Shown here: piece by piece, positions 1 to 64,000 of the stretch
Layout of the letters: every line of letters begins with the position of its first letter
Position numbering within the stretch: position 1 is the stretch's first letter
NCBI RefSeq assembly: GCF_024323335.1
Contig: NC_066584.1
Span: 421,329,819-421,393,818, forward strand
Origin: Lathyrus oleraceus
Lineage: Eukaryota > Streptophyta > Magnoliopsida > Fabales > Fabaceae
Reading direction: 5' to 3'
Length of the DNA: 64,000 nt
The notes under the pieces: generated by a model
Told to the model about the DNA's origin: nothing
What the model saw: the letters and a program-made list of their open reading frames with translations, nothing else
Databases searched by the model: none
Translations under genes and position numbers: made by a program

Positions 1-740
1 CTTCGTTTTGATGAAACAGTAAAACAATATGGATTCATCAAGAACGAAGATGAGCCTTGTGTCTACAAGAAGGTTAGTGGGAGCATGATCGTATTCCTGG
101 TATTATATGTAGATGACATATTACTTATTGGAAACGATATCCCTACCCTGCAACAAGCAAAGTCTTGGGTGGGGAAATGCTTATCTATGAAGGACCTAGG
201 TGAAGCAGCCTATATATTAGGAATCAGAATCTATAGAGATAGATCATAAAATGCTTGGCCTAAGTCAGAGTACATAGACAAGGTGCTGAGACGCTTTAAT
301 ATGAATGATTCCAATGGTTATGTGTTTTGCTGAAATGGTGGCGCTGTGAGCTTGAAAAGTTCAAAGCAAGATACAGTTGTGGATTCTACAACCGAGGCCG
401 AGTATATTGCTGCCTCAAATGTAGAAAAGGGAGTTGTTTGGATCAAAAGTTCATTAGTGAACTTGGCATAGTCCCTAGCATTGTGGATCCCAGTGGTCTC
501 TATTATGATAACAATGGTGTTATCGTACAAGCTAAAGAGCCTAGATCTCACCAACGATCCAAACACATACTTAGGCGTTATCATCTCATTCGAGAGATAA
601 TAGATAGAGGAGATATGAAAATATGTAAAGTACCAACACTTCACAATATAGCTGACCCACTGACAAAGCCTCTTGCGCAGCAGAAGCATGATGGCCATAC
701 TAGATCAATGGGCATACGGGGTATGCCTGATTGGCTCTAG
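1..740 (+). pseudogene. Copia pol remnant: RT C-terminus and RNase H, broken
   Basis: Frame 1 encodes the RT palm with the catalytic YVDDI motif at 106-120 and the following KDLGEA block. It is interrupted by TAA at 247-249, TGA at 331-333 and TAG at 469-471. RNase H follows, with the TEAEYIAAS active-site block around 390-420; its C-terminal part (RSKHILRRYHLIRE, then NIADPLTKPL) is read in the frame ending at 740, so there is a frameshift near 450. Between the MNDS block (about 300-312) and the GYVF block (about 315-330) the connection domain and much of RNase H are missing compared with ordinary copia pol, an internal deletion. The product cannot be functional. Confidence 0.9.
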
Positions 741-744
741 TGCT

Positions 745-754
745 AGTGGGAGAT
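745..754 (+). promoter_or_regulatory. Polypurine tract of the copia element
   Basis: The tract AGTGGGAGAT lies directly before the 3' LTR start TGTTGG at 755. It is the usual plus-strand priming site of a copia element. Confidence 0.85.
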
Positions 755-1618
755 TGTTGGTGTAAGCCCTAGAGGCCAATACATTTTGGTACTTGTATCG
801 AATAATAAAAGGCATTCTCTTTATTATGGTTGATTAATAAAGTCCCTGGAATAAATAGTCCGTTTAATGTATTAAGTGTGACTTAATCATGAGAACACAT
901 TAAACATAAGGGCATTATTCCTAAAGTATCCGTAGTTGAGCTTTAGTGTGAAATGGGATAACATTAAAGCATTAAGACTATTATGTTTGTAGACTGATGA
1001 TCACATCTCATGGATCGTGGATAAAGAGTTATCAAGTCTTAAACATAGGTATGAATATTAGGAGTAATATTTATACCGGATTGACCCGCTATGAGAATAC
1101 TATATAGAAAGTTATGCAAGGTGTCATAAGTTATTCTCATGGTGATAATAGTGTATTCCACTCTTCGACCTGAAACCACTATGGATTCTAGATGTAGAGT
1201 CGAGTGCTTTATTGCTGATCCAACGTTGTCCGTAACTGGATAACCATAAAGACAGTTGATGGGTACTCCACAAAGCATGCTGAGGGACATGAGTGACCTA
1301 GATGGAATTTGCCCATCCTGCATAACAGAATAAATGTCTATGGGCCCAATATTGAACTGGACAAGGATGACACGGTCTATGCCTTGTGTTCAATATAGAC
1401 ATAAGGGCAAAAGGGTAATTATACACATAAGTATTATCACATAAGGAATTGTCAGATCACATGACATTTTCGTGTCTTGGGTAGTAGTGATGTGTTGCTA
1501 GATACCGCTCACTGTTTATTATGTTAAATGCGTGATTTAATATAATTGCCAACGTCACGAAAACCTACAGGGTCACACACAAAGGACGGATTGATGAGAG
1601 ATAGAGTAACTAAGGAAT

Positions 1619-1707
1619 ACCGTAAGGTACGGTGCCCTTAAGTGAGTTATAGAGCATCGTAAGGTACGATGTACTTGAGTAGAATACGAAATATGGTAAG
1701 GTACCAT
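1619..1707 (+). repeat. 37-bp array of three inverted repeats centred on AGG
   Basis: Three inverted repeats share an AGG centre: ACCGTA-AGG-TACGGT (1619-1633), CATCGTA-AGG-TACGATG (1655-1671) and ATGGTA-AGG-TACCAT (1693-1707). Centres are exactly 37 bp apart. The arms differ between units but stay self-complementary. The array lies about 90-175 bp upstream of the TATA box, the position of an upstream promoter element. Confidence 0.75.
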
Positions 1708-1789
1708 GAGCTTAAGTGATTTTGGGCATATTATAAGATATGGGCCAAAATACACTTAAGTGGGCTTTTAGCTTGAAGCCCACACAAGT

Positions 1790-1807
1790 GGTTCTATAAA
1801 TAGAACC
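1790..1807 (+). promoter_or_regulatory. Copia LTR TATA box embedded in an 18-bp inverted repeat
   Basis: TATAAATA at 1795-1802 lies inside GGTTCTAT-AA-ATAGAACC, with perfect 8-bp arms. A pyrimidine-rich CT tract follows at 1853-1872. This is the likely core promoter of the LTR. Confidence 0.7.
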
Positions 1808-2137
1808 CTTGTGCAGAAGCAAAAATTTGCGGTTGCATTCTTTTAGTTTTCACTCTCTCTCTCTCTCTCTCTCACTCAAAGCCTTCATTCGTACCAGCTA
1901 GCACTGAGATTGAAGGAACCCGTTCGTGTGGACTGAGTAGAGACGTTGTCATCGTTCAACGTTCGTGATCACTCCGTGGATCTACATCAAAGGTTTTGAT
2001 TGTCACAAGCGATCTGCACCAAAGGTTTCAGTCGTCACAAGAGGTAAATATTCTATCACTGATCATGACCATTCGTAAGGATCTCTAAAGGAGAAAATTT
2101 TAATTTCCGCTGCGTTTTGGACCGCAATTCTCCTTCA

Positions 2138-2736
2138 GAACTCCCAGTCAAGATTGGACCGAGTGATTTCCAAATCACTTTTCAGGTCATGGATATCCAC
2201 CCATCATATAGCTGTCTGTTAGGCAGACCATGGATTCACGAGGCAGGCGCCGTGACATCCACCCTACACCAGAAATTGAAATTTGTCAAGAACAAAAAGC
2301 TGGTAGTGGTAGGGGGAGAGAAGGCTCTCTTGATTAGCCATCTATCTTCCTTTTCTTACATAGATGCTGAGGATGAATTTGGAACGCCGTTCCAAGCTTT
2401 ATCTATTGCGGATCCTACTAAGAAAGGAACTTCTTCATTTGCGTCCTACAATGATGCTATGTTGGCCATTGAGCATGGCACAACTACTGGTTTGGGACAA
2501 ATGATCAAGATGGAAGACAACAAATCCCGGGCTGGCATAGGGTATTCTTCTGGCACTTTTAACAAGCATGGGCTGTTTCAAAGTGGTGGGTTCATCCACA
2601 CGGTCCAAGACGAGGAAGTTGCTGCTATTGTGGAAGAGGATGCAGAGGAGGATTCTGGCAACTTTGTCATCCCTGGAGGGGCCTGCAATAACTGGATCGC
2701 TGTTGATGTTCCAACAGTTGTCCATAAGTCAATGTA
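2138..2736 (+). pseudogene. Ogre-A gag-pro C-terminus (protease end and linker)
   Basis: This is an open fragment continuing the protease from just after the copia LTR. It carries the retropepsin C-terminal part (SDFQITFQVMDIH, then LLGRPWIHEAGA) and an acidic linker ending ...VVHKSM. The N-terminal protease half with the catalytic aspartate lies beyond the copia insertion. The same order is found in Ogre-C at 48901-49517. The terminal TAA at 2736-2738 falls inside the predicted intron, so splicing would remove it and continue the frame into pol. The disruption here is the copia insertion itself; the fragment has no internal stop. Confidence 0.85.
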
Positions 2737-2996
2737 ATGTTCATTTTCTTTAAAAACCCTCCTCCCATGCCAAAAGGAGGAGTGATGACATTGTTGGCTC
2801 ATAAATACAATAATATTTTCATTCAGTAAATTCATGTTAAATGTTTGTTTTTCCAATTATTTTCACTTTTTTCTTTTTGCATGAAATTGGTGATCACATA
2901 AAACCTTAAAATAGAATAAAATCAATCTTTTCATCTGTATAATGATTTGCCTTGTTTGAATTCTAAAATCTCTTTATATCCCAAATCATTATGCAG
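2734..2996 (+). other. Ogre pro/RT intron (263 bp)
   Basis: The predicted donor is GTAATG at 2734 and the acceptor TATGCAG ends at 2996. Removing this block joins codon phase 2 exactly: AT plus G reads into LIKPIEHNDP, the start of pol. The homologous Ogre-C block (49515-49767) uses GTAATT and TATGCAG in the same phase. Splicing of an intron at this place is established for pea Ogre; the boundaries here are my reading. Confidence 0.75.
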
Positions 2997-5900
2997 GTTG
3001 ATTAAACCCATTGAACATAATGATCCAACACCATCTCCCAACTTTGAATTCCCTGTATTTGAGGCGGAAGAAGATAGTGTTGAAGAGATTCCGGACGAGA
3101 TTACCCGTCTACTTGAGCACGAAGAGAAGATCATTCAGCCACATCTTGAGAATTTGGAAACAGTCAACTTGCGGTCTGAGGATTGTGTGCAAGAAGTGAT
3201 GATTGGGGCACTCCTGAAAGAGTCTGTTAAGAAGGCGTTGATAAGCTTGCTACGAGAATACGTTGACGTCTTTGCCTGGTCATATGAAGACATGCCTGGT
3301 CTGGATACCGATATCGTGCAACATTTCCTGCCGTTGAAGCCTGAGTGTGTGCATGTGAAGCAGAAGCTTAGAAGAACTCATCCCGATATGGCAGTGAAGA
3401 TTAAAGAAGAAGTTCAAAAGAAAATTGATGCGGGGTTTCTGGTGACTTCTACATATCCTCAGTGGGTGGCCAATATTGTGCCCGTGCCTAAGAAAGATGG
3501 AAAAGTCTGAATGTGTGTGGACTATAGAGACTTGATTAAGGCTAGTCCAAAGGATGATTTTCCTCTACCACACATTGATATGTTGGTAGATAATACAGCT
3601 AAATTCAATGTCTTCTTGTTTATGGATGGATTTTCGGGATATAATCAGATTAAAATTGCACCCGAGGATATGGAGAAGACATCATTCATCACACCTTGGG
3701 GAACATTTTGTTATCGAGTGATGCCCTTCGGTTTGAAGAACGTCGGAGCCACGTATCAACGAGCTATGACTACCCTGTTTCATGATATGATGCACAAGGA
3801 AATTGAGGTATATGTTGATGATATGATTGCAAAGTCGAAAACGGAAGTTAAACATGTAGAGCACTTATTGAAGCTTTTTCAGCGTTTGAGGAAGTACAAA
3901 CTTCGTCTGAATCATAACAAGTGTACATTTGAAGTCCGTTCCGTCAACTTATTGGGCTTTATTGTCAGTGAGAGAGGTATTGAGGTTGATCCTGCAAAAG
4001 TTAAAGTACTACAAGAGATGCCTGTGCCCAAAACTGAGAAGCAAGTCCGAGGTTTTCTTGGCCGCTTGAATTATATCTCCAGATTTATATCCCACATGAC
4101 TGCCACATGTTCGCTGATATTCAAGCTCCTCCGGAAAGATCAGCATTATGATTGGACCGAGGATTGCCAAAAAGCCTTTGACAGTATCAAGGAGTATCTG
4201 TCCGAGCCTCCGATTGTGTCTCCACCTGTGGAAGGGAGACCCTTGATTATGTATCTGACAGTTCTTGAAGACTCTATGGGTTGTGTCCTAGGTCAGCAAG
4301 ATGAATCAGGGAAGAAAGAATATGCTATCTACTACCTGAGTAAGAAGTTCACTGATTGCGAGTCTCGGTACTCAATGCTTGAGAAAACATGTTGTGCTTT
4401 GGCTTGGGCTGCTAAGCGCTTACGCCAATATATGTTGAATCATACGACTTGGTTGATATCCAAAATTGATCCAATCAAGTATATCTTTGAGAAGCGTGCT
4501 TTAACTAGGAGGATTGCCCATTGGCAGATGTTGTTATCTGAGTATGATATTGAGTATCGAGCTCAGAAGGCTATTAAAGGTAGTATCTTGGCTGACCACT
4601 TGGCACATCAACCAATCGAGGATTATCACTCAGTTCGGTACGTCTTCCCAGATGAGGAGATTCTGTATTTGAAAATGAAAGATTGCGATGAGCCTACGCT
4701 CGATGAAGGGCTAGAGTCTGGTTCCCGATGGAGCATGGTTTTTGATGGCGCTGTAAATAAATATGGAAATGGTATTGGGGTAGTGATTATTACTCCTCAG
4801 GGCACACATTTTCCTTTTACAGTAAGGATCACTTTCAAATGCACGAATAATTTGGCGGAGTATGAGGCCTGTATCATGGGATTGGAAGAGTGTATTGATC
4901 TTAGGATCAAGCATCTTGATGTATATGGTGATTCGGCCCTTGTTGTTAATCAGATTAAGGGTGAATGGGAGACGAATCAGCCTAGCCTCATCCCATATAG
5001 AGATTATGCGAGGAGGATTTCAACATTCTTTACTGAGGTTGACTTCCATCATATTCCTCGAGATGAGAATCGGATGGCAGATGCACTTGCTACACTTGCT
5101 TCAATGATTGTGGTGAGACTCTGGAATGAGGTTCCCAATATCACTGTAATGCGCTTGGATAGACCAGCTCATGTATTTGCAATTGAAGAAGTGAAGGATG
5201 ATAAGCCATGGTATTATGATATCAAGTGTTTTCTTCAGAGTTAGATTTACCCGCCTGGGGCATCTGTGAAAGATAGGAAAACTTTGAGGAGATTATCAGG
5301 CAGTTTCTACCTCAATGGCGATGTGCTTTATAAGAGGAATTTTGACATGGTTCTGCTCAGATGCGTGGATAGACACGAAGCAGACCTGTTGATGACAGAA
5401 GTCCACGAAGGTTCATTTGGTACTCATTCCAATGGACATGCCATGGCTAGGAAGATGTTGAGAGTAGGCTACTATTGGCTGACAATGGAGTCTGACTGCT
5501 GCAAACATGTGAAGAAATGCCATAAGTGTCAGATTTATGCGGATAAGATTCATATTCCCCCGACACTTCTGAATGTGATTTCATCACCATGGCCTTTCTC
5601 CATGTGGGGAATTGACATGATTGGCATGATAGAGCCGAAAGCGTCCAACGGTCACAGGTTTATTCTCGTAGCAATTGATTACTTCACCAAGTGGGTTGAA
5701 GCGGCATCATATGCAAACGTGACCAGACAGGTGGTTGTGAAGTTTATCAAGAATCAAATCATATGCCGTTATGGTGTGCCAGACAAGATCATTACTGATA
5801 ATGGATCTAACTTGAACAACAAGATGATGAAAGAATTGTGTAGTGAGTTCAAGATTACGCATCATAATTCTTCTCCTTATAGACCCAAGATGAATGGGTC

Positions 5901-6443
5901 TATAAGAATATCAAGAAGATTGTCCAGAAAATGGTTGTTACATACAAAGATTGGCATGAGATGCTGCCATTTGCTTTGCATGGATACCGTACATCTGTCT
6001 GCACTTCAACAGGGGCAACCCCTTTCTCCCTTGTATATGGCATGGAGGATGTGCTCCCAATAGAGGTGGAGATCCCATCAATGAGAGTCTTGATGGAAGC
6101 CAAGCTGACTGATGCTGAACGGGTTCAGAGTCGTTATGACCAACTGAATTTGATAGAAGAAAAGAGATTGTCTGCCATGTGCCATGGTCAGTTATATCAG
6201 CAGAGGATGAAGAAAGCCTTTGATAAGAAGGTCAAGCCTCGTGTGTTCTGAGAAGGTGACCTTGTGCTCAAGAAAGTCTTGTCTTTCGCGCCCGATTCCG
6301 GGGGCAAGTGGACTCAAAACTATGAAGGTCCTTATGTTGTTAAGAGAGCCTTTTCAAGCGGTGCTTTGATACTTACAACTATGGATGGAGAGGATTTCGC
6401 TCGTCATGTGAATCCATATGCAGTCAAGAAATACTTCGCCTAA
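2997..6443 (+). pseudogene. Ogre-A pol: RT, RNase H, archaeal-type RNase H, integrase (broken)
   Basis: Order: acidic linker (2997-3290), RT (about 3370-3990, with YVDDM at 3811-3825), first RNase H (about 4230-4620), second RNase H (about 4728-5110, with FDGA, AEYEA, YGDSAL and RDENRMADALA blocks) and integrase (about 5245-6440). The first RNase H reads YLTVLE where Ty3 has a catalytic TDAS, as expected for the degenerate copy in Tat elements. Integrase has the HHCC finger (HEGSFGTHSNGH, then CHKC) and two catalytic aspartates (WGIDMIG, ITDNGS). Breaks: TGA at 3508 (an Arg codon in Ogre-C), TAG at 5242 (Gln in Ogre-C), a short deletion with frameshift near 5897-5902 that removes the third catalytic residue (Glu), and TGA at 6249. 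It ends at TAA 6441-6443. Confidence 0.93.
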
Positions 6444-6463
6444 AATAAGAACAGAATAGCTCG

Positions 6464-6620
6464 CTAAGTTGAAAACTCGAAAGGGCGGCTTAGGCAAAAA
6501 TGAGCGTCTCGGTGGATTGAAAACTCGAAAGGGCGATCCAGGAAAAAGTTAGAGACATAAAAAATGAATATGTATCCCGCTAGATTGAGTACCTCACCCC
6601 GGGGCAATCTAGGCAAAAAT
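6464..6620 (+). other. Ogre-A post-pol hairpin array (three modules)
   Basis: Three consecutive modules can fold: CTAAG 6464-6468 with CTTAG 6489-6493; TGGAT 6513-6517 with ATCCA 6536-6540; CTAGATTG 6580-6587 with CAATCTAG 6605-6612. Modules one and three are followed by GGCAAAAA, module two by GGAAAAA. The first two modules enclose an inner CTCGAAAGGG and the third an inner CCCCGGGG. Homologous arrays follow pol in Ogre-B, Ogre-C and Tat-D with different but still complementary stems. Confidence 0.75.
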
Positions 6621-8091
6621 TAGGGATTTGGCAAGTAACTGCATCCTGACAAGACTTTGTTCTACAACTATCATCTGTCAAAGATTCTCGCTCAGTCATC
6701 GTCAACTGAAGCTTCAAATACATCAGATTTAGAGTTGGTGGAGAAATGGTCATTATGTTTAATGTAGCCCTTTTCCATTATATATCACCAATTTTGAATT
6801 TGTAAAGATCCATGGAGTCTTGTCATTTGCAGACTACCATTCCATCAAATAAATTTGAGCCTTTAACCAATTCTTTGCACTCTTATTTGTTTTTGTTCAA
6901 CAAATATTTTGGATGTTTTAATTGATAAATATCATTGTTTTAAATAAATAAAATTTTCATTAATTGGTTTTAAACAAAGTGAACATTCACAATGACAAAA
7001 AGGATACTTGGGACGTCTCTAGTGCTTTCCCAAGGATGATATGATCTCCAAAAGGGTAAGACAGTTGTTCATATTCCCAGCATACTTGTATCCTCTTCAT
7101 TATCTTTCAGGTTGTCTCCTCCGCGAGTGCAGAAGAAAATTAAGCCGCACCAAATTCCCAGAGAGTTTGGAAGTCTGGTCCTAATTTTCTAGCTCCCTAG
7201 TGAGGCTGGACTTAGCATTTGTGTTATCAATTATATGGTTGTCATCCCTTGCGTGGATTGACCTAAAATCCCTTATAGATTGATAAATTTAATATGCTAA
7301 ATCTTTTCGAAGAAGTTGGTATTCCCTCACTTCAAGTTAGAAGTCTCTCCGCTAGAGTGAGAAGGAAATCCCCAACATAAGCGGAATTATCGTCAAGTTT
7401 GGTTTGTAGCATTTCCCCTGCGGACTTGTCTCCTTTGATCTCCAGCAGATTTGCTCCTCGACCATCCTCAACAGGGTTGATCCCACTTTTACTCACTAGT
7501 ATGGTCACCAGCAGGGTATCCCCAGTAGATCGCCTACGGGTAATCCCCAGTTCGATCGTCAGCAGTGTTTCCCTAGTGGAGTTGTCTGATTAGAGCTTGT
7601 TCGTTATTCTCCTCTTGAGTAGAGCGGGTGTTGAAAATGTTTATTTTCTATCCCTAGCGGAGTAGTGTTCTCTTCTCCTCGGCAGATATGATTTATCCAT
7701 CAGTGCAAGGAAATGTGTTGGTGTTGGAGCTTTTTGATTGGTGGTTGTTCCCCACGGAGTTTCATCTTTCCCCTAGATAATTTCCCCGGTAGGATGGCTT
7801 TCTACGAGGGATCGTATCCATGTTCGGTTCCCCAGCCAAGACTTTGCCTGATTGCAGAGTGGCGTGGGAACTTCTGAGGAAGATGTGTTGATTCCTTCCC
7901 ACTGGAGTAACTGGTTCTCCTTTCCCTACAGAGATCTTTGTTTCCTGGTATTTGTTGCCCCCATCAGATTGGATGTTCTCCAGTGGGATTGGCTTTCTCT
8001 TTTGAGATGTAGTACCAGATACTTGTTCATTGATTCTTGGACCTGTTTTGTGTTAGATATGTCTGTTTGTCAGCATTCATCATACATAAAC

Positions 8092-8168
<77 letters not shown>

Positions 8169-9965
8169 TCTCAACATTCAGATATTCATGCTGCATTCTT
8201 TGCCATATATCTTTGTTTATTGTCTCCTGCTATTTGGTGATACATATTTCCCCAAGCAGATGTTGGTGTTTGATCTCTCCATATATAGAGTCAACCCCAT
8301 AGGCAGAAAGTGTTTATCCTTTCTTCCATGTTCCCCACTGAGTTGTGTCCTCGTGGATGATTGTTATTCTATTTCCCCCCAAAATGTGTACTGGGATGGA
8401 ATTTCTCCCCTGAGTTATATCCTCATAGGGTTAAGTCTTGTTTCATTGTGTCTCTCTAGCTTGCTCCTAGATTGATTGTTTCTCCCCCTGCACTTCCCCG
8501 TAGTTTAGATGAACGATTGCTCAGTAACAAGTAATCGTGCATCTTTTCCCCGACGGAGTCTGTGGCCTTCTACCCAGTAACCGGTAGTTGTAAGTCCTAT
8601 TTCTGCGGTTTTCTACCCTTATCCCCTTGCAGAATTAACCGTATTTTGTTCATCCTAACCGATGGAGATTACTCTCTTTTGTGGTTTTCTACCCAGTAAC
8701 TGGTAGATGTAATCCCCTCTTTGTCAGCTATCTTTATCCAATATTCGGTATTGATATTCTTTCACTTTTGAGAATATCTCCTAGTAACCGGTAATGTGTC
8801 TCTTGGATGATTGCTCTGATAAAGCAATTTATCCCCAGCGAGTCATCTTTCATATACCCTTATTTGGTAATGATTGTTTCTCTCTTTGATTGGCCATCAC
8901 TTTATACCTAGTATTCGGTATCCCGATGTCCTTTTATTTCGGTCGATTTATCCTTTATTAACCCAGTAACCGGTTGTGGATAATCTTCCATGCGAGTATA
9001 TTATCTACGTTCTGACGGTAATAGATAATATATCTCATGCGCTCTTCGGTCGAAGTCTTTTTCTTCCCCAGTCGAGTAAGATTCGTATTTCCTTATGGAA
9101 TCGAATGTCCATCCTGTAATCGAGTTTGCTTTTTTAGCCCTCCTTTCGGATGATGAGTGTCTTGGAAATATTCCCCAATTCACGTCTGGTTGGTCACCTA
9201 TTATATGCCCAGTAACCGGTATCCCTGGTGTTCCTTCCCTTCTGCTCCCCATTATGACTTTTTGTCCCCTGTGGAGTCAGATTTCCTGAGTCAAAGTATA
9301 CCTTTATAGGTCTTCCTCAGATGATTTTGGATGTTCGATATCTGTCACCCTTATACCAGTCTTAGATATTCACTCTCCCCGAGCGGGTTGTTCTCTCACC
9401 CTCATACCGGTGTTTTGATCACATGTCTCCTTGAGCTTATTACCCAATAACCGGTAATACCTCATTTTGTTGTTTCCTCAAATGAGTCCTCTTTGGACAT
9501 TCCCCCAGCGAAGTCCCTTAGTGGATTTTCCCCATCTGAGTCCGGATTTTCATCCGAAGTATCCTTTATGGATAGTTTTTGCTGTATTGGCATATTCCCC
9601 AATACATGCATCTTTGCGTCAGCTCGAGTCTTTCCATTGATTTATTTTCATGGAATTCCTCTCGTGTCTCTCAGCAAGTTTTAGGTCGTGACCTGCTCAC
9701 GCATTTTATTCCCTTTATTTCCCATTAGAGTCCCCAGAGTCTCTGTCCCATTTATGAGCGTATTACTCATATGGATTTTCAGTTTCTTTTGATTTCTTTT
9801 CTTCTCTGTGGACACATATCACCACAGAGTATTAATTCTTGCATACATACATTTGCATCATGAGGTCTCTTAGGGACCAAAATTCATCTCTTGGTTATTA
9901 TTTAAGCCCATTCTACCTCGTCGAGAAGAAGATTTTAAACTTCACTTCTCGGGCTAGAATGACCT
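6621..9965 (+). repeat. Ogre-A 3' UTR, repeat-rich, non-coding
   Basis: About 3.3 kb between pol and the polypurine tract. It has no credible gene. The sequence is composed of short degenerate repeats of two kinds: CCCAGCGGAGT-like blocks (about 7380-8050) and CCCAGTAACCGGTA-like blocks (about 8570-9460). It also contains an AT microsatellite at 8095-8162. A hypervariable, repeat-forming 3' UTR is known for Ogre elements and has been linked to the origin of satellite repeats. Short open frames here are chance products of the repeats. Confidence 0.75.
8095..8162 (+). repeat. (AT)34 microsatellite
   Basis: Uninterrupted AT dinucleotides over 68 bp. Shorter versions occupy the homologous place after GTCAGCAT in Ogre-B (19828-19850) and Ogre-C (54379-54410). 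Confidence 0.95.
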
Positions 9966-9979
9966 TAAATAGGGGCATC
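9966..9979 (+). promoter_or_regulatory. Ogre-A polypurine tract
   Basis: TAAATAGGGGCAT immediately precedes the LTR start TGTAAGACC at 9980. Equivalent tracts sit before the 3' LTRs of Ogre-C (56210), Ogre-B (61048) and Tat-D (40532). Confidence 0.85.
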
Positions 9980-10294
9980 TGTAAGACCCTAATTTTGACT
10001 CTAAGATCCCTCATGGCATCATACCATTGCATTTGCATATTGCCTCAAGGATTATAGCATCTTGGCTCCTTAACCCTAGGGTGGGAACTTTTGTGATTTA
10101 GTTTGAGATCACCAAGCATGGTTGAATTGTATATTATTACTTTTCTTATTTTGTTTACTAACCAAAAGCACAAAAATATGTGACTAACATCTCTTGTTTT
10201 GTAGCTTGAGCAATCATAAGATCCAAGGCTCCTAGGAGACCCTATGCTCATTGATATTGTATTTTCAAGCTTCTCCAAAATTGCTTAAAGACTT

Positions 10295-11521
10295 TGTTTT
10301 GATGAAGACAACATATTTCAAGAATATCAAAAAGGATGAGCCAAGACAAATTGCATAAGGATCAAATCTTGCTTACATATTTCATGAAGATTAAAGACTC
10401 AAAGTAATTGATCTTCAACTTATATGGGTACAAGCTAAAACTCTTTGCATTGATATTTGTTAGTGCTCAAAACATTTAGTCAAATGCATTACCAAAACAT
10501 CAAATACATACCATAAACACTTACCCTTTTACAAAACACTCTTTTTGGTCTTTTAAGTTCATGTAATCGTTTACCAATATCATGTAACCGGTTACATCCC
10601 TGGCAGTAGCAAAAAACCTTTATATTTGATCATTTTCAATATGATGTAACCGGTTACATCATTTAAGCAACCGGTGACATGATTGAGTTTTTTGAATTTC
10701 TGGGCCATAACGTAACCATGTAACCGATTACATCCTTCAGGTAACCGGTTACACCTGAACCAGTGGCACTTCTTTATTGTTATTCAGTGCCATACGAATT
10801 CATATCTCTTGCCCTTGACCATTGCATTGTTCCACTTATATGCAGCCTTTCTAAAGGGTATAGAGTCTCCTATATATACTATACTTTTCAGATTTTATCA
10901 CTCACCTCTTTCATACAAATTACAAACTTCAAATATACCAACTTTTAACCAAAGTGTTCATATATACATCAACTTTCATTGAGATATTTTTCCAACATTG
11001 TTACATACATATTTCAGAAAAATACTCTCATATATTCATACACATTGAGCACTAATATTATCCTTGTGATTTGTTTTTACTTGAAAGAGAAGATCAATCA
11101 AGTGATTGATATATTTCATCTATTCAAACTCTTATACAAAAATTATACTTGTTGTACCATTGCTTTCTAGGATTGTTAGGAAGCAATATTAGTCACATTG
11201 AGAGGATTGTTCTCATAGGGTGACTTAGTGAAAATCCAAGAGGATTGTTCTTGGTCCAAGAGGATTGTTCTTGGTTTTTGGTTATTTCTTGTACAAGTTT
11301 CCAAACATAGTGAAAATCTCTTACTGCGTAAGGGGACTGGAATACTCTCGGATTGTGAGGGGAACCAGGATATATCCTTGTGTCATTTATCTTTCCGCCT
11401 TTACATCTTTCATAAATTTCCAAACCAGAAATATTATCAACTTCATATCATAAAACCAGATAAATTTTTAAAGAACCTGATTCACCCCCCCCCCCCCTCT
11501 TAGGCGCACTTCGTTCTTACA
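10295..11521 (+). mobile_element. Copia-like solo LTR inserted in the Ogre-A LTR
   Basis: This block interrupts Ogre LTR sequence, which aligns with Ogre-C on either side. It starts TGTTTTGATGAAGAC and ends with a poly-C run and TTCTTACA at 11521, a form common at the 3' end of plant copia LTRs. It contains a palindrome cluster (10562-10752) and a TATATATA box (10871-10878). The flanking pentamers are GACTT and GAAAT, not a target duplication, so the boundaries or a single-event origin are uncertain. No internal coding region is present. Confidence 0.65.
10562..10752 (+). repeat. Cluster of GTAACCGGTTAC palindromes
   Basis: At least six copies or variants occur in 190 bp. Perfect palindromes are ATGTAACCGGTTACAT at 10582-10597 and GATGTAACCGGTTACATC at 10643-10660. 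Variants are at 10562, 10667, about 10718 and 10741. They lie about 120-310 bp upstream of TATATATA at 10871, an upstream promoter position in the inserted LTR. Confidence 0.85.
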
Positions 11522-12775
11522 GAAATGGCCAGGTGGAGATGAAAGCAAGCATGGCAATGGTTCCCAAAGCTCTCATTCATCATATATGCCTCCCAAATAT
11601 CTCCATTCATCATGTTGATCAAAAAAACCAAAAGGCTTGAAGCTTGTTTCCCAAGGAAACCCTAATTCATTAGTGCTTCAATTGTGCCTAGCTCATGAAG
11701 CAACCTCAACCCATGATCAAATACAATCAAGGGAAGTTCTTCCATTAATCATTTCATGCAATATTTGAGCTTATTTGAGTGTCATCAATCATCAATTCAT
11801 CAAGATATGAGGCATGGACTTGAGAAGTTGATCAGTCAATTCATCTGACTATTTTGAAGTACACTGAGACCTAACTTTTGATGTGTTTGTTAAATGGAGA
11901 TGACCCCAAGATAACACATGTTCTTAAGATCCATATGGACAACGTTCATGTTCATCAAAAATCCATTTGAAGCTTGGAAGGTCATCATCCATTTCAAAAC
12001 ATTATAGGTCATTTTGACTGAAACCCTAATTTTGGGTCAACTTCACAAGGTGGGATCAAATTCATGTGTCATTATAGGTCATGATTTTGAGGTGGGATCA
12101 AATTCATTAGAAATTTTGAGATTTCTACTTCATTTGTTATGTTGGACAAATTTTCATAGTCCTAAAATAAACACATGTGATAATGCAAAACATTATAGGT
12201 CACTTTGGACCAAAGGCATTGAAATGTGAAAAAGTCCAACTTCAAGTGCCCATAACTTCTTCATCAAAAATCCAAATGATGCAAAAGTTAAGTCCAAATT
12301 GATTGTATTTAGAATATCTATAACTTTTATGTTGAAGGTTTTGTCATTTGGAGCTTGCATCATTGAAGCAGAAGGGCTTGAAGTTTGGCCATTTTTGAAA
12401 TTTTCACATCTACATGTTTTGCACCTTACACTTCAAGATCAATTTTCACCAATTTCCCAATTGCAAATGAAGTTTTGGTCAACATGACAATTTATCCTCA
12501 TGCCAAGAGCTTTCCAACCATTCCCATAAGGCTATGTTTCATTTTTGGAAATGCCATTTTCGAAGAGAAGAACAATTTGGTGCATTTTTGGGAACTCATT
12601 GAAAACACATTGCATGAGCTCAACAAATTACTTCTGCACGTCCATTTTGATTCTATTTGGTATCATCTTGCAATTCCAAGTAGAATTGGGCCCTCCATGC
12701 TCCTGTAGAGGCCCATGCATGGAGGCCCTTTCCATCCATGCACATGCATTGCTCATGTATTCAGCCATAATTTGT

Positions 12776-12783
12776 TATAAATA
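12776..12783 (+). promoter_or_regulatory. Ogre-A LTR TATA box
   Basis: TATAAATA is the only canonical TATA motif I noticed in the central LTR. Its relative position matches the TATAAATA boxes of the Ogre-C LTRs. Confidence 0.6.
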
Positions 12784-15685
12784 AATGCTCAATGCTTCAC
12801 ATTTACACAACCTGAAGGCACCTGTTATGCTGCACGAATCCCTCCATAACCACACTCAAAGGAACTCTCTCTTTCTATTCAATTTTTCAGATCTGAAATT
12901 CAATTGCCTTGGTTGATTTTCTAGATCTATAGTTCCTAAGCCTTGCTCACCTTGACCCTAAGACTACACTGCAAGTAAAAGCTTTGAAATATTGTGCTCT
13001 CAAGATCCTCATTTCAGAGGTTTACATCCAAACTTGTTTTCTTCGAATCTCTTTGTATATAGCTTCTTTCTTGTATTTGCTGGGTTGTTTGAGGCAATTG
13101 TTTTGTGCTTTGAATTTTTGAATTCCATCAAGTTTCAGTTGAACACCACAAATTTTAACCTCTGATTTCTTTCTCCATGGAAGTCTAGAGTGAAATTGGT
13201 TGGTACAGGGGTGATGTACATCACCCCAGCTTTCATTTGATATATGGATCGTGGCATTTGGTGAAGTTTTGATCTCTGCAACTTTCACCGGCACCGGAGA
13301 TCTTGCCGGAGAAGAAGGTGGTGTACACCACCGTCCCAACTCCAGATCAAATCTGGACCGTGCATTCTTATTTCCATATCAGATCTGAACCTTTCCATGT
13401 TATGACTTAATTAAAGGTTGTGTGTTATGCATTGACTTGAGTGCACCTTGGACACGCGCATGTGATCCGCATGATTTGCCAACTCAACTAATGAGCTCAA
13501 TCCAACGCCTCCTGTTTTTCCACATTTTTAATTTCTGATTTCATTTTCTTTTTATTTCTTTAATTCCATTTCATTTCGAAAAATCATATCTCACTCATTA
13601 TTGGTCCATAAAATGTGAGACCAATTGCATTATTTCTCTTTTAATTTTTAGTTTCTAAAAATGATTTTTAATATTTTTTATTTTATCATTTGATATTTTT
13701 TAGGAATTTTCTCTTTTCTGGTTAATTTTAATTCATTTAAAATAGTTTTTGATATTCAAAAAATACAAAAATATTTTCCCAACCTCTTTGAATGATGATG
13801 GATCTATGAAAAATATTCTCATTAATTTATCAATTGATTTGAGATTTATTTGAGATTTTAATTTAATTAGGTTATTTTTATGCATTTTTAATTGATTAAA
13901 AATAGTTTCTAACTTCTAAAAATGCTGAAATTTTTTGTCATACTTTGTTTGACCTTGTTGAACTTAGGATAATTCACTTGGACTTTTTAAAGTTGATTTG
14001 AAGTGAATTTGAAGTTTGACCTTTAATTGGTTATTTTAATTCAAGTATCATTTTAATTTTGAAAAATACCAAAAATATTTTATTTGTTTCTTAACTTCTA
14101 ATCTTCATCTTGCTTTTGTTTACTAATGTTTGACCTTGATTTCATCTACCTTTGGTCAATGTATATTGGTTACTTCATTTCATTTCCATTAATGCACTTT
14201 AATATTCATATTCTTCTTCTTCTTTTTCTTTTTTTGATCAATGAGTTAAAGATTGGTGGTTTGCCTTGATGTATGGGAGGTTTAACCTTCCTTGATTCAA
14301 ATCTAATTCATCTTGATCATAGATCAAGTGAATGGCTTTGCATTAAGGATGGGTTGCTTCCTAATCAAGCAAAGAACCTAAATCAATACAAGATCATTTC
14401 TCATCCTCTTTTGGCATGGCAAGTTGTAGGAGCTTGATTCACTAATCAAGATCTCTAATTTGTGTTGTTGCCTACATTTTATTGACCGGTCTCAAATAGG
14501 TGTGACTACTAAATTAGTCCACTTACGATTGCTTAACATAGCGCTAAATTGCCTTATTGCACACTAATAATAACCATTAACCATTAACCATTAACCATTA
14601 ACATTTAATTCTTGCACTTTACATTTATGCAATTTAATATTCTTGTACATATTATTCATTTGCTTTTGCCCTTTGCTCATTTGAGCACATGTTTATGATA
14701 ATTCAATTTTCCTTTTGCTCACTTGAGCACATAATTGTGTATATATATTTGTGCTTGTCTTTTTGTTTTGATTGTTGTGGACCAAATCCAAAAATGGACA
14801 AAAAGGACTTTGATTCTAGGACATTACCTATGCAAAAATGGAGCAAAAAAGGCCTTAATGTTGAAGATGGATAAGAAAGACCAAATCTCTAAACTCACTC
14901 TTGTCCATTCTTGATTTGCTTCATGGAACTTTTTGATATGTGTGAATTTGTGCTAGGGATTCCTATTTGAGCCAAATTGAAGAACCATTGTCATGTGCAT
15001 TTAAAGTGAGAGATACAAGAGCCATTGGAAGATTCCTAAGAGCTTTGCTTGATTGATTTATTGCTTGAGTATACACTTATTTGCTTGCTTATTCCAAAGG
15101 ATGGGAGCTACTTGGATCATCAATACGATCTCAAGAAAGGAACTCTATTTGTGGTCTTGTTTCTTATCCTTCATCCCTTGTATGCTTAGGGTTTAGCCAT
15201 TCTTCTTCTTCCCTCCACTCTAACCCAAGCCCAAACTTTTGTGTAAACATTAACACTTGTTTTCAAACATTAGAAACCTAAGAATTATGCTTTTTATTTT
15301 CAAACTTTCTTTTCATAACACTTATTTTGAATTGAATCTTTAAGTCAACTTTGACCATATTTTGTAAATACTTTTCATTGGTAAATATAACTCATTCAAA
15401 TGCTTTTGTGGTTTCAATGGCCATTTTCTTATCAAAACTTTTCATAACCTTTAGTTATTAGGTTTGAGTTATCCTTGAGGTAGATATAATACTCACCTAT
15501 ATCCTTAGTGATGGACAATGAGTCTTCCATGCTTATTATAGAGTTAACCCCTCACTAGCATGTTGAAGCTATCCTCACATGGTGGATTTGTGGTTTTAGG
15601 TTGAGTTTTCTCCGTTGGATAACAAAAGACCTTAAGGATTTTGGACCAATCAATTCACCAACTTGTTTTTTGAGATTTTTACCCC

Positions 15686-15750
15686 AAACTACGAGGTTTT
15701 GATCCTAATCTTTTTTAAGATGGTACGTAGGCAATGGGTTTATCCATTCA
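15686..15750 (+). other. LTR structured element (CTACG/CGTAG stem plus variable hairpin), Ogre-A
   Basis: CTACG 15689-15693 can pair with CGTAG 15726-15730 and encloses ATCTT-TTTT-AAGAT. After the invariant GTAGGCA comes a hairpin, AATGG 15733-15737 with CCATT 15744-15748. The same layout with other stem sequences occurs in Ogre-C, Tat-D and the minus-strand solo LTR. Confidence 0.7.
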
Positions 15751-15861
15751 AACACAAAATTGTAAATAATGTGTACATTCTTCTCTCATCTCCCCAATCA
15801 TGTTTGCACAAACAAATTTTCCCAAAAAATACCAACCTTACAACAATTGTGAAAAGGGCTC

Positions 15862-15877
15862 CCTAGGAGTACCTAGG
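15862..15877 (+). other. AGTA-loop hairpin in the Ogre-A LTR
   Basis: CCTAGG-AGTA-CCTAGG forms a perfect 6-bp stem. It is followed within about 10 bases by a box related to GGGTGCTAACACC. Confidence 0.75.
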
Positions 15878-16091
15878 ATGTTTTGGGTGCCTAAAACCTT
15901 CCCATTGCATAACCAACCCCCTTACCCCGATCTCTAACATTTTTATTAGTTTTTGATTCAATAAAACTTCTCAATTTTTTTTCTTTTTCTAACCTTTCCT
16001 TTGGATAAATAGAAGTGCGATGGCGACTCGACTTGTATGGTTTAATTTTGATTTAGTCAATAAATCTAAAGGTAATAAATACCCTGCTACA

Positions 16092-18704
16092 CAACTTACC
16101 AGAGGGCTATGACCATTCTTTTTCATGATATGGTGCACAAAGAAATTCAAGTATATGTTGATGATATGATTTCCAAATCAAGTGATGAAGACGGACATGT
16201 TGAGCATTTGTTGAAGTTATTCCAGCATTTGAGGAAGTACAAACTCCGCATGAATCCCAATAAGTGTACTTTTGGTGTTCATTCTGGTAAGTTGTTAGGC
16301 TTTATCATCAGTGAAAAGAGTATTGAAGTTGATCCTTCCAAGGTCAAAGCAATATAAGAGATGCTTGTGTGCCTATATTCAAGCTTCTTCGGAATAATCA
16401 ATCTTGTGATTTGACCGAAGACTTCCAGAAAGATTTTGACAGTATCAAAGAGTATCTGCTTGAGCCTCTGATTATGTCTCAACCTATTCATGGAAGACCT
16501 TTGATCATGTATTTGACTGTGCTTGATGAAAGTATGGGTTGTGTTCTTGGTCAGCAAGACGAAACTGGAAAGAAAGAATATGCTATTTTCTACCTCATTT
16601 AGAAGTTCACCGACTGTGAGACTCAATATTCTATGCTAAAAAAGACTTGTGTGCATTCGCTTGGGCTACTAAGCGTCTGCGCCAGTATATGTTGAATCAT
16701 ACCACTTGGTTGATATCCAAAATGGATCCAATCAAGTATATTTTCGAGAAGCCTGCTTTAACTGGAAGAATTTCCTGTTGGAAGATGTTGTTATTAGAGT
16801 GTGATATTGAATACTAATCTTAAAAAGAGATCAAAGGTAGTGTCTCAGATGACCACTTGGCTCACCAACCCATTGAAGATTACCAGATAGTACAATATGA
16901 TTTTCGTGACGAAGAGATTTTGTACTTGAAAATGAAAGATTGTGATGAACCATTGCTTGAAGAAAGACCAAAACCTAGTTCCCGTTGGGGCATGGTATTT
17001 GATGGAGTTGTTAATCAATATGGTAATGGCATTGGGGCAGTGATTGTTACTCTTCAAGGCACTTATTTTCCATTTAAAGCTAGATTAACTTTTAAGTGTA
17101 CAAACAACATGGCTGAGTATGAAGCTCGCATTATGGGGCTTGAAGAGGCCATTGATCTCAGAATCAAGTATCTTGATGTCTATGGAGATTCAACTTTGGT
17201 TGTGAATTACATCAAAGGTGAATGGAAGACGAATCAACCCGGTTTGACACCATATATAGATTATGCGAGGAGGATTTCAACTTTCTTTAAAAAGGTTGAG
17301 TTTCATCATATCCCTCGAGATGAAAACCAGATGGCAAATGCTCTTGCAACGTTGGCTTCAATGATTATGGTGAAATTCTGGAATGCGGTTCCTAATTTGA
17401 CTGTGATGCGTCTTGATAGGCCAGCTCATGTGTTTGCTATTGAAGAAGACAAAGATGAGAAGCCATGGTATTTTGATATCAAGTGTTTTCTCCAAAGACA
17501 TATTTACCCTCTTGGGGCATCTCTGAAAGATAAGAAGACTTTGAGGAGATTAGCTGGAAACTTCTACCTGAATGGTGATGTGCTTTATAAGAGAAACTTC
17601 GATATGGTTCTGCTCAGATGCGTGGATAGACATGAAGCAGACATGTTGATGACTGAAGTCCATGAAGGTTCCTTTGGTACTCATTCCAATAGGCATGCTA
17701 TGGCTAAAATGATGTTGAGAGCAGGTGACTATTGGCTAACAATGGAATAAGACTATTGCAAGTTCGTGAAGAAATTCCACAAGTGTTAAATCTATGCGGA
17801 TAAGATTCATGTTCCTCCGACACTGTCGAACGTTATTTCCTTTCTATAGCCCTTCTCCATGTGGGGAATTGATATAATTGGCATGAGTGAGCCCAAAGTT
17901 TCAAACGGACATCGTTTCATTCTGGTGCCTATTGACTACTTCACAAAGTAGGTTGAAGCGGCATCGTACGCGAATGTGACCAAGCAAGTTATTGTGAGGT
18001 TTATCAAGAATCAGATTATATGTCGTTATGGTATGCCGAGTAAGATCATTACTGATAATGGATCAAACTTGAACAATAATATGGTGGAAGCTCTTTGCAA
18101 AGACTTCAAAATTACACATCACAATTCTTCTCCCTACAGACCAAAGATGAACGGGGCTGTTGAAGATGCAAAAAAGAACATTAAGAAGATCATCCAGAAG
18201 ATGGTTATGACATACAAGGATTGGCATGAGATACTCCCATTTTCTTTGCACGGATATCGTACATCCATCCGCACTTCAACAAGGGCAACCCCTTTTTTAC
18301 ATGTTTATGGCATAGCAGTCGTCCTCCTAGTGGAGGTCGAGATCCCATCACTGTGTGTGTTGATGGAAGCCAAGTTGATAGAGGTTGAATGGTGTCAGAC
18401 CAGGTATGACCAGTTGAATTTGATTGAAGAGAAGAGGTTGACTGCCATGTGTCATGGTCAGTTATATCAACAGAGAATGAAGAAAGCTTTTGATAAGAAG
18501 GTCAGACCTCGTGTGTTCAAAGAAGGTGACCTTGTGCACAAGAAGATTCTATCTTTCAAAACAAATGCTAGGGGCAAATGGACTCCTAATTATGAAGGAA
18601 CATATGTTGTTAAGAGAGCCTCTTCATGCGGTGCTTTGATTCTTACAACTATGGACGGTGAAGAGCTCACGCGTTCTGTGAACACCGATGCAGTCAAGAA
18701 ATAA
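16092..18704 (+). pseudogene. Ogre-B pol 3' part: RT palm to integrase (broken)
   Basis: RT starts at the TYQRAMT-equivalent block, with YVDDM at 16153-16167. TAA at 16355 is a CAA codon in Ogre-C. Just after it, about 93 bp encoding the RT/RNase H junction are deleted. RNase H has TAG at 16600 and then frameshifts. The second RNase H and the start of integrase are open from 16857 to 17747 (FDGVVN, AEYEA, YGDSTL, RDENQMANALA). Integrase then has stops at 17748, about 17787, about 17849 and about 17949. Its C-terminal half is open from about 17976, including ITDNGS and the region of the third catalytic residue (AVEDAKKN). It ends at TAA 18702-18704, a few codons short of the Ogre-A end. Confidence 0.92.
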
Positions 18705-18731
18705 TTCGCCTACAAATAAAAGAACAGCTCG

Positions 18732-18893
18732 CTAAATTGAAAACCCGAAAGGGCGGCTTAGGAAAAAATGAGTGTCTCGGTGGATTGAAAAACCGAAAGG
18801 ATGATCCAGGCAAAAGTTAGAGACATAAAACAGAAAGATTTATCCAGATAAATTGAGTACCCCGTCTTGGGGAAATTTATGCAAAATTAGGGA
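18732..18893 (+). other. Ogre-B post-pol hairpin array (three modules)
   Basis: CTAAA 18732-18736 with CTTAG 18757-18761 has one mismatch; TGGAT 18781-18785 pairs with ATCCA 18804-18808; ATAAATT 18848-18854 pairs with AATTTAT 18874-18880. Inner CCCGAAAGGG or CCGAAAGG occurs in the first two modules. The third stem differs from Ogre-A and Ogre-C but still pairs. Confidence 0.72.
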
Positions 18894-21385
18894 TTATGGC
18901 AAGTAACTGCATCCTGTTAATCTTCAGTTTTGAAGACATTCTTGAGCACGTCATTGGATTCTGATTCGTCATCTTCAACCGAAGCCAAGAGCACAATTGA
19001 TAGCAAAGTTAGTATAAGTATTAGTGATCATTGTATTCAATGTAGCCCTTTTCCATGTAAATTACTATTTTTCAACTCTTGTAAAGATCTATGGAGTCTT
19101 GTCATTTCTAGACCATCATTCTATTAAATAAAGTTGAGCTTTTTGTCCATTTGTTTCTACTCTTTTTTATTTCACCTAAATAGAATTAAAAATTTATGAT
19201 GATCATTTTGAAATTGAATTTAAAAATTAAAATCATGGTTTTCTTAAATAATAAAAGCAATTACTTTTTAAGAGTAATCAATTTCATTTAAGGAATATCA
19301 ACAACAGATTGAGAACAGGTGAGTCCTAAAAAAGCGAATATTGGTTGGTTTTCCAAGCAGCTGGTTTGGTCATATCTTTTCGAACGACAACTCAACATCT
19401 CCAGCCGAGTTTTGTTGGTTTCCCCTGCTGAGTTTGTAATTGTCTCCCTCGAGTTGTAGGCGCATTATCTCAGCGGTTTGCATAGATTCAACATATATTG
19501 TTACTCCCCTCATGTCGTCAGCAGAGTTTATGCCTAATCCCTGTTAGCACTGATTCTTGAGCAATATTTCTGGTCCTCTGCAAGGTTGTCTCCCATTTGA
19601 TATGGTGTTAACCTAAAATTCCCCGCATATTTGATGATGCAGATCCTCAGCAAATTTGTCCTCTTTCCTAGCCAGGGTCGAGCCTTTGAGAAGAATGATT
19701 CACGCTCGTCCGATTCATCTCTTTCTCCAATCGTTGCTTCCCTCTTGTTGAGATTGGTGGAGTGTTGTAACGATGATTTAGATTATTGACATTTGTATCC
19801 TTGTGTTTGTTTTGTCAGCATAATTATCATATATACATATACATATACATTCATAGATTTCATTATTGCATTATTATTGCACTTTGTGATTCATTCTTTT
19901 CTGATCCTCTGCTATGGTGGTATCCTTTACCCTACGCATATTTGGTGTGTCTGTCCTCCCTCAAGTGTAGAGTGTTATCCCCTTAAGCAGAAAGAATTTA
20001 ATCTTTCTCATTCCCCACTGAGTTATTTCCTCATGGATGATCATTATTTCAGCTTCCTCCCCAGTTGATTATCAGGATGGAACTACTCCTCCTGAGTTAT
20101 ATCCTCATTGGGTTAAGTCATTCATTGACCTTTTATTTCTATATCTTGCCTAGATAGATAGCTTGATCCCCTGAGAGTCTGTTACCCAGTAAATGGTAAT
20201 ATTCTTTTTGGTTTGTGAGTACTTTACTTTTTCCCAATACCTGGTAAAAGTAATCCACTTCCTTTATTTCTCCCCAGTGGATTCATTTTCATGTTTCTCA
20301 GGATGTCTATCCTTGGTATGTTCATCCTAACTGATGTCGGGTATTCTTTCCCTTTTGAGTTTATCCTCGATATGTTTATTTTAACCAGTGATGGATATTC
20401 TCGCTTTGGCTTTCTTCCCAGTAAAAAGGTAGTTGTAATCCCTATTTCATTCCCTAGAGGGCTAATGCTTGATATGTTCATCCTAATTGATGACGGGTTT
20501 CCTCCTCTTCGCGGTCTTCTGCCCAGTAACCGATAGTTGTAAATCCTGCTTCCCTTTTTTGCGGAGTCTATCCTTGATATGTTCCTCTTAACTAGTGAAA
20601 GACATTCTCTTTTCGGTATTCTATCCAGTAACTGATAGATGTAATTCTATTTCTGCCCTCAAAGTCTATCCTTGATATGTCCATCCTAATCGGTGATGGA
20701 TATTCTCTTTTCGGTGTTCTATCCAATAACTGATAGATGTAATTCCTACTTTTCTCGGTAGTATATCCTTGATATGTTCATCTTAACCGATGACGGGTAT
20801 TCTTCCCTTTGAGTATATCCTTGATATGTTCACTTTAACCAGTGACGGATATTCTCTTTCTTTGTGGTCTTCTGCCTAGTAACCCGTAGTTGTAAATCCT
20901 ATTTGGGCTCTTCCCCGACAGGTTATTCTTACCTAGTAGCTGGTAATGAATACACCTTCTTTTGCCCTCAGTGAGTCATCTTTGATATGTTTACCCTAAC
21001 CGGTAACGGATGTATTCCCTGTCGGATCATGTTATCTCCTTACCCAGTAACCGATTATGGATAATATACTTCTGTTACTCCTGCGTTGAATATCTTTTCT
21101 TCCTCAGTTGAGTTCGAGTGCGTATTTCCTCAATGAAATCGCCATTTCCTGTTTGGTTTAGGCATTTCAGTTTTATTCTGATTTACCTGTTTCCCCTGTA
21201 GATTCTCCCCTTTTCTCCCCGGTTGAGTCTTTCCATTGATATTTTTTCATGGAATCCCTCGTGTCCCCCAACAGTTTTAAGTCGTAGTTTGGCCTACACA
21301 TAACCTTTTACCCCTAGAGTCTCAGTCTCTCTATATTCTTTTCCTTTGTGGTAAGATTTCCCCCACAAAGATTATTTTTAACATT
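18894..21385 (+). repeat. Ogre-B 3' UTR with degenerate tandem repeats
   Basis: No credible gene. From about 20313 to 21010 the motif ATCCTTGATATGTTCATC followed by CTAACCGGTGACGGATATTC-like sequence recurs about eight times at intervals of about 50-150 bp. Copies start near 20313, 20364, 20467, 20570, 20668, 20766, 20818 and 20970. They alternate with CCCAGTAACCGRTAG-type blocks. A short CATATA run lies at 19828-19850. Confidence 0.75.
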
Positions 21386-21390
21386 CATAT
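21386..21390 (+). repeat. Target site duplication of Ogre-C, left copy (CATAT)
   Basis: CATAT precedes the 5' LTR start and recurs at 60912-60916 just after the 3' LTR end. The Ogre-B 3' UTR is continuous across it, as shown by comparison with 56075-56090 in Ogre-C. Confidence 0.92.
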
Positions 21391-22917
21391 TGTAAGACCG
21401 CAATTTTGACCCTAAGATCCCTCATACAATTCCATCATAGGCATTAGCATTGGGATCATATCTTGGCATCCTCCTTACCCCTCTTTCATTGGATTTATTT
21501 TGGGAGATATCACCAAGCACTTTGTAATTGTATCATACTTGTATTTTATCATTTCACTAACCAAAATACCAAAAATATGTCTTTGCATTTGTCTAACTCT
21601 TTTGTAGGAAGGGCACGATTCCATTGATTCATGAAGTTCACATCTAGGGTTTGAGACCCTCATGAACAAAGAGCACAACCAATAATTGATCCAAGAATGG
21701 TTATGAACATCATATATGAGGCCTAATGTTCTCTACATGTTATATTGATCAAGTTCTCTTCAAGAGTTTGAGAGTGATTTGCCTTTGAAACCCTAGATTG
21801 ACTGGGTATCTTGAGTAACTTCTCCAACAAGCTATCTCACCAATTGATCAAATTTCTCAAGGGACACTTCAAAATTCATCATCTTATGCATATATGATCT
21901 ACCATGAGCCAATAAAGTCAAGATAATTGGAAGTTAGCAAGTTGGTTGATGGTGGTTGGCCAGATAGATTCATCTAATCAAAGTTGGGTCTCCCTAGACC
22001 CTATCTCCTACAATTTTCACCATATCAAAATGATTCCAAGATAAAACTTACTCTAAATGACATTCCAAACAACTTTCATGTTAATACCTAGAGCTATTTT
22101 TGCTTGGAAAATCAATTTATATGTTGAAACATTATAGGTCATTTTGTCTAAACCCTAATTTGAAAGTCAACTTCCCAAGGCCATAAATTGCACAACTTTT
22201 TTGAGATGAAATATTTACAAGTTGCACAAGTTGCACAATCAAATTCAATGTGTCTACTTCAACCTTGATGTTTAGAGTGGGAGCTAATTCAACTTTTTTC
22301 AGCATGTGATATGAGGTTACATTATAGGTCACTTTTGACCTATACCATTGATCAAGTGATTTTTCCAAACTTCAAAAATGCATAACTCTATCATTTTAAA
22401 TCCAAATGACATTAAATTTTTGGCCATTTTTAAGGTCTTTGAGAGAGCTACAACTTTGATGAATACACTTTCCTCATTTGAAGCTCATTTAAAAAGTTAA
22501 GCAAGGTGGAATATTGAGACATATGGCTTGACACTTACAAAACATTTTGATATGTCAAAAATTTCCAAACTTCCACCTCAAATTTCTCTAAGTTACAAAC
22601 TCAAAATGGGAAAGTGTTGAACATGAAAGTTGTTCCTCTTGATCTCACCTTTCCAAAGAGCTCAAATTCATTCATTTTGGACAAGGAATGCATAGGCTAC
22701 GCATGGCATGAACATGGTGTCATCACTTGGCAAGGATCAAACTTCAAATCAAAATGCACACTTGCCTTGCAATCCAAGCTGAATTCAGACTATCTAACAT
22801 TCATTTCTGGACTTATGGCAATGATTTTATGGGCCTATGCGCGCCCATTCACCCATGCATCATCAATGACCAAATTTAGAAAGTGATTTCAAGTGTGAAA
22901 ATATCAATGTTTTCAAC

Positions 22918-22925
22918 TATAAATA
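22918..22925 (+). promoter_or_regulatory. Ogre-C 5' LTR TATA box
   Basis: TATAAATA in the context CAACTATAAATAGAGCC. It is conserved at 57713-57720 in the 3' LTR. Confidence 0.7.
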
Positions 22926-25426
22926 GAGCCTCATATGCTCAGCAATCAACACACACTCGCGCCAACTTTGATCCCCCATATCTAACTCTCACTTTGCAAA
23001 GGATAAACCTGAGAAATTCATTTGAATTTGAGGTTGAATTTCCATTGTTTTGAAATTCAAATCTCCAGGAATCAACAGCCATTTAAGCATTCAATCCTCC
23101 TTCTGCAAGCATTTGGAGTGAGATCAAGCACGAGCAAGATCAAGATCAGTTGAATCCAGACCTCCATTGAAGGTATTTTCCAGAAATTTTGATCTCTTCG
23201 ATTCTCTCAAATTCTTGCTCAATTCTATTGATTCTTTGGTTGTCTGAAGTCCTACCAATGTAGGCAAGAATATTGAGTATCTTTGAGGACAAATCGAAGC
23301 AACTTAGTTCATGTACCTCAAATTTCAACTCCATGTATCTCTCAATATACTTGGAGTTAGAGTGAACTGAGGCCAGATTCGAACTCAGTGCCATTTTTAC
23401 TTTGAAATCATGTCCTTGTTTTTTATTTTGGTGATGGTTGATGGTGGACTTGTCCGGTGAGGTCCACTGAAGAAGAAGACCGGAGCTACAGCTCCGGCCA
23501 TGCGCCTCCATGTCTCACAGCCACAGGATCCATGTAATTTTTTTTAATCACGATCGTTCCTTTTGAATACCAATGTTATGGCATGCTGACTCATGTGCAC
23601 GGTGGAATGCGTGTTTCTGGCCACTTGATCTGCCACCTCAATTAATGAGGGAGATCAAGTGGTCCACGTTTTTCTGATATTTTAATTTTCATTTTAATTG
23701 CATTATTTTCAATAATTCATATTAAATTCAATATTGATATAAATATTAGGGACTTTTACCAAAAAAACTCAAATATTTTCCTCTTTCATATTCTGAATTA
23801 AAATCATTTTTTGGATCATTATTAATAGTTTTCATGAATTAATTGATTTTGTATTTGTTTTTATTTATTTTTAAAAAAATTTAAATGTCCAAAAATTATG
23901 AAATTTTTTCTCCAAGGTCCTTTGACCTTGTTTGACCTATGATAAATCTCATGGCAATTTCTTTGGCCACTTCATCTTATTCCTTTCTTCATTCATTCAT
24001 TCCATTTGGCCTATGATATCTCAAAGTCCTAATGCTAGTTGATTGAAAACTTGACATGAGTATGGATGAGATTAGGCCACACCTTTTGCATATTCTTTTT
24101 GTGTGTGGTATGTTTAATGAGCATAGTCCATTATACTATGGCTCTAACATGCATTAACACCAAAATTCTGTTGCCCGACCTTAAATAGTTGTAACTTCTA
24201 CATAAGTCCAATTACGATTGCTTAACATAGCGCTAAATTTGTGACATAAAAGGCATAAGCACTCTAGCTAGTGAGATTGTAAGTCTCCCCTCTTTCATGG
24301 TATTGTGTGGAAACTTGGCCTTCTTTCCTTCCTTTAGAAGATGTTTTGGCTCAAGGATTCATGCTTGTGATAAGTGGGTTGAGTGTTCTCCAAAGAATAT
24401 TTTGAAAATGAAAAGAAAAAGAAAAACAATACTAACTTCTAACTCATTAACAACTAACTTTTAATTTCAAGTCCTTTACTTTAATGTCATTTAAATTTTT
24501 TCCCCTATTGATTTGCCATTGTTCATATCATTCTAATTGTTTATGTTAATGCAATGTTCACTTTGTCCACTTGGACCATATTGTGTGATATATCTTGTTT
24601 GTGTATACTTGCTTGTTATAATGGTCTTTGACCATTAATGTACATAATAACAACCAAAAACCCAAAAAAAACTTTTGCGTGGACTGTTGGCTTGATCTTG
24701 GACAAATGGACTTAGAATCTAGGAAACCTTCCTATACTAAAGGACTTGACCAATGCCAACTTGCTGAGAAATCAAGTGCTTGTAATTTGAAACTTCATTT
24801 GATACATCATTCAAGATCTCTCTAAGTTTACCTGCAACATGATCATTGTGAAGTTGTCATTTTGAACCCGTGACTTGTGGAATTCATCTGTTACATGGGC
24901 TACCTTGAAGAAGATCATGGAATGAATAAGCTTGGATGTGGCCATCTTTATTTGATGTCTTGCTCTTCAAGATAATATAATTGTGCATTTGTGTGTTGCT
25001 TGATCTAAAATTCCAAGGGAATTCTGGGTTTCTATTGACATTCTTGTCTATTGGATTGATACCCATTTCGTCAGATCTTTTCAACTCTAAACTTTTAATT
25101 TTGTACATAGGATAGTCTCTTCATCTTCTCCCCATTTCTTTAATTTCAAAAACTCTCCCTCCATTTTTCAAAATCTTCTTTGTGTGAACCACTTTGTTCT
25201 AAACTTAGACCACTTTTGCAAAAAGATAGAAACTTTGGCCTTATGCCATTGCATTTTCAAACTTCTTTTCTTAAATCAAACCTGTAAATAGACTTAACTA
25301 TACTTGACATAAACTTTCAAAAAGCCAAAAAGAATTAACTCATTCAAACCACTTTTAGGCCTTTGTGCCTTTCAAAATTAATTTTGGTTAAAAACAATGC
25401 ATCCACTTTGAAATTTGTATCACGAA

Positions 25427-25487
25427 CTACGAGGTTTTGATCCCTCATTTTTATCATGGTACATAGGCACAAGACCGAAGGTCTTGT
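25427..25487 (+). other. LTR structured element, Ogre-C 5' LTR
   Basis: The outer stem CTACG 25427-25431 now faces CATAG (25462-25466), one pair lost. The downstream hairpin is strong: ACAAGACC 25469-25476 with GGTCTTGT 25480-25487 around a GAA loop, eight perfect pairs. Confidence 0.72.
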
Positions 25488-25590
25488 CAAACACAAAAAA
25501 TATAATTAATGAATTCTTTTCCCATCCCCCCATTCTATTTTTTTGTAAACATCACTTTATGCCAAGTACATATGCACATAAAAAAGGCTC

Positions 25591-25606
25591 CCTAGGAGTA
25601 CCTAGG
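25591..25606 (+). other. AGTA-loop hairpin, Ogre-C 5' LTR
   Basis: CCTAGG-AGTA-CCTAGG, perfect stem. In the 3' LTR (60682-60697) it has become CCTTGG-AGTA-CCTAGG, with one mismatch. Confidence 0.75.
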
Positions 25607-25829
25607 AGACTTTGGGTGCTAACACCTTCCCTCTGTGTAACCAACCCCCTTACCTGTAATCTCTGACATTTTATTATTTTTGATTTGAAAACTTCTTACT
25701 TTTTGGGTTTTGTTCGTACTTTTTCCCTTTTCTCTTGGAAACAATAAAAGAGCGGTGGGGACTCTTGTTACTTTATCTCTAGCTTGTCAATAGCTTGATG
25801 ATCATGAATTTTCCGCTACAAAAATTAAG

Positions 25830-25847
25830 TGGCGACTCTGCTGGGGA
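25830..25847 (+). promoter_or_regulatory. Ogre-C primer-binding site (tRNA-Arg type)
   Basis: TGGCGACTCTGCTGGGGA lies 9 bases after the 5' LTR end. Ogre elements are known to prime from tRNA-Arg. Tat-D has the same site with one difference (TGGCGACTCCACTGGGGA is two bases changed around the centre) at 32753-32770. Confidence 0.88.
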
Positions 25848-26670
25848 GTAGTCTCCAGTGGGTTTAGCCTACTTTTGTGTGTATATATTTGTATATATGT
25901 ATGTGTGATATAATCTGCTTGTTGTGCTTGGTGATCTCTGAGTGGTGAGATAAGTTCTAACCCAAACTTGAGTGTAATTAAGATAGGAGGATGGTATAGT
26001 CATGTTCGACTTGTGTGGAGTAGTCCTTAACAAGTTGGCTTGAGATCCATCCGCTTAGCGGAGACTCTTTCGGATTTGGAAATGTCACACAACTATTTGT
26101 GGTTAGGCATTACTATTTCTAATTGGGTCCGAGAAGCTGAGGACCATAGAACATATACCCCCTCTTGGCCTATTTAGGACGTAGTGCGGAGACTGTTCAA
26201 TGTAGACTTGATAACAATTGTTATGCGATACTACACTCCGACGAGTCTCTCTTGAAAAAATTATGGGTCGATGAGTCATTCATCTTAACCTGTAATGTCC
26301 GATAGATGGAATTAAGACTTTGGGAACTTTTTAGAACATGATCTACAGGTTTTTATCCTTAGTTCACTCCTTTGGGATGGTTCTTACCCAGACTCCATGC
26401 TCGTGACTCACAACAAACCCTTGATTCTTGGTTGATCCAATCAAGTCTTGTCAATATCAATGGAACTTGGGTGTTGATAAGGTGTAAACCATAATCCACC
26501 AAAATGGATGATTGATCTTGACAATGACTTGATTCATCCCTTGACCTTTGTTTGCCTTGTGTGTGATCCCTTATTTGTGATTGTTGCATTCATGCATTCA
26601 TGTGCATCATAACATTCATCACTCGAAAATTTCAAGGAACTAAGGTATCATTTGCAAATATTTTTAGACC
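25848..26670 (+). other. Ogre-C 5' untranslated leader
   Basis: About 820 bp between the primer-binding site and ORF1. I see no gene in it. Packaging signals would be expected here, but I recognise no defined motif. Confidence 0.6.
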
Positions 26671-27768
26671 ATGGATTGTGGACGAAGGAACACTAAGAAG
26701 TACAGTTTCATATGTCCCGACTTGAAAGAGTTAAGGAAGCTAGCATCTTTTGTATTAGATCCCTTGGACTTCAAACAACGTCATAGGAAGCTTCTATCCA
26801 TCTTGTCTGCTGATGTGGTTGAAGGACTCTTAAGTGTGTTAGTGCAGTTCTATGATCCTCTCTACCATTGTTTCACTTTCCCAGATTTTCAGCTTGTGCC
26901 TACCTTGGAGGAGTATTCTCATCTTTTGGGGATACCTGTTTCTAGTAGAGTTCCTTTTAGTGGATTGGAGGAGATTCCCCGATCTAGTATTATTGTTGAA
27001 GCTCTTCACTTGAAGAAGTCTGAGATAGAGGCTCATTGGGTGAAGAAAGGAGGGTTGTCTGGGTTGCCATCTCTTTTCCTCATCAAGGAAGCTACTACTC
27101 TTGCTCAAGTTGGTAATGTGGACGCTTTCGAAGCTATCTTTGTATTGCTCATCTATGGATTAGCTTTGTTCCCTAACATTGACGGTTTTGTTGATGTTAA
27201 CACCATTAGACTTTTCATGATTGGGAATCTTGTGCCTACTTTGTTGTGAGATATGTATTTCTCTTTGCATCTAAGGAATTCTAAAGGTGGTGGAACAATT
27301 TTCTGTTGCATTCCTCTTCTGTACAAGTGGTTTATTTCGCACTTGCCTCAGACCCCTGCTTTTGTGGAGAACAAACAATGTCTAAGATGGTCTCAAAGAC
27401 GTATGTCTCTCACTAATGATGATATAGTTTGGTATGACTCATCTTTAAGCAGTTTGGAGTTTATTGATAGTTGTGGTGAATTCTCTAATGTGCCTCTCCT
27501 TAGTACACAAGGAGGAATTAACTACAACCCTACTTTGGCTCGTCGTCAACTTGGGTTCCCCTTGAGAGACAAGCCTAATAACACTTTGTTAGAATATCTT
27601 TTCTATCAAGAGGGTAAAGATCCCCAACATTTGAAGCAGAAGATTGTGCATGCTTGGCGTAATGTGCATAGGAAAGGAAGATCCGAGCTTGGTCCGTGCA
27701 ATTGTGTAGCTTTGGAAGCTTACACACGTTGGGTGATGAAGAGAGCTATGAAGTTGAAGATGCCTTCT
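26671..27768 (+). pseudogene. Ogre-C ORF1, N-terminal part (DUF7745-like, function unknown)
   Basis: This is the extra ORF that Ogre elements carry before gag. ATG at 26671 opens MDCGRRNTKKYSF. Recognisable family blocks are LASFVLDPLDFK, VQFYDPLYHCFTFPDFQLVPTLEEYSHLLGIPV, KKSEIEAHWVKKGG and LLYKWFISHLPQTP, which I associate with the DUF7745/plant-mobile-domain-like family common in legume genomes. The biochemical role is unknown. TGA at 27247-27249 interrupts it near codon 193. Tat-D is inserted at 27768 after the codons for KMPS; the frame resumes at 45521 and reads on without a gap. Confidence 0.85.
27764..27768 (+). repeat. Target site duplication of Tat-D, left copy (CTTCT)
   Basis: CTTCT precedes the Tat-D LTR start and recurs at 45516-45520. 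Removing the element and one copy restores a continuous ORF1 reading frame. If the LTR ends at CA (45514), one extra G separates it from the right copy. Confidence 0.85.
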
Positions 27769-29188
27769 TGTAACACCTCAAAATTTGCCCTCCTCTCTTG
27801 GGACTAGCATTAACATATTTGCATATCACTTTAGGTCATTAGGCATTGCATATTGCATATCATGTGGTTACATTGTGCAAGCCATTCTCCCAAGTCTTGA
27901 TCAGAAGATGAGGAAGTCAAAGTGCAGGCCTAGGGTTTACTGACTGATCATTGGCCATCTGAGGATTGGGCTGTGAATCAGGGTTTTATGGTTCTCAGTG
28001 GATGTTGGTCTTCATCTTGATTGTAATGATACATCATCATCATCATGGTTGGTTATCATCAGAAGATGCAAGAGATTGAAGCTGATTCCTTGAGATTAGG
28101 GTTTTGACCACTGGTCAACCCTAATCAGTTGCATTGGGCCAGTCTGGGCTGGATCAGGAGATGGGGTTTGTGATGGTTATGGGGTTCATAATGTGATTAT
28201 ATTGTGCTTATTGAGGCTAGGGTGTCACCCTTGAGCCATTTCAGTTGAAGATTGGGGTTCAAATTGATCTATGCATTGCCAGATTCATCTATTAGATGAA
28301 AAGTCAACTGTGGTCAACTGTACATGATCTGATGGATTTGGAGGTGAAAATGAGTTAGACCTACTTCATGCATGTTGAAACAAGTGTTATATGACATCTC
28401 AAAGCTTAAGAATGAAGAAAATCAAGTCAGGACGAAAACTGCCAAAAATAGCAAGTGACTTGTAATTGAAGTTTCCAAAAATGGAAAGTTTTGGACCTCA
28501 AAGCCACGTGTACAAGGAAGCTTAAAATGAAAATTTGTTCAACATGAAAGTGGTAGATTTTGTTCTCACCTTTCCAAAAAGTCCAAGAACTTGAAAATCC
28601 AATGTATGGTTTGAAAATTAGGGCTCAGTGAATTTCAAAAATGACCCGTAATCAGGAGGCCATAATTTCCACATACTTTGTCCAAATTGCAAGTTCTTTA
28701 TATGCACAAACTCCATTTGACATGTACTTCAAGGGTGCATCATTGGATTTTCCCAAAAATGGCCAAGGCAAAAAGCCACTTTTCAACTGGACAGCTGAAT
28801 TGGACCAGGGGCAAAATTGTCCAACTCTCAAAATAATTGGAATTTTGAGATGAGACTTTTTTCTACACCTCATAAATGGAATTTGGAGTGTGTTTGAATA
28901 ATCATTTCATGCATGGGCCTTGTAAATTGGAATTTGGCTTGAAGAATGGAAGTTGTAAAAATGGACCAAATGCATACACATAGTGAATTTGAGATTTACA
29001 CCACCAATGGGAGTGGGACAAGTTGCAATGGTTCACATATGATATTTAGAGTTTGCATGAGCTGTCAACAGGTGTCAATGAGCTGTCATGTGGAAATTCC
29101 CATTTTGCCCTCTCTTGTAAACTAACCATTTTTCACTAACAATCCAATTTGCATAATTATGTGATTAAGAGCTTGGATTAGTGCAATG

Positions 29189-29196
29189 TATATAAA
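29189..29196 (+). promoter_or_regulatory. Tat-D 5' LTR TATA box
   Basis: TATATAAA, identical at 41953-41960 in the 3' LTR. It is followed by CCTAATCACTTG. Confidence 0.6.
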
Positions 29197-32109
29197 CCTA
29201 ATCACTTGTTAAACATAACAGATTTTCACATTCTCCAAAGTTGGATCTAGAACCTCTCATTCTCTCAAAATTCCATCAAGAACACAAATCTTCAAATCCA
29301 AGTTTCTTCATCAAATCTCAACCAATCTCCACGATTCCTTTTGCATCGATCTCCATTCATCAATATCTCAAGCTGTTTGTGGTATTTGGAGGGAGAAAAG
29401 CTTCAAATCGTGGCTGTCAAAGAAGCATCATCCATGGTGAATTGATGAGTTTGAGCAGTAGAAGCATTTTCCATCGAATCTAAGCTGCGCATCATACTTC
29501 CTCAAGGTCATGCTGTATCTGTTTCACCGAATTAAGAGCCAAGAACACCAACACGATTGCTGCCATTTCCAGGTTTGAAGGTTTTTCGAATCTCATGATT
29601 TGTTGCATGATCATACGCGTTTTGTAGTTCTTTTCACGTAGAGCACGGTGATAGCTTCAGTTTTGTGAATAGATGATTGTAGCATGCGAAATCTAGAGTT
29701 TAAGTTTTGATGATAAACCCTAACTTGCTCGATCCATAGAACATAGGAAGAATTGGTTAAAATGAGGCTCATATTTGGATTGTAGATGCTTAGACGGTTC
29801 GAATGACTATATGCATGTTCATTTCTGTGAAAGTTTTGTGTTCTTCGATTTTCTGGATTTTCTGGGAAATTCTGGGTAGAAGATGAAGCTGGAAGCGCTG
29901 TAGATCTTCAAAACTGTTTGAATTTTTAAACGAGGTGTTTCCCTCCCGCGCCAATAAATAATTACGAAAATGCCACTGTGTAATGTTAATTTATTTTCAT
30001 TAATTCTTAAAAATCCATAACACCTTAAATAATCCATAAAAAATTCATAAAAATTCAGAAAAATATGGAGATTTTTTCTATGACTTCCTTGTTGACTGTA
30101 GAATATTTTTGACCTATTGGTCAAAGTTGTGCATGGTAAAAATATCATTTGACCTAGGTTTGTTTCACATGTATGATTTTTTGATACCTTGTACCATTTG
30201 ATTCATGAAATGCACATAATGTTAAATAAATTCTTGCCAATTTTTGTGATGATTGTTGACTGGATGCTGATTATTTCCATGTAAATTTCATGAGTTTTTG
30301 ATACCTGGCCATGGAGTTATGAATTTTAGAACTTAGGTGTGACAATTTGTGTCACACCTCTTGATGTCAACTTGCTGGATTTAATTGAGTGGTCTATACT
30401 TGTTAGAATGAAATGAAATTTTGCATGATGGTTTATTGGTATGTTAAGATGCTGTATGAATTTTTGTGGAATTTTACAATGCATTTTCAAATTGATTGTG
30501 ATTTTTCATTTCTGTTGGTCAAATATGCAAGTCCATGTGGTACATGTTTGTAATTTTGATGAGAAATGCTCATATGGTACTGGATAATCATGAAATTTGG
30601 CATGCTTGTAATAGACACATAATGTGACATCCCTGTTTTGGTCTCATCCATTTCTTTATTGTTTTCATTGAGTTATGAATTTTTGAAGTGGAAGCATGTA
30701 TTGATGATGTGATTTGGAGCCTATAATTGTGTCTGTTTTTGTTGATTTTCATTGACATGGTTCCATTTGCCCAATTAAGCTCAAATTTGACATGGCATAC
30801 CTGGATTAGCCCCTGTTTAGGTGTATTTAATTTGAGAATTTTTGGATTTATTTTGATGTGGATTTGAATGCAATAGTTCTGTTTGTATGCTTGGTGCTTC
30901 ATTTGAACTAGTTTGCCTTATTTTGTGCATAACATAAGCATAAGGAATGATATAAACATGAGACCAATGATGTTTGCTCTTGTTTGACTTTAATTTGAGA
31001 TTGGTTGGTGAATACCTTGCTGTTTAGGAATTTTTTCTTGCTTTGGACCCTAGGCTTAGCCTAGTGGTCTTGTTGCTAATATTTGCTTGATTTTTCAGGA
31101 TCAAAAGCATAATGCACATGGAGAATGAATCAAGTTAAATTTAATTGATGTTGTTGATGTTTGTACACTAACATAACATTGTTTTGTAGGTGTTAAAGCT
31201 TAGGCTTAAGCTTTGAGCTTGCCTTGTGTTGTGTATTGAGTTGTATAGTTTGATTGATTGAACACTTGCTGTTTTGTTTTGTCTGTCTGAGTACTAACTG
31301 TGTTGGATTGTCTCCAGGTACTTTAGTTGCTCAGTTCCTTGTGAACTTTTGCTTTGCGTTGCTTAAGCAACTCGCATTGAGGTAAGTCCTCTTGACTTCA
31401 TGTAGTCTGGAGACCCGGCTGTTACCGGGCCGGGCAAATAAATGTCTGAAGTCCTCCTTAAGAGGCAATGATTGTGGTTGTTTATTTTTAAGCCCAAGCA
31501 GGTGAAAGTCCTTTAAATAAGGCAATTGGTGAAAGGTAGGGGTATGCAGCCTACCCCCCACTATTCAGTTGAGTCTTCTCCTTGCTCCCATTACATGGTT
31601 GAAGCATTGAGATCCTAACCCAAGATCCTGTGCAGTGCACATTGAGTCAGAGTCTCCGAGTATAGAAGGGTCCCCCCATTCTGGACCCATGCTCATTTGT
31701 CAGATGCTCTCCCTGGTTAGGGATATGAGCTGTGAGGTCTGATCCTCACTTCATCCTTTCATCTGCTTCACCTTAGCCTCGTAATGGCAAGGTTAAGAGC
31801 AAAACCAGCCTGTACAGACGACTCGCTTCGGCGGTCAAACCCCGATGATTGAGCCTCTTGTTTGGTTATAGTGGGTGTTTTGTGATTATTTGTCTAACGT
31901 GCTTGATTGAGATGCTTGTTCTCATTTGATATATGATTGTATGCTTGTGTGCTAGCTTCTTTCCTGGTTAGGTTAGTTTGCTTAGGCAAGTAGGATAGAA
32001 AACCGAACTTAGGGTTAACGATGCATGACAACATTAGGCTCGAGTCTCAGCTCCCTAGTGTCGTGTCTTTCCCCGGTTTCTGGTTAGCAATTCAGTCCCT
32101 TTCAGGGGA

Positions 32110-32172
32110 ACTACATCGCCCTGATCCTTGTTCCAGACAAGGTATGTAGGCAGGTGGTCGTGCGAGACCACT
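32110..32172 (+). other. LTR structured element, Tat-D copy 1
   Basis: CTACA 32111-32115 pairs with TGTAG 32145-32149 and encloses CCTTGT-TCCAG-ACAAGG (32126-32142). After GTAGGCA comes GTGGTC 32154-32159 with GACCAC 32166-32171. It is repeated unchanged at 44874-44936 in the 3' LTR. Confidence 0.78.
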
Positions 32173-32397
32173 CCGGGCAACCTTTTTCTTTTTTGTGTGT
32201 GTTTGTTTGTTATCTGATTGTGTGTTTGGCTCGGATGCCGACGTAAGCCCAGTGATTGGCAGTCGGGCTCCACGTTTGCCCTTTTGAGTGTGTTTTGGTT
32301 CGGATGCCGACATAATTCCATCCAGTGGTTGTCGGGCTCCATGTTTGCCACTCTTGTTTGTTCGCATGTTTTGTGTTGTTTGGCGTGCGTAAGCCGA

Positions 32398-32459
32398 ACT
32401 ACAGTGGCTCTGATTCTTGTTCCAGACAAGATATGTAGGCATAAGGTGCGATACCTTAT
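32398..32459 (+). other. LTR structured element, Tat-D copy 2
   Basis: CTACA 32399-32403 pairs with TGTAG 32434-32438 and encloses TCTTGT-TCCAG-ACAAGA (32415-32431). After GTAGGCA comes ATAAGGT 32441-32447 with ACCTTAT 32453-32459. The inner stem differs from copy 1 by a compensated pair (C-G to T-A). Confidence 0.8.
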
Positions 32460-32545
32460 CGAGCCCGTTTCTCCTAACCCCACCTGCGTTCCCCGTGTGT
32501 GTGTGTGATGTTTAGCAACCTTTTCTTTATTCTAGGACGTGGATC

Positions 32546-32561
32546 CCGTCGAGTACGACGG
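32546..32561 (+). other. AGTA-loop hairpin, Tat-D 5' LTR
   Basis: CCGTCG-AGTA-CGACGG, perfect 6-bp stem, with stem bases different from the CCTAGG version of Ogre-A and Ogre-C but the same loop. The GGTGCTAATACC box follows at 32570. The 3' LTR copy is at 45310-45325. Confidence 0.8.
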
Positions 32562-32752
32562 ACGTGAGGGGTGCTAATACCTTCCCCTTGCGTAACCGAC
32601 TCCCTTACCCTTTCTCTCTGGTCGCGAGACCATGTCTTTCCAGGTTTCTCTGAGCGTTTCCTTTCCCTATCTTGGGATAAATAACGTTTAGTGGCGGCTG
32701 TGTGTGTTTTTTATTTGAGTCTCGCCGGTTGATTTTCGCAGGATGCGACAGC

Positions 32753-32770
32753 TGGCGACTCCACTGGGGA
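32753..32770 (+). promoter_or_regulatory. Tat-D primer-binding site (tRNA-Arg type)
   Basis: TGGCGACTCCACTGGGGA, two bases after the LTR end. Confidence 0.88.
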
Positions 32771-34017
32771 CACGATGTAGACCTATGTTGGTCCATCGTC
32801 CCTAAGCGAGTCCTTCCTAGCGTTCTAGGATAGTTTAGGTTGCTTGATGTGTTATTTATTGCATTTATTATTCTAACCAGTGTGTATATATTTGCATTAA
32901 TGTCTGCATGCATCATACTATCATGTTGTTGCCGTTCTCTGTGCAGGTGTTTCCTCTGTTTGGGGTGGGTGTTCTGAGTGGGGCTAAAACCCAGGCCCGA
33001 GTGTACACCTAGGATTAGCGTGGTCTCACGTCGCTCATGTTCCGGTTGGGCATATTGTTGCTACGTGACATACCACAAGCCGGACGAGGTTCATCTGAGA
33101 AGTGCTCTTCCAGTGGGATTTTCCACTTTGGTTGGGTTATCTCTTTTGGGCTGTTGACTCTGGTGACCGATCATTTCCCGGATCTTTGGTTTAGACGATC
33201 TCAGGAGAGCTACAATGGCACACCCGAAAGGGCAAACCCATTGAGTATCTCTGCCCGATTGTCGAGACTATTATCCGCCTTAGGGTGACCTGAGTAGAAT
33301 TTACCTGTGAGGGGAGGGTGATTCTTACAGATGCATGTTCAGATGGTGACTCAGATGGTGACTTGTTGTTCAGTGGATCAGAGTCCTATTTATAAGTCGG
33401 ATTTATGGTCATTTATTGTCGTGACGCCGGAGTGCTGGCCGGTATTTATCAGTGGGGATCCGTTTATTTCAGGATTCCCCGGGCCGAGATATTTATCAGT
33501 GGGGATCCGTTTATTTCAGGATTCCCCGGGCCGATTCAGGTGGTTGTGGGTATCTGCTCAGAGATTATCCGGTGATGATGATGATGATGTATCTTTCTTC
33601 CGTTTATTTCGGAACCCTTGGGTTGGATTTGCGGTTACAGATTCCTCAGATGGTTGTGATTGGTTCAGAGATCAGGGCTGTGATTCAGAGCAACAGATGG
33701 TCAGATGACTTGGAGGATGGCACAGTGCATTGCATTCATACATCATTCTCATTTTGCATTCATCTGCATCAAACTCACGTCTAGCCATATGGGGAGTATT
33801 ATGGATTGAGAATCTGGTTGAGAGACATCCGGATGTCAAAATGTTATTGGTGAAATATTAGCTGTCTCGATGAAACCAGGATCAAAAGACAGAATCTTCC
33901 TCATATGGATAGACGTTGCATTCATGCATACTAACCTATTTGCTATTTTATAGGTGTCAGCCGGTGCGCATAGCTTGTTTGCTCAGATATCTTGCTGGGG
34001 GTAACAAATCTAAACTG
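32771..34017 (+). other. Tat-D 5' leader without ORF1
   Basis: About 1.25 kb. Unlike Ogre-C, no DUF7745-like ORF is present. It contains a 47-bp tandem duplication (33443-33489 and 33490-33536). No gene is supported. Confidence 0.7.
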
Positions 34018-35271
34018 ATGGATCCTCCCAACGCCGACATCCTCGAACTGAAAGAGATGGTGAGGGATTTGTTCAGGGTTGTGCAAGGGCTTGCCTTGGG
34101 GCAGAAAGCCATGGCCGAGAGATTAGAAAGGATTGAGGGCTGGATGATCAAAGAGAAAGTTCAGGGAAAGGCTCCGTCATCTGAAGTAACAAATCCCTCT
34201 GGCTCTGTGGTGAAGAAATCCCTTGACAGTGGTCAGCCCAAGAAGAAGGTTGAATCCGGTGGTGCGCAGACTAAAAGAGAATGCGGTAAGGATCGTTATC
34301 ACCCTTATGCTGCCACTGCAACCATTCCTGTTGGTGGTTCATCTGTACCACCGAGACATCCGTCACCTCGCCCGGGAGCACAGAGAGCTGGGAACCAGGT
34401 AAGAGGAAAGGGGGTTGATCGTCAATTTGATAGGCCACCCATACCGTATGCTCTTCTGTTGAGGAAGTTGAAAGATCTCGGAATGGTACAATTGAGGATA
34501 TTAGCTCCATTAGAACCTGATCAGAGGCCAACCAACTACGATGAGAATGCTAAGTGCGAATTCCATTCGGGGGCGTCTGGGCATAACATTGAGGGTTGTA
34601 GAGCTTTTAAGCATGCTGTCCAAGACCTGGTGGATTCCAAGGCCATTAATTTTGCACAATTTCCCAATGTTAATGCTAATCATATGCCCGCGCATGGTGA
34701 GGTGGAGATGAATGCAATTTCTGAGGATAGGAAGACGATTGGGTTGGTGAATGGGGATCGGTTAAAAATGCTGAGGCCTGTGGTCCCAAAACCTCGGAGG
34801 AAAGAGGGAACTTTCCCTAGTGTTGATACTTGTTGTATGGCCATCGCCACAGAGGGTGGTGTACCGATGGGGGATGTGATCCAGAAGGTGAAGGAAATGG
34901 ACGGTGGAAAATTTGAAACACCCAGTCTGGTAGCTGAAACCGTCAAGGTGGAAAATGCTATTGGTGTTGAGAAAGAGAAAAAGCTGTCCATTTCTTCTTA
35001 CAAGCAGGCATTGGAAGTGGTGAGAAATGGAGGGATCCCAGGCTGGGGACAGATCATAGGCATTGTGGTAAAGGCGGATATGTTTGGGATTGGTTATCGT
35101 CCAGGTCAAGACTCGTCTGAGCAGAACAGAGGACGTCGTCCGTCGTTCACCTTTGTAAGTGCCGGAATGCTAGATTCAGATCACGCCTATACAGTGGGTA
35201 AAGAAACTGACAGTGACTGGGAGATTGATCAATGGATAAAATCGTGTGTACCAGGAAGCTGGGAGGCCTAA
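34018..35271 (+). CDS. Tat-D Gag-derived protein, intact but internally deleted (417 aa)
   Basis: ATG at 34018 begins MDPPNADILELKEMVRD, a helical start typical of Gag in this group; the frame is open to TAA at 35269. Order: N-terminal coiled region with GQKAMAERLERIEGW (about residues 25-45), a Lys/Pro-rich linker, the Gag C-terminal block PIPYALLLRKLKDLG, then CEFHSGASGHNIEGC, a zinc-knuckle-like cluster matching CAFHQGAPRHDIENC of Ogre-C, then the protease-to-RT linker (SSYKQALEVVRNGG, PGWGQ). The central retrotransposon Gag domain and the retropepsin core with its catalytic aspartate are both absent, apparently removed by in-frame deletions. Upstream in-frame codons extend the frame to 33916 but show no homology, so I choose 34018. 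A structural role in particle formation is possible, and proteolysis is not. Confidence 0.75.
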   Translation: MDPPNADILELKEMVRDLFRVVQGLALGQKAMAERLERIEGWMIKEKVQGKAPSSEVTNPSGSVVKKSLDSGQPKKKVESGGAQTKRECGKDRYHPYAATATIPVGGSSVPPRHPSPRPGAQRAGNQVRGKGVDRQFDRPPIPYALLLRKLKDLGMVQLRILAPLEPDQRPTNYDENAKCEFHSGASGHNIEGCRAFKHAVQDLVDSKAINFAQFPNVNANHMPAHGEVEMNAISEDRKTIGLVNGDRLKMLRPVVPKPRRKEGTFPSVDTCCMAIATEGGVPMGDVIQKVKEMDGGKFETPSLVAETVKVENAIGVEKEKKLSISSYKQALEVVRNGGIPGWGQIIGIVVKADMFGIGYRPGQDSSEQNRGRRPSFTFVSAGMLDSDHAYTVGKETDSDWEIDQWIKSCVPGSWEA

Positions 35272-35586
35272 AAAGATCAACACTGTTACTCAGCCTGAAG
35301 AGTAATGATTTCTGTTTTGATTTTATCTGCATGAAAGCCATACGTGTTGCCCGACACGTAATGGTTCATTGTAAGGGCCACCTCATGTTTACATTTGCAA
35401 CATTTCTGCATCATTAATAAATGGATGTTTTTCAGTCAAAAAGCGGTGTTCCCTGTTTTTCATTTATTTTTGCAGTTTAAAAACAAATAAAAATGGCAAT
35501 GGTTATTTTCATTTTCTTTTTGATTTGTCTCGTCCCAAAGTCGAAAAATAATTCTCCGGATCTCGTTGATAACAATTTGGTTACCC
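35272..35586 (+). other. Tat-D gag-pro/pol spacer, possible intron relic
   Basis: This block sits where Ogre-A and Ogre-C have the pro/RT intron. A GTAATG donor-like sequence is near 35302, matching the Ogre donors. I cannot fix an acceptor: pol-like coding resumes near 35588. Confidence 0.5.
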
Positions 35587-36960
35587 CTCATATGACTTCG
35601 ACAAACCGATCTATCATGCCGAAGAAAAAGGCGAAGAAGATTGTGATCTGCTGGAATTAACCAGGATGTTGAAACAAGAGGAGAAGGTGATTCAGCCGCA
35701 CGAGGAGCGGGTTGAGGTTGTTATTCCGAGCACCGCCGAGGTCAGGAAGTGAAAATTGGAGCCGCTTCAGAGGCGAATCGAGAGCAGAATGGTAGCCCTG
35801 TTGAAAGAGCATGTGGATACCTTCGCCTGGTCGTGTCAAGATACGTCAGGGTCGGATACCGGTGTCGTTGTGCACAAGCTACCATGGAAAGGAGACTGTC
35901 CTCTAGAGAAGCAGAACGCCAGTGCCTGTATCAGAGAGCCATGGTGACTTTGTTTCATGATATGATTCATCATGAAGTTGAATGCTATGCTATGACATGA
36001 TAGCAAAGTCCCAAACAGGAGTGGGGCATCTGGCTGACCGGGGCAAGTCGGTTGACCGGTTTGAGACAATTCAAATTGAGGTTGAATTCAGATAAGTGCA
36101 CTATCAGAGTGCGGTCCGGTAAGATGTTGGGGTTTACTGTAAGAGAGGAATCGAGGTTGATCCTGCTGAAAAAAAAAATGCCTGAACCGAGGATAAAGAG
36201 AGAGGTTCGTGGTTTCATAGATAGATTGAACTACCTGTCATGGTTCACATCTCATCTAACAGCCACGTGTGAACCTATATTCGAGATGTTGAAAAAAAAA
36301 CGGTCAGGTGAAATAATGATTGCCAAGGGGAATTGAAAAAATAAAAGAATAAGTTGCAGGAACCTCCGATTCTGTTGCCTCTTGTGGAAGGAGCAATTGT
36401 TAATCTGTACTTGACAGCCTTCGAGGGGTCTGCGAGGTGTATTGGGTCAGCATGACGCGTCTTGTCGAAAAGAGCATGCAATTTACCTTAGCAAAAAGTT
36501 TACCGACTATGAAACAATACATTCACTGTTCGAGAAAACTTGATGTACTTTGGCATAGGCTGCTCGCCGACTGAGACAGTATATGCTGATTCATGCCACT
36601 TTGTGGATTTCCGAGATGGATCCGATCGAGTATGTGTTTGAGAAGCCAGCATCGACCGGACGGGTTGCGGGAGAGCAAAAGAATGTTGACTGATTGGTGA
36701 TGCTCTCAGAAAGCAATCAAGGGGTGTATTGTCTGATTACATCGCTCTGCAACCCATTGAGGATTATCAACCGATGAAGTTTGAGTTCCCTGATGAGGAC
36801 ATCTCGAGGTGCTCTAATCGAAAGATTGAGAGTAACCGATCCCGGAGGAGGGGTCTGACCCTGAATCCGAACGGGTTCTGATGTTTGATGGGGAAGTTAA
36901 GGTGAATGAGCTTTTGTTGCCCGGACAACGTTTGAATGCATCGACGGTGCGATTGTGCAG
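35587..36960 (+). pseudogene. Tat-D pol remnant: linker, RT, RNase H fragments
   Basis: The linker (LLELTRMLKQEEKVIQPHEE) is at about 35650-35710. The RT start (ALLKEHVDTFAWS) ends near 35910. The fingers and most of the palm are then deleted, and the sequence jumps to YQRAMVTLFHDMIHHE at about 35930-35980. The YVDD catalytic motif is destroyed there (CYAMT then stop). RT thumb and RNase H follow with many frameshifts and stops (LGFTVREES, REVRGFIDRLNYLS, LRQYM, DPIEYVFEKPA). The second RNase H begins near 36880 (MFDGEVKVN) and is cut off by another deletion. No enzyme activity is possible. Confidence 0.85.
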
Positions 36961-37472
36961 AAAAGGGTGGTAACCTACAGAGACTGGCATGAGATCTTGC
37001 CGTTTGTATCCTAGGTATCGACCTCGGTGCGCATATCTACTAGGGCAACTCCTTTCTCATTGGTATATGGGTTGGAAGCGGTATTACCTGTTGAGGTTCA
37101 GATTCCCTCTTTGAGAGTCCTGATGGACGTGAAATTGCAAGAGGCTGAATGGGTAAGGACCCGGTACGAAGAGTTGAGCCTGATAGAGGAAAAGAGGCTA
37201 GCAGCCATCTGTCATGGGCAGTTATACCAGCAACGGATGAAGCGTGCTTTTGATAGAAAGGTGCGACCTCGGGTGTATCACATGGGTGATATGGTGCTGA
37301 AAAGGATCCGTCCTCCTCAAAACGATCGTAGGGGCAAATGGACACCGAATTATGAAGGTCCATTCGTGGTCAAGAAGGTTTTTTGTAGTGGAGCCTTGTT
37401 GTTAACGACCATGGATGGTGAAGATTTTCCATCCCTTTAAATGCGGACGCAGTTAAAAAATACTTCGTGTAA
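36961..37472 (+). pseudogene. Tat-D integrase C-terminal fragment
   Basis: It begins at the block VVTYRDWHEILPF, so the zinc finger and the D,D,E core are missing. From 37027 it is open: TRATPFSLVYGLEAVLPVEV, AAICHGQLYQQRMK and GKWTPNYEGPFVVKK are the usual Ogre integrase C-terminal blocks. A one-base shift near 37430 moves the true end (NADAVKKYF) to TAA 37470-37472. A stop (TAG) at about 37012 precedes the open part. Confidence 0.88.
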
Positions 37473-37480
37473 TTGACCCG

Positions 37481-37680
37481 CTGGACGAAAAGAATAAAAT
37501 AGTCCAGGCAAAAATGGGCATCCCGGCGAACCAAAAACAGAAAGAAAGGTTCGGGCAAAAATTAGGGATAAAAAGGAAAATTGTACACCCGGCAAGTCGA
37601 AAACCTGAGAAGGGCGGCTTGGGCAAAAAGGGGTATCCCGGTGGACTGAAAACCCGAAAGGGCGGTCCAGGCAAAAGAGG
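37481..37680 (+). other. Tat-D post-pol hairpin array (four modules)
   Basis: CTGGAC 37481-37486 with GTCCAG 37502-37507; CGAACC 37527-37532 with GGTTCG 37548-37553; CAAGTC 37593-37598 with GGCTTG 37616-37621; TGGAC 37642-37646 with GTCCA 37665-37669. Each 3' arm is followed by GGCAAAA. Stem sequences differ in all four modules while pairing is kept. The fourth contains the inner CCCGAAAGGG. Confidence 0.8.
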
Positions 37681-37689
37681 GATTGAAAC

Positions 37690-40517
37690 GAACAACTGCG
37701 TCCCGCATGATCGTTCGCGCTTCAGTTAAAGCATCATGGATAATACCCGGTAGGGATCAGTCAGAAACATCTTGTTCAGAAGGCAGAAAGCATGGAGAGT
37801 CTGAGGACATATGGGGTGTAACCGAGTTGGAACTTGATGAGATCACGAGTTTCACATTGCCATTAGGATAGATTTTTCCTTTTGCGCAATTACCTCTTTT
37901 CAGGAATTGCTTCCTTTGTATTGCTCCTTTGAGCCACACTTTTCCAATCAATAAAATGCATATTCGGTCAAATAATTTTGTTTTTGTTTTTCATAACCGC
38001 TTTGATTGCAAAAACATCCAGATATTTTTGATAAAGAATCTTGCATTTTAAGACATACAGGTTCCTTCCAATGCATGTTTATAAGATTGAAAGCTGGAGA
38101 TCTTATTTGGAAGGTTGAGTGACCCAAGTGTTGAAATCTTGACACGCCTGGGGCACGGTTTTATCTAACGATCTGTTTTGCAGGAATTGTTAGATATTTT
38201 CACTCACTTGCAGGTTGTGATGTGGAAGCTGTTGATGAAACAAATCCCCAGAGAGTTCGCTCAGGGACGAATGAATATGAAAGAATGACGAAGACATTGA
38301 GACGTCCGACAACCCTTGAAATTAATCAAGAAGACTCTTCAAAGTCGAAAGATTTAAAAGTATGTAATTCCCCGCAGAGTCCGATCAGGAACGAGTGCAT
38401 GAAGAAAGAACAGGGAGACGACGAGAGACGTCCGACGACCTTTGGAATTAACCAAGAAGACTCTTCAAAGTCGAAAAGTTGAAATTTCTGTATAAATCCC
38501 AGGAGTACGTTTCTCGTCGAGCGCGGAGCGACTTGGAATACAAGATGATGGAGCAGAAAAGGTCCAGACGAGTCTGGGAATTCTCAAAAGTGGAAAGCCG
38601 ATACGAGATTGGGAGTTGGATACCGTGGTTCGACGAGTCGACGGGTGTTCTGTGCCAATTATTCTCGTTTCCCAGCTAGGTCCCCAAGCAGAGTCATAGG
38701 ACTAGCTTCCACAGCAGACTCAAGGTCTGTAAACTTCTCCAGCCGAGTCAAGATGGTTATACCTGGCAGGTTTACAATGGCGTTTCCTCAGCGGCCAGGC
38801 CAGAAGGTTGCTATTCCCCGAGTGGAGCGGGTTTTTTTTCAAAGAAATATATCTCCAGCAATTCCCCGAGTGGAGCGGGTTTCAATGAAATATATCTCCA
38901 GCAGTGTTCATCCTACCAGTGGATTGGACAAGTTCCCGTAGCGGACGGATGTTTGCATGCTCAGCTGAGTTGATCCTACCTATGGATTGCATGGGTTGTC
39001 CCCAGCGGAGTAGCATTCGTTTCCCTAGCATGGTCCGGATGGTTATCCCCAGCAGGTTTCAGATCGATGCTTTCCCAGTCGTCACGACTGGAGGTTGCTG
39101 TTTCCCCAGCGGAGTATCTGTGGGCATTTCCCCAGTGAAGTTGCCAGGTGTCTGTGAGGGTTCTCCAAGCAAGGTGGGGATGTATATCCCCAGCAAGTCA
39201 AAGATTGTTGTATCCCCACAGAGTGCATTGGTGGTTCTTATCCCCAGCAGTTTCTCGAGTGGATTGGGTGCAAAGGAGGTTTCCCCAGCAAGGGTTGCCT
39301 ATTTCCCAGCAACAGTGCTATTCCCCAGCAGGTTGGAGTTGGAGCAATGGCGAGTTCCTCAGCAGAGTGTCTCGTGCTTCCCAGAAGAGTCCCTTGAGGG
39401 GGATATTTCTTTTTATGCATTCATCATGTAAATAAGCATATCATATTGCATAGAAAAATAAATAATCGCGTAGCATTTCCATAATTATGGAGCATTACGC
39501 AGAAAAATCAATCATGCATCATTGCAAGCATAGGCTAATCTCAAGCCGTGGTTACCGTTTGAGATATGGTTCTGCCAGTGGGTGAAGATACAACTCGAGC
39601 CGTGATTACCGTTTGAGGAGTGGTTTCACTGGTTGGAAGCTCAACATCGTGACGAGATCAGCGCAATTCAAGCCGTGGATACCGCTTGATATTTGGTTTC
39701 ACCGGATGGTGAAGATGTTACTTGGATAAGTTCAACATCGTGACGCGATCAGCGCGATTCAAGCCGTGGATACCGCTTGATATTTGGTTTCACCGGATGG
39801 TGAAGATGTTACTTGGATAAGCTCAACATCGTGACGCGATCAGCGCAATTCAAGCCGTGGGTACAGCTTGATATTTGGTTTCACCGGATGGTGAAGATGT
39901 TACTTGGATAAGCTCAACATCGTGACGCGATCAGCGCGATTCAAGCCGTGGATACCGCTTGATATTTGGTTTCACCGGATGGTGAAGATGTTACTTGGAT
40001 AAGTTCAACATCATGACGCGTTCAGCATGACTCAAGCCGTGGTTACCGCTTGAAGGTTTGGTTTCACCAGATGGTGAAGATGTTACTCTGAGGAGTCTAG
40101 CATCATGACGTCAGATCAGCAGTGTTCCCCAGTAGTGCGATATTGGAGGAAATGTTTCCGTCGGACAGAGATGGAAATGATATCAGAAGACGTTACGCGA
40201 TCAGCACGATTCCGGGGTTCAAGAAAAGAAAAAGAAATCAGCAGAAATTTCGGGGTTCAAGAAAAGCATGAAAAAAGAAAGGAATAATAATCCCGAGCGG
40301 ATGAGTGGTGTTCAGGCCATGGTTATCCCTGCGTTACCATTTATTTTGGTATCCAGGTTGACGTTTGTCGAACTTGTTTCTTCGCCGATGCTGACAGGCG
40401 TTGTTAATTATTATCCCATCAGAGTGCAAATTGTTCGTCTGTTCTTGGTATTCAATCACTCTTCACCCTGATCATCCGAAAGCCGAGGCTATTTCGTATC
40501 GACAGGTTCACAGTGGA
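37690..40517 (+). repeat. Tat-D 3' UTR
   Basis: Non-coding. It includes a duplicated GACGTCCGACRACC...AAGAAGACTCTTCAAAGTCG-type segment (about 38300-38480), many CCCCAGCAGAGT-like blocks (38660-39390) and the 91-bp tandem array (39596-40100). Short open frames here show no homology and follow the repeats. Confidence 0.7.
39596..40100 (+). repeat. 91-bp tandem repeat array in the Tat-D 3' UTR
   Basis: The landmark CAAGCCGTGG recurs at 39669, 39760, 39851, 39942 and 40033, spaced exactly 91 bp. Each unit also contains TTTCACCGGATGGTGAAG (itself an inverted repeat, TTCACC-GGATGG-TGAA) and AACATCGTGACGCG. Two shorter diverged copies precede at 39542 and 39596. Confidence 0.92.
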
Positions 40518-40532
40518 TTGAATAGGGGCAGC
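40518..40532 (+). promoter_or_regulatory. Tat-D polypurine tract
   Basis: TTGAATAGGGGCAGC immediately before the 3' LTR. Confidence 0.85.
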
Positions 40533-43500
40533 TGTAACACCTCAAAATTTGCCCTCCTCTCTTGGGACTAGCATTAACATATTTGCATATCACTTTAGGT
40601 CATTAGGCATTGCATATTGCATATCATGTGGTTACATTGTGCAAGCCATTCTCCCAAGTCTTGATCAGAAGATGAGGAAGTCAAAGTGCAGGCCTAGGGT
40701 TTACTGACTGATCATTGGCCATCTGAGGATTGGGCTGTGAATCAGGGTTTTATGGTTCTCAGTGGATGTTGGTCTTCATCTTGATTGTAATGATACATCA
40801 TCATCATCATGGTTGGTTATCATCAGAAGATGCAAGAGATTGAAGCTGATTCCTTGAGATTAGGGTTTTGACCACTGGTCAACCCTAATCAGTTGCATTG
40901 GGCCAGTCTGGGCTGGATCAGGAGATGGGGTTTGTGATGGTTATGGGGTTCATAATGTGATTATATTGTTCTTATTGAGGCTAGGGTGTCACCCTTGAGC
41001 CATTTCAGTTGAAGATTGGGGTTCAAATTGATCTATGCATTGCCAGATTCATCTATCAGATGAAAAGTCAACTGTGGTCAACTGTACATGATCTGATGGA
41101 TTTGGAGGTGAAAATGAGTTAGACCTACTTCATGCATGTTGGAACAAGTGTTATATGACATCTCAAAGCTTAAGAATGAAGAAAATCAAGTCAGGACGAA
41201 AACTGCCAAAAATAGCAAGTGACTTGTAATTGAAGTTTCCAAAAATGGAAAGTTTTGGACCTCAAAGCCACGTGTCCAAGGAAGCTTCAAATGAAAATTT
41301 GTTCAACATGAAAGTGGTAGATTTTGTTCTCACCTTTCCAAAAAGTCCAAGAACTTGAAAATCCAATGTATGGTTTGAAAATTAGGGCTCAGTGAATTTC
41401 AAAAATGACCCGTAATCAGGAGGCCATAATTTCCACATACTTTGTCCAAATTGCAAGTTCTTTATATGCACAAACTCCATTTGACATGTACTTCAAGGGT
41501 GCATCATTGGATTTTCCCAAAAATGGCCAAGGCAAAAAGCCACTTTTCAACTGGACAGCTGAATTGGACCAGGGGCAAAATTGTCCAACTCTCAAAATAA
41601 TTGGAATTTTGAGATGGGACTTTTTTCTACACCTCATAAATGGAATTTGGAGTGTGTTTGAATAATCATTTCATGCATGGGCCTTGTAAATTGGAATTTG
41701 GCTTGAAGAATGGAAGTTGTAAAAATGGACCAAATGCATACACATAGTGAATTTGAGATTTACACCACCAATGGGAGTGGGACAAGTTGCAATGGTTCAC
41801 ATATGATATTTAGAGTTTGCATGAGCTGTCAACAGGTGTCAATGAGCTGTCATGTGGAAATTCCCATTTTGCCCTCTCTTGTAAACTAACCATTTTTCAC
41901 TAACAATCCAATTTGCATAATTATGTGATTAAGAGCTTGGATTAGTGCAATGTATATAAACCTAATCACTTGTTAAACATAACAGATTTTCACATTCTCC
42001 AAAGTTGGATCTAGAACCTCTCATTCTCTCAAAATTCCATCAAGAACACAAATCTTCAAATCCAAGTTTCTTCATCAAATCTCAACCAATCTCCACGATT
42101 CCTTTTGCATCGATCTCCATTCATCAATATCTCAAGCTGTTTGTGGTATTTGGAGGGAGAAAAGCTTCAAATCGTGGCTGTCAAAGAAGCATCATCCATG
42201 GTGAATTGATGAGTTTGAGCAGTAGAAGCATTTTCCATCGAATCTAAGCTGCGCATCATACTTCCTCAAGGTCATGCTGTATCTGTTTCACCGAATTAAG
42301 AGCCAAGAACACCAACACGATTGCTGCCATTTCCAGGTTTGAAGGTTTTTCGAATCTCATGATTTGTTGCATGATCATACGCGTTTTGTAGTTCTTTTCA
42401 CGTAGAGCACGGTGATAGCTTCAGTTTTGTGAATAGATGATTGTAGCATGCGAAATCTAGAGTTTAAGTTTTGATGATAAACCCTAACTTGCTCGATCCA
42501 TAGAACATAGGAAGAATTGGTTAAAATGAGGCTCATATTTGGATTGTAGATGCTTAGACGGTTCGAATGACTATATGCATGTTCATTTCTGTGAAAGTTT
42601 TGTGTTCTTCGATTTTCTGGATTTTCTGGGAAATTCTGGGTAGAAGATGAAGCTGGAAGCGCTGTAGATCTTCAAAACTGTTTGAATTTTTAAACGAGGT
42701 GTTTCCCTCCCGTGCCAATAAATAATTACGAAAATGCCACTGTGTAATGTTAATTTATTTTCATTAATTCTTAAAAATCCATAACACCTTAAATAATCCA
42801 TAAAAAATTCATAAAAATTCAGAAAAATATGGAGATTTTTTCTATGACTTCCTTGTTGACTGTAGAATATTTTTGACCTATTGGTCAAAGTTGTGCATGG
42901 TAAAAATATCATTTGACCTAGGTTTGTTTCACATGTATGATTTTTTGATACCTTGTACCATTTGATTCATGAAATGCACATAATGTTAAATAAATTCTTG
43001 CCAATTTTTGTGATGATTGTTGACTGGATGCTGATTATTTCCATGTAAATTTCATGAGTTTTTGATACCTGGCCATGGAGTTATGAATTTTAGAACTTAG
43101 GTGTGACAATTTGTGTCACACCTCTTGATGTCAACTTGCTGGATTTAATTGAGTGGTCTATACTTGTTAGAATGAAATGAAATTTTGCATGATGGTTTAT
43201 TGGTATGTTAAGATGCTGTATGAATTTTTGTGGAATTTTACAATGCATTTTCAAATTGATTGTGATTTTTCATTTCTGTTGGTCAAATATGCAAGTCCAT
43301 GTGGTACATGTTTGTAATTTTGATGAGAAATGCTCATATGGTACTGGATAATCATGAAATTTGGCATGCTTGTAATAGACACATAATGTGACATCCCTGT
43401 TTTGGTCTCATCCATTTCTTTATTGTTTTCATTGAGTTATGAATTTTTGAAGTGGAAGCATGTATTGATGATGTGATTTGGAGCCTATAATTGTGTCTGT

Positions 43501-45514
43501 TTTTGTTGATTTTCATTGACATGGTTCCATTTGCCCAATTAAGCTCAAATTTGACATGGCATACCTGGATTAGCCCCTGTTTAGGTGTATTTAATTTGAG
43601 AATTTTTGGATTTATTTTGATGTGGATTTGAATGCAATAGTTCTGTTTGTATGCTTGGTGCTTCATTTGAACTAGTTTGCCTTATTTTGTGCATAACATA
43701 AGCATAAGGAATGATATAAACATGAGACCAATGATGTTTGCTCTTGTTTGACTTTAATTTGAGATTGGTTGGTGAATACCTTGCTGTTTAGGAATTTTTT
43801 CTTGCTTTGGACCCTAGGCTTAGCCTAGTGGTCTTGTTGCTAATATTTGCTTGATTTTTCAGGATCAAAAGCATAATGCACATGGAGAATGAATCAAGTT
43901 AAATTTAATTGATGTTGTTGATGTTTGTACACTAACATAACATTGTTTTGTAGGTGTTAAAGCTTAGGCTTAAGCTTTGAGCTTGCCTTGTGTTGTGTAT
44001 TGAGTTGTATAGTTTGATTGATTGAACACTTGCTGTTTTGTTTTGTCTGTCTGAGTACTAACTGTGTTGGATTGTCTCCAGGTACTTTAGTTGCTCAGTT
44101 CCTTGTGAACTTTTGCTTTGCGTTGCTTAAGCAACTCGCATTGAGGTAAGTCCTCTTGACTTCATGTAGTCTGGAGACCCGGCTGTTACCGGGCCGGGCA
44201 AATAAATGTCTGAAGTCCTCCTTAAGAGGCAATGATTGTGGTTGTTTATTTTTAAGCCCAAGCAGGTGAAAGTCCTTTAAATAAGGCAATTGGTGAAAGG
44301 TAGGGGTATGCAGCCTACCCCCCACTATTCAGTTGAGTCTTCTCCTTGCTCCCATTACATGGTTGAAGCATTGAGATCCTAACCCAAGATCCTGTGCAGT
44401 GCACATTGAGTCAGAGTCTCCGAGTATAGAAGGGTCCCCCCATTCTGGACCCATGCTCATTTGTCAGATGCTCTCCCTGGTTAGGGATATGAGCTGTGAG
44501 GTCTGATCCTCACTTCATCCTTTCATCTGCTTCACCTTAGCCTCGTAATGGCAAGGTTAAGAGCAAAACCAGCCTGTACAGACGACTCGCTTCGGCGGTC
44601 AAACCCCGATGATTGAGCCTCTTGTTTGGTTATAGTGGGTGTTTTGTGATTATTTGTCTAACGTGCTTGATTGAGATGCTTGTTCTCATTTGATATATGA
44701 TTGTATGCTTGTGTGCTAGCTTCTTTCCTGGTTAGGTTAGTTTGCTTAGGCAAGTAGGATAGAAAACCGAACTTAGGGTTAACGATGCATGACAACATTA
44801 GGCTCGAGTCTCAGCTCCCTAGTGTCGTGTCTTTCCCCGGTTTCTGGTTAGCAATTCAGTCCCTTTCAGGGGAACTACATCGCCCTGATCCTTGTTCCAG
44901 ACAAGGTATGTAGGCAGGTGGTCGTGCGAGACCACTCCGGGCAACCTTTTTCTTTTTTGTGTGTGTTTGTTTGTTATCTGATTGTGTGTTTGGCTCGGAT
45001 GCCGACGTAAGCCCAGTGATTGGCAGTCGGGCTCCACGTTTGCCCTTTTGAGTGTGTTTTGGTTCGGATGCCGACATAATTCCATCCAGTGGTTGTCGGG
45101 CTCCATGTTTGCCACTCTTGTTTGTTCGCGTGTTTTGTGTTGTTTGGCGTGCGTAAGCCGAACTACAGTGGCTCTGATTCTTGTTCCAGACAAGATATGT
45201 AGGCATAAGGTGCGATACCTTATCGAGCCCGTTTCTCCTAACCCCACCTGCGTTCCCCGTGTGTGTGTGTGATGTTTAGCAACCTTTTCTTTATTCTAGG
45301 ACGTGGATCCCGTCGAGTACGACGGACGTGAGGGGTGCTAATACCTTCCCCTTGCGTAACCGACTCCCTTACCCTTTCTCTCTGGTCGCGAGACCATGTC
45401 TTTCCAGGTTTCTCTGAGCGTTTCCTTTCCCTATCTTGGGATAAATAACGTTTAGTGGCGGCTGTGTGTGTTTTTTATTTGAGTCTCGCCGGTTGATTTT
45501 CGCAGGATGCGACA
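40533..45514 (+). repeat. Tat-D 3' LTR (4982 bp)
   Basis: It matches 27769-32750 base for base except for about 8 substitutions seen by eye (for example around 40970, 41057, 41141, 41275, 41288, 41618, 42714 and 45130). The structured elements recur at 44874-44936 and 45162-45223 and the AGTA hairpin at 45310-45325. Confidence 0.95.
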
Positions 45515-45515
45515 G

Positions 45516-45925
45516 CTTCTCCTTGCGAAATACATATGTTCATGGTTATGATTGATCCATTAACTCTCCCTAACCAAGATGTAGAGGAGTTGGAAGACGC
45601 GCTCGCCAAGATGAAGCAAGAGAAGGATATGTGGGAAGAGCGTTTCCGTGCTTTGAGCAAGAAGCATGAAGAGTTGCAGTTGGAGTCTAAGGACAAAGAT
45701 GCACTGATTGAGCTACTTGAAGACCGAGTGACTAAGAGACAGAGAGAGCCAGAGGTTTCATCTTCTAGCATGTCTCAGCCTTCCGTTGCTTGGAAGAAGA
45801 TTGTTGATCAGCTTGTCCTCGAGAAGACTCAGATGAAGGCTTCTTTTGAGATAGAGATCCGTCGCATTCGAAGGAAGTACACGCCTTCAGCCAGATCTTC
45901 TGACATTGTTGATAGGGATCCTTAG
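45516..45925 (+). pseudogene. Ogre-C ORF1, C-terminal part (coiled coil)
   Basis: It starts with the right copy of the CTTCT duplication; from 45521 the frame continues the ORF1 interrupted at 27768. The sequence is rich in Glu, Lys and Leu (DVEELEDALAKMKQEKDMWE, then LESKDKDALIELLEDRV), strongly suggesting a coiled coil, and ends in a basic tail and TAG 45923-45925. ORF1 without Tat-D would have about 500 codons. The start MFMVMIDPL is not a new gene start but an internal part of ORF1. Confidence 0.85.
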
Positions 45926-46150
45926 GATGACTAGTCTCTTTTTCTCTTGTATCTTTTGTTTTGGTTTCTGAATTTGTACTCAGTGTAATCCTTCCAATTT
46001 ATATAAATGAAAAGAGATTTTTGGTTATATCAAATTTTTGCAATTGCCATTTAAATATATATTTGTAAATGATATAGTAAGTTCCTTGAAAAATAAAAAC
46101 AAACAAGCATTGAATCTCATACATCATTTGTATAAGCAGGTTTTCGCCAG
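45926..46150 (+). other. ORF1-gag spacer of Ogre-C
   Basis: AT-rich, non-coding. A TATAAGCAG followed by GTTTTCGCCAG just before gag resembles a 3' splice site. I cannot tell whether gag is reached by splicing or by another mechanism. Confidence 0.5.
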
Positions 46151-48277
46151 ATGTCTGATTTGTGTTTCTTCTGTGCTTTAGCCAAGCTGACTCACCGGTA
46201 CAATGCCCGAGCCAATCATCAGAAAATCATGAAACATTTGGAGCAAGAGAACATATAGCTGAAGGACGAGATCGCCCTCTTGACTGTCATGATGGAGTCA
46301 GTTCTTGCTGCTCAGAATCAAGCTTCTCCAACACCTGCAACTCCTCCCGCGAGTACTGTTACTTCAGAGGTGACTACCTCTACCATGCTTGCTGCTACCT
46401 CCCACTTCGCGCTGAATATGCCTGCCAGATTCCCGTGGGGAATGCCGCCCAACTTTGTGCCCGAAAGCTTTGCGCCTACATTTGCTTCCATGCCGGCATC
46501 CAGCCCGGTCTTGTCCGTGCCACCTCCTGTTGTGCATACTTTGCCTCGCGTAGAGGATATCATCTATCATTCTGAGCTGTCTGAGGGTCCAGATATGTAT
46601 AAGAATATGGACGAAATGAAAGATCAATTTCTTGAGTTGCGCAAGGAATTGAAGACGCTGAGAGGTAAAGATTTGTTTGGGAAGAGTGCTGCTGAGTTGT
46701 GCTTAGTGCCCAACGTCAAAATCCCGATGAAGTTCAAAGTGCCTGACTTTGAAAAATATAAGGGGAACTCTTGTCCGCTCAGTCATCTTGTGATGTATGC
46801 CCGCAAGATTTCTACTCAGACTGACAATGATCAATTTCTTATTCACTACTTCCAAGATAGTCTGACTGGTGCTGCACTCCGTTGGTACATGGGGTTGGAT
46901 AGCGCAAGCATTCTAACTTTCAGCGACTTGGGAGAGTCTTTTGTGAAGAAATACAAGTATAATATGGACATGGCGCCGGATAGAGACCAGTTGAGGTCTA
47001 TCTCTCTGAAGGACAAAGAGACATTTAAAGAGTACGCGTAAAGATGGAGAGAGTTGGCTGCCCAGATCACTCCTCCTTTGGAGGAGAAAGAAATGACGAA
47101 AATCTTCTTGAAAACTCTGAGTTCATTTTATTATGAATGCATGATCGCTAGGGCCCCTAGTGATTTTACCGAAATGGTAAACATGGGGATGAGACTTGAG
47201 GAAGGAGTTTGTGAAGGACGGTTGTCAAGAGAGAAGGTGTCAACAAGCAAGAGATATCGTAGCAACTTTGGTAAGAAGAAGGATAGTGAGACTAACGCAG
47301 TAATCAGTGGGAGGCAGAGGAAGCCTCAGATCAGAAGAAATCCACCACCCCGTCAACATTATCATCATCAAGTGTCATCAGTAATTCTGCTATTCTCTAA
47401 TCAACAAGCAACACCAATTCAATAACAACAACAACATCAACGTCAACAACACCAACCGCAACAAAGAATGAACACCTACAACAACAACAATACCAACAAC
47501 AATCATCATCAGCAGAACTTTGAAAGGAAGAAGGTCTCTTTTGACCCGATTCCTATATCGTATGCAGAGTTGTATCCCTCGCTAGTTCTCAAGAACTTAA
47601 TTCATCTGAGGAACCCACTGCAGATCCCAGAACCACTTCCCTGGTGGTATAAACCTGACCTTCGTTGTGCTTTTCATCAAGGAGCACCCAGACACGATAT
47701 TGAAAATTGTTATCCATTGAAGTATGAGGTTCAAAATCTTATGAAGAGTGGTATGGTGTCCTTTGAGGACCGCGCGCCGAATGTGAAAGCAAACCCTTTG
47801 CCCACTCATGGGAACTCTTCAGTGAATATGGTGGACGGTTGTCCTGGAGAATTCAAGGTTTATGACGTCCAGTTTATCCGAAGATCTTTGGTGCAAATGC
47901 ATAAGGATATTTTTATGGTGAGTGACTATGAACATGACCATGATGGTTGTGTTGTTTGTGGTGTGAACCCAAGAGGGTGTGTTGTAGTGAAAAGGGACAT
48001 CCAATGTATGATGGATGAAGGCATGATTCAAATTGTTCAATCTCGTCATGCAGATGACGACGTCAATGTCATAGTGCCCGTTTTCAAACAACAAGAGTGG
48101 TTGGTAATTCAATACGACAGCAACAACAACAAGAATGTCAGTCAAAGATTAGTATCACCGTTGGTAATACGGGTAGCGGGCCCAGTCTCGTATTCATCTG
48201 ATAAGGTTGTACCATACCAGTACAATGCTACAATGATAAAGAATGGTCAAGAGGTCCCGTTACCTACAACTAGTTAG
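46151..48277 (+). pseudogene. Ogre-C gag (broken)
   Basis: ATG at 46151 opens MSDLCFFCALAKLT. Order: N-terminal helical region, Ala/Pro-rich spacer (about residues 50-120), the conserved Gag domain (about residues 190-310, with MKFKVPDFEKYKG, ARKISTQTDNDQFLIHYFQDSL, GAALRWYM), a Gln/Asn-rich segment (about 47400-47520) and a C-terminal zinc-knuckle-like CAFHQGAPRHDIENC. All in one frame, with TAG at 46256, TAA at 47039 (Gln-like) and TAA at 47423 (Gln-like). It ends at a stop near 48275, where a frameshift separates it from the following protease segment. Gag would form the virus-like particle. Confidence 0.88.
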
Positions 48278-49517
48278 TAGTGAGCAATGCCGATGTAACG
48301 AAGGTGGCTCGCAGTGGTTGAGTGTTTGGGCTGGTTTTCCCAGAAAACAAAGAGGAAAAGATTTTTGGTAAGAAGGAGGACGTTCCTAATGTAGATCCAG
48401 TTGGTTGTTCAAAAGATAGGTCTGGTGAATCCAGCAACTTGAAAGCCAATGATGATGATGAGGTACTCTGATTAATAAAGAGGAGCGAATTTAATGTGGT
48501 TGAGCAGCTGCTCCAAACCCCCTCAAAAATCTCAGTGTTGTCTCTGCTTTTGAATTCTGAAGCGCACAGAGAAGCACTACAGAGAGTTCTTGAGCAAGCA
48601 AACGTAGAGAATGATGTTACTGTGGATCAGTTTGATCACATCATGGCTAACATCACTTCATGCAATAATTTGAGCTTCTGCGATGAAGAACTCCCTAAGG
48701 AGGAAAGAAATCATAACCTGGCTTTTCATATTTCAATGAACTGTAAGGAAGATGCTTTGTTAAACGTGCTTTTTGACACCAGTTCATCACTGAATGTGCT
48801 TCCGAAGTCAACTTTGTCAAAGCTATCTTACCAAGGAGTGCCTATGAGGTATAGCAGTGTAATCGTCAAAGCATTTGATGGTTCGCGCAAGACAGTAATT
48901 GGTGAAGTGGACCTTCCAGTCAAGATAGGGTCGAGTGATTTTCAGATTAGTTTTTAAGTAATGGATATCCACCTGACCTATAGCTGTTTATTGGGAAGGC
49001 CATGGATTCATGAGGCAGGAGTTGTTACCTCCATTCTGCATCAGAAATTGAAATTTGTCATGAATGGCAAGCTTGTGATTGTTGGAGGAGAGAAGGCGGT
49101 GTTGGTTAGCCATCTTTCATCTTTCTCGTATGTTGAAGTTAAGGATGAGGTTGGAACTCCGTTCCAAGCCCTGTCTATTGCTGCTGAGAAGAGAGTTGGG
49201 GCACCTATGTCCTCGTTGAAAGATGCTCAGAAGATTGTTGAAGAAGGAACTGTTGATCAGTGCGGGCGCATGGTAGAGGTCTCCGACAACAAAGGCAGAA
49301 CCATTTTGGGGTTCCAGAAAGGCTCATCAACTATTAGATCTGAAGATATGCAACTCAGCTTCCGTAGCGGAGGGTTCATTCATGGCAATGAACAACACTT
49401 AACTGTTGTGCTAGAGGATAACAAAGAGGAAGACTGCACCAACTTTGTAATGCATGGAAAGACATGCAACAATTGGACTGTTGTTGATATTCCTGTTATT
49501 TTGCATCAATCTAAGTA
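48278..49517 (+). pseudogene. Ogre-C protease and linker (broken)
   Basis: After a frameshift near 48275 and stops at about 48320 and 48471, the frame is open from 48496. The retropepsin region carries LFDTSSSLNVLPKSTL, where the family signature is D-T-G; the Gly is Ser here. TAA at 48955-48957 replaces a Gln codon that Ogre-A retains. The second part, 48961-49517, matches Ogre-A 2190-2736 (SCLLGRPWIHEAG and acidic linker). The final TAA is within the predicted intron that starts at 49515. Confidence 0.88.
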
Positions 49518-49767
49518 ATTGCTTTTATATTTTAAAATACTTCTCCTATGCCTAAGGGAGAAGTGAACATTGTTTGGGCATTTTAAATTGATCATTAATA
49601 AAATTAATTCTATTCATCCACATCTTTGATGTTTATTTTTTACTTTTTGCTTTATTCTGAAAAATGGTAATCACAAAAAACATAAATAAACAGTATAAAT
49701 GTCCATCTGCATAATATTTGGTCACAAATTCATCTCTCTAAAATCAAAATATCAAAGCATTATGCAG
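49515..49767 (+). other. Ogre-C pro/RT intron (253 bp)
   Basis: Donor GTAATT at 49515, acceptor TATGCAG ending 49767, phase 2. After removal the frame continues into LVPNPIEYNDP, exactly homologous to Ogre-A. Splicing at this location is established for Ogre; these coordinates are inferred. Confidence 0.75.
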
Positions 49768-52700
49768 GTTGGTTCCTAACCCCATTGAATACAATGATCC
49801 TTCTCCTTCTCCAAATTTTGAATTCCCTGTGTTTGAGGCCGAGGAGGAAAGTGATGAAGAAGTGAGTGATGAATTGTCTCGTCTTCTTGAGAAAGAGGAA
49901 AAGATTATTCAGCCGTTTGAAGAGCAGATTGAGCTTGTCAACTTTGGTTTCGAGGATGATGTGAAGGAAGTCAAGATTGGGTCTCGACTGTGTTCAGAAG
50001 TCAAGAAGGGGTTGATTGATCTTCTTCGAGAATATTCAGATGTGTTTTCTTGGTCCTATAAAGACATGCCTGGTTTGGATTCTGAGATTATGGAGCATAG
50101 ATTGTCGTTGAAGCCAGAATGCCCGCCAGTCAAGCAGAAGTTGAGAAGAACGCATCCTGATATGGCTGTGAAGATCAAAGAGGAAGTGCAGAAGCAGATT
50201 GATACCGGTTTCCTTGTGACTGCTGAGTATCCGCAATGGGTAGCCAACATTGTGCCGGTGCCAAAGAAAGATGGAAAAGTCCGCATGTGTGTCGATTATA
50301 GAGATTTGTATAAAGCCAGTCCGAAAGATGATTTCCCTCTCCCACACATTGATATGTTGGTAGACAATACTGCTAAATTCAAAGTCTTTTCGTTTATGGA
50401 TGGATTTTCTGGATATAATCAGATTAAGATGGCACCCGAAGATATGGAGAAAACCATATTCATTACACCCTAGGGAACATTCTGTTATAGAGTGATGCCT
50501 TTCGGTTTAAAGAATGCTAGTGCAACATACCAGAGAGCAATGACTACTCTTTTTCATGATATGATGCATAAAGAGATTGAAGTTTATGTCGATGACATGA
50601 TTGCTAAATCGATGGATGAAGAGGAACATGTTCAGAATTTGTTAAAGTTATTCTAGTGTTTGAGGAAATATAAACTCTGCTTGAATCTTAATAAATGTAC
50701 TTTTGGTGTTCGTTCTGGTAAGTTGTTGGGCTTCATTGTCAGCGAGAAAGGTATTGAAGTTGATCTTGCCAAGGTCAAAGCAATACAAGAGATGCTTGCG
50801 CCCAAAACTGAGAAGCAAGTCAGAGGTTTTCTCGGCCGCTTGAATTCTATTTCCAAATTCATTTCCCACATGACTGCCACATGTGCACCTATATTCAAGC
50901 TTCTTCGGAAAGATCAATCTTGTGATTGGACCGAAGATTTCCAGAAAGCTTTTGAAAGTATCAAAGAATATTTGCTTGAACCTCCGATTTTGTCTCTACC
51001 TGTTGAAGGAAGACCGTTGATCATATATTTGACTGTGCTCGAAGATAGTATGGGTTGCGTTCTTGGTCAGCAAGATGAGACTGGGAAGAAAGAATTTGCA
51101 ATTTACTACCTCAGTAAGAAGTTTACCGACTGTGAAACTCGGTATTCTATGCTTGAGAAGAATTGTTGCGCATTGGCTTGGGTTGCTAAGCGTCTGCGCC
51201 AATATATGTTGAATCATACCACTTGGTTGATATCCAAAATGGATCCAATCAAGTATATATTTGAGAAGCCTGCTTTAACTGGGAGAATTGCCCATTGGCA
51301 TATGTTGTTATCAGAGTATGATATCGAATACCGATCTCAGAAAGCGATCAAAGGTAGTATCTTGGCTGACCATTTAGCTCACCAACCAATTGAAGATTAC
51401 CAGTCAGTGCAATATGATTTTCCTGATGAAGAGATTTTGTACTTGAAAATGAAAGATTGTGATGAACCATTGCTTGAAGAAGGGCCAGAAACTGGTTCTT
51501 GTTGGGGCATGGTGTTTGATGGAGATGTTAATCAATATGGAAATGGCATTTGGGAAGTGATTATTACTCTCAAGGCACGCATCTACCATTTACAACTAGA
51601 TTGACTTTCAAGTGTACAAACAACATGGCAGAATATGAAGCTTGCATTATGGGGCTTGAAGAGGCCATGATCTCAGGATCAAGTATTTGGATGTCTTCGG
51701 TGATTCGGCTTTGGTTGTCAATCAGATCAAAGGAGAATAGGAGACAAATCAACCCGGTTTAGTACCGTATAGATTTCAACTTTCTTTACAAAGGTTGAAT
51801 TTCATCATATCCCTCGAGATGAGAACCGGATGGCAGATGCTCTTGCAACGTTGGCGTCAATGATTGTAGTGAAGTATTGGAATGAAGTTCCCAATTTGTC
51901 GATGATGCGTCTTGATAGGCCAGCTCATGTGTTTGTTGTTGGAGAGATTAAATACGAGAAGCCGTGGTATTACGACATCAAATGTTTCCTCCAAAGTCAA
52001 GTTTACCCGCCTGGGGCATCTTTGAAAGATAAGAAGACTTTGAGAAGATTAGCCGGTAATTTCTACTTGAATGGTGATATACTGTATAAGGGAAACTTCG
52101 ACATGGTTTTGTTCAGATGCATGGATAGACACAAAGCAGACTTGTTGATGACCAAAGTGCACGAAGGTTCCTTTGGTACTCATTCCAATGGACATACAAT
52201 GGAGAAGAAAGTGTTGCGAGCAGGTTACTATTGGCTGACAATGGAATCTGACTATTGCAAATTTGTTAAGAAGTGCCACAAATGTCAAATTTATGCTGAT
52301 AAGATTCATGTTCCTCCGACACTTTTGAATGTTATCTCTTCCCCATGACCCTTCTCCATGTGGGGAATTGATATGATTGGGGTGATTGAGCCCAAAGCTT
52401 CGAATGGAGATCGTTTCCTTTTGGTGGCAATTGACTACTTCACAAAATGGGTTTACGTGACATCGTATGCAAATGTGACCAAGCAAATTGTTGTAAGGTT
52501 TATCAAGAATCAGATCATATGCTGGTATGGTGTGCCAAGTAAGACCATTACTGACAATGGATCAAACTTGAATAACAATATGGTGGAATCTCTTTGTAAA
52601 GACTTCAAGATTGCACATCATAATGCTTCTCCCTACATACCCAAGATGAATGGGGTTGTTGAAGCTGCGAATAAGAATATCAAGAAGATTATCCAAAAGA

Positions 52701-53212
52701 TGGCTGTCATGTATAAGGATTGGCATGAGATGCTCCCTTTTGCTTTGCATGGGTATCATTCATCCATCAGCACTTCAACAGGGGCAACCCCTTTCTCTCT
52801 TGTTTATGGTATGGAAGCAGTGCTCCCCGTAGAGGTTGAGATTCCTTCATTGTGTGTGCTCATGGAAGCCAAGTTGATAGAGGCTGAATGGTGTCAGACT
52901 AGGTTTGATAAGTTGAACTTAATCGAAGAGAAGAGATTAACTGCCATGTGTCATGGTCAGTTATATTAGTAGAGAATGAAGAAAGCCTTTGATAAGAAGT
53001 CCAAACCTCGAGTGTTCAGAGAAGGTGACCTTGTGCTCAAGAAGATTTTAACGTTCAAGCCAAATTCTAGGGGAAAATGGACTCCTAATTATGGAGGCCC
53101 ATATGTTGTTAAGAGAGCCTTTTCAGGCGGTGCATTGATTCTTACAACAATGGATGGTGAAGAGTTCACTCGTCTTGTGAAAGCAAATGCATTCAAGAAA
53201 TACTTCGCCTAA
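49768..53212 (+). pseudogene. Ogre-C pol: RT, two RNase H domains, integrase (broken)
   Basis: RT has YVDDM at 50585-50599. Stops: TAG 50471 (Trp codon in Ogre-A), TAG 50654 (Gln in Ogre-A). RT and first RNase H are then open to 51601. A one-base loss near 51570 and another near 51668 shift the second RNase H, TAG at 51738-51740 replaces Trp, and about 17 bp are missing near 51770. From 51830 integrase is readable: HHCC finger (HEGSFGTHSNGH, CHKC), WGIDMIG, ITDNGS and the catalytic-Glu block VVEAANKN. TGA at 52346 replaces Trp and two adjacent TAGs at 52967-52972 replace two Gln codons. It ends at TAA 53210-53212. Confidence 0.93.
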
Positions 53213-53233
53213 ATAAGGAAGAAAAAAAACTCG

Positions 53234-53390
53234 CTAAGTTGAAAACCCGAAAGGGCGGCTTAGGCAAAAATGAGCGTCTTGGTGGATTGAAAACCCGAAA
53301 GGGCGATCCAGGAAAAAATTAGAGATATAAAACAGAAAGAATTTCCCGATAAGTTGAGTACCCCACCTTGGGGAAACTTATGCAAAAATT
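53234..53390 (+). other. Ogre-C post-pol hairpin array (three modules)
   Basis: CTAAG 53234-53238 with CTTAG 53259-53263; TGGAT 53283-53287 with ATCCA 53306-53310; ATAAGTT 53349-53355 with AACTTAT 53375-53381. Modules one and two enclose CCCGAAAGGG (possible GAAA tetraloop). GCAAAAA or GGAAAAA follows each stem. Confidence 0.78.
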
Positions 53391-53394
53391 AGGG

Positions 53395-54370
53395 ATTATG
53401 GCAAGTAACTGCATTCTACTGATGTTCAGTGGTTTTGAAGAATTCTTTGAGCACAAGGGTTGACATCAGTTCATCTCTAGCAGCGGTCAAGAGCACAGTG
53501 GATATCAAGAGTTGGTAGAAGGATTAAGGATCATTTGTATTCAGTGTAACCCTTTTCCATGTAAATTGCCATTTTCAACTTTGTAAAATCTATGGAGTCT
53601 TGTCATTTATAGACTATCATTCTATTAAATAAAGTTGAGCTTTCAGCCAATAGTTTTAAATTTTATTATGATCATTTTTTAAATTAAATTTTTTAAGTCA
53701 AACTCATGTTTTTTTTAAAAACATATAAAATCAAGAATTTTCCAAAGCAAGTAAAAGGAATATCAACAACATTTCAATGAATAGCAAGTCCTTAAGTGTG
53801 AAACATCAAAGGTTCCCCAAGCAGTTAATCCTTCAGGTATCCCTAGACGTTTGTGTTGATTCAGTTCCTCGGCAGAGTGATTGATCCCCAGTGGAATTTC
53901 TTTCCTTGTCCCCAGCTGATTTGGTTGATTCAGATACCCTGCGGCATGTTGTGTTCCTCGACAGAGTTTCTGCCTTCCCCAGCGAAGTTCGTATTTCCTC
54001 AGTAAGGTTGATCTTTAGAGATAGTTGATCTTTCCCCAGTGGATCACATTGGTTTCCCCACCAATCGCTATTCAACTTGCTCCTAGTCAGAGTTTCCTCC
54101 TGGTTTCTGAGCAGCTGTTGTTATGATTTTTCTCTGTAGGATTGTCTCCCATTTTTATGGTGTTGACCTAAAATTCCCCATAGATTGGATGTTCTGTCCT
54201 CAGCAGATCTCCTCCTTCCCCAGTTAGGTTTGAACCTTTGGGATGTTGATCTCTCTGTTCTCCCGCAGATTGTCTCCATATTTTATGGATTTACCGAGGA
54301 TTGTGTCGGTGGTTCAAATTCTTTGCGACACCTTTGTATCCTTTGTGATCATTTTGTCAGCATAATCATC

Positions 54371-54414
<44 letters not shown>

Positions 54415-56195
54415 TCATATAATTTCATAATTTTCATATCCTGCATCTTCATATTTGATTTGTCTGAGATTCTTATTCTCTGTTATGGCGGTATTTTATC
54501 CCCATACCAAATCTGGTGTTTGTCCTCCTTCAATTGTAGAGGGCCAGCCCCTTAAGCAGAAAGACTTTAACCTTTCTCTGTTTCCCCACTGAGTTTGTTT
54601 CCCCATAGATGGTTGTTATTTCAGTTTCCTCTCCAGTGATTATCTGGATGGAATTAATCCCCTTGAGTTATGTCCTTATTGGGTTGAGTCTTGATTGACC
54701 GTTTTCTTTATAGCTCTTACCTAGATAGATACTTTAGTCCCCTAAGAGTCTATTACCCAGAAACTGGTAATATTCTTCTTAGTTTGCAGTCGGTTACTTC
54801 TTGCGCAATACCCGACAAAAGTACCCTTATTGTTCTCCTCAGTAAACTCCCTAGTGGATCTATTCCCCAGGAAGTATATCCTTGTATGTTCATCCTAACC
54901 GGTGACATATATCTTTCTTTCCCCTGACTGAGTCTATCCTTGATATGTTCACTTTAACCAGTGACGGATATTCTCATTTTTGGTATTCTACCCTGTAAAA
55001 AGGTAGTTGTAATCCCTATTTTGTTCCTCAGAGAGTTAATCCTTGATATGTTCATCTTAACCGATGACGGGTTTTCTTCTCCTTGTGGTTTTCTACCCAA
55101 TAACCGGTAGTTGTAAATCCCACTGTATCCCGTTTTCAGAGTCTATCCTTGATATGTTCATCTTAGCCGGTGATAGATTTTCTCTTTGATTGGTTTTCTA
55201 CCTAGTAACTGGTAGTCGTAAATCCTACTTTGTCCCCTCGCAGAGTTAATCCTTGATATGTTCATCCTAACTGGTGATGGATTTTCTCTCCGACGGTTTT
55301 CTATCCAGCTTTCGATAGATGTAATTCATACCCTTTTTGTTCAGTTGGTATATCCTTGATATGTTCATCCTAACTGATGACGGCTATCCTCCTTGACATT
55401 TCCAGGCAAGTCTATCCTTGAGATATTCATCTTAACTGGTGACGGATTTTCTTCCCTGTTGAGTTTATCCTTGATATGTTCATCCTAACCGATGATGGAT
55501 ACTCTCACCCTTGGTCTTTTGTCCAGTAATTGGTAGTTGTAAATCCTATTTTTCTGCAGTTATCCCAACAAGGCTATTCTTACCCAATAACCGGTAATGA
55601 ATTTCCTCTCTTGGAATCCTCAGCGAGTCATCCTTGATATGTGCATCTTAACCGATGACGGATGTTCTCTCTATCAGATCTTTATTATCCCCTTACCCAG
55701 TAACAAGTAGTAGATAATAAATTTTTGCTCCTCTTGTGTTGAAGTTTATCTTCCCCAGTTAAGTGGAGTGTGCATTTCCTTAGGGAAATCGTTTTTTTTT
55801 CTTTCTTGCATGATTCGAGTACTTTACTCATATCCCCTGCAGATGTTGTTTTTTCCCCGGCTGAGTCTTTCCATTTTGTATGGAATCCCTCTAGTCCCCT
55901 AGTAGTTTTAAGATGTAGCCCGGCCAACGCGTAAATCCTTTTATCCCTAGAGTCTCGGTCTCCCCAGTCAGTTTCCCTTACGAAATGCATTGTGCTCCTG
56001 CGGATTTTCGGTCTCTCTGATTCCTTTTTTCCTTTGTGGCAATATTTCCCCACAGAACATTAACTTTTACATTCATATCATTTGCATCATGAGGTCTCTT
56101 AGGGACCCAAATTTGTTTCTCTATGTTTTTATTTAAACCCATTCTACTGATTCGAGCCGAATATTTTAACCTTCACCTCCTCAGTTAGAATGTCC
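53395..56195 (+). repeat. Ogre-C 3' UTR with degenerate tandem repeats
   Basis: No gene. From about 54885 to 55660 the motif ATCCTTGATATGTTCATC plus TAACCGGTGACGGATTTTC-like sequence occurs about nine times (near 54885, 54940, 55036, 55143, 55249, 55347, 55412, 55465 and 55630), interleaved with ACCCAATAACCGGTAG-type blocks. Ogre-B has the homologous array. An AT run is at 54379-54410. Confidence 0.78.
54379..54410 (+). repeat. (AT)16 microsatellite
   Basis: 32 bp of AT repeats at the same 3' UTR location as the longer run in Ogre-A. Confidence 0.93.
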
Positions 56196-56210
56196 TTAAA
56201 TAGGGGCAGT
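56196..56210 (+). promoter_or_regulatory. Ogre-C polypurine tract
   Basis: TTAAATAGGGGCAGT precedes the 3' LTR at 56211. Confidence 0.87.
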
Positions 56211-59200
56211 TGTAAGACCCCAATTTTGACCCTAAGATCCCTCATACAATTCAATCATAAGCATTAGCATTGGGATTATATCTTGGCATCCTCCTTACCC
56301 CTCTTTCATTGGGTTTATTTTGGGAGAGATCACCAAGAACTTTGTGATTGTATCATACTTGTATTTTATCATTTCACTAACCAAAATACCAAAAATATGT
56401 CTTCGCATTTGTCTAACTCTTTTGTAGGAAGGGCATGATTCCATTGATTCATCAAGTTCACATATAGGGTTTGAGACCCTCATGAACAAAGAGAACAACC
56501 AAGAATTGATCCAAGAATGGTTATGAACATCATATATGAGTCCCAATGTTCTCTACATGTTATATTGATCAAGTTCTCTTCAAGAATTTGAGGGTGATTT
56601 GCCTTTGAAACCCTAGATTGACTAGGTATCTTGAGTAACTTCTCCAACAAGCTATCTCACCAATTGATCAAATTTCTTAAGGGAAACTTCAAAATTCATC
56701 ATATTATGCACATATGATCTACCATGAGCCAATAAAGTCAAGATAATTGGAAGTTAGCAAGTTGGTTGATGGTGGTTGGCCAGATAGATTCATCTGATCA
56801 AAACTGGGTCTCCCTAGACCCTATCTCCTACAATTTTCACCATATGAAAAAGATTTCAAGAGAAAACTTACTCTAAATGAAATTCCAAATAACTTTAATG
56901 TTGATACCTAGAGCTAGTTTTGCTTGGAAAATCATTTCCAATGTTGAAACGTTATAGGTCATTTTGTCTAAACCCTAATTTGAAAGTCAACTTCCCAAGG
57001 CCATAACTTTCTCAATTTTTATGAGATGAAAGATTTCTAAGTTGCACAATCAAATTCATTGTGCCTACTTCAACTTTGATGTTTGGAGTGGGAGCTAATT
57101 CGTCTTTTTTGAGCATGTGATATGGGGTTACATTATAGGTCACTTTTGACCTATACCATTTATCAAGTGTTTTTTCCAAACTTCAAAAATGCATAACTCT
57201 ATCATTTCAAATCCAATTGACATGAAATTGGTGAAAAATTTTAACTTCTTTGAGAGAGCTACAACTTTGATGAAGACACGTTTCTCATTTGAAGCTCATA
57301 TAAAAAGTTAAGCAAGGTGGAATATTTAGACATATGGCTTGACACTTAGAAAACATTTTCCAAACTTCCACCTCAAATTTATCCAAGTTACAGGCTCCAA
57401 ATGGAAAAGTGTTGAACATGAAAGTTGTTCCTCTTGATCTCACCTTTTCAAAGAGCTCAAATTCATTCATTTTGGATAAGGAATGCATAGGCTGCGCATG
57501 GCACGAACATGTTGTCATCACTTGGCAAGGATCAAACTTCAAATCAAAATACACACTTGCCTTGCAATCCAAGCTGAATTCAAACTATCTAACATTCATT
57601 TGTGGACTTATGGAAATGATTTTATGGGCCTATGCGCGCCCATGCACCCATGCATCATCAATGACCAAATTTGGAAAGTGATTTCAAGTCTGCAAATATC
57701 AATGGTTTCAGCTATAAATAGAGCCTCATATGCTCAGCAATCAACACACATTCGCGCCAACTTTGATCCCCCCATCTCTAACCCTCACTTTGCAAAGGAT
57801 GAACCTGAGAAATTCATTTAAATTTGAGGTTGAATTTCCACTGTTTTGAAATTCAAATCTCTAGGAATCCACAGCCTTTTAAGCATTCAATCCTCCTTCT
57901 ACAAGCATTTGGAGTGAGATCAAGCACGAGCAAGATCAAGATCAGTTGAATCCAGACCTCCATTGAAGGTATTTTCCAGAAATTTTGATCTCTTTGATTC
58001 TCTCAACTTCTTGCTCAATTATATTGATTCTTTGGTTGTCTGATGTCCTACCAATGTAGGCAAGAAGATTTAGTTGCTTTGAGGCCAAATCGAAGCAACT
58101 CAGTTCATGTACCTCAAATTTCAACTCCATGTATCATTCAATATACTTGGAGTTAGAGTGAATTAAGGCCAGATTCGAACTCAGTGCCATTTTTACTTTG
58201 AAATCATGTCCTTGTTTTTTATTTTGGTGATGGTTGATGGTGGACCAGTCTGGTGAGGTCCACCGGAGAAGAAGACCGGAGCTACAGCTTAGGCCATGCG
58301 CTGGCATATCTCACAGCCACAGGATCCATGTAATTTGTTTTAGTCACGATCGCTCCTTTTGAATCCCAATGTTATGGCACGCTGACTCATGTGCACGGTG
58401 GAACGTATGTTTCTGCCCACTTAATCTGCCACCTCAATTAATGAGGGAGATCAAGTGATCCACGTTTTTTCTGATATTTTAATTTTCATTTTAATTGCAT
58501 AATTCTCAATAATTCATATTAAATTCAATATTGATCCAAAAAATAAATGACTTTCACCAAAAAATTTCAAATATTTTCCTCTTTCATATTCTGAATTAAA
58601 ATCATTTTTTGGATCATTAATAATATTTTTCATGAATTAATTAATTTTGCATTTGTTTTTAATTAATTAAAAATATTTTTAAATGTCCAAAAATTATGAA
58701 ATTTTTTCTCAAAGGTCCTTTGACCTTGTTTGACCTATGATAAATCTCATGGCCATTTCTTTGGTGTTTTGATGAGAATTTAGGAATTGGACGAACCATA
58801 TTTAATTTAAATGTACTATTTTAGTATTTTAATTTAAATAAATGCCAAATAAATTTGTTGACCAATTGTGATGGCTTGTTTATGTTTGACTCTTGTTGTT
58901 GGGTCTTGGTCAAGGTTGATTTGACTTTGTCAAATTAATATCATTGCATTTAGGGGATTGATGGAATGTACATTCCATCTCCCAAAATGAATGGATGATA
59001 TTAATTTGGTAAAAGTCCTCCTTTGACCAATTTGTGTTTTGATTCATTCCCCTCCCTCTTCATCTCATTCATCTTCTTTATGCATTCATCTCATTTGGCC
59101 TATGATATCTCAAAGTCCTAATGCTAGTTGATTGAAAAATTGACAAGAGTATGGATGAGATTAGGCCACACCTTTTGCATATTCTTTTTGTGTGTGGTAT

Positions 59201-60911
59201 GTTTAATGAGCATAGTCCATTATACTATGGCTCTAACATGCATTAACACCAAAATTCTATTGCCCGACCTCAAATAGTTGTGACTTCTACTTAAGTCCAA
59301 TTATGATTGCTTAACATAGCGCTAAATTTGTGACATAAAAGACAAAAGCATTCTAGTTAGTGAGATTGTAAGTCTCCCCTCTTTCATGGTATTGTGTGGA
59401 AACTTGGCCTTCTTTCCTTCCTTTGGAAGATGTTTTGGCTCAAGGATTCATGCTTGTGATAAGTGGGTTGAGTGTTCTCCAAAGAATGTCTTGAAAATGA
59501 AAAGCGAAAGCAAAACAATACTAACTTCTAACTCATTAACAACTAACTTTTAATTTCATGTCCTTTACTTTAATACCATTTAATTTTTGCCCCCTATTCA
59601 TTTTCCATTGTTCATATCATTCTAATTGTTTATGTTAATGCAATTTTCACTTTGTCCACTTGGACCATATTGTGTGACATATCTTGTTTGTGTATACTTT
59701 GCTTGTTTGTATGGTCTTTGACCATTAATGTACATAATAACAACAAAAAACCTTTAAAAACTTTTGTGTGGACTGTTGGCTTGATCTTGGACAAATGGAC
59801 TTAGAATCTAGGCAACCTTCCTATGCTAAAGGACTTGGCCAATGCCAACTTGCTGAGAAATCAAGTGCTTGCAATTTGAAACTTCATCTGATACATCATT
59901 CAAGATCTCTCTAAGTTCACCTGCAACATGACCATTGTGAAGCTGTCATTTTGAACCCGTGACTTGTGGAATTCATCTGTTACATGGGCTACCTTGAAGA
60001 AGATCATGGAACGAATAAGCTTGGATGTGGCCATATTTATTTGATGCCTTGCTCTTCAAGATAATATAATTGTGCATTTGTGTGTTTCTTGATTCTAAAA
60101 GTCCAAGGGAATTCTTGGTTTCTATTGACATTCTTGTCTATTGGATTGCTACCCATTTGGTCAGATCTTTTCAACTCTAAACTTTTAATTTTGTACATAG
60201 GATAGTCTCTTCATCTTCTCCCCATTTCTTTAAATTAAAAAGCTCTCCCTCTATTTTTCAAAATCTTCTTTGTGTGAACCACCTTTGTTCTAAACTTAGA
60301 CCATTTTTGCAAAAAGATAGAAACTTTGGCCTTATGCCATTGCATTTTCAAACTTCTTTTCTTAAATCAAACTTGTAAATAGACTTAACTATACTTGACT
60401 TAAACTTTCAAAAAGCCAAAAAGACCTAACTCATTCAAACCACTTTAAGGCCTTTGTGCCTTTCAAACTTAACTTTGGTTAAAAACAATGCATCCACTTT
60501 GAAATTTGTATCACGAACTACGAGGTTTTGATCCCTTATTTTTATGTTAGTACGTAGGCACAACACCGAAGGTCTTGTCAAACACAAAAAATGTAATTAA
60601 TGAATTCTTTTCTCATCCCCCCATTCTATTTGTTTGTAAACATCACTTTATGCCAAGTACATATGCACACAAAAAGGGCTCCCTTGGAGTACCTAGGACA
60701 CTTTGGGTTCTAACACCTTCCCTCTGTGTAACCAACCCCCTTACCTGTAATCTCTGATATTTTATTAGTTTTGATTTGAAAACTTCTTACTTTTTGGGTT
60801 TTGTTCGTGCTTTTTCCCTTTTCCCTTGGAAACAATAAAAGCGCGGTGGCGACTCTTGTTTTTTGATCTCTATCTTGTGAATAGCTTGATGATCATGAAT
60901 TTCCCGCTACA
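56211..60911 (+). repeat. Ogre-C 3' LTR (4701 bp)
   Basis: TGTAAGACC to CCGCTACA. TATAAATA at 57713-57720. Structured element at 60518-60578 (outer stem CTACG/CGTAG intact, hairpin ACAACACC/GGTCTTGT with one mismatch), AGTA hairpin 60682-60697, AATAAA 60835-60840 and primer-site echo TGGCGACTC 60847-60855. It carries a segment of about 0.27-0.3 kb near 58760-59050 that the 5' LTR lacks. Confidence 0.93.
60847..60855 (+). other. Primer-site echo TGGCGACTC inside the LTR
   Basis: Nine bases identical to the start of the primer-binding site, 56 bases before the LTR end and 6 bases after an AATAAA. Equivalent sites: 16021-16029, 25756-25764 (mutated), 45456-45464 (diverged) and, on the minus strand, 61197-61205. 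Confidence 0.8.
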
Positions 60912-61048
60912 CATATCATATGCATCATGAGGTCTCTTGGGGACCAAAATTTGTTTCTATATGTTGTTATTTAAGTCCATTTTACTGAGTCGATACGAAT
61001 ATTTTAACCTTCATCTCCTCATCTAGAGCGTCCTTAAATAGGGGCAGC
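60912..61048 (+). mobile_element. Ogre-B 3' UTR end and polypurine tract
   Basis: It begins with the right CATAT copy of the Ogre-C target duplication, then the CATCATGAGGTCTCTTGGGG segment that Ogre-C has at about 56085. It ends with the tract AAATAGGGGCAGC (61036-61048) before the Ogre-B LTR. Confidence 0.9.
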
Positions 61049-61136
61049 TGTAAGACCCCAATTTTGACCCTAAGATCCCTCATGTCATCTCATCATATGC
61101 ATTAGCATTGGGATCACACCTTGGCATCCTCCTTAC
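61049..61136 (+). repeat. Ogre-B 3' LTR, first 88 bp
   Basis: TGTAAGACCCC start, closely matching Ogre-C. It is interrupted at 61136 by a minus-strand solo LTR. Confidence 0.92.
61132..61136 (+). repeat. Target site duplication of the minus-strand solo LTR (CTTAC)
   Basis: CTTAC recurs at 63576-63580. The Ogre LTR text is continuous when one copy and the insert are removed (compare 56300-56310, CCTTACCCC). Confidence 0.93.
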
Positions 61137-61453
61137 TGTCGCAATCTAAAAAATATAGTATGCGAAAAAACAACCGGCGAAAAAGAAATGACAGAAGAGT
61201 CGCCACCGTGCGTTATTTATCCCAAAGGAGGGAAAGGAAACGCTCGAAGTAAACCTGGAAAAAGGAAAGGAAAAGACAAGGCCTCGCAACCAAATCTTGG
61301 TTTCGGGAGTCGATTATGCGAAGGGAAGGTATTAGCACCCCTACGCATCCGTAGTACTCTATGGGATCCACTCTTGTTATTCTTTTCTAAAGGGTGTGGG
61401 TTTATCTAAAGTACTATTTACTAAAAGAGGTATCAAAAGAAAATGACTCACAC

Positions 61454-61512
61454 GGATGTCGCATCCACTGCATACGTATCTCATCTAAATATGAGAATCA
61501 GAGTCTTCGTAG
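61454..61512 (-). other. LTR structured element in the solo LTR, copy 2
   Basis: Plus-strand coordinates: hairpin GGATG 61454-61458 with CATCC 61462-61466; outer CGTAG 61508-61512 faces ATACG 61472-61476 (one pair lost); inner CTCAT 61480-61484 with ATGAG 61491-61495. Confidence 0.72.
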
Positions 61513-61548
61513 CTCGGCTACCTAGGGGTTAAAGAGGAGTGTGCTCGC

Positions 61549-61609
61549 TAAGACATCGCGTCTTATGCCTACGTATCTCATCTGGAATGAGAATCAGAGC
61601 GAACCGTAG
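61549..61609 (-). other. LTR structured element in the solo LTR, copy 1
   Basis: Plus-strand coordinates: hairpin TAAGAC 61549-61554 with GTCTTA 61560-61565; outer CTACG 61569-61573 with CGTAG 61605-61609; inner CTCAT 61577-61581 with ATGAG 61587-61591. Confidence 0.78.
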
Positions 61610-63144
61610 TTCGGCTGACTACGGGTTAAGGGTTGTGTTTTTTGGGTGAACGACGTTACTACACAATCTACCGGATGCTCGACCTTTGGAGACTTACTCA
61701 GCTGTAGTAGAAGAAGTTAACGTGTTCTTAGGAGAAGAAAAATCACTGAGTTTGTTTGTGTTTTGAGGAATGCTCATGCAAAACTGAAGTCCTAGACGAA
61801 GGAACAGTGCTACCTCAATTGACATGCAAACGAGAGACTATACGAAGCCTAGCAATCATATGGGGAAACGATCACACCATACAAAACAAACATGCATAAG
61901 GTAAACACGCTAACAAGGGGCTCAACATACATGGGTACGACTTTAGTCAAGAGGGGTCATATCAACCTCGACAAACAAGCCATGGAAAGGTAATCAAACG
62001 GGCTCTTAACCACTGACACTAAACGTCAGGGTGAGCAGATCAACAGGGTAATGAGGATAAGACCTCATAGCTCTTAACCCTGGACAAAGTGAGCTCATGA
62101 CAAAAAGTGGGGATTCATAAAGGTGGAACCCTTTCCACTGACCGACCGGACAAAAGATCTTGGGCTTTTGCTCTGAAGCATCGACACATAATGTGAGCAT
62201 AAAGAACGACACACTGAATAACGGGGGATTGAATACTAATCCCTTTTATCCGTCAATTGCCTCTTCATGGAGATCTTTAGGCGCAAAAGTAAACAAACAA
62301 AAGAAAACATTGCCTCCTATTGAGGTCTTCCAACTAAGAAAGCAGTAAAATGCGGGAAAGATGTAAAAGGGGTCTGAAGATCTACCCCACGGATAAAGAT
62401 CCGAAGTAACAACAACTAAAGAAACGAGAAACTCGGAGATCTCTCAAGCTGGCATCATAAAAGAAAGCAAGTCAGTACAAGTAATCAGAATAGATCTACA
62501 AGTGGCACCCCACAAATAAAGTGGAATACCAAGCAAGCTATCTCCTCAAGGATCATGTGAGCCCTCACAAAAAAAAAACTCAACAAACGGGTAAGAATAA
62601 TGAGATGCAATCAAGAATTGCACCAACAAGAGAAACATAACAACAAAGCGTCAGGTAAACAGTGCACGGATACAAGAGAAAACATGTCATAACAAACACC
62701 AAACAGATTAGAGCAAAAAACACTTATGTCACGCTCGCCTAGCGATGTGCTAGCGAATGCCTGCGGGTTTTGGATTCTTCTCTGATAACAATATGGTTTC
62801 AGAAATTAAGTGATCAAACATTCAAGGCATTGTTCTATATATTCATGCATATCTAAACCCCCAGGCAAGACCTAACTATACCCACTCTTTCAAATTCACC
62901 ATAATACCTCATACATTTAGAAATTTCAAATTGAAGGCATAAAATAATGGGAATAAGGCAAACCTGATTGGAGAGATCGAATGAAATTGAATTGCGCAGT
63001 TGGGTTCGTAGAGCAATCTTAGGGTTTATATGAGATAGAATTGGTTCTTTGCAGATGAGTTCCCTTCAGTGTCCGGAGTCTGAATTCTGATAGCTTCTTC
63101 TCCAGCTATTTCCCCTCTGCCTCTTTTGGGAGATGGAAGTCTAG

Positions 63145-63152
63145 AATTTATA
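63145..63152 (-). promoter_or_regulatory. TATA-like box of the solo LTR
   Basis: TATAAATT on the minus strand. Palindromic GCTCGC-CTA-GCGAGC repeats at about 63255-63317 lie 100-170 bp upstream of it. Confidence 0.5.
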
Positions 63153-63254
63153 ACATGATTTTCGTGGCTTTGTGGGCTCAAATGAGAGAGGTCCAAGTCC
63201 AAGATTTTTCTACTATATTTTTAAAATGCGTGGTCTTCGCCTAGAGAAGAATTT

Positions 63255-63325
63255 GCTCGCCTAGCGAGCATGACAGTTCAGATTCGCTAAGCGAACCATG
63301 CTGCTCGCCTAGCGAGCATGACAGC
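63255..63325 (-). repeat. GCTCGCCTAGCGAGC palindrome repeats
   Basis: Two copies of GCTCGCCTAGCGAGC followed by ATGACAG start at 63255 and 63303, 48 bp apart. TTCGC-TAA-GCGAA lies between them, and a diverged copy is near 62737. All are inverted repeats. Confidence 0.85.
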
Positions 63326-63575
63326 TCAGGAACAGACTTTTGCGCCTTCCAAATTAGCGTTTTGCATGATGAATAAGCCCTATTTGAACATGTTGGAAGT
63401 AACTCAAGTCATTCCCCTGTGTTGATTGATTACCCAGATAGAACCCACAAAGTGTCTTGGATGATATTCAAGCTTCTTGGAGCTAATTCTGATTGACATG
63501 ATGAAATGCAATATGAAATGTTAAATGACCTAAAAATGAATGCATGAATGAGGGGTGCAAATTTGAGGTGCTACA

Positions 63576-64000
63576 CTTACCCTTTATTCACTGGGTTAGC
63601 ATTGGGAGAGATCACCAAGCACTTTTGATTGTATCATACTTCATTTTTCATTATTTACTAACCAAAATGCCAAAAATATGTCAATGTATAGTTTGTTTCT
63701 TTTGTAGGTAGTGTTTGTGTGCTCACCTATGCTCTATTAAGCTCATATCTAGGGTTTAAGACCCTCAATGCAAGGAGCTCAATAAATAAATGGTTCACAT
63801 TGGCTCTAAGTATCATATATGGATCCCCATGATATTCACATGTTATTTTGATCAAGAAATCATCATGAGTTTGGAGTTGGTTTGCCTTGGAAACCCTAAT
63901 CCATTTGGGTATCTTGTGTGACTTCTTCAACAACTTTCTTCAACAATTGATCAAATATTTTAAGGGATACTTCACATTAAATCATCTTATGAATATATGA
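63576..64000 (+). repeat. Ogre-B 3' LTR, continued off the window
   Basis: It starts with the right CTTAC copy and continues the Ogre LTR (GAGAGATCACCAAGCAC, AATGCCAAAAATATG), aligning with 56310-56650 in Ogre-C. The end is outside the window. Confidence 0.9.

What the first reader, a model, noticed from the sequence alone, without database searches (positions are those of the whole stretch)
53234..53381. Hairpin array directly after pol with compensatory stem changes
Seen: after the pol stop codon Ogre-A, -B and -C each have three modules that can fold. In module three the stem is CTAGATTG/CAATCTAG (6580-6612), ATAAATT/AATTTAT (18848-18880) and ATAAGTT/AACTTAT (53349-53381): bases change on both sides and pairing is kept. 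Modules one and two enclose a CCCGAAAGGG-like core, a possible GAAA tetraloop. A G(G)CAAAA-like tail follows each stem. Inference: a selected RNA structure in the 3' UTR of the genomic RNA, perhaps for packaging, translation, export or RNA stability.
Basis: partly seen in the sequence, partly recalled or inferred. Interest (0 to 1): 0.88.

Follow-up and report, generated by a model that had tools for sequence, protein, structure and literature searches.

The report
Paired folded-RNA modules after pol
Right after the last gene of a very abundant pea retrotransposon lies a row of three or four small RNA structures whose paired bases change together, which marks a preserved RNA signal, probably one that lets proteins recognise the element's RNA.

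Summary
Each hairpin is the inside of a repeated RNA module: outer stem P1, one or two G, inner stem P2 with a dispensable apical loop (often GNRA-capped), an A-rich strand, then P1'. Three modules follow pol in A, B and C; four follow pol in an unreported element, D. P2 covaries in sequence-only alignments of the 13 window modules and of 128 distinct modules from this genome; P1 covaries too. G-U outnumbers A-C 64 to 3 in P2, so the sense RNA folds. Two motif words occur 54,984 and 101,055 times genome-wide, against 1 and 6 for reversed controls. Of 58 loci, 57 have the pol end just upstream; 20 of 20 loci picked by integrase have modules. A family lacking the integrase core keeps them in 19 of 20 sampled copies, stems varying least. 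Rfam has no match. Best reading: a cis-acting protein-binding signal on the element's RNA; packaging, export or stability is undecided. Folding energy alone is unremarkable.

The parts
53229..53275 (+). Element C, module 1: P1 53229-53232/53272-53275 (3 of 4 pairs), P2 53234-53240/53257-53263, GAAA-capped inner hairpin in the loop, A-rich strand 53264-53271
53276..53326 (+). Element C, module 2 (abuts module 1): P1 53276-53280/53322-53326, P2 53283-53289/53304-53310, A-rich strand 53311-53321
53343..53396 (+). Element C, module 3: P1 53343-53347/53392-53396 (4 of 5 pairs), P2 53349-53355/53375-53381, A-rich strand 53382-53391
6459..6505 (+). Element A, module 1
6506..6556 (+). Element A, module 2 (abuts module 1)
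6574..6627 (+). Element A, module 3: P1 AUCCC/GGGAU, P2 6580-6587/6605-6612
18727..18773 (+). Element B, module 1 (P2 has one mismatch)
18774..18824 (+). Element B, module 2 (abuts module 1)
18841..18894 (+). Element B, module 3: P2 18848-18854/18874-18880; P1 weakest of the set (3 of 5 pairs)
37476..37519 (+). Element D, module 1: P2 CUGGAC/GUCCAG, A-rich apical loop without inner hairpin
37520..37569 (+). Element D, module 2 (abuts module 1): P1 AUCCC/GGGAU, P2 CGAACC/GGUUCG, apical loop without inner hairpin
37587..37634 (+). Element D, module 3
37635..37683 (+). Element D, module 4 (abuts module 3): P1 AUCCC/GGGAU, P2 UGGACUG/CGGUCCA, GAAA-capped inner hairpin
27769..45517 (+). Element D: LTRs 27769-32753 and 40533-45517 (99.84% identical), integrase core missing at the 36900/36951 junction; carries the four-module array

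Best explanation
The array is a cis-acting RNA element of the sense (genomic and messenger) transcript of Ogre/Tat-type retrotransposons. It is a multivalent protein-docking platform made of three or four copies of one small module. Shown by computation: P1 and P2 stems are kept by covariation on the sense strand; the internal loop between them (one or two G, or AG, against a GGCAAAAAUUA-like strand) recurs in all 13 window modules, while the apical loop is free to change in length and sequence; modules stand mostly in abutting pairs right after the pol stop; the array is kept in a family that lost the integrase core. Inferred: each internal loop is a recognition site for a nucleic-acid-binding protein. 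I judge the element's own Gag, marking full-length RNA for packaging, the likeliest partner. A host factor that exports or stabilises the intron-containing RNA comes next. Because P1 of module 1 starts within a few bases of the stop codon in the loci with four detected modules, a terminating ribosome would melt module 1, so the intact array could report RNA that is not being translated (speculative). The confidence given is for 'cis-acting protein-binding element on the element's RNA'; for Gag packaging in particular I put about 0.35.
For: Covariation: on the sequence-only MAFFT alignment of the 13 window modules, 7 of 8 P2 pairs have changes on both sides; with P2 and the inner hairpin marked, the covariation score is 0.555 against 0.342 for shuffles and 0.058-0.223 for slid partners. 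RNAalifold on the same alignment predicts P2 by itself. On 128 distinct modules the six P2 pairs rank 2, 3, 4, 5, 10 and 11 of the column pairs at least four apart. P1: own strands beat permuted ones (708 of 800 against mean 647.7, sd 5.8, maximum 670 of 2,000 permutations; also 0 of 20,000 permutations on my hand decomposition of the 13). Sense strand: 64 G-U against 3 A-C among 768 P2 cells. Of 71 three-pair inner hairpins with a four-base loop, 64 have a GNRA loop. Position: 57 of 58 distinct loci directly after the pol end; 20 of 20 loci chosen by integrase have modules. Cis action: all 40 scored places, D included, match D's integrase-deletion junction over its full length; 19 of 20 sampled keep the array; substitutions per site in stems are 0.006 (P1) and 0.011 (P2) against 0.046 in the flanking integrase remnant and 0.064 in the 3' flank. 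A-B-C identity: array 85-89%, adjacent pol 81-85%, next 110 nt 44-67%. Review PMC4974528 states that Ty3 RNA localisation and packaging depended on UTRs or POL sequences.
Against: No protein binding, packaging or export was or could be tested. Folding energy is ordinary. Copies in one genome share ancestry, and no phylogeny-aware null was available; the measure 'further pair types' did not exceed shuffles, and in the window set none of the 3 inner-hairpin pairs has a two-sided change. The decomposition was made by hand with the structure in mind. In the integrase-less family the A-rich strand (0.040) and linker (0.032) are not clearly more conserved than flanks; the core-against-rest permutation gives only p = 0.014. 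For Ty1 the same review places the packaging sequences near the 5' end (PMC4974528, sections 5 and 9 read).
Confidence: 0.6

Rival explanations
1. Export or stability element for intron-containing RNA (the same class as the best explanation, with a host partner instead of Gag). Ogre RNA keeps or splices an intron between gag-pro and RT; the array, placed between the last gene and the 3' LTR like a retroviral constitutive transport element, would recruit a host factor that exports or protects unspliced RNA.
For: Position between pol and 3' LTR; repeated internal-loop modules; Neumann et al. [quoted passage not shown]
Against: No export factor tested; the array lies in spliced and unspliced RNA alike; plants are not known to have an NXF1/TAP orthologue (recalled), so the partner would differ.
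Confidence: 0.25
2. Termination-proximal shield: a structured, A-rich stretch right behind the pol stop codon protects the long-3'-UTR transcript from nonsense-mediated decay or tunes termination.
For: The first detected module starts 4-9 nt after the last pol codon (stop codon included) in 37 of 59 rows, among them all 34 rows with four detected modules; D has about 3 kb between pol stop and 3' LTR.
Against: Position may only reflect that this is where non-coding sequence begins; D-type copies without the integrase core keep the array; an AATAAA 217-322 nt after the last detected module in 47 of 60 rows could give a short 3' UTR anyway (no chance control made).
Confidence: 0.15
3. The hairpins act at the DNA or small-RNA level (recombination, DNA-binding site, siRNA precursor) rather than as folded sense RNA.
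For: The sequences are also inverted repeats in DNA, and tens of thousands of copies exist.
Against: 64 G-U against 3 A-C in P2 favours sense RNA; sense folds better relative to shuffles than antisense in all four arrays; stems of 4-8 bp are short for dicing (established knowledge).
Confidence: 0.03
4. No function: the array is an old tandem duplication inherited by all copies, and the apparent covariation reflects a few ancestral module types.
For: Copies are related; module types recur; shared ancestry inflates shuffle tests (stated limit); free energy is ordinary.
Against: Types differ by matched changes on both strands, and slid partners lose the signal; loops shrink to 5-6 nt while P2 stays; stems vary about 4 to 10 times less than flanks in the integrase-less family; the array outlasts the next 110 nt between A, B and C.
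Confidence: 0.03

Closest known systems
Retroviral constitutive transport elements (Mason-Pfizer monkey virus type; recalled, not looked up)
   Same: Structured RNA with repeated internal loops between the last gene and the 3' LTR of an LTR element.
   Different: Here three or four separate modules, mostly in abutting pairs, with an A-rich loop strand; no known export factor; no Rfam match.
Packaging and dimerisation signals of LTR elements (Ty1/Ty3 review PMC4974528, passages and sections 5 and 9 read; BARE PMC3735527, passages read)
   Same: cis-acting RNA that lets elements defective for proteins be mobilised in trans, as the D family appears to have been.
   Different: Known Ty1 packaging sequences lie near the 5' end; the array lies after pol and is a repeated module.
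Rous sarcoma virus stability element (recalled, not looked up)
   Same: Directly downstream of a stop codon, in front of a long 3' UTR.
   Different: That element is described as pyrimidine-rich and PTB-bound (recalled); the array is A-rich and modular.
ENE triple-helix elements of plant transposable elements (recalled; the one search for them was rejected for a character and not resent)
   Same: Conserved RNA structures near the 3' end of plant transposon RNA.
   Different: ENEs need a U-rich internal loop (recalled); here the loop strand is A-rich in all 13 window modules.
Hypervariable 3' UTR tandem repeats of LTR elements (Macas 2009, seen only as a reference-list entry) and the Retand pol-3'LTR region (PMC11963269, abstract and passages read)
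   Same: Same region of the element, between pol and the 3' LTR.
   Different: Those are satellites and antisense ORFs; the words hairpin, stem and secondary structure do not occur in the main text of the Retand paper.

Membership tests
Any of 4,227 Rfam 15 families | Covariance-model score at or above the curated gathering score | tested here: not met
   Whole window 0 matches; relaxed scans of the D and C arrays gave only sub-threshold hits, best 17.7 bits against a cut-off of 45
New module family described here | P2 stem kept by paired changes on the sense strand | tested here: met
New module family described here | Outer stem P1 closing the A-rich internal loop | tested here: met
   one P1 pair has 12 unpaired of 47 cells with letters, which I ascribe to the two registers of the A-rich strand
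New module family described here | Directly downstream of the pol end | tested here: met
   57 of 58 distinct loci (59 of 60 rows, two rows being duplicates), two of them by weak partial matches (L017 E 0.07, L078 E 0.10); exception L090
Retroviral constitutive transport element | Between last gene and 3' LTR | tested here: met
   D: array 37476-37683, 3' LTR from 40533
Retroviral constitutive transport element | Binds an export receptor and exports unspliced RNA | not testable with these tools
   needs experiment
LTR-element packaging signal | Bound by Gag and needed for encapsidation | not testable with these tools
   only indirect: kept in integrase-deleted copies
Rous sarcoma virus stability element | Directly downstream of a stop codon | tested here: met
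   first detected module 4-9 nt after the last pol codon in 37 of 59 rows
Rous sarcoma virus stability element | Pyrimidine-rich PTB-binding tracts (recalled) | tested here: not met
   by reading only: the four arrays are A-rich with short pyrimidine runs
ENE triple-helix element | U-rich internal loop within a stem (recalled) | tested here: not met
   internal-loop strand is A-rich in all 13 window modules
Ogre lineage (host element) | Ty3/gypsy pol with integrase at the end, long LTRs, Fabeae relatives | tested here: met
Ogre lineage (host element) | Intron between gag-pro and RT; additional RNase H; primer-binding site type | not tested
   not examined

The most novel reading that the evidence does not exclude
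An RNA module not found in Rfam or in my paper searches, whose words number about 10^5 in one crop genome, works as a repeated recognition site by which Ogre proteins pick their genomic RNA. Abutting module pairs act as two-site docking units. The stop-proximal module is melted by terminating ribosomes, so the array reports translation status and switches RNA between translation and packaging. Elements lacking the integrase core survive by keeping this tag.
Probability: 0.15. Interest if true: 0.92.

Novelty: new variant of a known kind. Interest (0 to 1): 0.76.

Why it matters
Ogre makes up a large part of Fabeae genomes (recalled; PMC4659654 seen only as a listing), yet no RNA signal for handling its genomic RNA turned up in my searches of an open-access library. 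A 2025 survey of 130 plant genomes reported 16 structured RNA candidates with generally modest covariation, and its main text does not contain the word beginnings transpos or retro (PMC12218528, abstract and word search). A covarying module in tens of thousands of copies gives plant RNA biology a rich natural data set and makes an open question testable: how plant LTR elements select, export and protect their RNA, and how defective elements parasitise intact ones.

Tried and rejected
Tried without result: exact core and P1-tail patterns in viral contigs, integrase-based searches of viral contigs and genome contigs: no relatives. Rfam, gathering and relaxed: nothing above cut-off. Search of printed text for the core: 6 papers, by title unrelated (listing only). 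Single-module and array folding energies: not significant. The model R1 recovers 10 of the 13 window modules and nothing else in the window at E up to 10; A1, B1 and C1 (short outer tail) are missed, so module counts in related loci are lower bounds.

Considered and rejected. Stop-codon readthrough: in C and in D the pol frame closes again after nine codons, inside module 1 (A, B and other loci not checked). A peptide-coding repeat: one frame of D is open for 90 aa across the array and such translations occur in databases, but loop lengths change by single bases between copies and stems covary with G-U pairs. An antisense ORF as in Retand: one search lists no minus-strand ORF of 200 aa or more in the window. 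CRISPR-repeat-like Rfam hits: chance, far below cut-off.

Protein-database route: translated arrays found 33 proteins and 40, most of them unnamed or 'hypothetical' metagenome ORFs, plus one from Lathyrus oleraceus (P0137) and one from Medicago truncatula (P0157). This hints at breadth beyond pea but gives no DNA, so it was not used for covariation.

Full report
What was checked. In A3, for example, AUCCC and GGGAU enclose G, the stem CUAGAUUG/CAAUCUAG with its loop, and GCAAAAAUUA. The unit is P1, one or two linking bases (G, GG; AG in B3), P2, loop, P2', an A-rich strand of 8-11 nt, P1'. All 13 modules of the window fit this plan. Weakest are P1 of B3 (3 of 5 pairs), one missing P1 pair each in C1, C3 and D1, and one P2 mismatch in B1.

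A fourth element. A pattern search led to 37648 and so to element D, whose pol stop codon at 37470-37472 is followed by four modules. D is young: 4,985-bp LTRs at 27769-32753 and 40533-45517 are 99.84% identical. It is also defective: its pol jumps from 36900 to 36951 where C runs from 51531 to 52687, which removes the integrase core (an rve domain was found in the C segment 52358-52969). No Pfam match reached its cut-off in seven D segments scanned (7 of the 24 segments of 60 aa or more listed).

Structure, window set. MAFFT aligned the 13 modules by sequence alone. With P2 and the inner hairpin marked, 89.9% of cells pair, 7 of 11 pairs show changes on both sides (all 7 in P2, which has 8 pairs; none of the 3 inner-hairpin pairs), and the covariation score is 0.555 against 0.342 for shuffles and at most 0.223 for slid partners. 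RNAalifold, told nothing, predicts P2. One measure goes the other way: the number of further pair types is not above shuffles (13 against 15.5; 16 against 18.5 on the 63 modules).

Structure, genome set. The window lies in a 3.8-Gb genome. A core pattern has 101,055 matches with up to one mismatch, 6 for the reversed control. A P1-tail pattern has 15,518 against 0 and a 16-nt tail word 54,984 against 1. R1, built from the window modules, found 63 modules in 24 loci (6 of 30 left out because they overlap others), 95 in 25 (5 of 30 left out as places already seen), and 33 in 11 (11 of 30 given). Two of the last 11, L062 and L065, repeat L031 and L032.

Sequence-only alignment of 128 distinct modules (from the 171 and the window) and an average-product-corrected G-test over column pairs at least four apart put the six P2 pairs at ranks 2, 3, 4, 5, 10 and 11, an inner-hairpin pair (22-27) at rank 9 and a P1 pair (2-52) at rank 15. 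Rank 1 (columns 46-51) comes, I judge, from two registers of the A-rich strand and is not a helix; the other pairs among the first 25 are not helix pairs and probably follow module types. So the ranking is strong but not clean. P2 cells hold 670 Watson-Crick, 64 G-U, 3 A-C and 31 other combinations. P1, tested with free choice of register against permuted partners, scores 708 of 800 against a mean of 647.7 (sd 5.8) and a maximum of 670 (160 of 166 distinct modules could be decomposed, which required a fully paired P2). Apical loops run from 5 to 28 nt; a family with loops of 5-6 nt keeps P2 (L062, L069, L072). Of 71 three-pair inner hairpins with a four-base loop, 64 are GNRA (GAAA 50, GCAA 7, GAGA 5, GGAA 2).

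Layout. In one search, neighbouring detected modules lie 0-2 nt apart within a pair and 16-24 nt apart between pairs, apart from loci with gaps of 63-71 nt, where a module in between was not detected. The pol end lies upstream on the same strand in 59 of 60 rows (57 of 58 distinct loci; L017 and L078 by weak partial matches); the exception, L090, looks truncated. In 37 of the 59 rows the first detected module starts 4-9 nt after the last pol codon, the stop codon included; all 34 rows with four detected modules are among them. These loci come from the first 11 megabases of one contig. The reverse test used 20 integrase matches on seven contigs, picked from the list before their letters were seen: 20 of 20 have modules, 78 in all. 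Those 20 resemble D closely, so this test does not cover distant families.

Selection and cis action. Between A, B and C the array (85-89% identity) is a little more conserved than the adjacent pol (81-85%) and far more than the next 110 nt (44-67%). The D-type deletion junction was matched over its full 131 nt by all 40 scored places, D included, of 2,456 candidates, so D belongs to an amplified family without the integrase core. Of 20 sampled copies 19 have the array, 74 modules in all. L116 has none; L122 and L123 show three, their stretch starting inside the array. In 17 copies plus D (3 of 20 dropped: L116, L122, L123) pairwise substitutions per site are 0.006 in P1, 0.011 in P2, 0.032 in the linker, 0.040 in the A-rich strand, 0.050 in the loops, 0.156 in the spacer, 0.046 in the integrase remnant and 0.064 in the 3' flank. 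The pooled core against flanks gives p = 0.014 by column permutation; the stems carry this, not the A-rich strand. Such elements must borrow integrase, so what they keep is likely needed in cis. Shared recent ancestry is a caveat, and the integrase remnant of D is itself still open for 141 aa.

How it may work. Conserved stems around an asymmetric internal loop, repeated in pairs on the sense strand, look like a multivalent protein site. I favour recognition of genomic RNA by Gag, then export or stability of intron-containing RNA, then a termination-proximal shield. No computation here separates them. The partial splicing of Ogre (PMC6317226, passages read) makes the export reading attractive; the integrase-less family fits packaging and export equally well and fits a role in making Pol less well.

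Known or new. Rfam has nothing. Ten paper searches were answered; those on Ogre, LTR RNA structure and the core sequence listed no paper that, by title or abstract start, describes this module. The library is open-access only and lacks most subscription papers. Of the papers I saw: PMC11963269, abstract and passages; PMC3305785, one reference-list passage of a word search; PMC3735527, passages; PMC4974528, passages and two sections; PMC6317226, passages; PMC12218528, abstract and a word search without hits. None was read in full. A translated array from Medicago truncatula (P0157) suggests spread beyond pea, at peptide level only.

Noticed in passing
53545-53650 (AATAAA at 53628; also near 6848 and 19127; D near 37950): A conserved block with AATAAA lies after the array and well before the 3' LTR; A, B and C are 79-85% identical there, and 47 of 60 related rows have AATAAA, first at 217-322 nt after the last detected module (no chance control). 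It may give a pol mRNA that ends before the 3' LTR.
   Followed up: partly
27769-45517: Element D is a recent insertion (LTRs 99.84% identical) that lacks the integrase core, and its deletion junction is shared by at least 39 other places in the genome: an amplified non-autonomous family.
   Followed up: yes
39546-40120: Tandem 91-bp repeats in the 3' UTR of D, like the satellite-seeding repeats reported for this region of LTR elements.
   Followed up: no
20294-20904 and 54870-55552: Diverged tandem-like repeats in the 3' regions of B and C.
   Followed up: no
L018, L020, L022: Identical or nearly identical post-pol regions spaced about 7.73 kb apart on one contig suggest a recent tandem duplication of an element segment.
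   Followed up: no
33916-35271: A 451-aa open frame in D without a Pfam match shares a 100-aa region (39% identity) with the ORF at 47468-48277 of C.
   Followed up: no
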